A stretch of DNA of 64,000 bases, taken from assembly GCF_000226095.1 (NCBI RefSeq), contig NC_016474.1, positions 1,116,001-1,180,000 of the forward strand, read 5' to 3'. Below, piece after piece: positions 1 to 64,000 of the stretch (positions are counted from its first letter, which is position 1; each line of letters begins with the position of its first letter). Source of the DNA: Thermothelomyces thermophilus ATCC 42464 (Eukaryota; Ascomycota; Sordariomycetes; Sordariales; Chaetomiaceae). Made by a program: the position numbers and the translations under genes. Under the pieces are notes generated by a model. The model was not told where the DNA came from. It saw only the letters and a program-made list of their open reading frames with translations, and did not search any database.

Positions 1-2291
1 GGAGAGTGGTCGGGAACTGATGGCGGTTGAATCGTTTTGGGAAGGGGGGGGGGGGGAATTGCTGTTCTGGTGGTCCACTGGGTGTTCGCTGGCAAGCCTT
101 GCCGGATCTTCCAGGTTGCCATCTCGGTCCCCCCTGTACACTGCGCCCGCGTACTGTACATACAGACATACTTGTATGTTCAAGTAATCTGTCGTCAATT
201 TGTATAGTAATCCGTACACTACTACATACTCTGAGTCGGTGAGGCCTGAACAAGGAAAATAAGGCATCCATGCCCATAAGACGACATTCCGTACACTTAG
301 TATCCGCAGTACAGGCTCTGGCAGAGCATGAAGTGTGAAGTGAACAAGGCGGCGCTCTGCTAATATAGGTTCCTTATGTACAGTACAGTACAGTACATAC
401 CTTACATACTGCGGGTACTTAAGGTACGCAGCGTGCAGTCCGCAGTGGACAGATTTTCCTGTAATTGCGACGTCTTCTGCCTACCTGGATGCAGAGCCCA
501 AGCAGCCGGCTGTTGCAGTGCCACGGCTGGAGTCGGACCCCTGCCGCCCATCCACACCTTGCACCGAGTCATCCTGGCTTGTCTCAAAAGACGGCTTGGC
601 CCTCAGACGACGGCCTTTTGTTGCGTGGTTTGTTTGGGCAATGATGATACCAAGTAGCCACGCAAACTAAAAAGAAAACAACAGGAAAAAAAAAAAACCA
701 AAAAAGAACCCTCGCTCGCGGATTGTAGCTATCGTTGCTGGGCTACCTAATAAGGATCTGTATGTACTGTACACATACCGGGGGGTTTACGCAGGGAATG
801 ATTTCCGGCATACCCGACTACCGAGCACTTGAATATGGTATGTACAAAGTACAGGATGGGTAGGTTACCTGAGGTATCAGGAATCAGGCTGACATACGTA
901 ATGCGTGCCCTGGGGGTGACGTCCTGGCTGCAGAGCCTCCAAGTCCTTCGTGCACTGCACACTGCACGCACATGGGCAAAGATTCATCATGCTCTTCTGG
1001 GCTCTGAGCCCCTCGTAGTTCACCTGATGTTGACTGTCCTAAATGGAACACCCTGATGTTTTCCCCCTCCAACGAATTTTGTGTGGTACTCGACTTTCAG
1101 GTCACGCAAACTCAGCTGCCCGGTCATTGCTCTGCTAGTTTTCCAGTGGTGTGCCCGGCTGCAATAGAACCGCAGTACCTCGCAATGCACCTTATTAGGT
1201 AAGGAAGGTAAGGGTCAGGCATGTACAGTATAGTACATACATGTTCCGTACAGTACGTTACTGGCACGATACGACTGGAAAGTACCTTCAGCTCCCAGCT
1301 CCCGTCCCGGACAAGGTTTTGGTCTCGGTTTCCACTTTTGGTCTTGGCTTTTTTGGCTGTGGACCCACTTAACCGCCCAGCAGGACACAGGCTTGGCGAT
1401 TGCAGCCCACATCCTCGCGCCAGGTCCCGTCAACTCGTTCCCCTTCCCCATTCCACTCGGTCGTTTCCCTCCCGCTTCACGCCGCCCAGGCACCCGCAAC
1501 CCACAACGAAGCACGCCTTCGTCCTCTTTTTGCGGCAGCAATCCGCCTCGTGCTGTGCTCAGGTGGTACGTTTGCAACAATATACCTTTCGAATTTGCCC
1601 TTGCTCCCGCTCCGCGTTGTTTTTTTTCTTCTGCTCTTTGTACTTCTCTGCCGCCGTCGTTCAACGCGGTCTGAGCTCGAGATCTCCCTCCGTCATATCT
1701 CCCCCCCCACCGGACATCACACACAACACTCCAACGTCCGCACACCGCCATCCTTTTGGAGCAGGCCTCGCCAGCAAACAGAGACGAATGCACCAGGCCG
1801 CCGAACTCACGACCATAACTTAATCTCCTGGCACAATTCGACGCCGGCGATACACTCCGTCACCACCGCTCCGGCCGTGCCTTGCCTCGCTCGAGATTGC
1901 AACCGCCCACTGCCTGTCCCCGGCCGCTCGGTTATCAGTTTCTCAAAGTTGGGCGTCTCCCTGTAAAACAGATGCGGGCACTGCGGAGACGGACCAGCAA
2001 CTCTTTTTTTGCGATCCTCGATCTTTGAACGGATCTCAACACTGACTGCAACGGCCCGATCTGTACCTTGGCTTGCGAGCGGTGACGGGGAGGACTAGTT
2101 GGTCCCGCGGTTTGCCCCGAGGCACCGCGGCCGTGTTGTCGCTCGCCCCGCGGCCAGCTTTCGCGCGGTCCAGCACTGCAGTCCGTCTTACATGGGCACT
2201 TGCCGTCCAGGCTTCATAGTCTAACTTTCTACAATCCTCAAGGCCCCTCGACCCTCTTCGTGGATCTCCTGATATCTCTCGTCCAGCGGCC
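1..2291. other. Gene-free left flank and probable MED15 promoter/leader
   Basis: No convincing gene is seen. The open frames here are short, overlap on both strands and have no recognisable domain. The stretch carries several TGTACAGTAC/GTATGTAC palindromic patches (around 155-175, 376-402, 760-778, 1220-1255) and a copy of GTAATCCGTAC at 207-217. From about 1430 to 1730 the plus strand is rich in C and T, as in many fungal promoters and 5' leaders. It probably holds the promoter and 5' untranslated region of the MED15 gene that starts at 2292. Confidence 0.5.
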
Positions 2292-5200
2292 ATGGCCGCC
2301 AACATACCCCAGATGGTCGCGAACGGCCAGATGTTGATGCTGCAACAGCAGCAGCAGCAGCAGCAACAGCAACAACAACAACAGCAGCAGCAGCAGCAGT
2401 CCTCGCGGGACAAGCAACTTCAAAATCTAGTCTCCACCCACCTGATGCAGAGTATGAGCTTGGCGCCCATCAACTCGTGGCAGTCTGGCGTCAGTATCGG
2501 AGATCGTTTTGCAAAGACCATCAATCTGTACGAAGTGTTTTCACATTTTCGAAGTTGATTCTCAAGCTTTGCCGCCCGTCGAGTTTCCTGCCTCGGCTTG
2601 CGGTATCTGGCACGATATCTTCGAGATGCTAACGGTTCCGCAGGGTATCAAATACGCTCTTGGCCTACCCAAGTCCCGATTGGCAAAAGTTCGCCTTGAC
2701 CGCAATTGAACACGAGAAGAAGCTATTCTTGCAGTCACCGGATCGGGTAGGCAATCAATCAGTTCAGCCTTAGACCAGAGAGTGGTTTGTCTAACTCGGA
2801 CCTAGCAATCCTATGATCACGCCATGGCGCAGAAGACCGCAGAGATGGTCAAACGGCGACAAGAAAACGCCACGGAGCTTCAGAACCATGTCAACAACGA
2901 TGCGGCAAGGCAAGCCCAACTGCAGGCAGCCCAGCAGCGACAGCAGCAGATGATGCTGAATCAGATGGCCGCGAGGGGTCTGGGTCAACCGCCCCAGCAC
3001 GGATTCCAGCCGATGCAAAACCCCATGCAGGTTCCTGTCATGCCTCAGCAGCCCCAGCAGTTGGGCATGGGGATGCCCACACCGGGCATGCTCCAGAACA
3101 GACCGGATCAGCGCCAGTTTCCCATGCAGATGGGACAAGCGCGCCAGCCAGGAGTACCTCAGGTCGATCCGCTCGGGCAGCTATCTCAGCAGGACAGGGC
3201 CAGAGTTAATGCGGTGGCGATGAGGCTCATGGGTAACACAGACGAGCATACAAAAAATAACATCCGACAACAGATGCAGCAGAGGATGACAGCCGCTCAA
3301 CTACAGGAGTACGCCGCCCAAGGCAAGGATCCCGTCTTCATTTATTTCCAGAACCAGGCCCTCATGCACCTTCGGGCTCAGGCACAGAGGAACTTGATGC
3401 AGCAGCGAGCAGGCATGCCAGCCAACATGATGCGGCAAGCGCCGAACCAGGGCCCTATGAACCCTGCTCTCATGGGGAATCTGGCTCGGCAAGCGGTCAT
3501 GCCCGATGGCCAGGCCTTCCCCCCAAACATGGAGGATATCCGTAATGAGCAGCAGATGGGCCTCCTCGCGCAGCAAGCCGGACAGACGGTAGTCCCCGCG
3601 AGCACCGCTCCCGGGCGGAATGCGACACCGGCAGCGATGACCGGCATGCCGCCGCAGGCTAGGCCGGGCAACCAACAGGGCCCGAACCAGACGCCGCGGC
3701 CTACGCAGGTCCAGCCCTTCGGGATGCCTGATGCTACGGCTGCTCAAGTCCAGGCCCAGCAGGGTGTTCGGGCGGTCCCCGGCCGACCCATGCCGGGCCA
3801 ACCAGGAGCCATGGCAGCCCCGACGGCCCCTCCACAGGCTTCTCAGAGCCCGGCAATGAACACCCTCAACGCCCCGATGCGACAGCCACCAATACCCATG
3901 GGCCAAGGCAACGGCCACCCTGTGAGCCAGGGTAACCCGCCAATGGCAGCTACCCTAAACCCGCAATTTAACCACCAGAACAACACGAGACCACCGTCGC
4001 TGCAGGGGAACATGACCAACACTGCCATGGCGGGAATGGTCCCGAACCTCGGCCCCGACGGCGCCATGAGGAACTTTTATGCTCAGCTGCAACAGGATCG
4101 ATCTGGAACTAGCGCCTTCCAAGGGCCTAAGCCAGGCTTGATGCCCGGGATCCCAGGGCCATCTCCGGCCGGTCCGATGGGCGGCCCAAATCAAGCCGGT
4201 GTCGTCGATGCCAGCCAGAAGGCCAATGGCCACATGCAGCCGACGACGCAGCCCGGGCTTGGGCAGCAGCAGCCCAAACCCGTGCCTAGCGAGGCTGACC
4301 AGCGATTCAATGCATTCGCCCAGTCCCCGCAAGGGCGGGCGGCCATGAGCAACATGGATGTGCCTCCCCAGATTCTAGCGCAGCTCCGAGGGATAGTACC
4401 CCCCGAAACGCGGAAATGGTCCCAGCTCCGGCAGTTCCTCCAGGCCAATCCGGGTGTCGTTCCTGCTCCACTGATCAACCGTCTCGGCTACTGGCAGACG
4501 GTGCAGTTTAAGCAAGCGTGGGAAAAACGGCAGCAAGCCGCAGCCGCGGTGGCTCCTCAGGGTCCGAACGGGCCTCTTCCTCAGCAACCGGGCTTCCAAC
4601 CGCCGCCGCTCCCCCCGGGAATGTCATATCCGCCCAACATCTCGCAGGTATCTCGTCAAGAGATTGAAGGTGTCCGGAGGAACCCGCAGTTCGCCAATAT
4701 GTCGGATGAGGTTTTGATCGAGGTCGTGAGGAAGTACAAGCGTGACCTTTGGGCAAAGAGGGCCTGGGAACAGCATAGGCAATCCCAGCAAGCAAGGGTT
4801 AATATCAACCTTGCCGGAGGGGTCCAAAAGCCGGGTGCGCTGATGGCTCAGGCTCCGGCCGGCCAGCAGGGCGCCGTTTCCGCGGCGCCGCAACCGACCA
4901 CATCAATGGGAGTCCAGCAACAGACCACTCAGCCTCCTCAACCGAAGCCTGCGGCTGCCCCGGTGTCAGAGGCTCCTGCCGCCCCTGCTAAGGGCGCACG
5001 TCAACAACCCCTTAACCCGTCGCCTGCCACGGTGGCCAAGAGCCTGAAGCGGCCGAACCCGGAGGATCCCAATGATGTGGCCGGCCAACCAGGTGGTGCC
5101 GCGCAGAGACCTGCTCCCCAATCGGAAACCCGACCTCCTTCGGCCGCTTCAAAGCCAACCGTGGAGCAGCTCATGAAGCTTTCTCCGGAACAACTCGCGA

Positions 5201-7009
5201 AGATACCCCAAGAGCAGTTGGCAAGACTGCCGCCAGATCAACAAAAAGCAATTGCGATGCGGATTCGGCAGGCCATGCCGCCCGTCCCACCTGAACTCTA
5301 CGCCCGACTCAAAAACCTGGCTACTGAGGGGCATCGGCTTGCTCTCGATGAAGTAAGGCAGCAAGAAGCGCAGCCGCAGCAGGGTGCCAGGATAACAATG
5401 TCGTCCCCAATGTTCGGCGAGACTCGCCTCAAACTTACCCAGATTGCTGAAAAGATCAAGTGGTTCCGTGGCCCTGTTATCGGCAAGTGGTACTCGTACA
5501 CCAAGGACGACTCGAGGGCAAGAATGTTCTTCAAGATCGTATGTTTTCCAGTCCCATCTCTCCCACCACTCCCCCTCGCCCCCCCCCCCCCAAAAAAAAA
5601 AAAAAAGAAAGAGAAGAAAACAACCCTTTTTGTAGCTTGGCAAGCCGAGAGTGTTCTAACGCTTTGTCCAGAGATTCAAGGTATCCCGGCAGTTTGTCGA
5701 CGGCGATCAGATGTCGCAGCTGCCCGAGTCCTTGACGATAACCAAGGACGAGCTAGATCAATACATGAACATGTTAGAGAGTATGGTGCAAGACATAGAG
5801 ATGCTCAAGAGATCGGCAGGCCAATCCGGGGCTGGTGCTGGAGTCCAAGTCCCACCTCAACCTTCTCCCTTGAGCGCTGCGAACCTGGAGAAACAGACCC
5901 AGGCCCTCAAGCAAGCACAGAACCGAACGGCAACCAAGGCAGCTCAACCGCCGGCGGCACCGACGACGTCGCAGCCACCGTTCCAGTTTGGTATGCAAAA
6001 GTCGTCGCCCGCCGGAAATCCGGAATACCTGAGCGAGCAGCGAATTACGCAAGCGAATCTGGTCATCCCACCGGCTCGCAAGAAAGCCAAGACCGGGGCG
6101 GGCCAGGCCTCGCCGCCCATGGCCCAGCAGCAGACACCCAACGCGTCGTCACCGCAAGTCGGCACGCCGTCGCCCGCGGCTGCCAGGAAGCCAGAGCCGC
6201 CTAAGTTGAGGTGCCCGGAGCCTGGCTGCGAGATAAATTCAATCGGGTTCCTGACGGAGGAAGCACTCAACACACACCGTCAGGAGGAGCATGTCAAGCC
6301 GTTTGAGAACCCTCATGGCTTCCTCCAGGAGCAGATGGCTGCCGCACTTGGTTTGGATGCCCAGGGCAATCCGAAGGCGTCGCCAAAGCCTGGCGCTCAG
6401 AGCGTCTCGACTCCGGCGGCGACGCCCATGAGCATCAGCCGTTCCAAGCAGGGCCAGAAGCCGGCAGCGACCCCGATGTCCCGGGCCGGGTCGATGCAGC
6501 GGCAAGGCAGCGCGGCAGGCGCCAAGCCCGGCGAAAACGCTGGCACTCCGGGCCGGAACTTGGCCGCGAAACAAGGGGCCGGAACCCCACAGATCCCTAC
6601 TGCCGAGGATCCGTGGATGAGCTCGACGGTCGACCCGCAAGACCTGTTTTCCGGCCTCAGCAGCTCACTCGAGGCGGTCACGGGGACCTTGGTGCCGGAC
6701 TTTGGCACGTACCGGTCGCTTACGCCTAACGATACTCCCGAGTCGAGCAAGGACAGCGGAACGTCGGAAGCGACCAGCGACATTGCTGAGACGGCGGCAC
6801 TGGACATCGACCTGCAGGTGCAGCCGCTCGACAACGACTTGCTTTATGACATGACCAACATCAACATGGAGAACTTTGGGTCGCCCAGTATGGACATGGA
6901 TATGGACTTGTTCACGAACGAGTCGATGATGTTCCCACTGGACGATCTGCAGAACGACTTCTCCAAGCCTTTCCGGGTAGATCGGGAGCTTTACTCGACG
7001 GAGGTGTGA
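2292..7009 (+). CDS. MED15: Mediator complex subunit 15 (fungal Med15)
   Basis: Tail-module subunit of Mediator, which links DNA-bound activators to RNA polymerase II in the nucleus. I read four exons: 2292-2527, 2644-2746, 2806-5538 and 5672-7009, all GT-AG and in phase, giving 1,469 residues. A polyglutamine run (about residues 18-36) precedes a KIX-like activator-binding segment (about 50-115; WQSGVSIGDRFAKTINLVSN, then LTAIEHEKKLF). A long Gln/Pro/Met-rich region follows. A fungal Med15 core lies at about 940-1070 (KLTQIAEKIKWFRG, KDELDQYMNMLESMVQDIEM) and is interrupted by intron 3. Near 1204-1230 is a C2H2-like finger (CPEPGCEINSIGF...HRQEEH), and the tail is acidic and Asp/Met-rich. 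The start follows a CT-rich leader. The family is clear; the finger's function is inference. Confidence 0.9.
2342..2399 (+). repeat. CAG/CAA repeat coding polyglutamine in MED15
   Basis: Mixed CAG and CAA codons give an uninterrupted run of about 19 glutamines just after the start of MED15. The CAA interruptions should make it more stable than a pure CAG tract. Confidence 0.9.
5579..5605 (+). repeat. C13-A14 homopolymer pair inside MED15 intron 3
   Basis: A run of about 13 C is followed directly by about 14 A, fully within the 133-bp third intron (5539-5671) of MED15. The intron still has a normal GTATGT donor and a CAG acceptor. Confidence 0.9.
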
Positions 7010-7050
7010 AACTGGTGCCGAGGGGAGCGGGGGGAAGGATGCGAAGAGAC

Positions 7051-7087
<37 letters not shown>
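7051..7087 (+). repeat. GCA trinucleotide microsatellite in MED15 3' region
   Basis: About 12 perfect GCA units lie roughly 40 bp after the MED15 stop codon, outside the coding frame. Confidence 0.95.
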
Positions 7088-7088
<1 letters not shown>

Positions 7089-8137
7089 TCGGGTATTTGG
7101 ATACCTAGGACACATATATCCTTGGAGCGGCATTATCGGGGAGGCAGCGAGAGGGACGAATGTGGCGACACTCTGGGAGGGGGTGAGAATAGTAGGTCTC
7201 CGTGCCAAGGAGCTGAGGAAGCTGAGGGCGGCGGGAGTTTAGGGTTTGGGTTGGGGGGTCAGAGGGTTGGAGGTTATGACCGAGGAAGCATTGAGAAGAA
7301 AAGGGGAGTTATTCAGTGGAAAAAAAACAGGGTTTGGCGTCGACATTGGTTTCGTGTGTGTGCTTTCTAGGGAGAGAGGGGGCGGTGCCACCATGGGCCA
7401 TTTTGGGCTGGATATCGTATATGGTCTGTGTGTCGAAGCTCTTTTTTGTCTTGTTTATTATCGTCGTGGCTCATTTCTCTGGGTTGGGTGCGGCCAATCC
7501 GTGGACTCTGGGGGGAGTTAGTGGTTCGGCTGGGGCATGTCTTTTCATCTGGGAACAGCGGTACGGGATGGCGGTGTATGTACAAGATCACCCGGCCATG
7601 TACGTCCGTACGCACATTCTCAACCGGGGAATGACCGGGGCTTTTTGGGTCGGGGTCGTGCATTGTTGTTTCTGAAGTAGTGCACTCGTTTCGGAGGCGA
7701 GTGCTGCCAGTGGGCTATGCCAACAGCCAGGGACATGTCGTTTACCATTTGAGTTCGTCTCTGTGTTCCTCTTCTAGTGTTGTGGAGCCGTAGTCCCCCG
7801 ATGGCATACCGCATTAGTTGGAGGTAGCGCGTTTCGTCCATATTATTCTACGTGGATAATCTTGGGAGGTATATTATAATATACAAACGGTCTTGGAGGA
7901 TGATAAGAGTTCGCCCACGCCCCATCCCACCCTCTCCTTCCCTTGGCTCCGTGTCCATCTCGCGGTTTCGAGTGTGCTGCAATATCTCTAGTAATCCCCC
8001 CCGGGGGGGGGGGCGGTTGCATGAAGTGCGGCGCGTGAATCCCTGCTGTCGGAGTCGCTGGCCGAGATCCCGAGTGAGTCTAACCCTGAGTCTCTCTCGG
8101 ACCTCAACCTTGCAACCTGAGGGTTAACCGTTGAGAA

Positions 8138-8276
8138 ACGCGTTTGGACGCGTATTTACAAATTGCCAGATTTGGACAAGTGGAAGGCGGACCCACTGCA
8201 ATCTTGCAGTTCATCGAAGAGGGCCGAGCGTCGCAGCGCGTGCCTGGGGTTCCGATGTGGATGCCGGCCGACGCGT
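8138..8276 (+). promoter_or_regulatory. Cluster of three MluI cell-cycle boxes (ACGCGT)
   Basis: Exact ACGCGT hexamers occur at 8138-8143, 8148-8153 and 8271-8276, about 380-520 bp upstream of the Whi5/Nrm1-like start codon. ACGCGT is the binding site of MBF in yeasts, and NRM1 itself is an MBF target there. The hexamers are seen directly; their use by MBF in this organism is inference. Confidence 0.6.
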
Positions 8277-8658
8277 TAACCTTGCTTAACACCAAAAGCG
8301 CGGGACTCGGGAGGGGCGACGTGGTTGGAGAGTCATTTCGCCGTCCTCGTGTTGTTGTAAGAAGGGTCTCTCGTGTTCTCTCTCCGGACTGAGCACAAAC
8401 GTTACAGTAATCCGTACATTCTTCGGGGTTCGGACACTTGGAGTTTCCCTACGCAGAAGACTCCCCAAATTCTCTGCAGCACCTTCCTTTCCTTTGGCTG
8501 CCCGCTGCATTTCTCTCTCCCGCCCCCCGCCTAAAGTCGTTTTTTGCTTGTTTCAATTGCAATTGACTTGTCTGTTTGCCGGAGGAAGAACGCGGAGTCA
8601 GCCCTCCCTCCCTCCCCCCTCCCGCGTCTGTCATACGTTCCGGAAACCGCCAGCAAGG

Positions 8659-10463
8659 ATGGATGCATCATCGCCCGTCAAACGCCGCGTCCTCGGTGCG
8701 CTCGACCCCAACGCGTGCTCGCCCAACAAGGCGAGGAGACACGAGGGTGGTAAGCAGCAGCTCTTCACGCCGGCGCGACACCTGAGCCCGGTCAAGGTCA
8801 AGTCGGTTGCGCCCCGGCAGGAGCTGAGCGTGGGCGGTGCCTCGCCGACCACCCGCGTTTCGTCTGCATCGCCGTCGTCGTCACCGTCACCGTCCCCGTT
8901 CTCGTCCCTGTCCTCATCCCAATCATTGGTGCCGGACACGCCGGAGAGGGAGACGGGCGTCGAGTCGAGGAAACGCCGCTCTCCTAATCCGTCCGCCATT
9001 AACCCTCCTACGTCCGGGATGGCGGCAGCGGCAGAGGCAGAGGCGGCCGAGGGAGGCGAACCGGCCGCGAAGCGGGCTTGCCTCGACGGCATGAGGGAAG
9101 ATGGTCAAGTACGTCGGTCAGAGGTATGCAATGCATACATGCAAAACATTGCGTTGCCGCCGTGTGCAGCGACAGCAACAGCAGCAGCAACAACAACAAT
9201 GTTCGTCGCGGTTTCGGAAACTAATGCTCTTTCTCTTCCCTACCTAGTCGCCGCCCTCCTCGACCTCAACGACCCGGACCACCGGCACAACCCGTCATCG
9301 TTCCGCCTCCCCGGACACGCCATCCGTGTTTGACAACTCGGCAGTCGACAACTCCCAGCTTACTATCCTCACCGAGCCCGATGCCACGGGGCCCAACCCC
9401 AACCCCGCTCCGGTCCCTGCCCCGCGGGCGCGACCCAGGTTGACGCGAGAGCAGGCCAGAGAGGTATGCCGCAAAAGACTCCATCCCCGCATCCGCGCTT
9501 TGCTCTCGTCACCTCGCGTTTGGCTCCGCGTACAGACAAGACATAAACATTACCGGAGCTCGAACGACGCTGACAGAGGAGTTGGTCAAACAGAAAGCAG
9601 AAATCCTCCGCCTCCGTCTCGGGCTAGCCAGTTACAAGGTGCGCACTGGCCAGACCGACGTGCCGCTGGATAGGCTGGAAGCGAGGCTTGCCGGAGATGC
9701 GAGGCACGCGGGGGGTTCGTCCGCGTCTTCCTTCCACGGCCAGACCCAAGCCCAAGGTCAGAGTACCCACCACGGTCCAACCACGTCCGTTGCCGCCTCT
9801 TTCCCCCCTCCGGGAGCCACCGCTGCAGCCGCGGCGGCACAGCGGGAACACAGGCGACGTCTGCCCGGCGCGCCAGTTAGGAGAGCGAGCGTCGGGACGG
9901 AGCGGGGGCACTATTCGCGGCCCGCACCGCCGTCGCGCAGTCAGCTTCTCGAGGAGGTGCGGTTGGCCCTCGCTCGCGAGACCGAGCAAGGGCAGGACCG
10001 TCAACACGACGACCGACATCAGAACCGCCACGACCGTTACGATCATCACCACCAGCTCCACCACGACTACCGCTACTCCCACATGGCCTCGCACCAGTAC
10101 CAACACCACCACCACCACCAACGGCGCCAATCCGAAGCCCTGCTCGACACCCGACATGACCCAGAGCGGTACAGGTACGCCTCCAATCCCGCGGACAGGA
10201 GACCGCGCACCGCGACCGACGTGCCAGGCTCGTCTTTGGTGTCGTCGTCGTTGTCGTCGTCATCATCATCATCGTCCTCGTCGGCGGCCGCGTGGCTGCC
10301 GTCTTCCTCTTCTCGAAGAAGGGCGGCCAGCTTTGCCGGGAACGGCGGGTATTTGAGAAAGGAGGAGAACGCAGACGAGAATCGAAGGAGAGAAGAATAC
10401 GAAGAGGACATGGATAGCAGAGGGGGCGCCGCGAGTGGGCTGCTCAGCCTGGCTCGCAGCTAG
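8659..10463 (+). CDS. Whi5/Nrm1-like G1/S transcriptional repressor
   Basis: Members of this family bind SBF/MBF complexes in the nucleus and restrain G1/S transcription. Three exons close in frame: 8659-9108, 9248-9463 and 9594-10463, giving 511 residues. The third exon begins KAEILRLRLGLASYKVRTGQ, followed by TDVPLDRL. This matches the short GTB motif that is the only conserved part of Whi5 and Nrm1 proteins (Pfam Whi5). The remainder is low complexity: SP-rich N-terminus with many SP/TP sites that could be Cdk targets (SSPVKRR, DTPER), then His- and Ser-rich C-terminal stretches. For intron 2 the acceptor after AACAG at 9593 restores the motif, and a CTGAC branch site lies 20 bp upstream. 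Whi5 and Nrm1 cannot be told apart here. The upstream MluI boxes favour an Nrm1-like feedback regulator. Confidence 0.75.
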
Positions 10464-11596
10464 AAGCTGCGGACTAGGGGCTGGGCGACGGCCTCCTCGC
10501 GCCGTCGTGCAGGCAGGACGGAGGTTTGCCTGAACTGGGAAGAAGAAGAAGAAGAAGAAGAAGAAGAAGAAGAAGAAGAAGAAGAAGAAGAAGAAGAAGA
10601 AGAAGAAGAGGAGGAGGAGGAGGAGGAGGAGGAGGAGGAGGAGGAGGAGGAGGAGGATTGATATATGGGGGGCATCCGCTATGTGTGGCCCGGGGGGCTA
10701 GATGTATTACCACGTCAGTGGGCCTGCCAAGTTCATGTGTATATGTGTGTGTGTGTGTTGTGTTTGGCGGTAGATGCTTCATGTTTGCTTCATATTTGTG
10801 CCCTTATCTGTTGGCGCTTGGGTGTTGGCAAGTGGGATAAAACCGCATCCTTAACCAATTGTCAATCTTTCTTCCACGTACGTAACTGACGAAGAATCTC
10901 TTGTCGCTGACCGAGATCGTATGTTACGCCATGCTCTGCGCTTCCCTCTGAGGTCGAAGAGAATCAACAATCGGTCAACCGCAAGAGGAATTACCAGCAA
11001 CGAGCTGCTCTCCTACCCTGGTGTATCATGTCTATCGACCGTGCTTACATAGTAAGGAAGGGGCAGGGTCCCTTGTTCCTTGTGTAGATCTGTCGCGCAT
11101 CACCCGCCGATCATGTATGTACTATGTACTGTTCGGATGACGTGGTTCTCCTACACTTGTCAAATCACTATAACTGACTGACTTCACGGGATCCATGTCA
11201 GCTTCTGGAAACCCAAGACGAAACACACTTCTCTGCTTGCGTGCCCTCTGTGCTAGTAATCGGCTGGAGGGCTGCACGGTGTGCTCCGTCCAGCCAGTGA
11301 TGGATCGATTGATTTTGAAATCAGTCAACCCCCATCCCGAGACGACCTCGAGAGGAGAAGGCGTGAGTGATGTTGGGAAGTGGCCGTCTGTGGCTGGCTC
11401 AATGAGCCAAGGAGGGGCAGCTCCGCGAGGCTTCGACGTCTTGTTGACATTGATCGGGCTCGTAAGTTTTGAGACGATACAAGCGACGAACGACGGACCC
11501 TTCAGCAACCGGCCGCACGAATAGCTCGACAATATCATCAGATTAGTTGGATAAGAGTTGAGCAGCTCTCCTAGGTAATAAGTTAAGACATGTTCT
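10464..11596. other. Convergent intergenic region with GAA/GGA tracts
   Basis: This lies between the stop codons of the Whi5/Nrm1-like gene (+) and the NRDE-2 gene (-). It holds a long purine tract at 10538-10656 and a short TG-rich stretch at 10737-10762. No gene is seen. Confidence 0.6.
10538..10656 (+). repeat. (GAA)n followed by (GGA)n purine tract
   Basis: About 23 GAA units run directly into about 16 GGA units, 119 bp of pure purine on the plus strand, about 75 bp after the stop codon of the Whi5/Nrm1-like gene. Mirror-type purine tracts of this kind can form triplex DNA. Confidence 0.95.
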
Positions 11597-14500
11597 CTAT
11601 TTCTCCCCCCTCCGGCCCTGCAGGAAGTCGTCCAGATCCACATGCACCCTCAGCCCCTTCTCCGCCATGGTCTCGACCACGGCCCTCAGCTCCGCCTCGC
11701 TCAGCATCCCCGCCATGCCCTCCCCAAAGGCCTCCATGTAGACCTCCTTGGCGCCCGGGCAGGCGCCGATGGCGCGGTAGAACACCTCCCTCGCGCGGCC
11801 CCGCCCCAGCTCCGCCCTCCGCGAGCAGCAGAACCGGAGGTAGCGGATCCACAGCTCGGCGCTGCCCCGGCACGCGTTGTCGTCGCCGTCGTCCAGGGCC
11901 GCCTCGAACGCCGCCCGGACCGAGTGCGCCGTCCCCGCGCCCGCGCGCGCCTCGTGGTGGATCGCGAACCGCCGCGTCCCCAGCCGGTCGTGCGGCGGCC
12001 GCAGCGGCCGCCCCGCCAGCGCCCGCGTCCGCAGCACCGCGCGCACCGGGTCGTCGATGCGCAGCGGCGGCTGGCTCCAGGCGAAGAGCGAGAGGAAGAG
12101 GGTGTTGTGCGGGAAGAGGTGGACGAACGTCTGGAGCTGGTCGCGCACGTAGCTTGGGCGGTAGGGACTGTGGTAAAAGGAGGGTGGGGGGAAGCGGTTA
12201 GCACTCTGTTTAAAGGAGTTGGGGCGGGCGGGAGGGGCGGGATACTGGGCGTGTGTGTGTGTGCGTGTGTGTGTGTGTATGCGGATGACGGCGGCTTACC
12301 CGTGTGTTGCGTGGTGGTAAAGTAGGCAGGCGGCGCTTTGGAGGAGGCGTTCGTGGTGCGGGGTGTCGTGGAGGTTGCGAGACTGGAGCTCGTGAGAGAA
12401 GGCATGGATGGTGGAGAGCGCGGCACTGATGTTGCCTTGGGTCTCGGATGTCGGCTCGCTTCCGCCCTCGGCAGAGAGGTACTCGAGCAGCATCAAGCTC
12501 TCGGCATACTGCGCTGCAGTTCCCAGTTGTCGGGACGAGAGCGAGTAGTCTCTGGTGCTGGCGATCTGGGACTTGGCCGTGAGCAGGAGAGCCGGAGACG
12601 GGATTGGGCCGCGGAACTCCTTGTCAACTGACGAACAGAGACGAGCGAGCGCCAGATCTTTCTGACCAGACTCGAGGTGAGTCCAGGCCCAAGTGTTCCA
12701 TAGCAGCTGGCCGTCGGATGAGAGTGGCTGCCGCCGTTGTCACCGTGAGTCCAGGCTGTGGCACAGTTCCGAGGGCAGCTAGCTTACCTGTACCAGCCCC
12801 GTCGCCGATGAGAAGACTTTGTGAGAGACCTCGGCGTTGCCGTTCGCCCACTCGACCAGAGCGTAGGCATTGTACAACTGGATATTGGAGCTATACTGCT
12901 TCAGCAAACCCTTGGCGACCTTCCTCGCTCGGGCTGAGTCGTCGTTCAACCATTCCATCGCCAAATAGTACGTGGCGAGCGCCTCCATTCCGCAGTCTCT
13001 GACCAGATACCCGATGGTGCGGAGGACCCAAGAGAGGTCCACCTGCTTGTCTGCCGCCTCATATATTCTCGACCACTCGTCCAGGTATCGGAATTTGGAG
13101 CTCTTACAAAACAGAAGCTGAGCTGATATGGCTAGGCTGCCGCCGTGCTGTATAAACTCGGGGCCGTGCCGCGTAAGATCCCGTGTTGTCGTCCCAGCCT
13201 CCTCTTTTCCCAAGCCGAGATCGAGCCCCTGGCCCGTCGCGGCAACGAACGGGTCACGCAAGAGGGCGAGGAATGGCTCCCCGGATAGGCCTGCCGGTGG
13301 GAGCCCGCAAAAGACCAGAAAGGCATCGGCCAGTAGAGGTTTGACTTGCGGGACAACGGGTGAGGGAAACCAGACCAGAAATTCCTTGATATCCGAAAAC
13401 AGGACTACCCTGAACGGGTCATCCTCGGTCCCTTCGTCCAGCGTCCTGGCCGGCATGCGCGCCTTCTCGGCCCCTTGCTTCTCCATCAGAGCCCAAGCTT
13501 TCAAGGGATCCATCGTCCCGCGCACCACGCTCGGCTTATCACTCTTCGGCTCGGGCGGATCAACCATGCCTTCTCCCGCCTCGACAAAGTGCCGCCACCC
13601 TCTGGCGCCGTCCTCGCCTATCCGAGCGACCTCTCCCTCCCAAAAGTCGGCAAACGAGGTCAGCGCGGCCTCGGCAGCATACTCCGCAGGCGGCCGGCAG
13701 AAGGTCATCTCCAACAGCGCCTGCCACGCGGCCACGGCCAGCTCGGCGAACCCGGCGTCGTGCAGCAGCCGCGTCAGCCTCAAAAAGACATAGACAACCT
13801 GCCGACAGAGCTCCTCCTCGCCCTCCCGGCCGGCGGCGGCAACCCGCTCCAGCTCCCGCCCCAGCGCCTTCAGCTTCCCCACGATCATGTCCCTGACCTG
13901 CTCCACCGCGAACCCGGCGACCCTCCCAGTCTCGTAGTTCAACCGCGCCTTCCACAGACCGAACCCGGCATCCGGAGAGCCGACCTCCTCCCACTTCTTC
14001 TTCAACACCCCCTCCTCCCAGACCCTGGCCCCCTCCCGCATCATCCCCAGCAGGAGCGTCTCCCTGTCCTGCGGGGAGACGGCATGGGGCAGGGCTTCCT
14101 GGTAGAGCGACAGCTTCAGCTCGGCAAGGGAACGGGCCTCTTCGGCGGTTCGGCCCCCGAGAATGTCCGGGATCGCGGAAGAAGGGGAAGAAGGGGAAGA
14201 GAAAGAGGAAGAGGCAGAGGCGAAGAGGCTGTCCTGCAGAGCGACGAGTTCCAGCCAAGCGGGGATGTCGGAGGGGTGGGTTTTGACGCGGCGGGAGAGG
14301 TCGGCCGCGCGGGCTCTGGGGCCCGGGAGGTCGGGTTCCGGTTCGGGGGACGGGGAACGCGACGGGGAGGAGTCCGAGTCCGAGTCCGAGTCCGAGTCGG
14401 AGGGAAGGTTGTCCTGCCGGGCTTTGCCGTAGGTGGAGCGGTAGTCTGGTGGTGATGGTGGGTGGGTGCCGTCCTCATCGTGGCCGTTGTGGTGGCGTTT

Positions 14501-15277
14501 CCGTTTGCGCGGTGGGGATAGTGGGATGAAGGCCTCTGATGGTGGTCGTGCTGAATGAGCCGGTTCCGGCTCCGGTTTGATGCGCCTGGGATGGAGGCGG
14601 GCGGCAGCCGCGACGAGGGCCTTGTCGCGGAAGGCGGAGCCGCTGCCGCTGCCTTCGCCCGGGAGCCGGATACTGAACTGTTCCCGGACGCCGTCGCGGT
14701 GGATGATCAGGAAGCCGGGGGAACCGATGACTCGGCCGCCGCCGAAGCGGTGGTAGACCGGCACCTGCGAGCGGTCATTGCTCCCGTACTGCACGATGAG
14801 AGGGTCGCCGCGCTTGTCCATGACGAAGAGGTCGTTGCTGCTCAGGACGGGGGAGCCTGCGCGGTCGCACCTATCTCGACCGGGTGCATTCCTTGGGCTT
14901 CTGGATCGGGAGGTGTGGTGGCGCTCATGGCGACTACGATGGCGCCCTCGTTCGCTGTCCTTTTCCCTCTTTCGCTCCCTCTCGCGATCCCTTTCACGAT
15001 CCCTCTCAGGGTCCCCCCGACTCCGATGCCTCTCGCGATCCCGACCCCGCTCTCGGCTGGAACGCCGGTGCCCACGGTCCGCCTCTCGGCGGTCACGGCC
15101 ACGGTCACGGCTGCGACTATCCTTGTCGGCCCGGCCTTGGCGGTCTTTGTAGGATTGGATTTCTTCCTCTGTTTGCCGAGCCGTGGGCGCGGGCTCAGGG
15201 GTGGGATTCGGCTTGAAGGATCCAAACTTCGGCACAGCCCGTCGCTTATCCTTGTCCTGCCTCTGCTCTTTGTCCAT
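11597..15277 (-). CDS. nrde2: NRDE-2 family RNA-surveillance protein
   Basis: NRDE-2 proteins are nuclear factors tied to nuclear RNAi and, with the MTR4 helicase, to RNA decay and splicing fidelity. I read three minus-strand exons: 15277-12788, 12727-12300 and 12152-11597, with 60- and 147-bp introns, all in phase, giving 1,157 residues. The N-terminus (MDKEQRQDKDKRRAVPKFGS) matches the usual NRDE-2 opening and is followed by an RS/RD/RE-rich stretch of about 100 residues as in splicing-linked proteins. The rest is helical with half-a-TPR-like repeats (for example ARKVAKGLLKQYSSNIQLYN, and FVHLFPHNTLFLSLFAWSQP followed by LRIDDPVRA near the end). Exon 3 is very GC-rich. It converges with the Whi5/Nrm1-like gene and diverges from the CLC gene. 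Confidence 0.85.
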
Positions 15278-16731
15278 TGGTGCCGCTTCAATGACGAGGG
15301 TCTAGATTGCCATCCTCGTCGTCACAACTCATCGGCGATGATTATCAGTCCAGACACTTTTGCCCATCGATTGAGCTGCCGTTTTCCGAGTCATAGCAAG
15401 TCGGAGGCTACATGAAAAAAATTAGCAATTATTCTATAGGTTTTGCAGCGGCGAGCATGGGTGTTTCTGCGTTCTCTTCCAACATGTCGCTGGTTGCTCG
15501 GACTTGATTCAGTGGCTGAGACCTTTGTTCGCGGCTGCAGAGCCTAAAATAGGCAACGGTCAGCGCGGCCAATGGGCGAATCAGCGCCGAGTTACGGCCT
15601 TCCTTTGCCGACACCCTTGTCCCCACATGACAGAACCTTGTGTCACCGCATAACGTTACACGGTAGTTAGGTAAAGTAACTAACATAGTAGTGCAGAGAA
15701 ACGATCCGCTGTAACATCCGGTGCGGCATGTAGCCAGAGCCGAGACCAGCCTTCTGCGCGCCGCTCGGATTTAATCTGGTGATTGTTGGGTCGTTGATCG
15801 AAGTCACTGGAGACAGGCTGAAATTGTAACTAGTCATTGCCTTACTCGTACCCCTCCCCAGAGACACCTAATGTTGGCTGTTAACACATGTTTTTGCGAC
15901 GCGGGAATTAGCAGCATGGTGTGTGCATTCCAGCCTTGTCTCTGTCTCGCACAATAACGACCTGAAAACCCCCGGAATTCACCAGCCGCACCTGCCGCTT
16001 AGTTACTTGTATGTACTGTATATACGAATTAGATACCTTAGGTTGCTGTGCTTCCTTCTAAGGCCGCTGGCGCAAGCTGCTCCAATGACGCCACAGCAGT
16101 GAAACACCGAAAGCGTGCACGTGGGGGGTTGGCACCCGCCCCAAACAACGACGAAAGCAGCACCATCCTGGCACATGCCCTGGACCGACTCTCATTTCTC
16201 CGCTTCCGTCGGCGAACCCCAACATCGAGATCCCGGCTCGAGGCCGCCATCTCGCGGCAGGTTATCTGCCGTCAGTTTGTCGATCGGGTTCTGCATCCTT
16301 CTTCTCTTTGCGTTTACCCCCTTGTGCCGTTTTCCAGCGCAGCAGTTGCATGTACGGATTACTGTACTTCGTATCGCCACCTATACACTCCCTTCGTGCT
16401 CTGTACGGATTACTTGGAACTGCACCATCCTAAAACAACAACAGCTCCACTCCGCCCTTGCTCGGCCTTCCTGTCCTGTTGTTCCTCCTGTCCTCGCGCG
16501 ATTGAAAAGATGCACTGAGCACGCCGAGGGTTTTTTTTTCCCGGAATCATTGTGTGGAAGGCAAGTGGAGATTGTCGGTTGATTCTCATCACCCACGGCC
16601 CTCGTCTGACCTCAACAGCTTGGATTGGTGACGACATAGCTACTCCGTAACCAACGGCCGCGATTTTCATCTCGGCGACTCCCGCTCCCACGAACCCGTT
16701 CGTCCCTCATCTTGCTCCGCCAACCCCACGC
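15278..16731. other. Divergent promoter region between nrde2 and the CLC gene
   Basis: About 1.45 kb with no supported gene. It holds TGTATGTACTGTATATAC near 16009-16026 and two copies of GTACGGATTAC at 16352-16362 and 16403-16413. A CT-rich leader precedes the CLC start codon. Confidence 0.55.
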
Positions 16732-19700
16732 ATGACCGGCAGGCGACACGGGGCTCGCCTCCCCGAGATTGTTGCTGCCGGCAACGCCGCCGGCATCGAC
16801 GACAATACCCCCGCCGCCTCCAGCGCCGAACCGCAGGGCTACCTCTCGCTGCCCAGCTCCCCGACCGCCATTCGCCGGCCCCGATCCAACATGAGCCGAC
16901 AAGGCTCCAATACCGAGCCCCCAGACGAGCGCTCGCCGCTCCTGGGCGGGGGCAATCGGACATCGCGCATCCGCATACACAGCGCCCATGGCTCGCCCAG
17001 GGTGCCCGCCCTGTCGAGGAACCAGAGTTATGCCGGTACGTACACGCGCGCCGAGTTCCCAGACCCAATCGATCCCTCTGGAAGCGTACCGACCCAGCTA
17101 ACCACCGCCCGCCTCTGGCTACCTCCCCGGGATTCCTTCCTTGCAGACAGCCCGAGAAGCATCCGCCACCACAGCCGCGGAAACTCGTGGGGCACTCGCC
17201 TGATGAACGCCTTCTCGGAACGCCAGGAGTCCTCCATGGCCGACTCCAAGGGCTCGCTCTACCCGGAAGACCGCGTGTGGTACGACCAGTTCACGTCGAC
17301 CGACTGGGTTCACGACAGCATCGCCGACGCCTACCGGGTCAAGGCCCTGCGCAGTCGCAAGGATTTCTGGGGCCGCGTGTACGTCCTTTTCGACGGCGCC
17401 CAGGGCTGGCTGCTGAGCGCCCTCGTCGGCTTCATCGTCGCCGTCCTGGCGTACGTGGTCAACGTGAGCGAGGCCACCGTCTTCGATTTCAAGGACGGCT
17501 ATTGTGCGAGGGGGTGGTTGATCAGCGAGAAGGTGAGCAGCCGCGGTAGTAGTAGCTAAACGCTGGCTCCGACACGAACGTGCACGCGACTCGCGGCTGA
17601 CCCTCGGTTTAGAAATGCTGCCCTCACGGCCCTTGCACGGACTGGCGGGACTGGGGCGAGGTCCTCCAGGGATTCCCGTTTGGCGAGCGCTGGACCGAAT
17701 ATGTCGTTTACATCGTCGCCGTCATCACGCTGGCCAGCCTGTCGTGCCTCTTGACGCTCACCACCAAGACGGTGGTGCCCTCGGCATACCGACTGACGAC
17801 GCTCGACGAGAACCTCGCCGCCGAGGCTCCCGCTCCTCAACCCGAAGACGGCGCCAACGGAGCCGCCGTCAGCCCCCGCCGGTTGCAAGAGAAGCGGGAA
17901 CAGCCGCCCATGATTTACTACTCGGCCGCCGGCAGCGGTGTTGCCGAGGTCCGCGTCATCCTCAGCGGCTTCGTCTTGCACGGCTTCCTGGGTCTCAAGA
18001 CGCTCATCGTCAAGACCCTCAGCCTCATCCTCAGCGTCGCCTCCGGCCTGAGTCTCGGCAAGGAAGGGCCCTACGTCCACATCGCGTCCTGCGTCGGCAA
18101 CATCGCCTGCCGCCTCTTCAGCAAGTACGACCGCAACGACGCCAAGCGCCGCGAGGTCCTCTCGGCCGCAGCCGCGGCGGGCGTCGCGGTAGCCTTCGGC
18201 GCCCCGCTCGGCGGCGTGCTCTTCGGCTTGGAGGAGGTAGCCTACTTCTTCCCGGCCAAGACGCTCTTCCGCACCTTCTTCTGCTGCATTACCGCCGCAT
18301 TGACGCTCAAGTTCCTGAACCCCTACGGCACGCACAAGATCGTCATGTTCCAGGTGCGATACCTCGTCGATTGGGAGTACTTTGAGATCCTCAGCTTCAT
18401 CACGGTGGGCGTCTTTGGCGGAGCTGCCGGGGCCTTGTTCATCAAGGCTTCCAAGCACTGGGCCAAGACCTTCCGCCGGATCCCCGTCATCAAGGCGCAC
18501 CCGCTGCTCGAGGTCGCTCTGGTTGCCCTGGTCACCGGCGTGCTAGGGTACTGGAACACCCTGACCAAGCTGCCCGTTTCCAAACTCCTGTATAACCTGG
18601 CGGCGCCGTGCGATGACCGAGACAACAACCTGGAGGACTTGGGCCTGTGCCCGGAGGAGATTGGCGACATCCCCCCCATCTTGATGAATCTCTTCTCGGC
18701 CTTCCTGATCAAAGGCGTGCTGACCATCATCACCTTTGGCATCGTAAGTTTTCTCTGGCTGCCACCAGCCCCTGACGATATGTAGTAAAAAAAAAAAACC
18801 TTGGCTTACGAATCACTAGAAACTACCCGCTGGCATCTACGTGCCGTCCATGGTCGTTGGCGGCCTCATGGGCCGCCTGGTCGGGCACGTCGTCCAGTGG
18901 GTGGTCATGGCCACGCCGGACTGGAGCATCTGGGGCACCTGCGCCAAGATGCCGAATGCCACTTGCATCCAGCCTGGCGTGTACGGTCTGATCGCCGCCG
19001 GCTCGACCATGTGCGGCGTAACCCGCCTGTCCGTCACGCTTGCCGTCATCTTGTTTGAGCTCACCGGCAGCCTCGATTACGTCTTGCCCTTCTCGCTGGC
19101 TATTCTGGTGGCCAAGTGGACGGCTGATGCCATCGAGCCTCTCAGCATCTACGTAAGTTCCTCGTCTCTCGTTTGTCCCCCCCGTCCTCTAAAACCGTGG
19201 CTAACCCTCTCTTCTTCTCTCTCTTCTCCAGGACCTCCTCACGAACATGAACTCGTATCCTTTCCTCAACAACAAGCACAAGCCTATCTTCACCTCGGAC
19301 CTCGCCGACATTGTCCCGCGCGTCCGCAAGGAGCGCATCATCGACATCACGAACTCGCCGGTGGTGCCGGCCCCGAGCCTGCGCGCCAAGCTCGAGCTTC
19401 TCCACAAGGCCGGCGAGCTGGACGGCGGCCTGCCCATCATCCGCGACGGCGTCCTGGTCGGCCTGATCCCGGCCCCGGACCTCGAGTACGCGCTCGACAA
19501 CCTGCGCGACGAGGCCTCCAGCCTGTGCCTGATGGCGCCCGTGCCGCGCATCGACGACTCGGACGACGGATCGCCCGACCCCACCGACTTTACGCCCTAC
19601 ATCGACCCTGCTCCCGTGGCCTTGGACATTAGGTCCCCCATGGATCTGGTATACGAGTGTTTTGTCAAGCTGGGGTTGCGGTATATTTGCGTGCTGAGGG

Positions 19701-19864
19701 ATGGGAAGTATGCGGGCATGGTAAGTGATGCTTTTTTTTGATCTTTTTCTCTCTCGTCGAATTTACAAGGAGGTGCCGAGAAATGCTAACGTAGAGAATA
19801 GACGCATAAGAAGACTTTTGTCAAGTATATGCGGGAGCTGGAAGAGAAAGAGGGGTATGAATAA
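16732..19864 (+). CDS. CLC-family chloride channel / Cl-/H+ antiporter
   Basis: CLC proteins move chloride across plasma or endomembranes and often exchange it for protons; fungal Gef1 acts in Golgi/vacuolar compartments. Five exons are in phase: 16732-17532, 17613-18743, 18820-19152, 19232-19720 and 19802-19864, giving 938 residues. The family signatures are visible: GSGVAE (about 374; the usual form is GSGIPE), GKEGP with the gating glutamate (about 416), and KLPAGIYVPSMVVGG (about 645) for the GxFxP-like selectivity motif. A long cytosolic N-terminus of about 230 residues carries acidic dileucine-like text (DERSPLL), a common sorting signal. Two CBS domains fill the C-terminus (about 755-930). 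GKEGP with Glu fits either a channel or an exchanger; I did not settle which. Confidence 0.92.
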
Positions 19865-20863
19865 GTCGAACAGGGTGGATGGGCGAATCATCCCGCTGCG
19901 GAAGGGGATTCAATATGGATCGGTGCTTCAGGTATAGGAAGGGGGGGGGGGGATTGCAATTTTTAGGCTGGAGGACCGGGAAGGCATACGTCTTTCTAGT
20001 ACTACTTTAGAGCTGCTGCGGCCTGTTGGCTTGATGTTCCTACTTGGCTTGTTCAGGATATGGCGGGCGAGGCGTTTGGGTCGCTGCTGCATTTTCTTTT
20101 TTGTTCCCCCGAGGGATTAGGGGGACGGAGGCTCTCGTCTAATAGCAACTGCTTTCGATGTCGGGGATAGACGGCTGTATCCTGAGAAGAACAGAGCTGT
20201 TGGAGCCAAGAGTCTGTCTGGAAGTCGCTGACTGATTTTGGTTGGCAGTTGCTAACCTGTTACGTTGTTGCTTTTGACCTGGTCTGGGGCAAAGACAATG
20301 TCCCACTCGTTCTGATGCTGTTGTAATGCAATGTGGAGTTGCCCTAGTCTTTCTTTTCTGCGAGACAATAATCGTAAGTAAGCCCTGTGCAAAGAGCCTG
20401 GTTACAGTCGATCAAGCACAACAATTAGGGAGGGCCGCTCATCTTTGAACGAACAATCTTGCCATGCCATTCTCTAGGGCTGGATCCCGGAAAAAAAAGG
20501 GACCGGGTATCGCGTCACCACCCCATCTGTATGTACATACATTACATACAGGGCTATGTACGTCGGGAGAAAGTAAAGTCTATGATACATGAGAATGGTT
20601 TGAGCAACGACCAAGTCAGAAGGTCTCTCTCTCTCCCCGTCGTGCTGCTTCACGAACCTCCGATTTCTATCATGGATGGACGGGCGGGCAAAAAAAAAAA
20701 AAGGCCAAAATGACGACAGCGCGCCCCCCCCCCCCGGGTTTTTCTCTTATTTTAATCTTTTTCTTGTTTGTTTATCGTCCCCCCCCCCCGGCCCAAAGAA
20801 AAAAGAGAACAAGACGTTAAAACAACACGTCTTGTTCTTTGCGGGAATGGGGGGAAAGCGTGT
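19865..20863. other. Convergent intergenic region
   Basis: No gene is seen between the stop codons of the CLC gene (+) and the cation diffusion facilitator gene (-). It holds several homopolymer runs (G at about 19938-19951, C and A runs at 20690-20810) and a GTATGTACATACATTACATACA patch near 20529-20550. Confidence 0.55.
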
Positions 20864-22752
20864 TCACAGGTCCTTGTGGCCCTTGCCATGCCCGCTTCCC
20901 TCCTCCTCCTCCTCCCGCTCGTCATCCTCCTCCTCCACCTCCGGCTCCGGCTCCGGGTTGCTCCGGGGGCTGACATTTGCCGGGATGAACTCGTCAAAGA
21001 GGCCCGGGGGGGCGGCAGGGTCGGAGGAGCGGGGCACGAAGCGGACGCGCAGCCTCCTGACGCCGCGCACCCTGGCGCCGACGCGGGCGCGCACGGCCTC
21101 CTCGACGGCCCGGACGTCCTCGACGGTCCAGTGGCCGGGGACGGCGAGCTCGACGTCGACGAGGTAGTTCTGGCCGGACTTGACGCCCGTCACTTCGCGC
21201 AGCTCGACGTCATCGCCGCGGACACTGCTGCTGCTGTTGCTGCGGTGTTGGTCGGCGTCGTGGTCGTGGTCGTGGTCGTGGTCGTCGTAGTGATTATCAT
21301 TGAGGCTCGCGAGGCCCTTGCAGACCTGCTTCGCGACGGACGCGCGCACCTCCTCGTCGATGGAGCGGTCGGCGAGCTCGTACAGGGCGGCGAGGGTGTT
21401 GGAGAAGCCGGCGCGGATGACGAGCAGGGAGATGAACAGGCCGCCGACGGGGTCCAGCCAGGTGGCGTCGCGGAGCAGGTTGGCGCCGAGGATGGCGAGC
21501 AGCGCGACGATGCCCGTGAGCGAGTCGACGCGGTGGTGGACCGCGTTGGAGGCGAGTACCGACGACTTGCGTTCGCGGGCGACTTTCATGGCTGCATATA
21601 TTATATGGCCGGGCGAGAAGGCGTTTTGGTTAGTGAAAGTTGGAGGTGTAAAGGGGTGACTTGTTCGAGGAGTAGATTCTATAGTGTTGTACGGGGGGGG
21701 GGAGGAGGAGCGAGAAGAGGGAAGGGGAAAAGGAGGAGAAGAAGAGACGTACTGGCATGATACAACCACTCCTTGATGGCGACGGTGCCGGCGGCGAGCC
21801 AGGCGGCGTGCAGGCTCGGGGCGCCGGCGGCGTGGTCGTGGCCGTGGCCGTGGTGATGGTGATGGGCGTGCGAGTGGCCGTGGCCGTGCTCGAGCAGCGC
21901 GCGGGCGGACTCGGGGTCGAGGAAGAAGTGGGCGTAGAGGCTCTCGCAGCTGCTTATACACATGAAGAGGCCGCCGAACAGCAGCATGCTCGAGACGCCC
22001 AGGGAGCCCAGGCTCTCGACCTTGCCGAAACCGTGGGGGAACTTGTCGGTGGGTGGGCGCAGGCTCCACGAGACGGTGGCCAGCGTCAGGACGTCCGAAG
22101 CCAAGTCGGTGAGCGAGTGCCAGGCGTCGGCGATCATGGACTGCGAATTGAAGACGTAGCCGCCGGCGCCCTTGGCGATGGCCATGCCCAGGTTCGAGTA
22201 CAGGCCGATGCGGGTGATGCGCACGCCGGCGTCGCTCTTGTTGGTGGAGGTGAGGTAGACGTTATCATGGTGGTGGTGGTGATGGAGTCCGTGATGGTGA
22301 TGGTGATGGTGTCCGTGGCCATGGCCAGCGTGGCCTCGTGTCTGTTGCGTCGCGCCGCTACCCATTGTGCCGGGTGGAGGGTGGTGGTGGTATATTGGTC
22401 TTGGGCTGGATGTAGAGGTCGTCGTTGTCGTCGTCGTCGTCGTCGTTGGCGAGAGAAAGGAGTGTGATGGCGAGGGGTCTGGATGTAGCAACCGTTGCAT
22501 GCGGTTTGTAAATGCTCGGGAAGGGGAGAAGGTCTGGAAGACGCGCACGGATCCGAGTTGTGGGTGATGTGTCCCCGACGAGGAGCCGGCGGTTGTGGTG
22601 GTGGTAGTGGTGGTGCTAGTGTTGCCAGGATGGCTAATTATAATTGTGCATGGAGGTTGGCAGCTCCGTGCCCGTCTCGGATGGAGTTGTGACGCGGCAG
22701 GCGTCGCAAGCAGGCGCACCAGCGCGGGGCCCGGACAGCGCCTGTAATTCAT
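20864..22752 (-). CDS. Mitochondrial cation diffusion facilitator (Mmt1/Mmt2-like)
   Basis: CDF proteins exchange divalent metals for protons; yeast Mmt1/2 sit in mitochondria and move iron. I read two exons, 22752-21753 and 21591-20864, with a 161-bp intron whose joint gives YHATMKVARERKSSVLASN, giving 575 residues. The N-terminus is Arg-rich and nearly free of acid (MNYRRCPGPALVRLLATPAA), like a mitochondrial presequence. The transmembrane part has the metal-site motifs DAWHSLTD and HHRVD, and the stretch LATVSWSLRPPTDKFPHGFG is typical of the Mmt group. Three His-rich loops (a run of seven His near 150; HGHGHSHAHHHHH; DDHDHDHDHD) suggest metal sensing or buffering. The C-terminus is acidic. 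I start at the ATG at 22752; the codon before it is TTG. Confidence 0.87.
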
Positions 22753-23865
22753 CAAAGGACCGAGCTAACTAACTAACGGGCGACGGGACTATCCGCTGCG
22801 GCCGCCGGATCGCGCCAAATTCGGGGTAAAAATCGGCGCTGGCGAAATGTCGTCGATCGTCGACAGGGAGACACGAGACCGAAAAAAGCCAAACTTTTGC
22901 TGGTCTGCGAATTATCCGGAGAGGTGTATGTATGCATGTAATGTACGGGGAGTACGGACGTACTGTGCAATGGAACAAGAGGTGGTCAGTGATTAAAGGC
23001 AACCTGGGTACTGTACATACATAAGGTATGTATGTACGTATGCCGGGTACCGGATAAGGAACCCAGGTAGTGTCAGGGCCGGAGCTAAGGTACGGAGTAG
23101 GTCGGAGGTGACTACGTACTGTTTCCCATCCGTAGGTAACGTACTACTCCGTGGTTTGGATGACGAAACGTGTTCGTCGAGACGCGGCCGGGGAGAGAGC
23201 TAGTTAGGGTCCCATTGGATTCGCAATTGAAGCCAGTCAAGGCCAGTCAAAGCCAGTCAAGTACGGATGCCTGGCGCGATGGCTTGTCGCACGTAGCTGG
23301 AGGCTGCGGACCAGTGCAAAGGAACCTGTTGTGTGTAAAAACGTAGAGGAGCAAACTCTAGCATAGGTGTTGCGCAGTGGGCACACACACCCTCAGAGAA
23401 ATCGCCCGACATCGCACCACCCCAACCGTCATCAGCCAACGGGTGAAATCCAGGGACATGGGACATGGGACATGGTACATGGGAAGTGACTTCGGCTCTT
23501 CGAACATTCCTCCACTTATTACGACTGCGTCAAGTCCCGTTTGGGGCAGGAGTGTGCGCATTGACCAACCGCAACGGGAACAAAGTGGATCCTTTACTAG
23601 TGGGCGGGTTACGGATGAGTACTCGTATGTGGAAGTTTCAACCAGTCGCCGCCACATCCCGGATCATGACAATTGTTACGCCCGGCCCGCGTGTTATTAG
23701 ACTTAACGGGGTAACCAAAAGAGAAAAAGAAAGGAAAAGTATAGGACGAATAATCATACAGAAGACCACGGCTGCATGCTATCAAAAGATAATCTAATTT
23801 TCTCTCTCGATTAATTACTTCAGGTTCTTTACAGTCTAAAAGAAAAGAAGAACATACGAAGAAAC
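22753..23865. other. Divergent promoter region, CDF and sirtuin genes
   Basis: About 1.1 kb without a supported gene. It has GTAC-rich palindromic patches (22926-23040), a small tandem repeat of GCCAGTCAAR (three units, about 23231-23262) and an AT-rich leader just before the sirtuin ATG. Confidence 0.55.
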
Positions 23866-25074
23866 ATGAAGAAACCGCTCATGCGCATACCCTACACCGA
23901 TATCCTACCCGCACCTAATATCATCCCACACACGGCCCGCTCCCTGCCCGGCGCCATCGCCGCCCTGCAGGAGTTCCTCCACGCCCCGTCGCCCCGGGAC
24001 CTGCCCCGCTCCACCGTCGTCCTCACGGGCGCGGGCCTCTCGGTGGCGAGCGGACTGGCCGACTATCGCGGCCCCAACGGCACCTACCGCGTCAACAAGA
24101 CGTACCGCCCCATCTACTACCACGAGTTCCTGACCAGCCACGAGGCCCGCAAGCGCTACTGGGCCCGCAGCTTCCTCGGCTGGACCACCCTGCGCAACGC
24201 GCAACCCAACCCCGGCCACTACGCGGTCCGGGACCTGGGCCGCCTCGGCCTCGTCTCGGCCGTCGTCACCCAGAACGTCGACTCGTTCCACCCGCGCGCC
24301 CACCCGGACATCCCGACGCTCGAGCTGCACGGCTACCTGCGCTCCACCGTGTGCACCTCCTGCCGGACCGAGATGCCCCGGGACGGCTTCCAGGCCGAGC
24401 TGGCGCGGCTGAACCCCGTGTGGGACGCCTTCCTGCAGGAGGCCCTCGCGACGGGCGCGCTCGAGACCGAGGACCCCCACGAGAGGCGGGCGCGCGGGTT
24501 CCGGGTGAACCCGGACGGCGACGTGGAGCTTCCCCAGGCGCCCTACACGACCTTTCGCTACCCCGCGTGCCCCAAGTGCCTGAGCGACCCCCCGTTGCTG
24601 GCCGACGGCAGCAGGGCCGCGGTGGAGGTGGACAACGACGGGGCCTGGAGCCCGACGAGCAAGGCCGGCATCCTGAAGCCGGCCGTCGTCATGTTTGGCG
24701 AGAGCATCGCAGACGGCGTCAAGAAGGCGGCCGAGGAGGCCATCGACGGCGCGGGAAAGCTGCTCGTCCTCGCCACCTCCATGGCCACCTATTCGGCCTG
24801 GAGGCTGGCCAAGCGCGCCAAGGACAGGGGGATGCCGGTCGCCATTGTCAACATCGGCGGCGTCAGGGGCGAGGAGGCCTTCTTCGCCGGCTTGGACCCG
24901 GATCAGACGGGTGCCCAGGGCGTGAGGCTCGAGATGTCGACCGAAACCTTGCTGCCGGCTCTCGTCAGAGAGCTTCGGCAACAACCGATTCTCCAGAATG
25001 CGGAGCCATCATCAGCCGAGGCGGCCTCGTTTCTGGAAAACGATGCCGCCGTGTTCAAAAACATGTTACAGTAG
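23866..25074 (+). CDS. Class II sirtuin (SIRT4-like NAD-dependent deacylase)
   Basis: NAD-dependent lysine deacylase or ADP-ribosyltransferase, usually mitochondrial in this class. A single exon encodes 402 residues. The NAD-binding motif GAGLSVASGLADYRG (about 54-68), the catalytic motif TQNVDSFHPRA, the LHG motif with the catalytic histidine (ELHGYLRSTVC), and the two zinc CxxC pairs (CTSC, and CPKC about 75 residues later) are all present. KPAVVMFGESI and the following Rossmann elements (LLVLATSMATYSAWRL, VAIVNIGG) complete the fold. TQNVDSFH with the GLADYRG variant is typical of class II. The stop codon lies only 83 bp from that of the next, convergent gene. Confidence 0.93.
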   Translation: MKKPLMRIPYTDILPAPNIIPHTARSLPGAIAALQEFLHAPSPRDLPRSTVVLTGAGLSVASGLADYRGPNGTYRVNKTYRPIYYHEFLTSHEARKRYWARSFLGWTTLRNAQPNPGHYAVRDLGRLGLVSAVVTQNVDSFHPRAHPDIPTLELHGYLRSTVCTSCRTEMPRDGFQAELARLNPVWDAFLQEALATGALETEDPHERRARGFRVNPDGDVELPQAPYTTFRYPACPKCLSDPPLLADGSRAAVEVDNDGAWSPTSKAGILKPAVVMFGESIADGVKKAAEEAIDGAGKLLVLATSMATYSAWRLAKRAKDRGMPVAIVNIGGVRGEEAFFAGLDPDQTGAQGVRLEMSTETLLPALVRELRQQPILQNAEPSSAEAASFLENDAAVFKNMLQ

Positions 25075-25157
25075 ATCGCCCTTTAGTGTTAATCAAAAAC
25101 TAAAAAAAAAAAAAAACTCCTCCGCCCTTTTTTTTTTTCCCTTTGAGAGGTTTGCGC
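25075..25157. terminator. Shared 83-bp 3' region with facing A- and T-tracts
   Basis: Between two convergent stop codons the plus strand shows an A run of about 14 and, 12 bp later, a T run of about 12. Such facing tracts could serve 3'-end formation of both transcripts or fold as an A/T hairpin. Function is inferred from position only. Confidence 0.4.
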
Positions 25158-25848
25158 TCAGAAGAAACCATTGCTTGCCAGGGTGCTCTGCAACGGCGCC
25201 CGCGTCTCCTGTGACGCAGGAGGGTTCTGCTGGGTTCCGGAGCTCGGCGTTGGGGTTGAGTTGGGCGGTGCGTCCGGCTGTTTCTTGCGCTGGTTCTTGA
25301 TGGGCTCTTCGCGCTCAATCTCCCTCAGAACTGCCGCAACCTTGTCAGCCTCTCTTCTCTCCCAGCGTTTCTCTACTACCCTCCGGGACACCGTAGACCG
25401 ACCGACCTTGTTCCCATTCCAGTTCTTTCTTCGCGTTTCCAGTGCCCAAGGCCTCCTCCACGTCGACCTCCTCGCCCCGCTGCAGCTTTTCCACCACCTC
25501 CCTCAGCTGATCGATCTTGACGCCCGACTGGCGCATGAATGTCGCAAAGTCTTTTCGGAGGGATATCATCTGGATGGCCATGGACCCGATCAACAAGAAG
25601 ATGATGATGAAAAAGGTTGCGGGGTTCCAGCCTTTTTGTACCTTGGTCTTCTTCTTCTTCGAACCAGTCGGCGACCGCAGAGGCTTCGGCACCAGAGACT
25701 TCCAGAAGGACGCATCGGCTACAGAGCTGACGGCGCGTGTATTGGGGGCAGACAAAGAAGGAAGCGGTCTTCCAGGAAGCAGCAGCATCAGCGACGGCTG
25801 CCGTAGTGCCCGCGTGAGCAGCGTGCGACGGAGAGCGACCCGGCTCAT
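25158..25848 (-). CDS. Small mitochondrial single-pass membrane protein (fungal, unknown function)
   Basis: Two exons, 25848-25407 and 25330-25158, separated by a 76-bp intron, give 204 residues and the joint WEQVLREIEREE. The N-terminus is basic and hydroxylated (MSRVALRRTLLTRALRQ), a likely mitochondrial presequence. One transmembrane helix follows a Lys-rich stretch (TFFIIIFLLIGSMAIQMISL, about 91-110), then a helical charged segment (DQLREVVEKLQRGEEVDVEE). The layout resembles a family of fungal mitochondrial inner-membrane proteins annotated only as a domain of unknown function (I believe DUF5321). The donor is GTCGGT, not a strong consensus, but it is the only one I found that keeps the frame. 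I start at ATG 25848; the upstream in-frame start is TTG. Confidence 0.7.
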
Positions 25849-26360
25849 CTTGGCTAATTGGATCCCGATTCCGACCTCACTCGTGTCCAAGTAATATCCG
25901 TAATTAGTGATTCAGTCTCGAAAGTCGACTTGTCGAGATGCGGTTGTTGGGGAAGATGCGGGGGACCCACTGAGCGCTTGCAGATCCAAGCTGCCACAAA
26001 AAAAATGCTGGCCCGGGCGGCAGGCAAGCCGGATGCTGTGGGGGGAGCAAACCCAGCTGTGGTTCTAGCTCTTTGCTAGCCGTTGCCCCGCCAACCGACA
26101 GCGTCTCTTCTGACGTGGATCAAAGCCCACATTTGGTCATTTGCTAGCTTCCGCTTTGGAGAAGCTGCCTGCCGTGTCTCTCTGCACGACGCGAAACGGC
26201 GCCGCAATTCGAAACCTCCAACATCGAACCTGGGTCTCGGCAATCGCATTTCGCGATCCATTGCATCTCTGGGCCTTGCTGTCTTTTGGATAATGTCCTC
26301 GATGCAGCGATGATGATATGATACGATTACTAACAATCGGCCCGCGACACGCTCTTCTTC
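25849..26360. promoter_or_regulatory. Divergent promoter, separase and mitochondrial protein genes
   Basis: A 512-bp region between two divergent start codons. Two CGCGAAA motifs, one on each strand, lie at 26190-26196 and 26249-26255, about 105-170 bp before the separase start. CRCGAAA is the yeast SCB consensus for G1/S transcription factors. That they act here is inference. Confidence 0.4.
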
Positions 26361-29300
26361 ATGGATACACCGCTCTCCCAGGCTGACGCTGTGCGCGGCG
26401 CAGTCTCGTCCGTCGCGACCTGCACCCCCGCGACATCTGCCTTGCTCAAGACTCTATTGCTTCCCAAGGACTCGGAGACCCCGACCGTCGACGACGCGAA
26501 TACTCGACCTGCCGCGAAGACCGCGAATTCTGCCCGATCGAGAACGAACACGGTCACGAGAGCCCCATCGAAACGCGCCAGAGCCGCTGCCGCCCCCGCT
26601 CCCGACGAGGGTCTGTCGGCACGAGAGAAGGCGGCATTGGCGACACACGTCGTCAATGCCACCCTCAAGGCTCTCGGAGAGGCTGCAAAACCCTCCTCGG
26701 CCGCGGCGCCACGACCCGCCCAGGAGGATGACTTGGTCAAGACGGCGACCAAGAACGCGATCCGGCGGTCCAGCTCGGCACCCATGTCGCCCCTGCAGCC
26801 CCGTTCGCTTAACAGGCAGGCCTCCTCTCCCGTCGCTGCTGCAAAACATGCCCGCTCGCCCTCCAAGTCGTCCAGCACAACAAACCTGCTCTCCACCGTC
26901 GAGTGTGCCCGCGTGGCCCTGGCAGCATTGCGACAGTTGCCCGCCTCGGGCAAGATTACTCTCCCCGACCTGCAGCTCGAGTCCGGCATGTCGGCGTTGG
27001 TTGGGAGGTTGATCAACCTAAACCTCCAAGAGCAGGCCGTCAAGGAGCTGAGGATATTGAAAAGGAGGCTGGAGGGGCCTTCGGCCTCTGAGGCTAAGAA
27101 GGCGGGGAAATCGGCCAACTCGGATTGCAAGAATACCGCCCGACTCTTCTCGGACCTTCTCGACTTCGGTTCGGTGAAGGCCTCGGGCGCGCGGCTTCTG
27201 TTGATCATCGCCACCCAGATCCAGGTTCTGCGAGTCTTGGCAATCTCGAAGAAGCCGTCGGCCATCGAGGCGGCCCTACCCTACCTCCGCCAGGACCAGG
27301 CCTCTTCTCCTATCAACTTGCTCCTCGCAGCAGCGAGAGAGGACGGAGCGGACGTCAGCAAGATCGCCAGGCAAACGGAAACCCTGGCCCAATGCCTTCT
27401 GTCGCTTACGCCCAGCGTGTCCAGCAAGGAGGACGGCACGGCGCAGGAGGCCCGACTTAGCATCTCGCCCGCGTCCGCGCTGGAGCTGCAGGCGCTTGCG
27501 CTCGAGAGCCGGCTGCACTGGTGGGGGTTGGCGAAACACAAGGGAGACGCTGAAAAGAATATCATGGTTCCTCTATACAGGTGTCTCGGCGCGTACATGA
27601 GGCGGACCTCGGAGACGCCCAGGTCTAGCTATGTCGTTTGTTCGGAGATCTTCAACCGGATACGCCGGCAGCTCGAAGCCCACGGCTTCCACCCGGCCAA
27701 GGGATCCAGGCAGCCGTTCGCCGGCATCTGCCAGACCCTGGCGACTTTGGCGCGCGACGCGCAGCAGATGTCGGACGCCATCATGTGGGCGACCAAACTC
27801 CGAGAGGCCATGGATCCCGCGGCCGAATCGATAGCAAAGACTTGCGCGGTCGCCGCTCAGCTGCTCTCCCTCCATCTCAAGCAACCTGCCAAGTACCTCT
27901 CGGACGACCAACTGCTCAAAGAGGTTGTTGCCGGCATCCAGGGTCCCTTGCGCGGTGACACTGCCGAACTTGACGAGCTCTTGGTAAACATCTGCGCGGT
28001 TCGAAAAGGCGCGATGCATTATCTACTCACCCTCGCCAGGAACGGCGATAGCGTCTCCCAGCCTCGCCCGGAAACCAAGGAGCTGCTCGAGACATTCATC
28101 CTCCAATGCCCTCGTTTCTGCCTCCGATGGCTCGGAAAGCCCCCCGGGCCCCAGGGAAGTACCAAGGACTACCTTCGGTACGACCAGCGGCGGCAGCTCA
28201 TGCTGCAGTACTTCCCACACGTTCTCGACTCGGCATTCATAACTATCAAGACTTGTTTGGACCAGTCGCGTCTCGCATGGGATCTCATGGACTCGATTCT
28301 CGGCGATTGCAACACCCTCTTGGAGTACACGGGCAGCAACTCGGCGACATCGGATCCTTCAGCGTCATATTATGTCAAGATATCACACTTCTACTACCTG
28401 CAGTACAGCTGCCTCCGACAGCAATCCACCGATCCCAAGGATGTTGCCCCCCTGCGTGCTCTGAGGCGCTCGATTGAGTGCGTCAAGCATCGCTCCAGCG
28501 GGGAGAAAGAGAAGGCACGACTCACATTGAAGCTGGAACGCATGGCAGAGCTCTGTCGGACGCTGGGCAGGGTAGAAGAAGCCCTCGGAGCTCTGCAGGC
28601 CATCCGAACAAGCCTTGTCGAGGATGGTGTCCTGACGTCCGTCGCTAAGGCCCTCGAGACGAAGGCGCCCGCCGTTGCCTGGGCCGCCGACGAGAAGGCT
28701 GAGGGCCTCTCGCGAGCACTACTGGCAATCTCCAAGATGGAGCATGTATGGATCGACTGGACCGTGGACCTCGACGAGACGGAGCGGGCTGCTGCGCTGG
28801 AGCACCGCCTGCGCTTCGTTCTGCTACGGGAAGGATCCAAAGAAGGCGCCGTCAGCCCGGAGCACCCCGTAGTCGATGCGTTGCTCCGAATCTACATCCC
28901 TACCAAATACCCCATCCGGAGACTCCGGGTGCTCCTTCTCCTGCTGTGCTCAGCGCTCGGTAACCTTGACAAAGCCCCCGAGCTCCTCTCGGTCGCTAAG
29001 GACGCCGCGCAAGTCGAGGCATCTGGAGATCTCGGAGAGGACTCGGGCTTGGTTGGCTTTCTCCCACACCTGAAGGCGCTCCACAACTCGCTATCCGCGG
29101 CAGTAGATGCCTACCGCGACCACCAGGCACTCGATGCCTGCATTTCCACCTGGCGCTCGATTATCGCCTCTTGCCAGGACAAGGCAGCACTGGAGACGGT
29201 CATCGACGACGTGCCGGGCCTCTTGGAGTACCTGCAGTCGGTTGCTGACTTTCTCCGCATGAAGGGCCGGGACACCACGCTCGCAGCCGTCTTGGAGCTG

Positions 29301-32300
29301 GCCGCCAGCATCTCGCGGGCGGTCGAGGGCTCGAAGGCGGAAGAGGTGATCCAGCATAGCTCGTGCCTCGCCCTACAATACACTAATCTCGGGCAGTCGC
29401 TGAGGGCGGAACAGGTGTTCCAGGAAGTACAGGAACTGATCAGCGACGAGCTCCGCAGCGAGGTCCTCGCCAGCTTCCACCTCGCCTTCGCGGAGCACTT
29501 CCTTGCCCTCAGCAGTATCAGACAGGCGGAAGACCATCTTGCCCAGGCCCAGCTCGCCTTCAACGTCGATGCCGCCGCTTCTCAAAAGCACAACCGCGCC
29601 GAGAGAAGGCGACTCGTCGCATATGCCTGCTACCTCCAATCTCTCATCGCCCTGGAACGCGGCGACTCCCACCACGCGCTCGCCTACTCCCGCGACAGCG
29701 TCCGCACGCTCTTCCAGGATTGGGCCAAACTGGAGTCCCGGCTCGTGCCGAGGACCCTGCCCGAGCCGAACCGTGCGGACGACCAGACCATCGATGTATC
29801 CGCGGTAACCATCGAAGGCGATACCCTTCAGCAGAGCCCGGGACCGGAGTTCTGGCGGCTGTTCCACTGCCTCTATCGCAACGTCTTCCGGCTCTCGTCC
29901 ATGTACGCTCATTTGGGCATGTTTCAAGAGACCATGTACTACGCCGAGCAGGCCCTGAAGATGGCCAAGACCGTCAACTCGGAATTCTACAACGCCGAGT
30001 GTGCCGCCTGGATCGGCTCTGTCTCCTGGAGGGCCGCCAATGCCACAAAGTCACTCGAGATGCTGCAAGAAGCCGCAGCGCTGCTTCCCGACGACAACCG
30101 CTCGTACTCGTCGGCGGCGCTGGCCTGCCAGATTGGCTCCATGTATCTCTCCCAGAACAATATGGAGGGCGCTAAGCTGTTGCTGGAACGGGCCGAGGCA
30201 ATCGCGCACAACCTCGCTGCGAGCCCGGCTGCCGAGCAGCGGGCAGATACCGCCGCCGTCGAGACCGAAATGGCGAAGTTGAGCATCACAAAGAAGCCTA
30301 CGAGGGGTGGTGGTGGTGGTGGTGGTCGTGGTGGACGTAAGGCTGCTGTTGCGAAGACGCCAGGCAGGAAAGCGGCCAAGGGCGCGATCAGAACGAAGGC
30401 GACGGCCCCCGTTCCCGAGCCGCCGGTGGTGGTGGTGGCCGAGGAGGACGCTCAGCTGGCCAAGCTCCGAGCGTCCATCCTCGTCCAGAAAGCCGTGTCC
30501 ATGCTCCGACAAAAGGAGTGGGCGGCAGCCCAGGCCGCTCTCATCGAGGCTACGGCTGCCTCGAAGGCATCCGGCCTGCTGCCCGTGAGACAAGTCACCA
30601 TGGCCTCGTGTCTGCTGGGTATGAGCATGGAGCAGATGGCTCAGGACCCCGTGTTCTCCGTCATCCAAGACTCGACCATCTCGTTTCCCGCTCTCTCGGG
30701 TTCCTCCGAAAAGCCCTCGCCAGTCCGCCCCAAGGCCTCGTCGCCTAAGAAGTCACGAGCCGCCGCGGCGAGCCAAGGACAAGCCGTCAGGGAGGCCGCT
30801 CCGGGGCTGTACGTGGACAATCTGCGGCAGGCCCATGACTACCTGCTCGAAGCGCACTCGGTGGCAGCGCTGAGCGGGGACGCGAGCCTAATTCACAGGA
30901 TCTCGGGCATGCTCCAAAACGTCAGCCTGTACCTGACGGCCACCTCGGCCAAGGCCAAGGCGGCCGTCCACTCCGCCCAGACGTCGTACTCGGTCGAGCT
31001 CGCCCGGAACCTGACCTGGCGTCGCGAGCGGAAGGCGCTGCTCCAGGAAAAGAACGCGAACAAGAGCGACGGACTGCAGTGGCCGGCGACGCTCCAGTCA
31101 GCGAGCACCAGGCGGTCGAGCCTCGGGTTCACGCTCGACCTGCACAAGATCCAGCGGGACTATATCGACATCGTCCCCAGGTCATGGAACGTCATCTCCA
31201 TCTCGCTCAGCGAGGGCGGCCACGACCTCTGCATCACGAAGCTGCAGGCCGGGCAAAACCCCTTTGTCATCCGCCTGCCCCTCGAGCGGGCCAGCTCGCG
31301 CGACGCAGACAGCGACGTCTTTGACTTCCAGCAGGGCCGCGCCGAGCTGCTCGAGATCATCAAGCAGATCAACAAGACGTGCCACGACTCCCGGGACATG
31401 ACGGTCAAGGGCGCCAAGGCGGCGTGGTGGGCCGAGAGGGAGGCGCTGGACGAGCGGCTGAAGGAGCTTCTGGACAACATCGAGACCATCTGGCTGGGTG
31501 GCTTCAGGGGCATCTTCTCGCAGCACGTCCGCCGGCCGGAGCTCCTGGCGAGGTTCCAGAAGGACTTCCTGACGATCCTGGACAAGCACCTGCCCTCGCG
31601 GCGGCAGGTGCGCGGCAAGAAGACGACCAAGCCGGAGCAGACGGCCAAGGCCACGCTGGACCCGAACGTGCTGGAGCTGTTCATCGGCCTGGGCGACGCC
31701 ACGGAGCCCGGCCGCGACTTTGACGACGAGCTCACCGACCTGCTCTACTTTGTCGTCGACATCCTGCAGTTCCACGGCGAGCGCAACGCCTACGACGAGA
31801 TCGACTTCGACTCGATGGTGGTCGAGACCATGGACGCCCTCAACGCCTACCACTCGGCCGCCCACGCCGCGGCAGCCGAGGACGCCCCGGCCAACCTGCA
31901 CACCATCCTCGTCCTCGACAAGGCGCTCCACGTCTTCCCCTGGGAGTCCCTCCCCTGCATGTGGGGCCTCGCCGTCTCCCGCGTGCCCTCACTCGCCTGC
32001 CTCCGCCGTCTGATCCTCGACTGCCGCCGGCCGGGCGAGCGGGAAGGCCGCCCGGACGGCCACCACGCGTCCGTCTCCGCAGGCGGCACCTACATCCTCA
32101 ACCCCTCGGGCGACCTGACGTCGACGCAGGCCACCTTCTCCCGGCCGCTGGCCGCGCACCTGCCGTCGCCGGCCTGGCGGTCCCTCACGGGCCGCCCGCC
32201 GACCGAGCAAGAGTTCGCGACCGCGCTGGCCGAGTCGCAGGTGCTGCTCTACTTCGGCCACGGCTCGGGCGCGCAGTACATTCGCGGGCGCACCATCCGC

Positions 32301-32744
32301 CGCCTCGACCGCTGCGCCGCCGCCGTCCTCCTCATGGGCTGCAGCTCCGCCGCGCTGGCCGACCACGGCGACTTCGAGCCCGCCGGCCCCGTCTGGAACT
32401 ACATGATGGCCGGCTGCCCCGCCGTCGTCGGCACCCTGTGGGACGTGACGGACCGCGACGTCGACCGCTTCGCCGCCGGCCTCGTCGAGGAGTGGGGGCT
32501 CCTCCCCAGGGGCACCTTCCCTTCCTCTTCTTCTTCCCCCCATTCCTCTTCTTCTTCTTCTACTACTACCGCTGCTACCGCTGCTGCTGCTGCTGCTGCT
32601 GCTTCTCGTGCTGCCGGTGGCGGCGAATATGGGGACGCTAGCCTCGTCGAGGCGGTCACGAGGGCGAGGGGGAGGTGCAAGTTCCGCTTTGTGACCGCTG
32701 CGGCCGCGGTCGTGTATGGCATTCCTGTGTATGTGGAGCGGTAA
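26361..32744 (+). CDS. ESP1: Separase (cohesin-cleaving cysteine protease)
   Basis: Separase cleaves the cohesin kleisin at the metaphase-anaphase transition and is held by securin until then. A single uninterrupted frame encodes 2,127 residues, in the usual size range. The C-terminal C50 protease domain is clear: catalytic His in LLYFGHGSGAQYI (His about 1967) and catalytic Cys in VLLMGCSSAAL (Cys about 1994), preceded by TYILNPSGDL and followed by WNYMMAGCPAVVGTLWDVTD. The large N-terminal part is a helical repeat scaffold. A Gly/Arg-rich loop (about 1315-1325) and a Ser/Thr/Ala run (about 2055-2085) are low-complexity inserts, the second lying between the protease core and the last segment (ARGRCKFRFVTAAAAVVYGI). 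It shares a 512-bp promoter with the gene to its left. Confidence 0.95.
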   Translation: MDTPLSQADAVRGAVSSVATCTPATSALLKTLLLPKDSETPTVDDANTRPAAKTANSARSRTNTVTRAPSKRARAAAAPAPDEGLSAREKAALATHVVNATLKALGEAAKPSSAAAPRPAQEDDLVKTATKNAIRRSSSAPMSPLQPRSLNRQASSPVAAAKHARSPSKSSSTTNLLSTVECARVALAALRQLPASGKITLPDLQLESGMSALVGRLINLNLQEQAVKELRILKRRLEGPSASEAKKAGKSANSDCKNTARLFSDLLDFGSVKASGARLLLIIATQIQVLRVLAISKKPSAIEAALPYLRQDQASSPINLLLAAAREDGADVSKIARQTETLAQCLLSLTPSVSSKEDGTAQEARLSISPASALELQALALESRLHWWGLAKHKGDAEKNIMVPLYRCLGAYMRRTSETPRSSYVVCSEIFNRIRRQLEAHGFHPAKGSRQPFAGICQTLATLARDAQQMSDAIMWATKLREAMDPAAESIAKTCAVAAQLLSLHLKQPAKYLSDDQLLKEVVAGIQGPLRGDTAELDELLVNICAVRKGAMHYLLTLARNGDSVSQPRPETKELLETFILQCPRFCLRWLGKPPGPQGSTKDYLRYDQRRQLMLQYFPHVLDSAFITIKTCLDQSRLAWDLMDSILGDCNTLLEYTGSNSATSDPSASYYVKISHFYYLQYSCLRQQSTDPKDVAPLRALRRSIECVKHRSSGEKEKARLTLKLERMAELCRTLGRVEEALGALQAIRTSLVEDGVLTSVAKALETKAPAVAWAADEKAEGLSRALLAISKMEHVWIDWTVDLDETERAAALEHRLRFVLLREGSKEGAVSPEHPVVDALLRIYIPTKYPIRRLRVLLLLLCSALGNLDKAPELLSVAKDAAQVEASGDLGEDSGLVGFLPHLKALHNSLSAAVDAYRDHQALDACISTWRSIIASCQDKAALETVIDDVPGLLEYLQSVADFLRMKGRDTTLAAVLELAASISRAVEGSKAEEVIQHSSCLALQYTNLGQSLRAEQVFQEVQELISDELRSEVLASFHLAFAEHFLALSSIRQAEDHLAQAQLAFNVDAAASQKHNRAERRRLVAYACYLQSLIALERGDSHHALAYSRDSVRTLFQDWAKLESRLVPRTLPEPNRADDQTIDVSAVTIEGDTLQQSPGPEFWRLFHCLYRNVFRLSSMYAHLGMFQETMYYAEQALKMAKTVNSEFYNAECAAWIGSVSWRAANATKSLEMLQEAAALLPDDNRSYSSAALACQIGSMYLSQNNMEGAKLLLERAEAIAHNLAASPAAEQRADTAAVETEMAKLSITKKPTRGGGGGGGRGGRKAAVAKTPGRKAAKGAIRTKATAPVPEPPVVVVAEEDAQLAKLRASILVQKAVSMLRQKEWAAAQAALIEATAASKASGLLPVRQVTMASCLLGMSMEQMAQDPVFSVIQDSTISFPALSGSSEKPSPVRPKASSPKKSRAAAASQGQAVREAAPGLYVDNLRQAHDYLLEAHSVAALSGDASLIHRISGMLQNVSLYLTATSAKAKAAVHSAQTSYSVELARNLTWRRERKALLQEKNANKSDGLQWPATLQSASTRRSSLGFTLDLHKIQRDYIDIVPRSWNVISISLSEGGHDLCITKLQAGQNPFVIRLPLERASSRDADSDVFDFQQGRAELLEIIKQINKTCHDSRDMTVKGAKAAWWAEREALDERLKELLDNIETIWLGGFRGIFSQHVRRPELLARFQKDFLTILDKHLPSRRQVRGKKTTKPEQTAKATLDPNVLELFIGLGDATEPGRDFDDELTDLLYFVVDILQFHGERNAYDEIDFDSMVVETMDALNAYHSAAHAAAAEDAPANLHTILVLDKALHVFPWESLPCMWGLAVSRVPSLACLRRLILDCRRPGEREGRPDGHHASVSAGGTYILNPSGDLTSTQATFSRPLAAHLPSPAWRSLTGRPPTEQEFATALAESQVLLYFGHGSGAQYIRGRTIRRLDRCAAAVLLMGCSSAALADHGDFEPAGPVWNYMMAGCPAVVGTLWDVTDRDVDRFAAGLVEEWGLLPRGTFPSSSSSPHSSSSSSTTTAATAAAAAAAASRAAGGGEYGDASLVEAVTRARGRCKFRFVTAAAAVVYGIPVYVER

Positions 32745-32757
32745 ACGCCGGGGCATG

Positions 32758-32793
<36 letters not shown>

Positions 32794-33475
32794 TTGCGTT
32801 TCGTATGTTCTGTTCTGTGATCATTGACGATGTTGTCTGTTTTGGGGGGGAGCTGTTGTGCTCTCTCTCTTTTTTCCCTTCTCTCCTGGACACGGTTGCA
32901 TTGGGAGGTGAGGTGGGTGGGCGGAGTTGGGGTTTCGGAGCGGTGAGAGAGATAATAGGATAGATCACGATGATATTCCCATACACGCCAACCATGATGG
33001 ATGATACAATTTGCAAAAATGAATGTTCGAAATGGTCTTGATCTTCAGTAATTAGCGTCTGCTTCCATACCTTACCTAATTCCGTTCTGATGTGATGCTT
33101 CTCCCAGGGTTGCCTCGAAACTGCTAATTAGGCTCGCCGTGCAACTTTGCAACAGCACATTAATTATTTCCTCGCTCTCCTAGTGATCTTGGTCAGATAG
33201 CTTATTACTGCCTTTGTTTACTTTTCGACGTGATCGGCAGTGTAAAAGAGCCATAACTCCTTAAAGGACTAAAATTATATTTCTCCAGTCTACAGCTAAT
33301 AATATAGCCGCTGAGGGACAATTAAATCCGTTATTGCGAGCTCCCGGCAGTGTTGTAGGTGAACAGGCCCAGGTTTATACAAAAGGACGCTTCGTCGGCG
33401 CGTCTTGAATATGTACTGTATGTACATATAGAGGGGGCTTGTATGTACTGTACGATAGTAATTTAGGGATTAGGT
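32745..33475. other. Separase 3' region and transition to repeat-rich DNA
   Basis: No gene. A T-rich run follows the separase stop (32760-32796). From about 33050 the sequence becomes AT-richer. A TGTACTGTATGTACATA patch lies at about 33413-33429. Confidence 0.5.
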
Positions 33476-33603
33476 GGCCTGACCCAATCCTCTGGACTTG
33501 CCCTGACCAGACATTCTTGAGTGAGCATCACAGTAGGGGTTGGTTTCTAGTCAGGCCAAGTCTAGGGGTTTTGGTCAGGTCAAGTATTGGTCAGGCCAAG
33601 TCT
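33476..33603 (+). repeat. Array of GGTCAGGCCAAGTC-type motifs (left)
   Basis: Direct copies lie at 33549-33563 (GTCAGGCCAAGTCT core), 33573-33586 (GGTCAGGTCAAGTA) and 33589-33603 (GGTCAGGCCAAGTCT). Related copies in the opposite sense are at 33476-33485 and 33494-33509. The same motifs recur at 35480-35511 and, inverted, at 36191-36272. Confidence 0.8.
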
Positions 33604-33973
33604 GAGGTACTGTACCTCTTATACGGATTACCTAGTCTCGAGCTAGTTAGTGGAGTCGAATTTCGCGGGGGCAATCTGCCCGTGAAACACGAGGACGCCG
33701 AGTCCGCCACGAAGCTATCTCTCCGAGCAGAAGGTTTATTACTTCATTATCAATGTAGAAAAAAAAAGTAACATATATAATTGAGCATATAAATTCCGAG
33801 TATTCTGTAGATTGATTTAAACATAAAGGGCTTAAAGGTCTTATCAAGCAAAATTAAAGCCAAAACCTAGAGCTAAATGCGGGTTCGGGTTGTGTGGAAG
33901 TCTTCCTCGGCAACAACCTACACAGTACGTCCGTAGTTAGACATTTTTCGCGATCAACAGGTCAGCTTTCCAA

Positions 33974-33983
33974 CATATAATCG
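33974..33983 (+). promoter_or_regulatory. TATA box of 5S rRNA gene copy 1
   Basis: ATATAA lies about 25-31 bp upstream of the 5S start at 34005, the spacing at which Neurospora 5S genes need a TATA element. Confidence 0.6.
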
Positions 33984-34004
33984 CATATGCGAGAAGCAGC
34001 CGGC

Positions 34005-34123
34005 ACGTACGACCATACCCAGCAGAAAGCACGGCATCCCGTCCGCTCTGCCCTAGTTAAGCTGCTGAGGGCCCGAGTAGTAGTTGGGTCGGTGACGACC
34101 AGCGAATTCCGGGTGTTGTACGT
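34005..34123 (+). rRNA. 5S ribosomal RNA (copy 1)
   Basis: This 119-nt sequence follows the Neurospora-type 5S rRNA pattern from end to end: ACGTACGACCATACCCAGC at the start, CATCCCGTCCGCTCTGCCC in the loop B/C region, GTAGTAGTTGGGTCGGTGAC and CGACCAGCGAATTCC in the internal promoter and loop E region, and a 3' end TTGTACGT that pairs with the 5' end. A T run (TTCCTTTTT) follows as a polymerase III terminator, and a TATA box precedes it. It is part of the large ribosomal subunit. Dispersed single 5S genes are normal in this fungal group. It is identical to the copy at 35953-36071. Confidence 0.95.
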
Positions 34124-35479
34124 TCCTTTTTGTCTCTTTATTTCATGCTCTACTATGAATGAGCTTTGGTGTCTTTTTATCCTTTTCTGTCGAATTCTAC
34201 GATATTCCCCCGGGGTCTTTTCTGCCGGGAAGGGCTTTTGTTCTGGAAATAGAGACAGACACAACTTCAGGCCCAAAATAGCAAATTCAGAGTCTAAACT
34301 TCTCGATCGCCTTGGAACTAGTCGACTCCTTCCAGTGTACTTCAAATAGTAGCAGCCTTTACCACTAGGTAATTCGTCATTCTTTTTGGATATTCCTACT
34401 GAAAACCAGAAGCATTCATTCTACGACGGTAAATCGGCTGCAGGACGCTCCTAGCCACCACAATCTGCATCGGAAGTCTATGGTATTGACATCTTCCCCC
34501 ACAGAAACTTTGTACAAACCATGATCGGAATGCATTATTGTCTGCCACCATCCGCCCATTACTAAATGATTGTTCGATCCACTGGCTGCCATTCGATGCA
34601 CCATCTCCCTACAATAGGGTGTCGGTTCTTGTCGACTTGACTCCACGAACCTCCTCACTTCCGATCACCCACTACAGTGGGACCCATTCGGTCTTAATCT
34701 AGCCGCCGTTGATGCCCACCAGGACAAAAAAGGCTGTGGAGTTTGCGTCCAGGGAAGTTCCGTCCAGGGACAGCCACGACACAGGAGAACAGTGGAGATG
34801 GCCTGACCTTTTGTTTTTGGTTTTTGCCGAGACCGCAAGGCCAGCTTCAAAGAAAGAGGGTGGTAAATTATCATCTATCGCGTGGAGATTACGAGTCATT
34901 AACGACGGAAACTTTACAAAATGAGTGGTTAGAGAATTTAGGACGTTTCTATTAAAATTGAATTAGAGAACCAGGTGAATATAGTCTTGCTTGTTGAGCA
35001 CGCCTGTCTGCAGGGTAGTTATGGAAGATCAGCCTGTCTAATGGCGATCAAGCCCGCTGAGATGGTTAGTTGGGTACCACCTTAATTAGCGATTGAGTAG
35101 ACAGTAGGACCATACCACAAGATGTTCGCGTCAGAAGCGAGCATTGATTGTCGATGAATGTCAAGTAGAATCACGTCGAACGAGGATTCTGAGTATTTAA
35201 GAACATTAGATAGAAACTGATTTGCGTTGTTTTGCGGCCTAATGACTAAGTGTCCCAATATCCAAAACCGGACAAGGAGTGCTGGTAACTGATCACCGTT
35301 GCCGTTGTGATTGCTAGCTGCGAAGGAGTTTGCAGGTTGTGAGCCGTTTAGTGAATTACCAAACCAGCTATGGTGGGAGCTTATGATGTTGGCAGATTGC
35401 TATAAGAGACTACATTACCACGGCAAGAATTGAGTGGCAGTTGCAAAATGCTGGCATATTAGATTAAGGGTAGGGCTTT
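34124..35479. other. Gene-free region between the two 5S genes
   Basis: About 1.35 kb without a supported gene. Two short minus-strand frames at 34416-34658 and 34665-34874 show no recognisable domain. The remainder is of mixed composition and less AT-biased than the retroelement to its right. It may be old transposon debris, but no ends could be assigned. Confidence 0.4.
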
Positions 35480-35511
35480 GGTCAGGTCAAGTACTCGGTC
35501 AGGCCAAGTCT
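35480..35511 (+). repeat. GGTCAGGCCAAGTC-type motif pair (middle)
   Basis: GGTCAGGTCAAGTA at 35480-35493 and GGTCAGGCCAAGTCT at 35497-35511 repeat the last two motifs of the left array in the same order and sense. Confidence 0.85.
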
Positions 35512-35952
35512 GCTTACCGCGTGAAGGAGAGTTTGAATGCACTCCATAGCTATAACCCAGATTAGTCCTTTACAATATCCCCAGCAGTTAAAGGAAGAGT
35601 CTGCCGAAGAGACGAGACAATTTTCTCGGCAGGGAACAGTTTCCTTCGTTAACCTAAGACGCAGCTCAAGTATCATGGTCACCAAACATCTTAAGAAAGG
35701 TTCGCATTGCTAAGTCCTCAAAGGCACCGAACAGCGGAAATAGATGCAGGTCTAGTAGTATATAGATCGGGTGAATTCTTCCCGAACAATGAGGGCCTAA
35801 GACAAAAGTGTATTTTAGGCTCCGAGTAACCTAGCCAATATTTCGCACGTATGTATTTGTAAGGGTATCTGTATTTGAATGGGGTTATAACTACTCCGTA
35901 CAGGCCAAGTGGAATCAGAGGCCCACAAGGCCAAAAAGGAAGTTACTGTAAC

Positions 35953-36071
35953 ACGTACAACACCCGGAATTCGCTGGTCGTCACCGACCCAACTACTACT
36001 CGGGCCCTCAGCAGCTTAACTAGGGCAGAGCGGACGGGATGCCGTGCTTTCTGCTGGGTATGGTCGTACGT
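35953..36071 (-). rRNA. 5S ribosomal RNA (copy 2)
   Basis: The reverse complement of this interval is identical over 119 nt to the 5S gene at 34005-34123, while the sequence on either side is not shared. It has its own TATA element upstream on the minus strand (36098-36104) and a T run (TTCCTTTTT) downstream of the gene on the minus strand. With copy 1 it forms an inverted pair whose promoters face outward (copy 1 reads rightward, copy 2 leftward, so the transcripts converge). Confidence 0.95.
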
Positions 36072-36097
36072 ACTAGCAGCACGGTAGAAGTATTCCT

Positions 36098-36104
36098 TAT
36101 ATGC
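36098..36104 (-). promoter_or_regulatory. TATA box of 5S rRNA gene copy 2
   Basis: On the minus strand CATATAA lies 27-33 bp before the 5S start at 36071, matching the position seen for copy 1 although the surrounding bases differ. Confidence 0.6.
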
Positions 36105-36190
36105 TCCGTCTTCTTCGAGAGACAAGAAAAGTTCGTATTATCAGGTGGACTGACCTTGTGAAGCCCCCCTTATCCCCCCGGTGCTCCTAC

Positions 36191-36272
36191 AGACTTGGCC
36201 CGACTAGGACCCCTAAAGTTGACCTGACCAAACACCACTTGGCCTGACCATACTCCCAGACTTGGCCTGACT
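36191..36272 (-). repeat. Array of GGTCAGGCCAAGTC-type motifs (right, inverted)
   Basis: Copies in the opposite sense to the left array: AGACTTGGCCCGACT (36191-36205), GTTGACCTGACCA (about 36218-36230), ACTTGGCCTGACCA (36237-36250) and AGACTTGGCCTGACT (36258-36272). Confidence 0.8.
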
Positions 36273-36675
36273 ACCACAAATTGTCTAGATCTGGTCAGCC
36301 GTGCGTCATCATCAAAGCTCGGTGTGAAAGTGCGGGTTGGCTAGGTGGAGAGGAGGGTGGAGGAAGAGGTAGGGATTGGTAATTATCATTAATCTTCTCA
36401 CCTGAAGGCAACGGCTTCTCTTGACGCGCTTGCTGTCGCTTCTCGTTTTCGGTACCTATTGTCGAATGCCCGTTGTTAGCACGAAAGGGAAGGCACGAAG
36501 AGTTCAAATCGTCATGGGAAACCGCTGCAAGGAATCGAAACTTGACTTTTCGTAAGTAATATGCCAAAATAACTGCCTCTCGTGCTCTACACTGCCAAAC
36601 CTGTTTTATATGAGATTCCCAAGTACCTAAGTCTGTCTTCCATTTGTTAGCCTAAAATCCTATTTATTAGACAAA
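36273..36675. other. Short gene-free flank left of the LTR element
   Basis: No supported gene. The last five bases, ACAAA at 36671-36675, are the left target-site duplication of the retroelement. Confidence 0.5.
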
Positions 36676-36887
36676 TGCCAAACGCAGTGATAAGCTTCTA
36701 GGAGCGTTGAAAGCAGTGTCTATAGTAGGTAGCTATACGAAGGGAAGAGGGGCTTGTTAAACTATCTACAAAGGAGACAAAACGACTAATATTTATAGAC
36801 AAAGGAACTGGCCGAAGCATTAAACAGCCTTATATAGCTATGGCAAACATGTAGCTAATACGCTTAGAAGCTCTATAGCTTCCGACA
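36676..36887 (-). repeat. Left LTR (3' LTR of the element)
   Basis: 212 bp, beginning TG and ending CA, matching the repeat at 43403-43614. The two differ at roughly 16-17 sites, all transitions. Confidence 0.9.
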
Positions 36888-39800
36888 CACCCCCTAGTTG
36901 AACGTAGTAATCGTTTAACTACGCTTTGTGGTAATACTGTTCTTGGTGTTATATCCTTTATCGCTCTTACCTTGATAGCTCCTTTAGGGGCCTACCTTCT
37001 GTATTTAGAAGTCTAAAAGAGTCGAGTATAGTAGAGCGATTCCTTTAAAGCTATAGATCAAATATAGCTATTATAACCGTAGTAGTGATAGTATTACTAG
37101 TTTTAATTGTAGTAATAACAAGATGACGCCTCCTATGCTCGAATTAACGGATGACTTATTAGGTATACCTATTGCAAATACTATAACTACTAGTAGGTCG
37201 ACTCTTACTCTTATAATGCCTTGAAAGTATAAGTATACTAAAGCTTCTAAACCGTAAGTGTTCTAGTTATATTAAGATTGTTTAAGCTAACTAAATATAG
37301 TAATATTATAGCTAGCAAGCTTCGTAAGGTGCCCTATAGAATGTATATATGGTCGGCTCTAGTAGGACGTTCTTTAGGCAAATGTTATAATTATTCTGGC
37401 GCTAGCTCTTACTACTACCATTATACCTATAGTTCCTATAAGTATAAGGAAATATACACTAATCGCCTATATATCTAATAGCTCCTATAATATTAATACT
37501 AACCATAATGGTAGTCCTACTTCTTACGTTAGGTTGGCAAAGGATTTAACGAAGGCTCTATTAGATAGAGCTAAGGCTTCTATAAGTCCCTAGATCCTAA
37601 ACCTCTACCCCTAATATATAGGCAAATCGCTAATAGTTATATATAGAATCTTAAGAAGCTATATATAGTCCTTTAGAATGACCTTAAACGCGCTAGCGTA
37701 GACGATATAGAGGAGTACGAGCTTGATAAGGCTAAACTTACACGCTTTATAAAGATCGCCTACTTTATATATAATATCTTCTACTAGTTAGGTAAGATCA
37801 AGGAGGATTGTAAAGCTTGTATTAGCACATCTGATAACGTATTAGGTACTATATTATCGCCTAGCTAGGATAAAGGCAAGGGCAAAGCTATTAATCCTAG
37901 TAACGGCTAATAGTAGTAGATAAGGAGTATTAGGCGGTATTTTATTTAGCAAATTTAACTTATTTTCTACCCTTTAGTTATATAAGTCTGTAACTGACAT
38001 CTTAAAGATTAAGGAGAGCCCTCTAGTGCTTAAAGGCTTATTAGCTAAGTCATTTAGTAAGCCTATCTGCTAGTATCTAACTAGTTAGTGGATATATAGC
38101 TTTAAATATTCCTTTTACTACTTCCTAGTGTAATTATATATTATAGATATCTATATACTATAAGCGAGTATTAATACGTTCGTTCTTAGCTATTACTAGT
38201 TAAATAGTTTACTAATTATCGTAGTAGATGTTCTAGGGTTCCCTAAGCTCAAGATCGATATCTATAAATAGCCTTTTAAGCGCTATAGCTTCTCTTACCA
38301 TAAGGGAGAGCGTTAGAAGTTCTACTTTAGTACTTAACGTTATAATGGTATCCTAGTACGACGCCTTCTATATAATAGGACCTCTAAATAGGAAGAAGAT
38401 ATATCCTTATAACGAATACCATATATCTAGATCATTTATATATAAAGCGTCCCTAGCGATTATAAGTGTTAGACTTTCTAGCGCTTGCTTGCCCCTATAC
38501 TAGATTAATAGGCAAGAGCTCCTAAATAGATATCTTACTACTTGCTATACCTCTAATAAGTAGTCTAGTCCTAGGTTAGTTAGGTATTAAGAGAGTACTA
38601 AACAGGTATATATAATGTCTAGATATAGTATAACTATATAGTATAGGATTAATCTAACGAGCTCCTAATACTCTTTAATCCATATACTAGTAGCGCTCCC
38701 TTTGAACTTCTTAAGTTCTTTATAGCTTAAGGGAGTTAGTTTATACATACTAGGTATATCTAACCTATATCTTCTTACTACCTTCCTAATATATTAGTTA
38801 TAGACTAACTATATCTTATATATAGGTTAGTCTCGAATCACCTTAATACTAAGGAACTAACTAATATTACCCTACTTATAAACGTTGTATCGAGCTTTGA
38901 TTCCTTCTATTACCTGCTTAGCTACTATGGCATTGCTTTTGTAAAAGAAGACTAAGAAGTCGTTAATATAGAAGATCAGGATAACGTGTTTACCATAGCT
39001 TAGGAAGAGGCATTTCTCTTCGCCCGATAATTCTATACCTAGATCTAATAGCGTTTTATAGAACTTCTTATACTATAAGAGTAGCAAGTCTCTCAAGCTA
39101 TATAGAGCTCTTTGTAACTCTATATATTTCCCTAGCTACTTAAATCCTTCTAGTAGTTCGTAGATAATAGGATTATCTTTCGGTCGTTTGGCATTAAGGA
39201 ACGTTTATACCATATCGAACTACTTAACTTCTAAGTCAAAGTACGTAGCGATCGCTATTATTATATAGAATGATTACGCCGCTAGAGTAGCTATATATAT
39301 ACTTTCTACTAAGCTAATATCTTATAGATCTCCTTATATGTAGATCCTTGCCTTATACTTCTCTAAGAAACCATCCTTGTCAAACTTATACGCGAAGACC
39401 TATTTTAACAGGATAGGTTATGCTTTTACCTACTCGCGTGGTACGATCTTCTACGTTCCCCTGCTCTCTAAGTTATATATCTCCTTATAAGCCGTATCTT
39501 TAAACTGTTATTCTAACGGGTAGTTATATAGGTCTTACTAGTTAGTAGGAATATAAGTAAGATCGTTAATATACTAATACGACTTATTTAAGGCTACTCT
39601 AAGGTATATAGTATCCTTCTATCATATAGTAGTAGCAAATACCATATATATCGTTCGAAAGCTCTAGTCTCCTAGGTAAGCTTCCTATTAATTAGGTAGG
39701 TAAGTCTTATAGAACTGTCGCTAGAGTTCCTTAGTTATATAGATAAAGGAGTAGTAGTAATTAACCTTTTCTTTATCTTATAGCTATTCGCTTAACTATA

Positions 39801-42800
39801 TAGGGTCCTTAGGTATATAAGCCCTCCTCTTACCTCTATCTCTCCTTATAAGAGGTTGCTAAATAGCTTCTCCTTCGCTTCTACCTTCTAGAGAATACGT
39901 TAGCTAATCCGGACTTCGCTTAACGCTCTATTCCTCCTATTCCACGTTAAGGTATAATATATTAGTAGTACTATCCCTAGCTTCTAGCTCTTCTATCTAC
40001 TCGTCATATATATTAGATTCTTCTATAGAAGGTATTCCTCTATTAGATTCGATAGCTCCCCTACTCTCCTTAGCGTCTAATTAGCTAGCTAGTAACTAGG
40101 AAGGCCCTAATTTAAACCCTCCTACTTCCTAGTAGATATCCCCTTTACTAGCTAGTATAGGGCAAGTTACCAAGGGCTTAGGCGTATATTTAGGGGTCAA
40201 GAGTCCTCTAAAGCTCTCTATCCATTTAGTAAGTTCGTCTGTTGCTTATATCTCTGTTATAAGAGTCTCTAGAACTAATTACTCGCTTACAGGCTATATA
40301 TTAGAGAGCTCCCTTACCCCTAAGTCTTAACCTTATTAGAGAGATTAGTCTACCGCTAGACTCTCTTACGATAGAGGTAGCTAAGCTACTATAATGGAGT
40401 CTTTTACTAGTTATTAGGTCTATTATAACGCTTCTTAGAGAAAATTGCTATCCTAGGAATCTTTGTTAAGATCGAATTAATTAACTTCCTAGCTCGTTAC
40501 CGCTAATAATAACTCTATTAGCTACTCTTTACCTAGACGGTAGAAAGTCTTTTTATTAAAGCGAACGTTACAAGTTATAATGACCTTATTAAGCTTAGGT
40601 ATCTAAACGCGATAGATGTTAAATATATAATATCCTATAAGATACCCTATTAGCCTATATAGTAGTACCTTAAAGTCCTTTATATACCACTTAGCTTCTT
40701 TATCTTTATAGAGGATATATACCTAGCATCCATATATAAAGATACTACTCTAGTCTAAGCATAGGTTGCTAGTTAACGTAATTATCAAGCTAGGTTTATA
40801 CTAGCGAAAGTACTATTTAAACTAGCTATAAAGTACTTCGTTAGGAGTTCTAAACAAGTAAGCATAGCTTAGGCTTATCGTATATAAATATGCCGCCACT
40901 TATACGCTTTCTAACCAGAGCTTCGTAGGCAGATTCGCGCTATTAAGTATCTTAATTAAGTGTAAGATTAGTTCTTACCCTACTTGCTCTACTAGTTTAT
41001 TAGGCTTATAGGTATACAAAGGTAAGAGTTTAAGATTAATACCGCTTTCTATAGCCTAAGTCTAATAGTATATCGGTATACGCCTTACTAAACTAATCGT
41101 TATAATATTATTATCCTACTTGATCTTATAGATAGTAAGCCTATATTAGCGTCTTATCTAGCTCTCGAAATTCTAGATAACTTCCATAATCTAGTCTAGT
41201 GACTTTATTATTAGGAGGAAAGGGAAGAGCTTCCTACTATACTTATTAACAATCATAAGTAGCTATTACGATCCATTAATCGCTTTAGAATAGTTAAACA
41301 GATCCCAGGCTACTTACTAGAACAGGCGTATAGACTTTTACTTAGGCAGTGTTTTCCTAGAGATAACCTTGCTTATATAAGTATAAGTATAGCTCTTATA
41401 CTTAATATATACTGTCCCTTTAATATAGACGTTTCTAGCGTTATTAACAAGCGCTTTTAACGCTTCTAGTCTAAGGTAGCTAGCTCTTAAGTGCTAAAGA
41501 TCCTTGGTATCCTCTCTTATAGTAGGTAACGCTCGTATCTAGGACCTTCTACTATATATAGTAAACACGTTCTATAAAGATATATAAACGTTTATAGTAC
41601 CTGCTTTACTAATCTAAATATAGTCTAGAAGGCTTAAGTAGTAGGAAAGTAGCTTATATTTAAGGAAGGTAAGATTATACTTATATTCTAACTTGTAAAG
41701 GATAACGTTATTTTCTAGTATTCCGAAACGTAGTAAGTAGTCTAAGCTATAGTACTAAGTGCCTACCTTAAGTAATAGAGCTTCTGAGATAATATTAATA
41801 TAGAATTCTTTGACGATAGCGATATCCTTAAACGTTAGGTTCTTAGTATACAGTTTATATAGTCTATTTAGAACATTCTCGATTACCTAAGTACCCCTCC
41901 TATTAATAGGAAAGGTTATTATACCTGCTTTAACAAACTTAGGATCTTCTACCTTAACGAACGTTCTAGGCAAAAGGAACTTCTTATTATTAACTAAGTA
42001 GGTCGCGCTATATAAGTCTAGTAAAGTACTTTCTAAAAGAGGATAGCGTTATAGAGCGACTATACTAAATGCCCTATAGTAAGTTAAGAGCTTACTAAGT
42101 AGTTAAAGGCCAATAATTAACGTATTAAAGGAACTAACGTATCCTACCCTTAATTACTTAGAATAGGATAGCTCCCCTTACTTAGCGATAAATTAATTTT
42201 TTAGTCTAGCCTACTTCGGCTTATTAAGCTCCTAGCAAATCCTCTTATACTCCTTATCAGAAAGATATAAGTATTACTTGTTACTATAGACGGCTTATTT
42301 AAGTATATAGCAGTCTACTAGATCCTATAGATATCTTAGATACTTATAAGGATATCTCGTATTACGTTGCTAACCGTTATAAGAGTCTTTATATAAGTCT
42401 CTACCTCTTTCCTTACCGCTCTTCTAAGCTATAGGAAGTATTAATGTATAAGTTATCGAGAAGATTCTATACTTCTAAGAGACTCTAGGTTATACGTCGT
42501 TATTAATCAGGATCTCGGCTATTGTAACAAGGGTATTAAGCTCTAGAAGTAGTTATCCTATACTATTAGAAAGCTCGATTTCTATCCTCTTATTTGCTAC
42601 CTAGGTTAATAGGATACGTATAGCAATAGCGTTAAGAAAGGTATAAAGTCCTTATATACCTTATACTTCTAGGATATTATATTAGATAGCTCGCTAGAAG
42701 GTAACATTAAAGTTACAAATCTAATACTATAGGTTAACTTCCGAAGGCTTAGCTATATTAAGACTAGCTATATATTATATGACAACTATCGTATAAAGCG

Positions 42801-43402
42801 TTATAATAGATGGTATAAGTATAGAGCAAAGCGCCTAGATAATCCCCCTAATAAGGTTAATATCCTTCTTCCTATATGCTTTTATAGCTTTATAAAGTTT
42901 AAGGTCTATAGTATATACTAGCTAGCATTATAGCTATCCTATCTGCTTACTAACATTAGTAACGTATATAATATCTTTATAAAAGGAGTCTTATAGTTAT
43001 ACGAATTCGGCTATAGTAGCTACATTAGAAGGTATCAAATCTCTAGATATTAAAGGCAACAATTCTTCTAGGAGTTACTCCTAGGAAGCCAGGATAAGGT
43101 TATTTCTAGCTTGCTTATAGGTTAGGCGCTATAGAACTTCCAGATCTAGCTCACGGTCACCGTCAGGGTCAACAAATCCCTATATACTAGCAAATTTAGC
43201 CTACGATTATAGTTTAATATACTATAAGTTCTAAGAACTAGGCCCTATAAAGCGTATAAAAGTCTTGACTAGGATCTTAGATATAATAGACATATCGTCA
43301 AAAGCGTATTAAAGCAAGGTAAGAGAGTTCGTAATAGAAGAAGCTACTACTAATATTAAAGATATATCGGCAGAGGAGTAGTCAAGGTACCAGGCTTATA
43401 AC

Positions 43403-43614
43403 TACCGAACGTAGTGATAAGCTTCTAGGAGCGTTAAAAGCAATGTCTGTAGTAGGTGGCTGTATGAAGGGAAGAGGGGCTTGTTAAACTATCTATAAAG
43501 GAGACAAAACGACTAATATTTATAGACAAAGGAACTGGCCGAAGCGTTAAACAGCCTTATATAGCTGTGGCAAACGCGTGGCTAATGCGCTTAGAAGCTC
43601 CATAGCTTCCGACA
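43403..43614 (-). repeat. Right LTR (5' LTR of the element)
   Basis: Same length as the left LTR and directly followed by the ACAAA target duplication at 43615-43619. Confidence 0.9.
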
Positions 43615-44068
43615 ACAAATAATATTATCCAACTTTGCTACAGCTCGGTGGCTGCAAATCAGTACAGCTCAGAGAGGCTGCAAAATACGACACCACAGCG
43701 GTATTCGCGCCGTGGGCGGCACTCCTGGACCTACTGGTACGGGTCTGCAGAAGTGGGTGATAAAAGCGTTGATTCTTCCAAGTGCCAGAGGCACTCAGAG
43801 ATGCTGTCTAAATACATGTCAACACCCTGGCTTGTCATCCCTGTTGGTGGGTCAGTCAGATCTGACCCACTGGCAGTCATATACTGTAACAAACTTGGTC
43901 AGGAGTGTTGAGACCGAAGCTAGCAGCCTAATGCCCTTCCCTCCACGCACAACAGGAAATAACCCAAGAATAGGTGGGCCTTTGTTTTTTTTTCCCTCCC
44001 TTTCAAGAGTGAGAGACCATATCTCTAGCGTGGCCGGCAACCACAGGAACTCGTTGCCGCCGTTTCGT
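43615..44068. other. Gene-free spacer right of the LTR element
   Basis: Base composition returns to normal directly after the element. The stretch lies downstream of the coiled-coil gene and probably includes its 3' untranslated region. No gene is seen. Confidence 0.5.
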
Positions 44069-46290
44069 TCAGGCGGTCGATTCGATGGCGTGTTGCAAGT
44101 ACGAGACGCGTTCCGTCATGTTTGACTCCAAGCCGTCGGCGGCAGCGCGGGTTATCTCTTCGATCTCGCGCATGGATTGACGGCACCAGCGGACAAACTC
44201 TTCGCTCTTAGCATCCCACTCGTCGCCTTTGGTTGCCGAGAGGGCCTCCATCTTGTTGATTGCCGGCTGGATGTAGCGGTCCGAGATGGCCACGTAAGTG
44301 CCGGTAATGTCCCGGATGCCACTGAAGCTGCCCTGAATTTGGAGAGCCGTGTTGCGGATTCGCTAATTAGATTGGCGGCATGCCCAGGTCAGCGTTGCGG
44401 TCCCTCCTACGGAGCGCCCCCCCCCCCCCCCCCCAAAAAAAAAAAAAAAAGAAAAAGAAAGGGAGAAACGGGGTGGACCATACCCGCTGGGCCGGTTTGC
44501 GCAGATTGATATTTGAAATGATATTTGTGTCGCCGAATGTCTGGACGCCCCTCTCGATTGTGGCGAGGAAATCTTCGACGTCGTTGTCCACCGTAGCACT
44601 GACCTCCTCGAGAATGCTCTTGAAGAAGGCGACGAGGCCGTTGACTTGCTCCTTCAGGTCACTGAGCTGGCGGCTCGACTCGTCTAGGATTTTGAGGACA
44701 TCGTCCTGTTTCCCCGTGTCAGTAATTGGGTAATTATTAATATGCGCATGGCCCGCCCGGATGCCGTTTAAATAATATTTAAGTAGTCACGTCCCGGGCG
44801 GTTGCGGAAGGACCGGTCGGTCGACCATTACTCACAAGCTCCAATTTTTGTTCGCCCAGGCGCTTGAACTGGGCCTCGGTCTTGGCCAAGTTTGCTTGGG
44901 CATCGACCAGCCGATTCTTGTTCTTGCTGAGGTCCTCGACGGCCTTTGTGATCTTGTTTTGGAGACCGACCTCGTAATCTCGGGCAGCCTTGAGGCGGGC
45001 GGCAGCATCCTTGCGTTCTGCGTCGCGCTGCTTCATCTTACCCTCCATGTATTCCTTGCGGCGCTGCTCGAGATCCCGATAGTGCGCCTGCCTGGCAGCA
45101 AAATCCTTGTCGCTCTCCCCGAACATCTTTTTCTTCAGATTTCCGAACAATCCACGATCTGAGAGCGTAATGTCCGTAAATTAGCAATTGCTCTGACTCT
45201 GGCTTTGAAAAAGAGTAAGTCAACATAATTAATTACCTCGCTCCGTGGTGGGGATGGCCCTTTCGGCATGGAGCAGTTCCTCGGCAAAGTCGGGCTCCGG
45301 GATGGGAGGTAGGTTCGCCAGCCGATCTACCTCCTTCTGGGCCGCCTGGACCCGCTTCTTCGCCTCCGCAAGCAGGTCTTGCAGCTCGTTGATGGTATTC
45401 TGAGCGACTTGCTCCTTCTCCGAGTGTTTGAGCTTATCGTTTTTGGCCTTCTCCATGTCATCCTCGTTCTTGTTGACCTTGGCCTGCACGGTACCTGCCG
45501 GAAAACACACCTTGTTAGCATTACTCGGTGGTAACTCCTGGCGAGAGCGCTTCGAAGGCGAGGGGGAAAAAAAAGGGGGGGGGGGGGGGGTTCGATCACC
45601 TCGGCTCTCGAGCACATTGTTCTTCAGACAGCAAATCATCCAGTACCAGTACTGGAAATTCTCGGTGAGGCTTCGGACTCTTTCCAGACTGATCTCGGCC
45701 GTCCTCTTGACGGATTGCATCTCGGGCTTCAAGTTGACCCGGGCATCTTCGATGTTCTCGAGCATCTCGAGAATGCTCTCAACCTTGCCGCCGTTACGGA
45801 TAATGCTGATAGCGGCCTTGTGGACGTAGTCCATTGTGCTTCGGCCCTCCGTAAACGCAGATCGCCCAATGTCACTACAACTTTGCAGGTTGCTGTGGAG
45901 AAGGTCGTATCTGGACAGTGATGAAGGAGACGTGTTGTTAGCAAGTGTGGAATGGCGAAGGAGAGAAAGAGAACAATGATCTCACGGCAATTGGCTGACT
46001 ACCTCGCCTCTGTCCCCGACTACGTCCCGACTCTTGACCGGCAGACCTGCCGCTGCGTCGGAAGAGGCCGTCTTGAGGAGGATTGCCATGGTGCCGACGG
46101 CAGAAGGCGCCGCGGCGAGAGGAGTTGCCCAGTCGGTGCTGCGCATGATGCCTCGCGATATGACCCATTCGACCGCTTCCTTGGTAGCCGCTTGGACTGC
46201 CAAAGCGGTTTGGGTGTGGGCGCGTGCATCCTGGCCGGCGCTGTGGACGGGGAGCGTCAGGGGACGGTCGGCTACTTGTGCGGCGCACAT
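44069..46290 (-). CDS. Large helical coiled-coil protein, function unknown
   Basis: Six minus-strand exons fit exactly in phase: 46290-45986, 45910-45600, 45494-45237, 45158-44836, 44705-44484 and 44362-44069, giving 570 residues. The start is the ATG at 46290 (MCAAQVADRPLTLP) in a good context (AAACAATG), but coding may extend further upstream. I do not recognise a family. The protein is almost wholly helical. After a hydrophobic stretch (AVEWVISRGIMRSTDW, then APSAVGTMAILLK) come long charged heptad-like regions (NDKLKHSEKEQVAQNTINEL, AKKRVQAAQKEVDRLANLPP, DFAARQAHYRDLEQRRKEYM), an aromatic patch (FQYWYWMICCLKNN), and a helical C-terminal region. It is divergent from the NLR gene at 47891, which suggests but does not prove a shared role. 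Confidence 0.7.
44417..44450 (+). repeat. C18-A16 homopolymer pair in an intron of the coiled-coil gene
   Basis: About 18 C followed by about 16 A on the plus strand, inside the last intron (44363-44483) of the minus-strand coiled-coil gene. Confidence 0.9.
45562..45590 (+). repeat. G5-A8-G16 homopolymer run in an intron of the coiled-coil gene
   Basis: A purine homopolymer series inside the second intron (45495-45599) of the coiled-coil gene. Confidence 0.9.
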
Positions 46291-46461
46291 TGTTTCAGTT
46301 TCCGAATCGGTAGGCAAGAAGAAGAAAACAGAGCTGAGGTATCTGCTAGCAAACAAGCCGAGGTAATTAGGTAGTTGACTGGGGAGAACGACGTTCGAAA
46401 GGCGGTGCTATTAACCATGAGCGAGCCGGCTTGCTCCACGGGCAGAAGAGAGCACTCATTA

Positions 46462-46695
46462 TTATATAGCATATCCCAGAACTTCTTCGAGCCGACTCCA
46501 AGATCGTCCAGCGTTTTTTTCCCCCCCTTGTACACGCGCAGTCATCTCGGCCATGGATGCGTGCGGCTGTAAACCTGCCAAACTCGAACCGCCTTGGATC
46601 ACAAATCCTCCACCCTCAGACCGATCCCACTTGTCAGTCGTCTGTTGGGTTCCCCATGGATTTGGGCCCCCTTTTTGTGGCGGCATCTTGGGCAT
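46462..46695 (-). other. Coding-like segment upstream of the coiled-coil gene
   Basis: A 77-residue minus-strand frame from ATG 46695 (MPKMPPQKGGPNPWGTQQTT, then DKWDRSEGGGFVIQGGSSLA) reads like real protein. An adjacent frame to about 46410 (LDDLGVGSKKFWDMLYNNEC) also does. These may be 5' exons of the coiled-coil gene or a separate small gene. I could not find splice sites that join them convincingly to the exon at 46290. Confidence 0.3.
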
Positions 46696-47890
46696 CAACG
46701 AGGCAAGACAGAGCTGAGCACTTTGAAATAGTCAGAGCCTTGTTGGAGTCTTTGGAGACTAGAGGGCTTCAGCCTTTGATTGGACGCCAACGGGATAATA
46801 TCTCTCCCGCTCTTGCCGCTCGAGGCGCTCTCGTTTCCAGCTGAAGGTAATTAATAAGGCCTCAGACACACCATTGAAGTGTGACGAAGATACGTGTTTG
46901 CCCTCTGCGGCCCATCTTGGAATACCGTCTCATGTTGGGCGCCCAAGGGTCTTAGAGTCCAGCAGGAACATCGAGTAATTACTACCTTACACAAGTGTGT
47001 GTGCTGCAGAGTGCACCAGCGAATTAACCATCTTCGTCAATCAACAGGTGTCTGCATTGACGCCTTACCGTTTTTTGGGTCTCGGATTGGCAAATGATTG
47101 TCGTGACGATCGTGGCCAGGCTCATGTGCCAAAACGCCGGCAGTGTACACTAATATGTACATAATTACACTCACTACCTAATTACTACATACACCGAACG
47201 GAAAGGGCTTCCTCGAATCTCGGCTACGCAACTTGTCCCCGAAGTGGGTATTGTCTCGCCCTGTTCTTGTGAAGGGGGAGTACCCGTAGGTTGGTTCTAC
47301 AAGTACATACACCATGTTGTCTACTGCGGAACTCGCGGCAAGCATGGAATTGGGGGATACTTACTACAAGGAGCCGCAAGAAGACATCCCACGCGGTTCG
47401 ACCCTACATTTTTGAGCGCTGGGCGCGCTTCAGTCCAAATCAAATGACTGGTCGACGACGCGAATTCGAAGGGTCAAAGCGGCCAGCTCCCTAGTGTAAT
47501 ACGTATGGCGCCTCTATGGCGCGCGGGAGGTCTTGTCCTCGGCGATGATCGGGCTACCATGCTCGCCTTCTGCTTCCTCCGCGGTTTCCAGATCACAGAG
47601 GCACCCGTATGTGTATATATTAAGTTGTCCAGTGGCCCTCCCCCCCTTCCCCCTTTCTGAGCGTCTCGAACCCCAGAGCCAACAAGGGGTCTGCCCTTCT
47701 CTACCTGCGGGAGACTGAGAAATTTCTCCGAGGATAGCTAAGGTACTTTAACGTGCCTCGATTCTGTGTGAGGTATGCCAATAATCCCGCCCCGTGGCCA
47801 CAGCAGAGAGACCGTTGTTGACAAACTGGGTGCCCCAGCCCTTGAAACCGTGGGACTGGACTATCAAAACAATTGACACCGCCCGCCATC
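46696..47890. other. Divergent intergenic region, coiled-coil and NLR genes
   Basis: About 1.2 kb with no supported gene. It should contain the NLR promoter, and perhaps that of the coiled-coil gene. Confidence 0.45.
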
Positions 47891-50800
47891 ATGTCGGACC
47901 CCAGTCTCTACACGGTTGGATGGATCTGTGCCATCGAAGCCGAGTACGTTGCGGCACAGAGCTTCCTCGATGAGGAACATGACGGTCCCGAGTCCGTCGC
48001 GACCCGTGACAACAACGACTATACTCTGGGGCGGATGGGCAGGCACAACGTCGTCATTGCCGTCCTGCCGGATGGCGAATACGGCCTCACTTCGGCCGCT
48101 ACCGTGGCCCGAGATATGGTTCACAGCTTCCCCAACATCCGCGTCGGCCTGATGGTGGGTATCGGGGGCGGCGCGCCCAGCGCCAAACACAACATCCGCT
48201 TGGGAGACATCGTCGTCAGCTCCCCTGGCGACGGAGAGGGCGGCGTGTTTCAGTATGACTTTGGAAAGGCCGTCCAGAACAAGAAGTTCGAAGTGACACG
48301 CCGCCTCGACCAACCCCCACAGGTCGTGCGTACGGCGGTGAGCGGTCTCAAGGCGCAATACAGGCGGAAGGGTCACAAACTTGCCGAGGCCGTTGATGGC
48401 GTTCTCGCCAACAACACGAGGCTGAAAGCCACGCATGCGCGGCCGGACCCCAAGTCGGACATTCTCTACCAGAGCGGCTATGTTCACAGCGATCCGAACA
48501 GGGACTGTGCCCAGATCTGCAACGCTTCTTGGTACCAGAAAGTCCGCACTCCACGTTCCGTACAGGAGGACAATCCGGCAGTCCATTACGGCCTGATTGC
48601 TTCTGCCAACCAGGTCATGAAGGATGCATCGGTCCGGGACAGTCTAATTGCGGAGAAGGATGTCTTGTGCTTCGAGATGGAAGCGGCCGGATTGATGAAT
48701 CACTTCCCCTGTCTGGTCGTTCGGGGTATCTGCGACTACTCGGACTCGCACAAGAACAAGGCGTGGCAAGGCTACGCTGCCATGGCAGCCGCCGCCTACA
48801 CCAAGGACTTGCTGGCCCGCATTGCCCCGAACAAGATCGAGGCGGAGCGGAAGATCAAGGACGCCCTGGCTGACGGTCAGTGAGATCGGGACGGTTGCGC
48901 CGTCCAGCTTATTATCTCCCAGTCGTGTTACTTAAGCAGCTAGTATCTTACTTCTAATCTTCCCGCCTGAGTGTGTTCCTGACAAGATGTGTTCTCCTAG
49001 TGCTTAATGGTGTCGAGAGAGTCGAGGAGGGAGTGAAAGCGGTGGGACTCAAGCTAGACCAACAGGAGGATGGCGCCATCCTGGACTGGGTCGCGCCCGG
49101 TGACTGGCACCGCCGCCAGCATACCGATTACTTGAATCAAAGACAACCGGGAACGGGCGAGTGGCTCCTGACCTCGGATTGCTTCCGGGACTGGTTGGCG
49201 GCAGAGAGCCAGACTCTGTTTTGCGTAGGCATCCCCGGGGCCGGCAAGACGATCCTAACGTCTGTTGTCGCGCAACATCTCCAGAGCGGGGCCCCGGCCC
49301 GAATGGCAGCGGCCGGAGCCGTCGGCGTCGCTCTCGTCTACTGCAATGTCGAATTGCAGCACGAACAAGGAGCCGAGCACCTCCTCTCCAGCATGCTCAA
49401 GCAGCTGACCCAAGGGCTACGCCCCTTACCGGAGTGTGTCAGGAAGCTCTACGAAAACCACAAAAACTGCGGGACTCAGCCGTCACTTGCCGACATCTCG
49501 GGGTGCCTGCGGGAAGTGGCCAAGGGGTATGCCCGCTCCTTTGTACTTGTTGACGCGCTGGACGCGTACCGGCCTCGCGGTTCCCACGCTCGCGAGAGAC
49601 TCGTATCCGAGCTCTTCGGCCTGCAGAGAGATTGCGGCACGAACCTCTTCTTCACATCGCGCCGCATCCCTGAGATCGAGGATCTGTTCAGCAAAGCACC
49701 GGGTGTTGTCTCCCTCGAGATCGAGGCGCACAAGGGCGACATCGAGCGATTTCTGGACGGCAACATGTCGCAGCTCCCCAAGTTTGTCGACCGCCGTCCT
49801 GACCTCCAGAAGGCCATCAAGGAGGCCATCGTCACGGCCGTATGCGGAATGTTTCTGCTCGCCAAGCTCTGGCTCGACGCGCTGGCGAAGATGCACAGCC
49901 CCAGCGAGCTCAAGAGCACGCTGGAAACACTCAAGGGCGGGGCCGAAGCCTGCGAGCGAGCGTACGAGGAAACCATGGAGCGGCGTATCGAGGACGAGCA
50001 GTTCGCCCGGCGCGTCCTGTCGTGGATCGTCTGCGCCAAGAGGCCATTGACCACCATCGAGCTGAAGCACGCCCTGGCGGTTCGGTCCTCCGACACGAGT
50101 CTGGACGGGGAGAACGTGCCGGATACCGACGACATTGTGTCCTGCTGTGCGGGACTGGTCACGGTCGACAAGGACAGCGACGTCATCCGGCTCGTCCACC
50201 GGTCGGCGTACGAGTACTTCCGACGCCAGGACTCACGGGCGCGATGGTTTGCCGATGCCGAGGCCCGCATCGCCGAGATCTGCGTCACCTACCTCTCCTT
50301 CGACGCCTTCAAAGAGGGGTTCTGCCCCTCTGACCAAGAGTTCGAGGCCCGCGTCCGGTCTCACCCGTTCTACAGCTACACCGCGCGCTATTGGGGCTAC
50401 CATGTTCGCGAGTGCCAACAGTTGGGCGAGAAGGTCCGGGCGTTCTTGTTGGGAAGACATCCAGGGCTTGACGCTCGACGCGAGGCGTCGAGCCAAGCGA
50501 TGATGGCGGGCAGCGAATACGCCCCGTGGCCGGGGTACAGCCAAGACATCCCGAGGAACATGACGGGGCTGCATCTGGCGGCGTGCTTCGGGGCGGCGAA
50601 CGCGGTCAAGGAGCTCATTGCGTCTCAGATGGACTGCGCGGATCTGCGGGACAGCTACGACCGGACGCCGCTGTCGTGGGCTGCCGCATTCGACCACAGA
50701 GACGTGGTCGAGCTCCTGCTGACCGAGGGGAAGGCCGACCCGAACTGGCGAGACAAGGATGGCCGGACGCCACTCTCGCTGGCTGCCGAATACGGTTATG

Positions 50801-51828
50801 CCGCCGTTGTGGAGCGGCTGCTGAAGGAACAGACGGTCGACGCGAACCGGAAGGACAAGAACGGCTGGACCCCGTTGACGTGGGCCGCACGGAACGGCTG
50901 CGTGGATGCAGTCCGTCTGCTTCTCGACAAGGCGGAGCTCGGGGGGACCGAAAGCCACGCTCCGCTGTTGGTCGCTGTGCAGAATGGGCATGCGACGGTC
51001 GCTGAGCTGATCCTGTCGTCTCCCAACGCCGATCGGGATTGGAAAGCGGAAGGGTCCAGAAAGGCGCGGCTGTGGGCGGCTGAGAAGGGCGACGGCCAGG
51101 TCGACATGCTGAATCGGCTGATGGAGCAATACGGGATTGATGGTGCCAGCCTCAAGGATGAGAACGGACTCACGCTCCTCATGAAGGCCGTACAGAACGA
51201 GGATGAATCGGCCGTCAGGCAGATGATGATGCACGAACGGGCCACTGCCTATCCAAACGAGAAGGACAAACTCGGCCGGACAGCCCTGCTGCTGGCAGCG
51301 GAGTACAACAGAGAGTCGATCTTTCGGTTCCTATTTGGCTCGCCCGGGGTCGACGTCGACTGCTCTGACGACCTGGGCCGGACGCCGCTGCTGACGGCTG
51401 CGCGGCACGGCGCCGCGGAGATTGTCAAGTTCCTGCTGGACTCGGGCAGGGCCGGGGACCCCGACCGAAAGGACAAGCACGGCAACACGGCGCTCTATTG
51501 GGCCGCGCAGGGCGGCCATTACGACGTTGCCGAGCTGCTGCTCGACTCGGGCAAGGTCGACGTCAACTCGAAGAACGGGACGGGGAGCGTCGGGCGCACG
51601 CCGCTCGCCGAGGCACAGAAGTGGTCCGATCGGAGCGCGTCCCATTTGCGCACGGCAAAGCTGCTCGCGGAGCGGGGCGGCATCAGCAAGGAGTTCAACG
51701 AGTCGGTCGGGCTGGACTTCGACTTGTCGTTCTTTGACAAGTTGCGGGCGGATACGGACTCAGAGACCGATTCGGACGACTCAGATATGAGCGAGGAGCA
51801 GGGCGGGGATGATGATGCTGATGACTGA
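47891..51828 (+). CDS. NOD-like receptor: nucleoside phosphorylase - NACHT - ankyrin repeats
   Basis: Two exons, 47891-48875 and 49001-51828, join in phase (ALAD then [10 protein letters not shown]) to give 1,270 residues. Residues 1-320 form a PNP_UDP nucleoside-phosphorylase-like domain ([66 protein letters not shown]), a known N-terminal effector domain of fungal NLRs. A NACHT NTPase follows: Walker A GIPGAGKT (about 405) and Walker B-like FVLVDALDA. From about 850 to 1225 there are roughly nine ankyrin repeats ([20 protein letters not shown] and similar), then an acidic tail. Fungal STAND proteins of this type sense non-self and can trigger cell death; its ligand is unknown. I chose the ATG at 47891; the in-frame codon at 47873 is TTG. 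Without the intron an in-frame TGA follows at 48881. Confidence 0.92.
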
Positions 51829-54800
51829 GCCTGACGCGAGATTGCGGGATTTTTTTTCTTTCTTGTTCTCGATGATCCCGTTCCTGTAATTAATAATGCA
51901 CTACGTAGGTACTGTAATTAAGGTGCCTCGGTGTTTAAGGTCTGCCCGAGGAAGGAGCCGAAGCCTACGAAGTACTTTCCCAGCACGTTTCAATTAGCCT
52001 GATATTTCTGGGATGTCGAAAGCGTTAGGAAGCTTCCAACAAGGTTCCACGCTCGGGGATACATACTACTGTGTAGAGAGGATGCTCCCGAGCGGAGACC
52101 ATCCCTTCATTTTACGTCTAACTATATCCAATATGTGGGATACACAATATATTGGTTAATTAGCGGGAAGAGAAGAGAGGGCTTCGGCATGTCGGTGTGT
52201 TGCTGACCAGAGAGGGTGGTATGGGTTGTAGTCTTCAAGCAGTAAACTTCTGCCACGCGAGTCCGAGGTACTTAGGCTCTCGGCCAGTATCGAGAGCATG
52301 TCCATGGTCACTTCAGTGTAGATTTTGAAGATAAATTAGACGTTCTCGATAGTGTCCTTGGAGAAATAGAAACCACACCGACACTGGTAGACATAAATAG
52401 TTAGTCATAGGAATAGATATTATCGAGCCGGTATGCGGATTGAAACCTGAGATTACAGCGCTATTGATACGGTACCTGTGCGGCCGGGCATCAACATCAC
52501 GGTAGAATTCAATGACCCCCATTTCAATGAGAAGCTTTGTCAACTGTGTATCCATACTATGTACTTACTTGGGTAGGCCGCATCGATGCCATGCTCGTGG
52601 TGGAGTACGGTCGAAAACGCAAGATTCGAGCACTAGCAATAATAGCCGGAGAGCCAGCTCCTAGTCCTTAATTATCACACTATGTTGTTTCTACAAGCTC
52701 AACAGTAAAGCCATGGTTTAATCTCTTCCCTAACGCATTCTCGACATCTATGTTAACTCTTCAGTATTGACAATGGATGTTAGGGAGCGGCGGCAATAAC
52801 TCCGGGGGTACGGAGTATGTACATACGTATTCCACCAATTCCCCTGCAGAGTTGCCGGTGGGTTTTGAACCGCCAGTTAGACAAGAGGACGTCTTCTTGG
52901 ATTCTTCAAGCCCATCACTGTAATCCTGGGTTAAAAACGCTTGTATTGGTCACAAGTTTAGGTTGTAAACGTAGTAGGCTTTTGAAAAACACACAAGCAG
53001 AAATCTATTCGGCAGCAAAAGGTCATATCTTAAGAGTAGATTGTTGTGAACCTCCTTGTTTTGGGACTCATTGACTGTGTTTACCTTTATTCCAGCACCA
53101 AGCCCTTTTCGGGGGGGGGGGGGGGGGAGGGGGCCGGGGCCGCGGGTGGAGGGGGAGCGTAGGGAGCGTAGAGAACGAAACAGACAAAGAACTGCTAGAA
53201 GTAATGTTGCCATTTTTCACAAACGTTTAACGATTGTCAAAGTTACTGGCGGCTTATGGAAATATCATTATTCGTCAGGTAGTAGCTGGCTCTGTTCCCT
53301 TGAATCCTACAGGAAGAATAACAACGTCGAAATGCGGGTGCTGAGTAAGAAACCTGGGCCGAACCCACCTCTCAAACGGAGACGGCTTTAGTGGCTCGGG
53401 CGGTGACGAAGAATTCAGTGGGCAGAATGCGCAATCCTGGCTCCGAAAGACGCAAGCAGCGGACATTTCGGTATACACTAACGTGGAGAAGTTAATCTAG
53501 CTTTTAGTGTGGCGTGGAATCCTCAATCAGGCCTGGCGCTCACATCGGAGATAATAAGTCCGCCCAAGTCAGCTCAACCGCCGAAGAAGCCACGCGGTTT
53601 ACCAAATGGGACCTGATCTGAATTCGGCCATAAACGTTTTCCGTTCTTTTGGCCATGATGCAAGTGCTTCCTCAGCCGCCGAATCCCGCCCCGAATGCAC
53701 AGGGTTCGCGCCGTCGTAGCCGTGAAGGATCGCGATCCCGGCCCCACCGAGCCAATACCATATCCAACGCCGCGCGGAAGACGGACCATGACGCTTCGCG
53801 CCCGAGAAGGAGAGAGCGATTGATGACGAGCGTGGCTCGAATCGCCGACCTCCGTAAATGGAGTTCGGAAGTCGCGACGGCCGAGTTTTCGCCAGATTTC
53901 TGTCCACACGAGGAGGCATAATGGCCGTAATTCCCGCTCTTCGTTCGGCCTTGCTTTGCACCGCCTTACTCTAAGCACCCCCTCAAGAGTTTCATCGAAG
54001 GGCGCGTTGAGTGTGGATCGGAAACGGATCGGCAAGCTTGGCGGTAGCCAAGGCCAAGGCTAAAGTGGACGCCCTGCGTTTAAGGTGTCGAATCGAGCGC
54101 CGTGTTTGCCTTTACAAAGTATTCGGAAGGGTTTTTGAGTTGACCTTCCGCTCCAATTAGGGTTGCAAAGTGTCAGGGGCCCCGCTCTCAGCGTGCCATG
54201 GATGGAACCGTTCGTATCTCTCCCACGTTCTGAGCGTATGCACTGCAACGCGTCAGAAACAGGGATCTTGAAGCCGAAGCCGTGGTAAGAAGGCGAACTC
54301 GGCTATTAGATCAGGAGATTGCACGAGCGTTCCAGAATCGATGTCGGCCTAATGGGAAAGTAACGTGCGTCATCATCGGTGGTTTGCCGTTTCCTCGACC
54401 GAGAACCAAGCCATGAATCATGCACGGCTGATGGCAGCACACTGCCAGCTACCCCCACCCCGGATGACTCAAGGACAACCGCGCTTACTGCATGTAGGTA
54501 GGTAGTCTTGGGTATCGCCCTCAGACCTAGTTCGCATTCCCAGTTGGGTAGGGAGGTAGTAGGTAGGGAAGTTGTGGGGGTGACGGCAGAGACTTGGAGG
54601 TACAGTACAGATGGGGGTCGACGAAGTTTAATTACCTGTAGAGGCCAGAACGTTACACAACTCCAATGGAATATTACGCCTTTCTAAGCACTCATGTGTC
54701 ACCCGGCCATGCACTTTATCTGATAAGCTAAACGAGTCCATGCAAGGTTAAGGAACGGCATTTGGCATATATAAGCGAATAGCGCCGCAAAGTGGGCACG

Positions 54801-55777
54801 ACACCGCATCCAACGTGCTGAATCTAAATCGTGATGGGGCACACGCGGTAGCACAGCTGAAACGCCCACTTCAGGGCGCGCGGTTCAGGGCCCAGTTCAG
54901 GGCCAGGTTCAGGGCCAGGTTCGCATATCTGAGTGGCAGAGCCTGGTGTCGATCAACGAAGCATGGGAGAGGCACATGTTATCATTGGTGGCTGTTCTTT
55001 GCTGCGAAAGTGTATGTCCACGATGTAGTAACGGTGGAGGCTGGCTGACATGGCCCTGCAGAGTAAATGTGGACACAAGGTCGCCTCTAAGCTTCTCCCC
55101 ATGAAGTGCCCGGGCTTGGCGGTGGGGCCGCTGTTGATACTAGTATGGCTCGCCGCTGATCTGCCGCCGGGCCGCAGCCTTGCGCATTTAGTGCATATAC
55201 ACTAATTACGGAGTACCTTACGCTCCGTTGCGGGGTTGTGGATTTTGCGGGGGCCTACTTGGTACACTTTGCTTCTCGGAGAAAGTCGTACAGTCCAATA
55301 ATTCGTACGGTATACTGCAGTACCTTAGTGGAGCATACGGAGGCGAGAGCGGTGGCCTAAAGAGCTTGAAGAACTTGTTTGTATCTCGTTGCGGGAAGTT
55401 GCGTGCCTGGTTTGCACACTTTCGTACTCGAATCTCCAGGCGGGACCCGCGGTCTGCTTACACTAGTGCTTAGTTAGGACGATGCAGGCTTTGCCATTCG
55501 GATGCACAAGTGCGGCGCCGGTGCAGATGGAACATTGCGACCTTCCTCCCTCAACTGAAGTGGGGCCAGAGACGCTGGATGCTTAGCGAAGGCGGGCGGG
55601 CGGCAGGCGGTCAGAGCTTTTCTGGTTCGTCCCATCTCTCTACTAAGGCCTGCAGCATCCAGTCAGGATGCATCTTTTGATTCAGCCCCTTCCGCCCAAC
55701 AGCAGCATCCTGGAACTTGAAGCTGACTTCACCTCAAACGGCCGACTACACCGCTCGACCGAGCGGCTCCGACCTTA
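51829..55777. other. Long gene-sparse region
   Basis: Almost 4 kb without a supported gene. Features noted: an AT-rich stretch to about 53 kb, a G run near 53111-53138, a CpG-rich stretch at about 53540-54060 with overlapping frames on both strands but no domain, a short tandem repeat at 54870-54922, and GTACGGAGTATGTACATACG at about 52809-52828. It may hold decayed genes or repeats. Confidence 0.4.
54870..54922 (+). repeat. Short tandem repeat, GGTTCAGGGCCA-like unit
   Basis: Four copies of TTCAGGGC occur with a 12-13 bp period (about 54870, 54883, 54896, 54908), within a short open frame that has no other support. Confidence 0.7.
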
Positions 55778-57130
55778 ATGGCAGGAACTGTACGCCACAA
55801 TAGCAACAATAGCAACAACGACAACAACAACAACAACAACATGGCCAAAGCGAATTCACAGAAGGCTGCCTGCGACCGCTGCCGCGGACAGAAACTCCGA
55901 TGTATCTGGGATCCCAAGGAGCCGCAGTGCCAGCGCTGTGCGAGGGCAAATGCCGTCTGCACCATTCCTCCCCCGCGGCCCATGGGCCGACCTCCGCGAC
56001 AATACCGCAGCCAGAGCAGCAGCAGTCACAGCCGCGGACAGACCCAGAGCCTGTATAGCTGGAGCGAGGAGAACGCTACCAGCACCGCGCCCGTCTCTGA
56101 CGAGGATACCGACATCGCCATGAACTCCGCCAACGTGCTCTCCGACCCCCTCGACTTCCTCCCATGGTAACCCCCCCCATCTCGCCACCTGTTCTCTACG
56201 CTCTCTCGCGGATCTAACTAACGCTTAGCCAGGTTCCCCGAGCCCGACGGCCTCAGTCTCTCTGCCCCACGAGGGACATTCCCTACACCAGTCACCGCGC
56301 CGGCTCCTATACCCAACGGAACACCGAACGTTAACGGAACCCGGCCCTTCGGTCAACAAAATGAGATATTCGCGTCACCGCTCAATAATGGAGGGAAACC
56401 GGCCGAGGGAAATCAATCAAACCATAGCGGGGTGGACGAGGCCGACCAGATGGATTACACTACCGTGGAAAACGGGGGGCCGGGCGACGACCAGATCCAG
56501 CTCCTCACGGAGCTGTGCGAGCTTAACGTAGCCCTCTTCCAACACCCGCTACATCGCGAAAAAGACAAAGCAGGTTTGCGAACCATGCTGGCTTCTCACT
56601 CCGAGAACGCGAGACCGCAACAACCCGCAGAGGCCCCTTCGGCTGACAGCTCCTCAAACGGCTCCAACGGCTCTTCCGTCATTGAGCTGAACGCCCGCGA
56701 GCTACGTACAGGAAACCTGTTTGAAATGACGTGCCGGCTCATGGATATCGTCACACGGATCCGAGCCCAAGAAGAGGCAGCGGCGCAGGGCCAGGAACGC
56801 TACGACCGGTCGACTGCGCTTATAGCTCTCAGTTGCTACACCCGGCTAGACGTTCTATACTCGCGCGCTCTCGACATTCTGGTACGGATCCGTAATAACG
56901 GCCCCATCCCCGAGGGCTCCCACCACCTGATGCCCGAGTTGGTGATTGATGGCTTCTCGATGAAACGGTGTCTTGACCTCCAGCTTAACTTTCTGATTTA
57001 CCTTCACGGACAAGCGCGGGAGCGGATCCGGTCATGTATCCGGAGTGCGGAAGGGACGGCTAGGGTCGGACGAGATAGGCGGGATTCAGCTAGGCAGGGG
57101 AGCCCCGCGCCAGCTAGGTTTGATTTATAG
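55778..57130 (+). CDS. Zn2Cys6 (zinc cluster) transcription factor
   Basis: Two exons, 55778-56166 and 56233-57130 (66-bp intron), join in phase at DFLPWFPEPDG to give 428 residues. The binuclear zinc cluster CDRCRGQKLRCIWDPKEPQC followed by QRCARANAVC has the C-x2-C-x6-C...C-x2-C-x6-C spacing. It is preceded by an Asn-rich run and followed by a basic, Ser-rich linker. The C-terminal half (NLFEMTCRLMDIVTRIRAQE, ALIALSCYTRLDVLYSRALD, ILVRIR) resembles the regulatory part of AflR-type activators. These control secondary-metabolite genes, but no biosynthetic cluster is seen here. The start could instead be the ATG at 55841, which would drop only the Asn-rich run. It could be a local regulator of the accessory genes around it; that is inference. 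Confidence 0.85.
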
Positions 57131-59897
57131 GATTTACGCAGTGGAGCTCACACTGGTACACCAGAGCCGAAAAGGCTGGGGTACATCCACTACTCCGTAC
57201 ACTAGTGTATACGCTCCCGTCTTGGTCGGCTTGGCCCTCGATTACGAGTCATTTTTCTTGTATATACTTTTTTTTTACCGGGCGTCCTCACGCAAGCCGA
57301 CCAGTTCCTTGGCTCTTGGCATTGTCCTACACTTGTGCTACATTTTCCGGTGTCGGCCATAGAAGGCGGGGGAAACAACAGGGGTGTAAGTTGCGGGCCA
57401 CACAACACAAGGGCCCCAACCAAGCCCTAACAGCGAAGGATGACTGTCAATCTCACATAACCAGGTAGGCAAATACATAGGTTCTGGGTATCGACCCCTG
57501 GATGGAGGCGGCTTTCGTCCCTTCACTACCTCTACTATGCCTAATGAATGTAAAGCACGCTTGTGATGCCTGCTAGTCATTGAAGAGAAGCTTCTCTTGA
57601 GTGAGCCTCTGAGATCTGTATGTATAATACACATTGAGGAGCGAAGGAAACAGCTTCGCTTCTCTATACTAATCCTCCAACAGTCATTCCACCGACCATT
57701 GGATTCACCGGCCATCGGATACCACACTTCTGCCCTCCCGCGGTGCTCTTCCCCTAATTATATCTCGTACGCAGTTAGGGTACCTTCGCCCTAGAGGTAT
57801 GACTGAATCTGTAAATCCGTATTTCGTATACCAGCAGTAAATCGCTCTCGTGGCAGGCTACGATACGATGCTACGATGCTACTATTATGGCTACGATGGC
57901 TACGATGGGTCCGACGACATATGATGATTGGACGTAGGTACCCTGCACCCTGTATGTATATCAAGCCCACCTGTTGCGATGGAACGAAGCTTCGTCATGC
58001 CCGAAGCTTCGTCATGCCGACTATAGGCCTCGACGCGAGGTGCGCGAAGCGCACAGACGGGAGTACGGATTACACAGTACACCACAGTCGGGGTATTGAA
58101 CCGTTACCCCTCTCATCTGTGCGCCAATCATGGCCCGCGATTCGGTCTAGACCCTCGATTTGGTCAGTGATTACGCTATTAAGCCTTGCTACAACGGTGC
58201 ACACGTGATTGGTGCGAGGACTGCAGTACTACGCTATGAATGGCTCAACTCTGAAAGTCCACAGAAATAACGGTTCCATTAACGCTCAGGGAAATAGAGG
58301 TTCCACAAATGAAGTGTAAAAAGTTTGTTAGCCTTAACTCTATTTCCCGGTGGCGTATCCCGCGGCTTGGCGAGCGTATAAGCTTATCCTCCAAAGGGAC
58401 CACCCACTCTATCTGCCTAACCATTCCCCCTCCTCCCCCCTCCCGGGCGCATGGGTCGCTTTTTCTTGAGCCTCGAAACCCTACAATACTACGAAGGATT
58501 TCTACGCGATTCTAGTCCAGCCACTTTGCATTACCGGCTGTCTCCGCTCTTTAGGGCCCTCTGTCAGCAGACTTGTAACATCGGAGGTGGGCAAATCGAG
58601 CAGGCACACACACACACGGTATGCACCTCAGGTACGTACCTACCTCAGTTACGTATGACTCAGCAACGTGGAATGAAGTGGCCGAAAATGCATCATCCCG
58701 AATCTGCCCCTAGTCACAGCAGACCCGAGGGACTTGCTGTGAGATCATACAATACCTGATGGTGCTTTGTTTTCCTTCCGATTCCGGACAATCCAACCAA
58801 CGGCTAAGCTCCCTAGGTACCTAGGTACCTAAGGTAAGGCAACCTCTTACCGTAGCGCTTCCTACATGTTTCCGTTAATTAGACAACGAGGAGAACAGTC
58901 CACCTGATCGTTACGCTGAGGAGGATCATTCGAGGGGCGCTAACCAGGCAGGACTTGATAAGGTACGGTACTTTACCTTACCATTCAAGCAAGCGGGGAA
59001 GTCCACTTTGATTGCTCGCACGTGTTAAGTACCGCAAGAGGGCAACACCTCTCATGTACTCGTCGATGTCGTTGTCGGAAGTGGAATCGAAGTCCTTGAA
59101 ACAAGGTCACGATGCAACCCGTGCTCGCTCCGCGCTTTCTCCCTATGTCCAACCTGAGCCGTGCCATTGCTCCGCTCACAATAGAGCGAAAGCGCGGCTT
59201 GGTTGGATGGGGACATACTCCGATCCTCAGCTTACCATGTTCTAGGCAGCTCACCCATCTGGTTCTAGCTCGGCATTTCCTCAAAAGAGGAGGCGGCGAG
59301 GAAACCTCATCCGACGGCCACTCCGTTTTACCCGCTGCTGGGCGACAAGATGACATGGAACCTCAAGTTCAAGCTCTTACTAGGGGTAGGCAAGCATTTT
59401 TGAACCGGCTTCCCCGGTTGTACTACAGAAATCAGATAATTAAGCCTTATGCGTTCACCGAAATGTCGACGACTTTGTTGTTGCTCGTGGCAAATGGGAG
59501 GGGAGCCTTGGAAAGCGGACGGTGCAGAGAGGTGGCAGCAGTCCAAAACGATGAACCAGAGATAAAATCTGCGATACGTGCTGGGTATTATTATTACAAG
59601 TGGCAAGCTCCAGTAATTACTGTGTGCACGGGCGACTAGAGAGCACCAGCACTGCGTATGGAGTGTAGACAGCAAGCCATAATTATGACTAATTAGGATT
59701 CAAGAAAAGCATTTCTAGATTGCCCGAGAACCTCGATAAGAACCTATCGACGCTAGGAAAATACATGTGTTACGCCGCTCTCTAGTCAGGCATGCTTAAA
59801 TATCCTCCGATTAGTTAGCGCAAGAAGATTTGTATGTATCCCAAAGTGGATTGGTAATATCTTCTCATCCGAGGTACTTAGGTGGACCCCTGAGTGT
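57131..59897. other. Gene-sparse region between the zinc-cluster and gasdermin-like genes
   Basis: No supported gene in about 2.8 kb. Frames at 59112-59639 (+) and 58985-59356 (-) lack recognisable domains. Local repeats: CTACGATG units at about 57858-57907, a 16-bp direct repeat CGAAGCTTCGTCATGC at 57985-58000 and 58002-58017, a GTACGGATTAC copy at 58063-58073, and CCTAGGTACCTAGGTACCTA near 58812-58831. Confidence 0.4.
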
Positions 59898-60863
59898 TCA
59901 GTCTTCATCCAGATCATCATCGCCGTCATGCTTGTCCGCGGCAACGCGAACAATCTGACATTCGGCCCCGTCAAGATCAACCCCAGTCTCGACATCTATT
60001 AAATCCCAGTACTCGGGCAACTCGGGATCCTCATCCTTCAACCCCGCCAGCTCGGCTTCGAATGATTCAACCTGCCCCTCCTCCTCCTCCTCCTCCTCCT
60101 CCTCCTCCTCCTCCTCCCTCTTAATAATCCTGACCTTCCTCTCCCCATCGGCATACAAATCCCCTTCGATCCTGGGCCGCCTCTGCCCCGTGACCTTCTT
60201 CCTCCTGTACAGCACCTCGCGCAGGCTATAGGCCAGCACGAACGGCCCCTCGATCCTACCCGCCGACCGGCCCTCCATCGCCTCCGTCGCCTCGGCGCCC
60301 ACCCCGGCACCGACCGGTACCCCGCCGGCAGCGGTGGTGATCAGATCCGTGAGGAAGTGCAGGCGGACCCCGCGCGCGCGCGCGCCCGACACCAGGTACT
60401 CGGCGCCGTGGGTGGCGATCTGCAGCCCCGTGACGAGGTACAGGTTGGCGGTGAAGCGGCTGTCGCGGAGGGCGGCCTGGACGGCGGGCTCGGCGAAGAG
60501 GGCGGCGACGTCGGCCGCGGACGGGTGGATCGTGCGGGTCTCGAGGCGCGGGATCCGGTAGGCGGCGCCGCCCGCCGTCGAGTACGCCACGCTGAGCTCG
60601 ACGGGGTTCTGGCCGAGGAGGCCCGAGAGGAAGGAGAGGAAGACGGTCGGCTGGAGGGAGCGCGCGGCGTGGGCCGACCGGGTCGCGTCCGCTTCCGGGA
60701 CGACGGTCGCGGCGGACTGGAGGCGCCGGACGGTCGGAGAGTTGGGGTCGTTGAGCGGGAAGTCGGGCTCGCGAGGGGACCTGATCAGGTTCCCGAGCGC
60801 GATGGGCCCCGTCGGAGCCTGATCGCGCGTTGGAGCGAGGAAGTAGGTTCTCTTGGGATGCAT
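59898..60863 (-). CDS. Gasdermin-like protein (fungal RCD-1/HET-Q1 type)
   Basis: A single exon encodes 321 residues. It opens KRTYFLAPTRDQAPTGPIAL and GNLIRSPREP, as I recall for fungal gasdermin-like proteins. The later pattern follows the gasdermin pore-forming domain: a strand LYLVTGLQIATHGAEYLVSG, a glycine-rich part (GGVPVGAGVGAE), then FVLAYSLREVLYRRKK, matching the conserved strand that ends the N-terminal domain. A basic linker, a run of about 13 Glu and an acidic tail of about 70 residues follow. Gasdermins insert in membranes and kill the cell once the C-terminal part is cleaved off; in Podospora the subtilisin-like HET-Q2 cuts HET-Q1. Here an S8 protease gene lies 2.1 kb away in divergent orientation. 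The family call rests on pattern and context, not on a search. Confidence 0.7.
   Translation of the reverse strand: MHPKRTYFLAPTRDQAPTGPIALGNLIRSPREPDFPLNDPNSPTVRRLQSAATVVPEADATRSAHAARSLQPTVFLSFLSGLLGQNPVELSVAYSTAGGAAYRIPRLETRTIHPSAADVAALFAEPAVQAALRDSRFTANLYLVTGLQIATHGAEYLVSGARARGVRLHFLTDLITTAAGGVPVGAGVGAEATEAMEGRSAGRIEGPFVLAYSLREVLYRRKKVTGQRRPRIEGDLYADGERKVRIIKREEEEEEEEEEEEEGQVESFEAELAGLKDEDPELPEYWDLIDVETGVDLDGAECQIVRVAADKHDGDDDLDED
60077..60117 (-). repeat. GAG/GGA trinucleotide repeat coding poly-Glu in the gasdermin-like gene
   Basis: About 13 perfect CTC units on the plus strand encode consecutive glutamates just after the basic segment VRIIKR. Being a pure repeat, its length may vary among strains. 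Confidence 0.9.
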
Positions 60864-63000
60864 CTTTCAGGTTTTGAGGTGGTGTAGGGGAAGCTACATT
60901 AAGGATAATCATAAGAGGAATGAGGTTGTAAAGTACCTAGCACCCGTGTATTATTCTTTTTTTTTGTTGTATTTATTTCTATTAATTAGTAGAATGTTTA
61001 AGAGAACGTGGAGGCATCCGAACCCCGCTTTCGAGGGACCTTGTAGAAACCTTCAAATCTGCAAACAGAAACCTTCAAATTGCTGCTGGCCTAAATGTTA
61101 ATATCAATGTATGACAACTACACTAATTACCTTAGGTATATACTGTAGCAAAGTACGGTAAGGTAACCCTTACGATGGTGTTGTGATAAGTAGTCAACAT
61201 TGAAGAGAATTTCAGTTTCTATTTGGAGCGTACTCGGTCGTAGTATTATGTCAGACATTGAGGGTTCACGAATTGGTTTCACGTTAATTATGTCAGAAGC
61301 ATATTGTGTATCTATCTAACGCTTCACTCGAGCGACCTACAAGCAACCATAATTATAACGAGACATGCTTGCTAAACGCATTGGCCATTTCGTATGTCTA
61401 TATATCTACCTATATAGCGCTCGTTTCCTTCTTTCCCTAGGTACCTTACCAAGTTTACACGGGCATTTTGTTGAACTTTCGAAGCCACCGCTAGAGAGTC
61501 TCTTTCTTCTGACCCTTCTATTGTTCGAGTCTTCCGACTGCGTTCTAGACATCATGATACGACCCAGAGCTGCTTACGGTAAGTAGTCCAAGTTAAGGCA
61601 CCTAAGTTGTTGTGTGCTTATGAATAAAGGAACTCATCAAAAGCCCATTAGCTGTCACTGCACAGCCCCACTGAGGCCGCCCGCACCCGTTTACATAGCC
61701 ACCGTAATATCTATATACCGTTTGCCTAGGCGGTTCAGGGTCTGATGTGTAAACACTCGGCCGTTGCACTCTTCATATTCTCAGTCCTGTCCCCGGTGCT
61801 ATCGCATGATGAGCCATTGAATTTGTAGAAGGAAGCTCTGGCGGTGAAAACAACGTATGTACTACTGTGTAAGTACGAAGCGCGCCGCTGAACCCAGGAG
61901 CGGGTTATCCACCCTTTTCTTGGACGTTGGCCACTGGCCTCGCCTGATGTGTTGGTCGGTTATGCGGCCCGCCGTACGGCCCGCTTGGGCTGCCTGGTGG
62001 AGGTGGACCTCGGCTTCCTGAGCCACCAATTGCGGCGGGGCCCCCCTCCTAGTGGTCCACTGAGGCGAGGGCGCCTGCCTCCGTTGCCGCTGGACTCCGA
62101 GACTAGTTACCGAAGACATGCACTCGGAACTACGGGTTGAGCTATTTGTGCTCCTCGTTGGAAACGGGGAATTCAGAATATCCGACGTTTGGTTGGTTGC
62201 CACGCTCACCAACCTGCAGATCAGCCAGGAAATGATGGCGGTGACGACAAGATGTGTGAGTTAGGGGCAGCGGCGACGTCGTTTGCTGTCGCCCGACGCG
62301 GGGGTGAGTGGTCGCCATCGACGCCGGCTCGGCCAAACAGAGCAGGAAGTCCAAAGGCACCACAGAGGGGAGTGCCAAGTGCACGAGAGCTTCGTGCATT
62401 GCGTGTCTTGAAACTCGACGGGAAGATTCCAAAGGGAATGTACTCCCAGCCCCGGAAGTCAAGGTCAACATGGCGACATCAACACGCCAGCGCTTGAACG
62501 ATCCCTCGTCGCTATGGCAAGGCGAGGGCTCAGGTAGGAGGGGTCAATCCCACAGGCCCCTCAAGAAGGAGTATCTCGCTTAGAATACCTCTTCGAGCTG
62601 AATCAGCTCGCCCACCCCTGCTCGATAACAACGAACCAACCACAAACGCTACCGCGCGGCTACGCACAGCTGGGACGTCCAACATGTATGAATGTACGGA
62701 TGTATGTACGGATGTATGTACATACGAAGTATATATCATATGGGGGTTACTACCCAAAATCTTCGAGCCCTACCGACATCTGCTTAACATTCAGGAGTAC
62801 CCAGTTACCGACAGTATCATTAGCTGAGAGACATCGGATATCCCGCTACTCACTTCCCCTCGTTGGCCAGATAATACCTTGGAAAAGGCCGTGAAGCCCG
62901 AGGCTGCTGACGGTGTTTCTCCTCACCTCCGTCTTATCGGCATACGACCAAAGGTCCGACATTGAAACCCCCTGGCGTCGAGAGGAGACCGACAATTGCC
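60864..63000. other. Divergent region between gasdermin-like and protease genes
   Basis: About 2.1 kb. The gasdermin side (to about 61.9 kb) is AT-rich with no gene. A plus-strand frame at 62308-62583 has a Cys-containing stretch (KCTRASCIACLETRRED) and could be a decayed or unrecognised exon. At 62690-62725 lie repeated GTATGTACGGAT units. Exons of the protease upstream of 63001 cannot be excluded. Confidence 0.4.
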
Positions 63001-64000
63001 ATGTTGCAGATTAGAAAGGCTCAGACGGTTCCGATCCCGGTGGGACGCAGCGAGAGACGCCAAATAGAAGCACTGCCCACGTTCGCTCCTGGCACGCTAA
63101 TCTTTCTCAATCATGACCCCGCGAGCGAAGGACGTCTGTCAGCGTCTGCAACAAGTCTTGTTGTTCAGGAAACACGTGCCCGTTCTAGCTCAACAGGCAG
63201 GGCACTTCCCGAATCGGCTTCTCTCAGGGAACCTTACGACAAAGAACACCGCGAGAGCCGTTCGAGCCCTCCCACCAAGTCAAGCGACCGGGATCTGGCC
63301 TCCGAATCGACCCCCAGCGAAGACACTCTCGGCGAACAACGTAGTAAGACGCTGGAAGAGTCAGGGCCGAAACCCGTACTGGTAAACGCGAGAAAACAAG
63401 ACACAGAGGAGTTGGGATCCGGGGTGGATAACCCGATATTGATACCTTCGGGCGTAAACCCGGGCCCGCCCAAGGAGTCAGAGCCGAAATCATCAGTAGT
63501 TAATAAGGGTTCCATCTCGGATGCAACTCAACAGCTCGTAGACGATACAAGGTATGTAAGTACATACAACTCGTTCAGGTTTTCATCCAATAAAGACGAA
63601 TAGACCTGAATCACTAACTATCAACTGCTAGTGTGGATATCTGGTTTGGCGACATCGAAAAAATCAATGAAGAGATCCTCGAACCCTACAGACGACAGGC
63701 CTGCAAGAGGGTCAAAGTAGGCATCCTGGACACGGGCATTGACATGAAGAACACGGCATTTCACAAAGCGGAGGTCCGGCAGCGCATTAAGAAGCGCGTC
63801 GATTTCTGCGACCCTAACGGCAAAGGAACTGGGAGAGACAAGTGCGGCCATGGCACGCATTGCGCCGCTCTCATAAACCGAATCGCCCCTGCAGCCGATA
63901 TTTACGTCGGGCGGGTGGCGATTGACTTTGACTCGGGTGTGGATGAGAACGTCGTAGCAAAGGTAATAAGCCAGAGAGAGAATTGTCAGCCATGTCCCAT
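63001..64000 (+). CDS. Subtilisin-like (S8) serine protease, cut by the window edge
   Basis: Exon 1 is 63001-63551 (start MLQIRKAQTVPIPVG) and exon 2 is 63632-63962, joined across an 80-bp intron with a CACTAAC branch site. A GTAATA donor at 63963 suggests a third exon beyond the window. About 180 residues of low-complexity, Ser/Glu-rich linker precede the conserved lead-in IWFGDIEKINEEILEPYRR and the catalytic Asp (VGILDTGID, about 217) and His (CGHGTHCAAL, about 257). The catalytic Ser lies outside. The stretch IAPAADIYVGRVA is typical of fungal intracellular S8 proteases of the type paired with gasdermin-like genes or fused to NLRs. No signal peptide is seen from this start. Upstream exons are possible; the upstream in-frame codon at 62962 is TTG. 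Confidence 0.82.

Follow-up and report, generated by a model that had tools for sequence, protein, structure and literature searches.

Fungal gasdermins (fGSDMs) are reported to number ~1900 in ~400 fungal genomes, with ~80% of their genes in two-gene clusters and an S8 protease gene within 10 kb of most (PMC10197012, PMC10989679). In Podospora anserina, HET-Q1 (278 residues) is described as shedding 40 residues after F238 and HET-Q2 as an S8 protease of 388 residues (PMC10989679), and het-Q1 and het-Q2 are described as idiomorphs, that is, different genes at one locus (PMC12881547). The latter source also attributes a CHAT-TPR/gasdermin pair to P. anserina and gives the lengths of the Neurospora crassa proteins RCD-1-1 and RCD-1-2 as 257 and 244 residues, RCD-1 being activated by the meeting of two alleles and not by cleavage (PMC12881547). 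Among HET-Q2-like (Q2-L) proteases, annotated architectures are reported in roughly a third of sequences (PMC10197012), implying that a protease without a sensor is common, and the description of HET-Q2 itself implies that a sensing domain is not required of a Q2-L protease.

We analyzed a stretch of 64,000 bases (the window, G000:C3:1116001-1180000), near the end of which the earlier note had described a 321-residue minus-strand ORF and, 2.1 kb away, a divergent gene with S8 motifs. Both genes are present, and the protease gene was read past position 64000 in the same genome, giving the following features:

59898..60863, minus strand: gasdermin-like gene, 321 residues, single exon (ORF, coding bias, match to the RCD-1/HET-Q1 profile)
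60117..60863, minus strand: residues 1-249, predicted pore-forming part, net charge +10 (global hhalign, charge)
59901..60116, minus strand: residues 250-321, acidic C-terminal tail, net charge -32 (sequence, charge)
60077..60117, no strand assigned: perfect (CCT/AGG)13.7 trinucleotide repeat, the poly-Glu run (TRF, codons)
60864..63000, no strand assigned: divergent intergenic region common to both genes (longest plus-strand open frame in 60901-63000, 118 residues)
63001..63551, plus strand: protease exon 1, Ser/Glu/Pro-rich N-terminal region (reading frame, splice donor; no Pfam family)
63632..63962, plus strand: protease exon 2, where the S8 domain begins, carrying Asp217 and His257 (PF00082, E 1.6e-6 on the open frame of the exon)
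63963..64000, plus strand: first part of intron 2 (exon 3 lies outside the window)
G000:C3:1180069-1180827, plus strand: protease exon 3, with Ser446 (sequence past the end of the window)

Over the first 240 codons of the 321-residue ORF, GC in its frame is 0.69, 0.55, and 0.92 at codon positions 1, 2, and 3. The codon score of this frame, 0.18, lies within the training range of 23 long ORFs (-0.20 to 0.34), the five other frames scoring from 0.05 to -0.54. When the score was restricted to synonymous codons, this frame obtained 0.018 and one frame on the opposite strand 0.050.

The protease gene was modeled from its reading frame and splice signals only. It starts at the ATG at 63001, 2137 bases from the start codon of the 321-residue ORF, and its two introns (GT..AG) are of 80 and 106 bases; the product has 546 residues, of which 208 lie ahead of the S8 domain. 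The earlier note had advised reading beyond position 64000 for the catalytic Ser, and exon 3 supplies it, the full set of motifs being DTGID (D217), HGTHCA (H257), ASNNG (N350/351), and GTSVATP (S446); the spliced domain matches PF00082 with an E of 8.3e-21. No further protease exon was recognized on the plus strand of 60901-63000. As in fGSDM/Q2-L clusters, an S8 domain with Asp, His, and Ser is thus encoded near, and within 10 kb of, a probable fGSDM gene (PMC10197012, PMC10989679). Unlike sensor-bearing Q2-L proteases, the window protease has no ANK, TPR, WD40, or NLR domain detectable with Pfam (no family in exon 1 and PF00082 only in the rest, E up to 0.01), so that the description of the locus as a "self-contained" switch is unproven.

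The proposed gasdermin relationship of the 321-residue protein was backed by profile-profile comparison, leading us to regard the protein, from its sequence, as probably a gasdermin homolog. A fungal gasdermin profile built from three PDB chains (RCD-1-2 residues 31-231, RCD-1-1 residues 106-234 only, and HET-Q1 residues 10-215) is collinear with its first ~220 residues, the alignment spanning residues 8-221. In global hhalign the match to this profile was 83.2% (E 1e-6, 194 columns), a result equaled by none of 300 shuffles and none of 441 decoy fragments, and local hhalign gave 58.7% in one comparison and 67.2% in another. Pairwise identity to the three solved chains is 14-22%, and the protein and RCD-1-2 are alike in having PTGPI..G..I near the N-terminus and a Y-x-V-T-G segment. 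The PDB chains were first found with a query modeled on a fungal protein family and composed after the window protein had been seen, and that query is therefore not independent of the window protein; its sole use was to locate these chains, all later statistics coming from the three chains themselves. Its best five PDB matches were chains of RCD-1-2, RCD-1-1, and HET-Q1 (best E 2.4e-12), with bacterial gasdermins and many antibody chains below significance.

Single-chain hhalign was weak for the 321-residue protein (0.9% against HET-Q1 and 13.2% against the RCD-1 pair, the control of HET-Q1 against the RCD-1 pair giving 95.6%), and in pairwise alignment one of 441 decoys outscored it with RCD-1-1 and one of 441 with HET-Q1. 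A plain hmmsearch of 2165 ORFs with the three-chain HMM ranked it 7th (E 8.2). In phmmer it came second with RCD-1-2 as query (E 0.83) and was outside the best six listed with RCD-1-1 or HET-Q1. Single-sequence genome searches with RCD-1-2 and HET-Q1 did not retrieve the ORF, an empty answer that is uninformative without a positive genome.

Pfam, NCBIfam, and PADLOC assigned no family to the 321-residue protein (no Pfam family at E up to 10), and the Gasdermin model PF04598, which may miss fungal gasdermins, gave neither a match (E up to 10) nor a first-look candidate in the whole genome. A phmmer search of PDB, run with the full-length protein and with shortened versions of it, found no gasdermin chain; the recurrent weak match there, the CRISPR-associated Csx15 chain 9tet_A (E 0.0095 to 0.033), spans only residues 34-110 and was judged to be due to chance. 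Scans of prokaryote and viral contigs revealed no relative, and a single-sequence genome search no paralog or close second copy. Three weak genome matches were confined to query residues 218-319, on the side of the poly-Glu run and tail, and another overlaps a frame resembling a dehydrogenase by eye. A motif-pattern search returned nine matches including the window gene, as many as its reversed control, and is attributable to chance.

The acidic tail described by the earlier note is borne out by the charges of the two parts of the protein (net -32 against +10). By analogy with HET-Q1 as described in PMC10989679, the tail is predicted to be the inhibitory piece taken off by cleavage; at 72 residues (HET-Q1 sheds 40) it is the short C-terminal piece, with no large inhibitory domain, that characterizes fGSDMs. 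The poly-Glu run within it, which had been called unusual, is present as 13 GAG codons but is a perfect trinucleotide microsatellite, detected by TRF as a (CCT)13.7 array on the plus strand.

At a locus separate from the window S8 pair (C5:1466285-1471257), the sole CHAT match found in the genome adjoins a divergent gasdermin-like ORF, 512 bases away from the CHAT open frame, an arrangement like that of the P. anserina CHAT-TPR/gasdermin pair as described; the CHAT protein has a TPR match that falls short of the Pfam cut-off. The CHAT-linked gasdermin-like protein likewise has an acidic, GAG-rich tail, is identical to the 321-residue protein at 51 of 219 aligned positions (23%), and is ranked top by hhalign when the latter is in the profile. 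A profile of these two sequences matched no PDB chain (E up to 10), and a single-sequence genome search with the CHAT-linked protein found no paralog. We suggest tentatively, and regard as rather doubtful, that the acidic tail with its GAG-repeat core acts as an electrostatic lock over a basic membrane-binding face of the pore-forming part, that this lock is common to the two very divergent gasdermins of the lineage, the one beside an S8 protease and the one beside a CHAT protease, and that slippage in the repeat could make it stronger in some strains than in others.

There are 10 S8 places in the genome, that of the window included. Around the other nine (six taken with ~10 kb on each side, three with ~1.5 kb), phmmer --max with the 321-residue protein identified nothing convincing, a weak negative since the same method misses the CHAT-linked ORF. 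ORFs of at least 180 residues from these stretches were among the 441 hhalign fragments, and none exceeded 26.7%, or 11.2% when the 321-residue protein was in the profile. A divergent or intron-split gasdermin may lie beside another S8 gene.

We consider it probable that the 321-residue protein and the S8 protease constitute an fGSDM/Q2-L cluster, in which cleavage of the tail would lead to a pore and to death. The gasdermin would be made inactive, as 321 residues comprising a basic pore-forming part of ~245 residues and an acidic inhibitory tail of ~72. With both genes present together the protease would have to be kept inactive at rest, and an unspecified signal would free it to cut near the junction, roughly at residues 236-250, just ahead of the poly-Glu run. 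The tail would then depart and the N-terminal part would bind acidic lipids and oligomerize, the oligomers perforating the plasma membrane and causing cell death. The pair is like HET-Q1/HET-Q2 in comprising a tailed gasdermin and an S8 protease, with profile homology over ~200 residues, and unlike it in dimensions, having 321 residues with a 72-residue acidic tail and a 546-residue protease against the 278 and 388 residues given for HET-Q1 and HET-Q2 (PMC10989679). It shares with RCD-1-1 and RCD-1-2 a homologous sequence of the pore-forming part, whereas its long acidic tail and the lack of a close second copy in the genome search set it apart from RCD-1.

That the 321-residue protein is instead an unrelated, lineage-specific fungal protein of superficially gasdermin-like sequence seems to us very improbable. 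Its lack of a curated family, of a direct gasdermin match in PDB when used as query, and of strong single-chain comparisons would be consistent with such an origin; the near full-length collinear alignment that no shuffle or decoy equaled, and the rise of the CHAT-linked ORF to first rank once the protein joins the profile, argue against it. Were it a gasdermin, its activation could still depend on another protease, or proceed without cleavage as in RCD-1, the adjoining S8 protease having no part in it. This we think unlikely: the 2.1 kb intergenic gap and the absence of a recognized sensing domain point that way, but the adjacency of the genes fits the reported fGSDM/protease clusters (PMC10197012, PMC10989679) and the protein carries a long tail, RCD-1-1 and RCD-1-2 being no longer than 257 and 244 residues in total.

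The earlier note had gone further and proposed a HET-Q1/HET-Q2-type switch for non-self recognition. The gasdermin homology, the complete S8 set, and the pairing uphold the likeness; the layout does not, since het-Q1 and het-Q2 are described as idiomorphs (PMC12881547) and the window genes are side by side in one genome. For this reason a genuine allorecognition locus resembling het-Q1/het-Q2, polymorphic between strains and bringing about death when unlike strains fuse, appears quite improbable here, even though allorecognition genes are reported to be recruited from families that include fGSDMs (PMC10197012) and the GAG microsatellite in the tail could vary in length.

Read as an fGSDM/Q2-L cluster, the gene pair is a further example of a type that has been described in many fungi, and it bears out an established theme without opening a new one. 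If this reading is true, it adds to Thermothelomyces thermophilus, an industrial thermophile, a two-gene pyroptosis-like module whose protease has no recognized sensor, together with a CHAT-linked counterpart. S8- and CHAT-triggered gasdermin death would then be comparable in one genetic background, and the pair would allow a test of the acidic tail as the inhibitory part.

The 321-residue gasdermin-like ORF described in the earlier note is present at 59898-60863 (-) of the window (G000:C3:1116001-1180000), in a genome of 38,744,216 bases on 7 contigs. Short GT..AG introns, together with a Zn2Cys6 regulator and a NACHT-like/ankyrin gene in the vicinity, mark the DNA as that of a filamentous fungus. 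It has a coding bias, with a GC3 of 0.92 over the first 240 codons and a codon score inside the training range; a synonymous-codon test, run beside these, gave no discrimination. Its poly-Glu run consists of 13 identical GAG codons inside a perfect (CCT)13.7 array. Among the ORFs of 200 aa or more in the stretches of the genome read up to then (249 different ones), 4 contain at least seven consecutive Glu residues, two of the four being the two gasdermin-like genes, a count that is no fair background rate because it includes L012, a genomic stretch chosen for its own Glu run.

The divergent protease gene starts at 63001 and extends beyond the window end. With the remainder taken from the genome, reading frames and splice signals gave a model of three exons (546 aa) separated by short GT..AG introns, the spliced S8 domain of which matched PF00082 (E 8.3e-21). 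Asp217, His257, Asn350/351 and Ser446 are all in place, and the gene therefore has the catalytic Ser on which the earlier note had made the pair depend, in an exon beyond the window. The first 205 residues, ahead of the S8 domain, are Ser/Glu/Pro-rich; exon 1 matched none of the Pfam families, and a signal peptide was not evident by eye at the N-terminus (MLQIRKAQ...). Directly downstream, on the opposite strand, is an NRPS-like reductase with AMP-binding, PP-binding and NAD_binding_4 domains [7486-9999 (-) of stretch L009; G000:C3:1181486 onward].

Fungal gasdermins are also linked to a second protease class, CHAT (PMC10989679 and PMC10197012), and the genome was therefore searched for CHAT exon by exon, scoring only first-look candidates. 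With E allowed up to 0.1, a single match resulted, at C5:1466288-1467382. The open frame around it has 1213 codons and a TPR match that falls below Pfam's cut-off, and it has a gasdermin-like neighbor:

G000:C5:1466285-1471257 (L043): CHAT gene with the second gasdermin-like ORF, in divergent orientation
L043:4436-5257, divergent from the CHAT frame: second gasdermin-like ORF, 274 aa from the first ATG

The end of the CHAT open frame and the 274-aa ORF are 512 bases apart. The ORF has the layout of the window protein, with an acidic tail (net -16) that opens with seven GAG codons. It did not match the window protein alone significantly, and in hhalign it matched the three solved fungal gasdermins (RCD-1-1, RCD-1-2 and HET-Q1) weakly (5.6%, third of 443; 1.4% in another comparison). 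With a profile including the window protein it ranked first of 442 (77.3%, E 2e-5, 194 columns), the runner-up being a decoy (11.2%), and none of 300 shuffles matched its score. As the score is high only once the window protein joins the profile, the window protein is a bridge. Judged by sequence, the two ORFs are best read as divergent fungal gasdermins, one adjoining an S8 and the other a CHAT protease.

Other features of the window were also recorded. An open frame of 2136 aa at 26334-32744 (+) resembles a separase. An NLR-like gene or gene pair [47846-51828 (+)] lies some 8 kb away from the gasdermin gene, comprising a PNP_UDP_1 frame (345 aa) and then a 956-aa frame that combines NPHP3_N (NACHT-like) and winged helix with ankyrin repeats; in Aspergillus fumigatus, PNP_UDP proteins are products of het genes (PMC11138114). 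Between it and the gasdermin gene lies a Zn2Cys6 transcription factor gene [55778-57130 (+); Zn_clus E 8.6e-8 on the first frame]. The motif TACCTAGGTACCT, with overlapping palindromes, occurs at 58810-58830 and 61434-61446, with four matches in the window at up to one mismatch vs. 0.02 expected, and TACCTAGGTACCTA occurs 44 times genome-wide (overlapping, both strands counted) vs. 0 for the reversed control. A short intergenic ATG-initiated stretch at 61554-61584 (+), ending by eye at a GTAAGT donor-like site, may represent a small upstream exon or may have arisen by chance.

The published view is that HET-Q2 cleaves HET-Q1 at F238, taking off 40 residues (PMC10989679), and a Podospora anserina CHAT-TPR protease activates its neighboring gasdermin (PMC12881547). 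In the window pair the S8 protease would remove the acidic tail, plausibly cutting around residues 236-250, at the transition from a basic stretch to the 13 Glu. Masking of charge by the tail would be a reasonable form of inhibition, given net charges of +10 on the N-terminal part and -32 on the tail. Because the two genes stand together, the protease would have to be restrained. The only candidate restraint seen is its N-terminal region, rich in Ser, Glu and Pro, and any sensing role for this region is putative.

The earlier note had proposed a HET-Q1/HET-Q2-type non-self recognition pair. That assignment is not borne out as worded, as het-Q1 and het-Q2 are idiomorphs in P. anserina (PMC12881547), whereas the window genes stand together. 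Such allorecognition systems are proposed to arise when rearrangement gives a constitutively active sensor (PMC10197012), and the window pair looks like the ordinary cluster type rather than an allorecognition derivative. A search of a limited collection of papers, which did not include the primary survey (PMC8851545), found no paper joining Thermothelomyces or Myceliophthora with gasdermin. About 1900 fungal gasdermins are recorded in about 400 genomes, most adjoining proteases (PMC10989679 and PMC10197012), and to this recorded theme the window pair adds another case.
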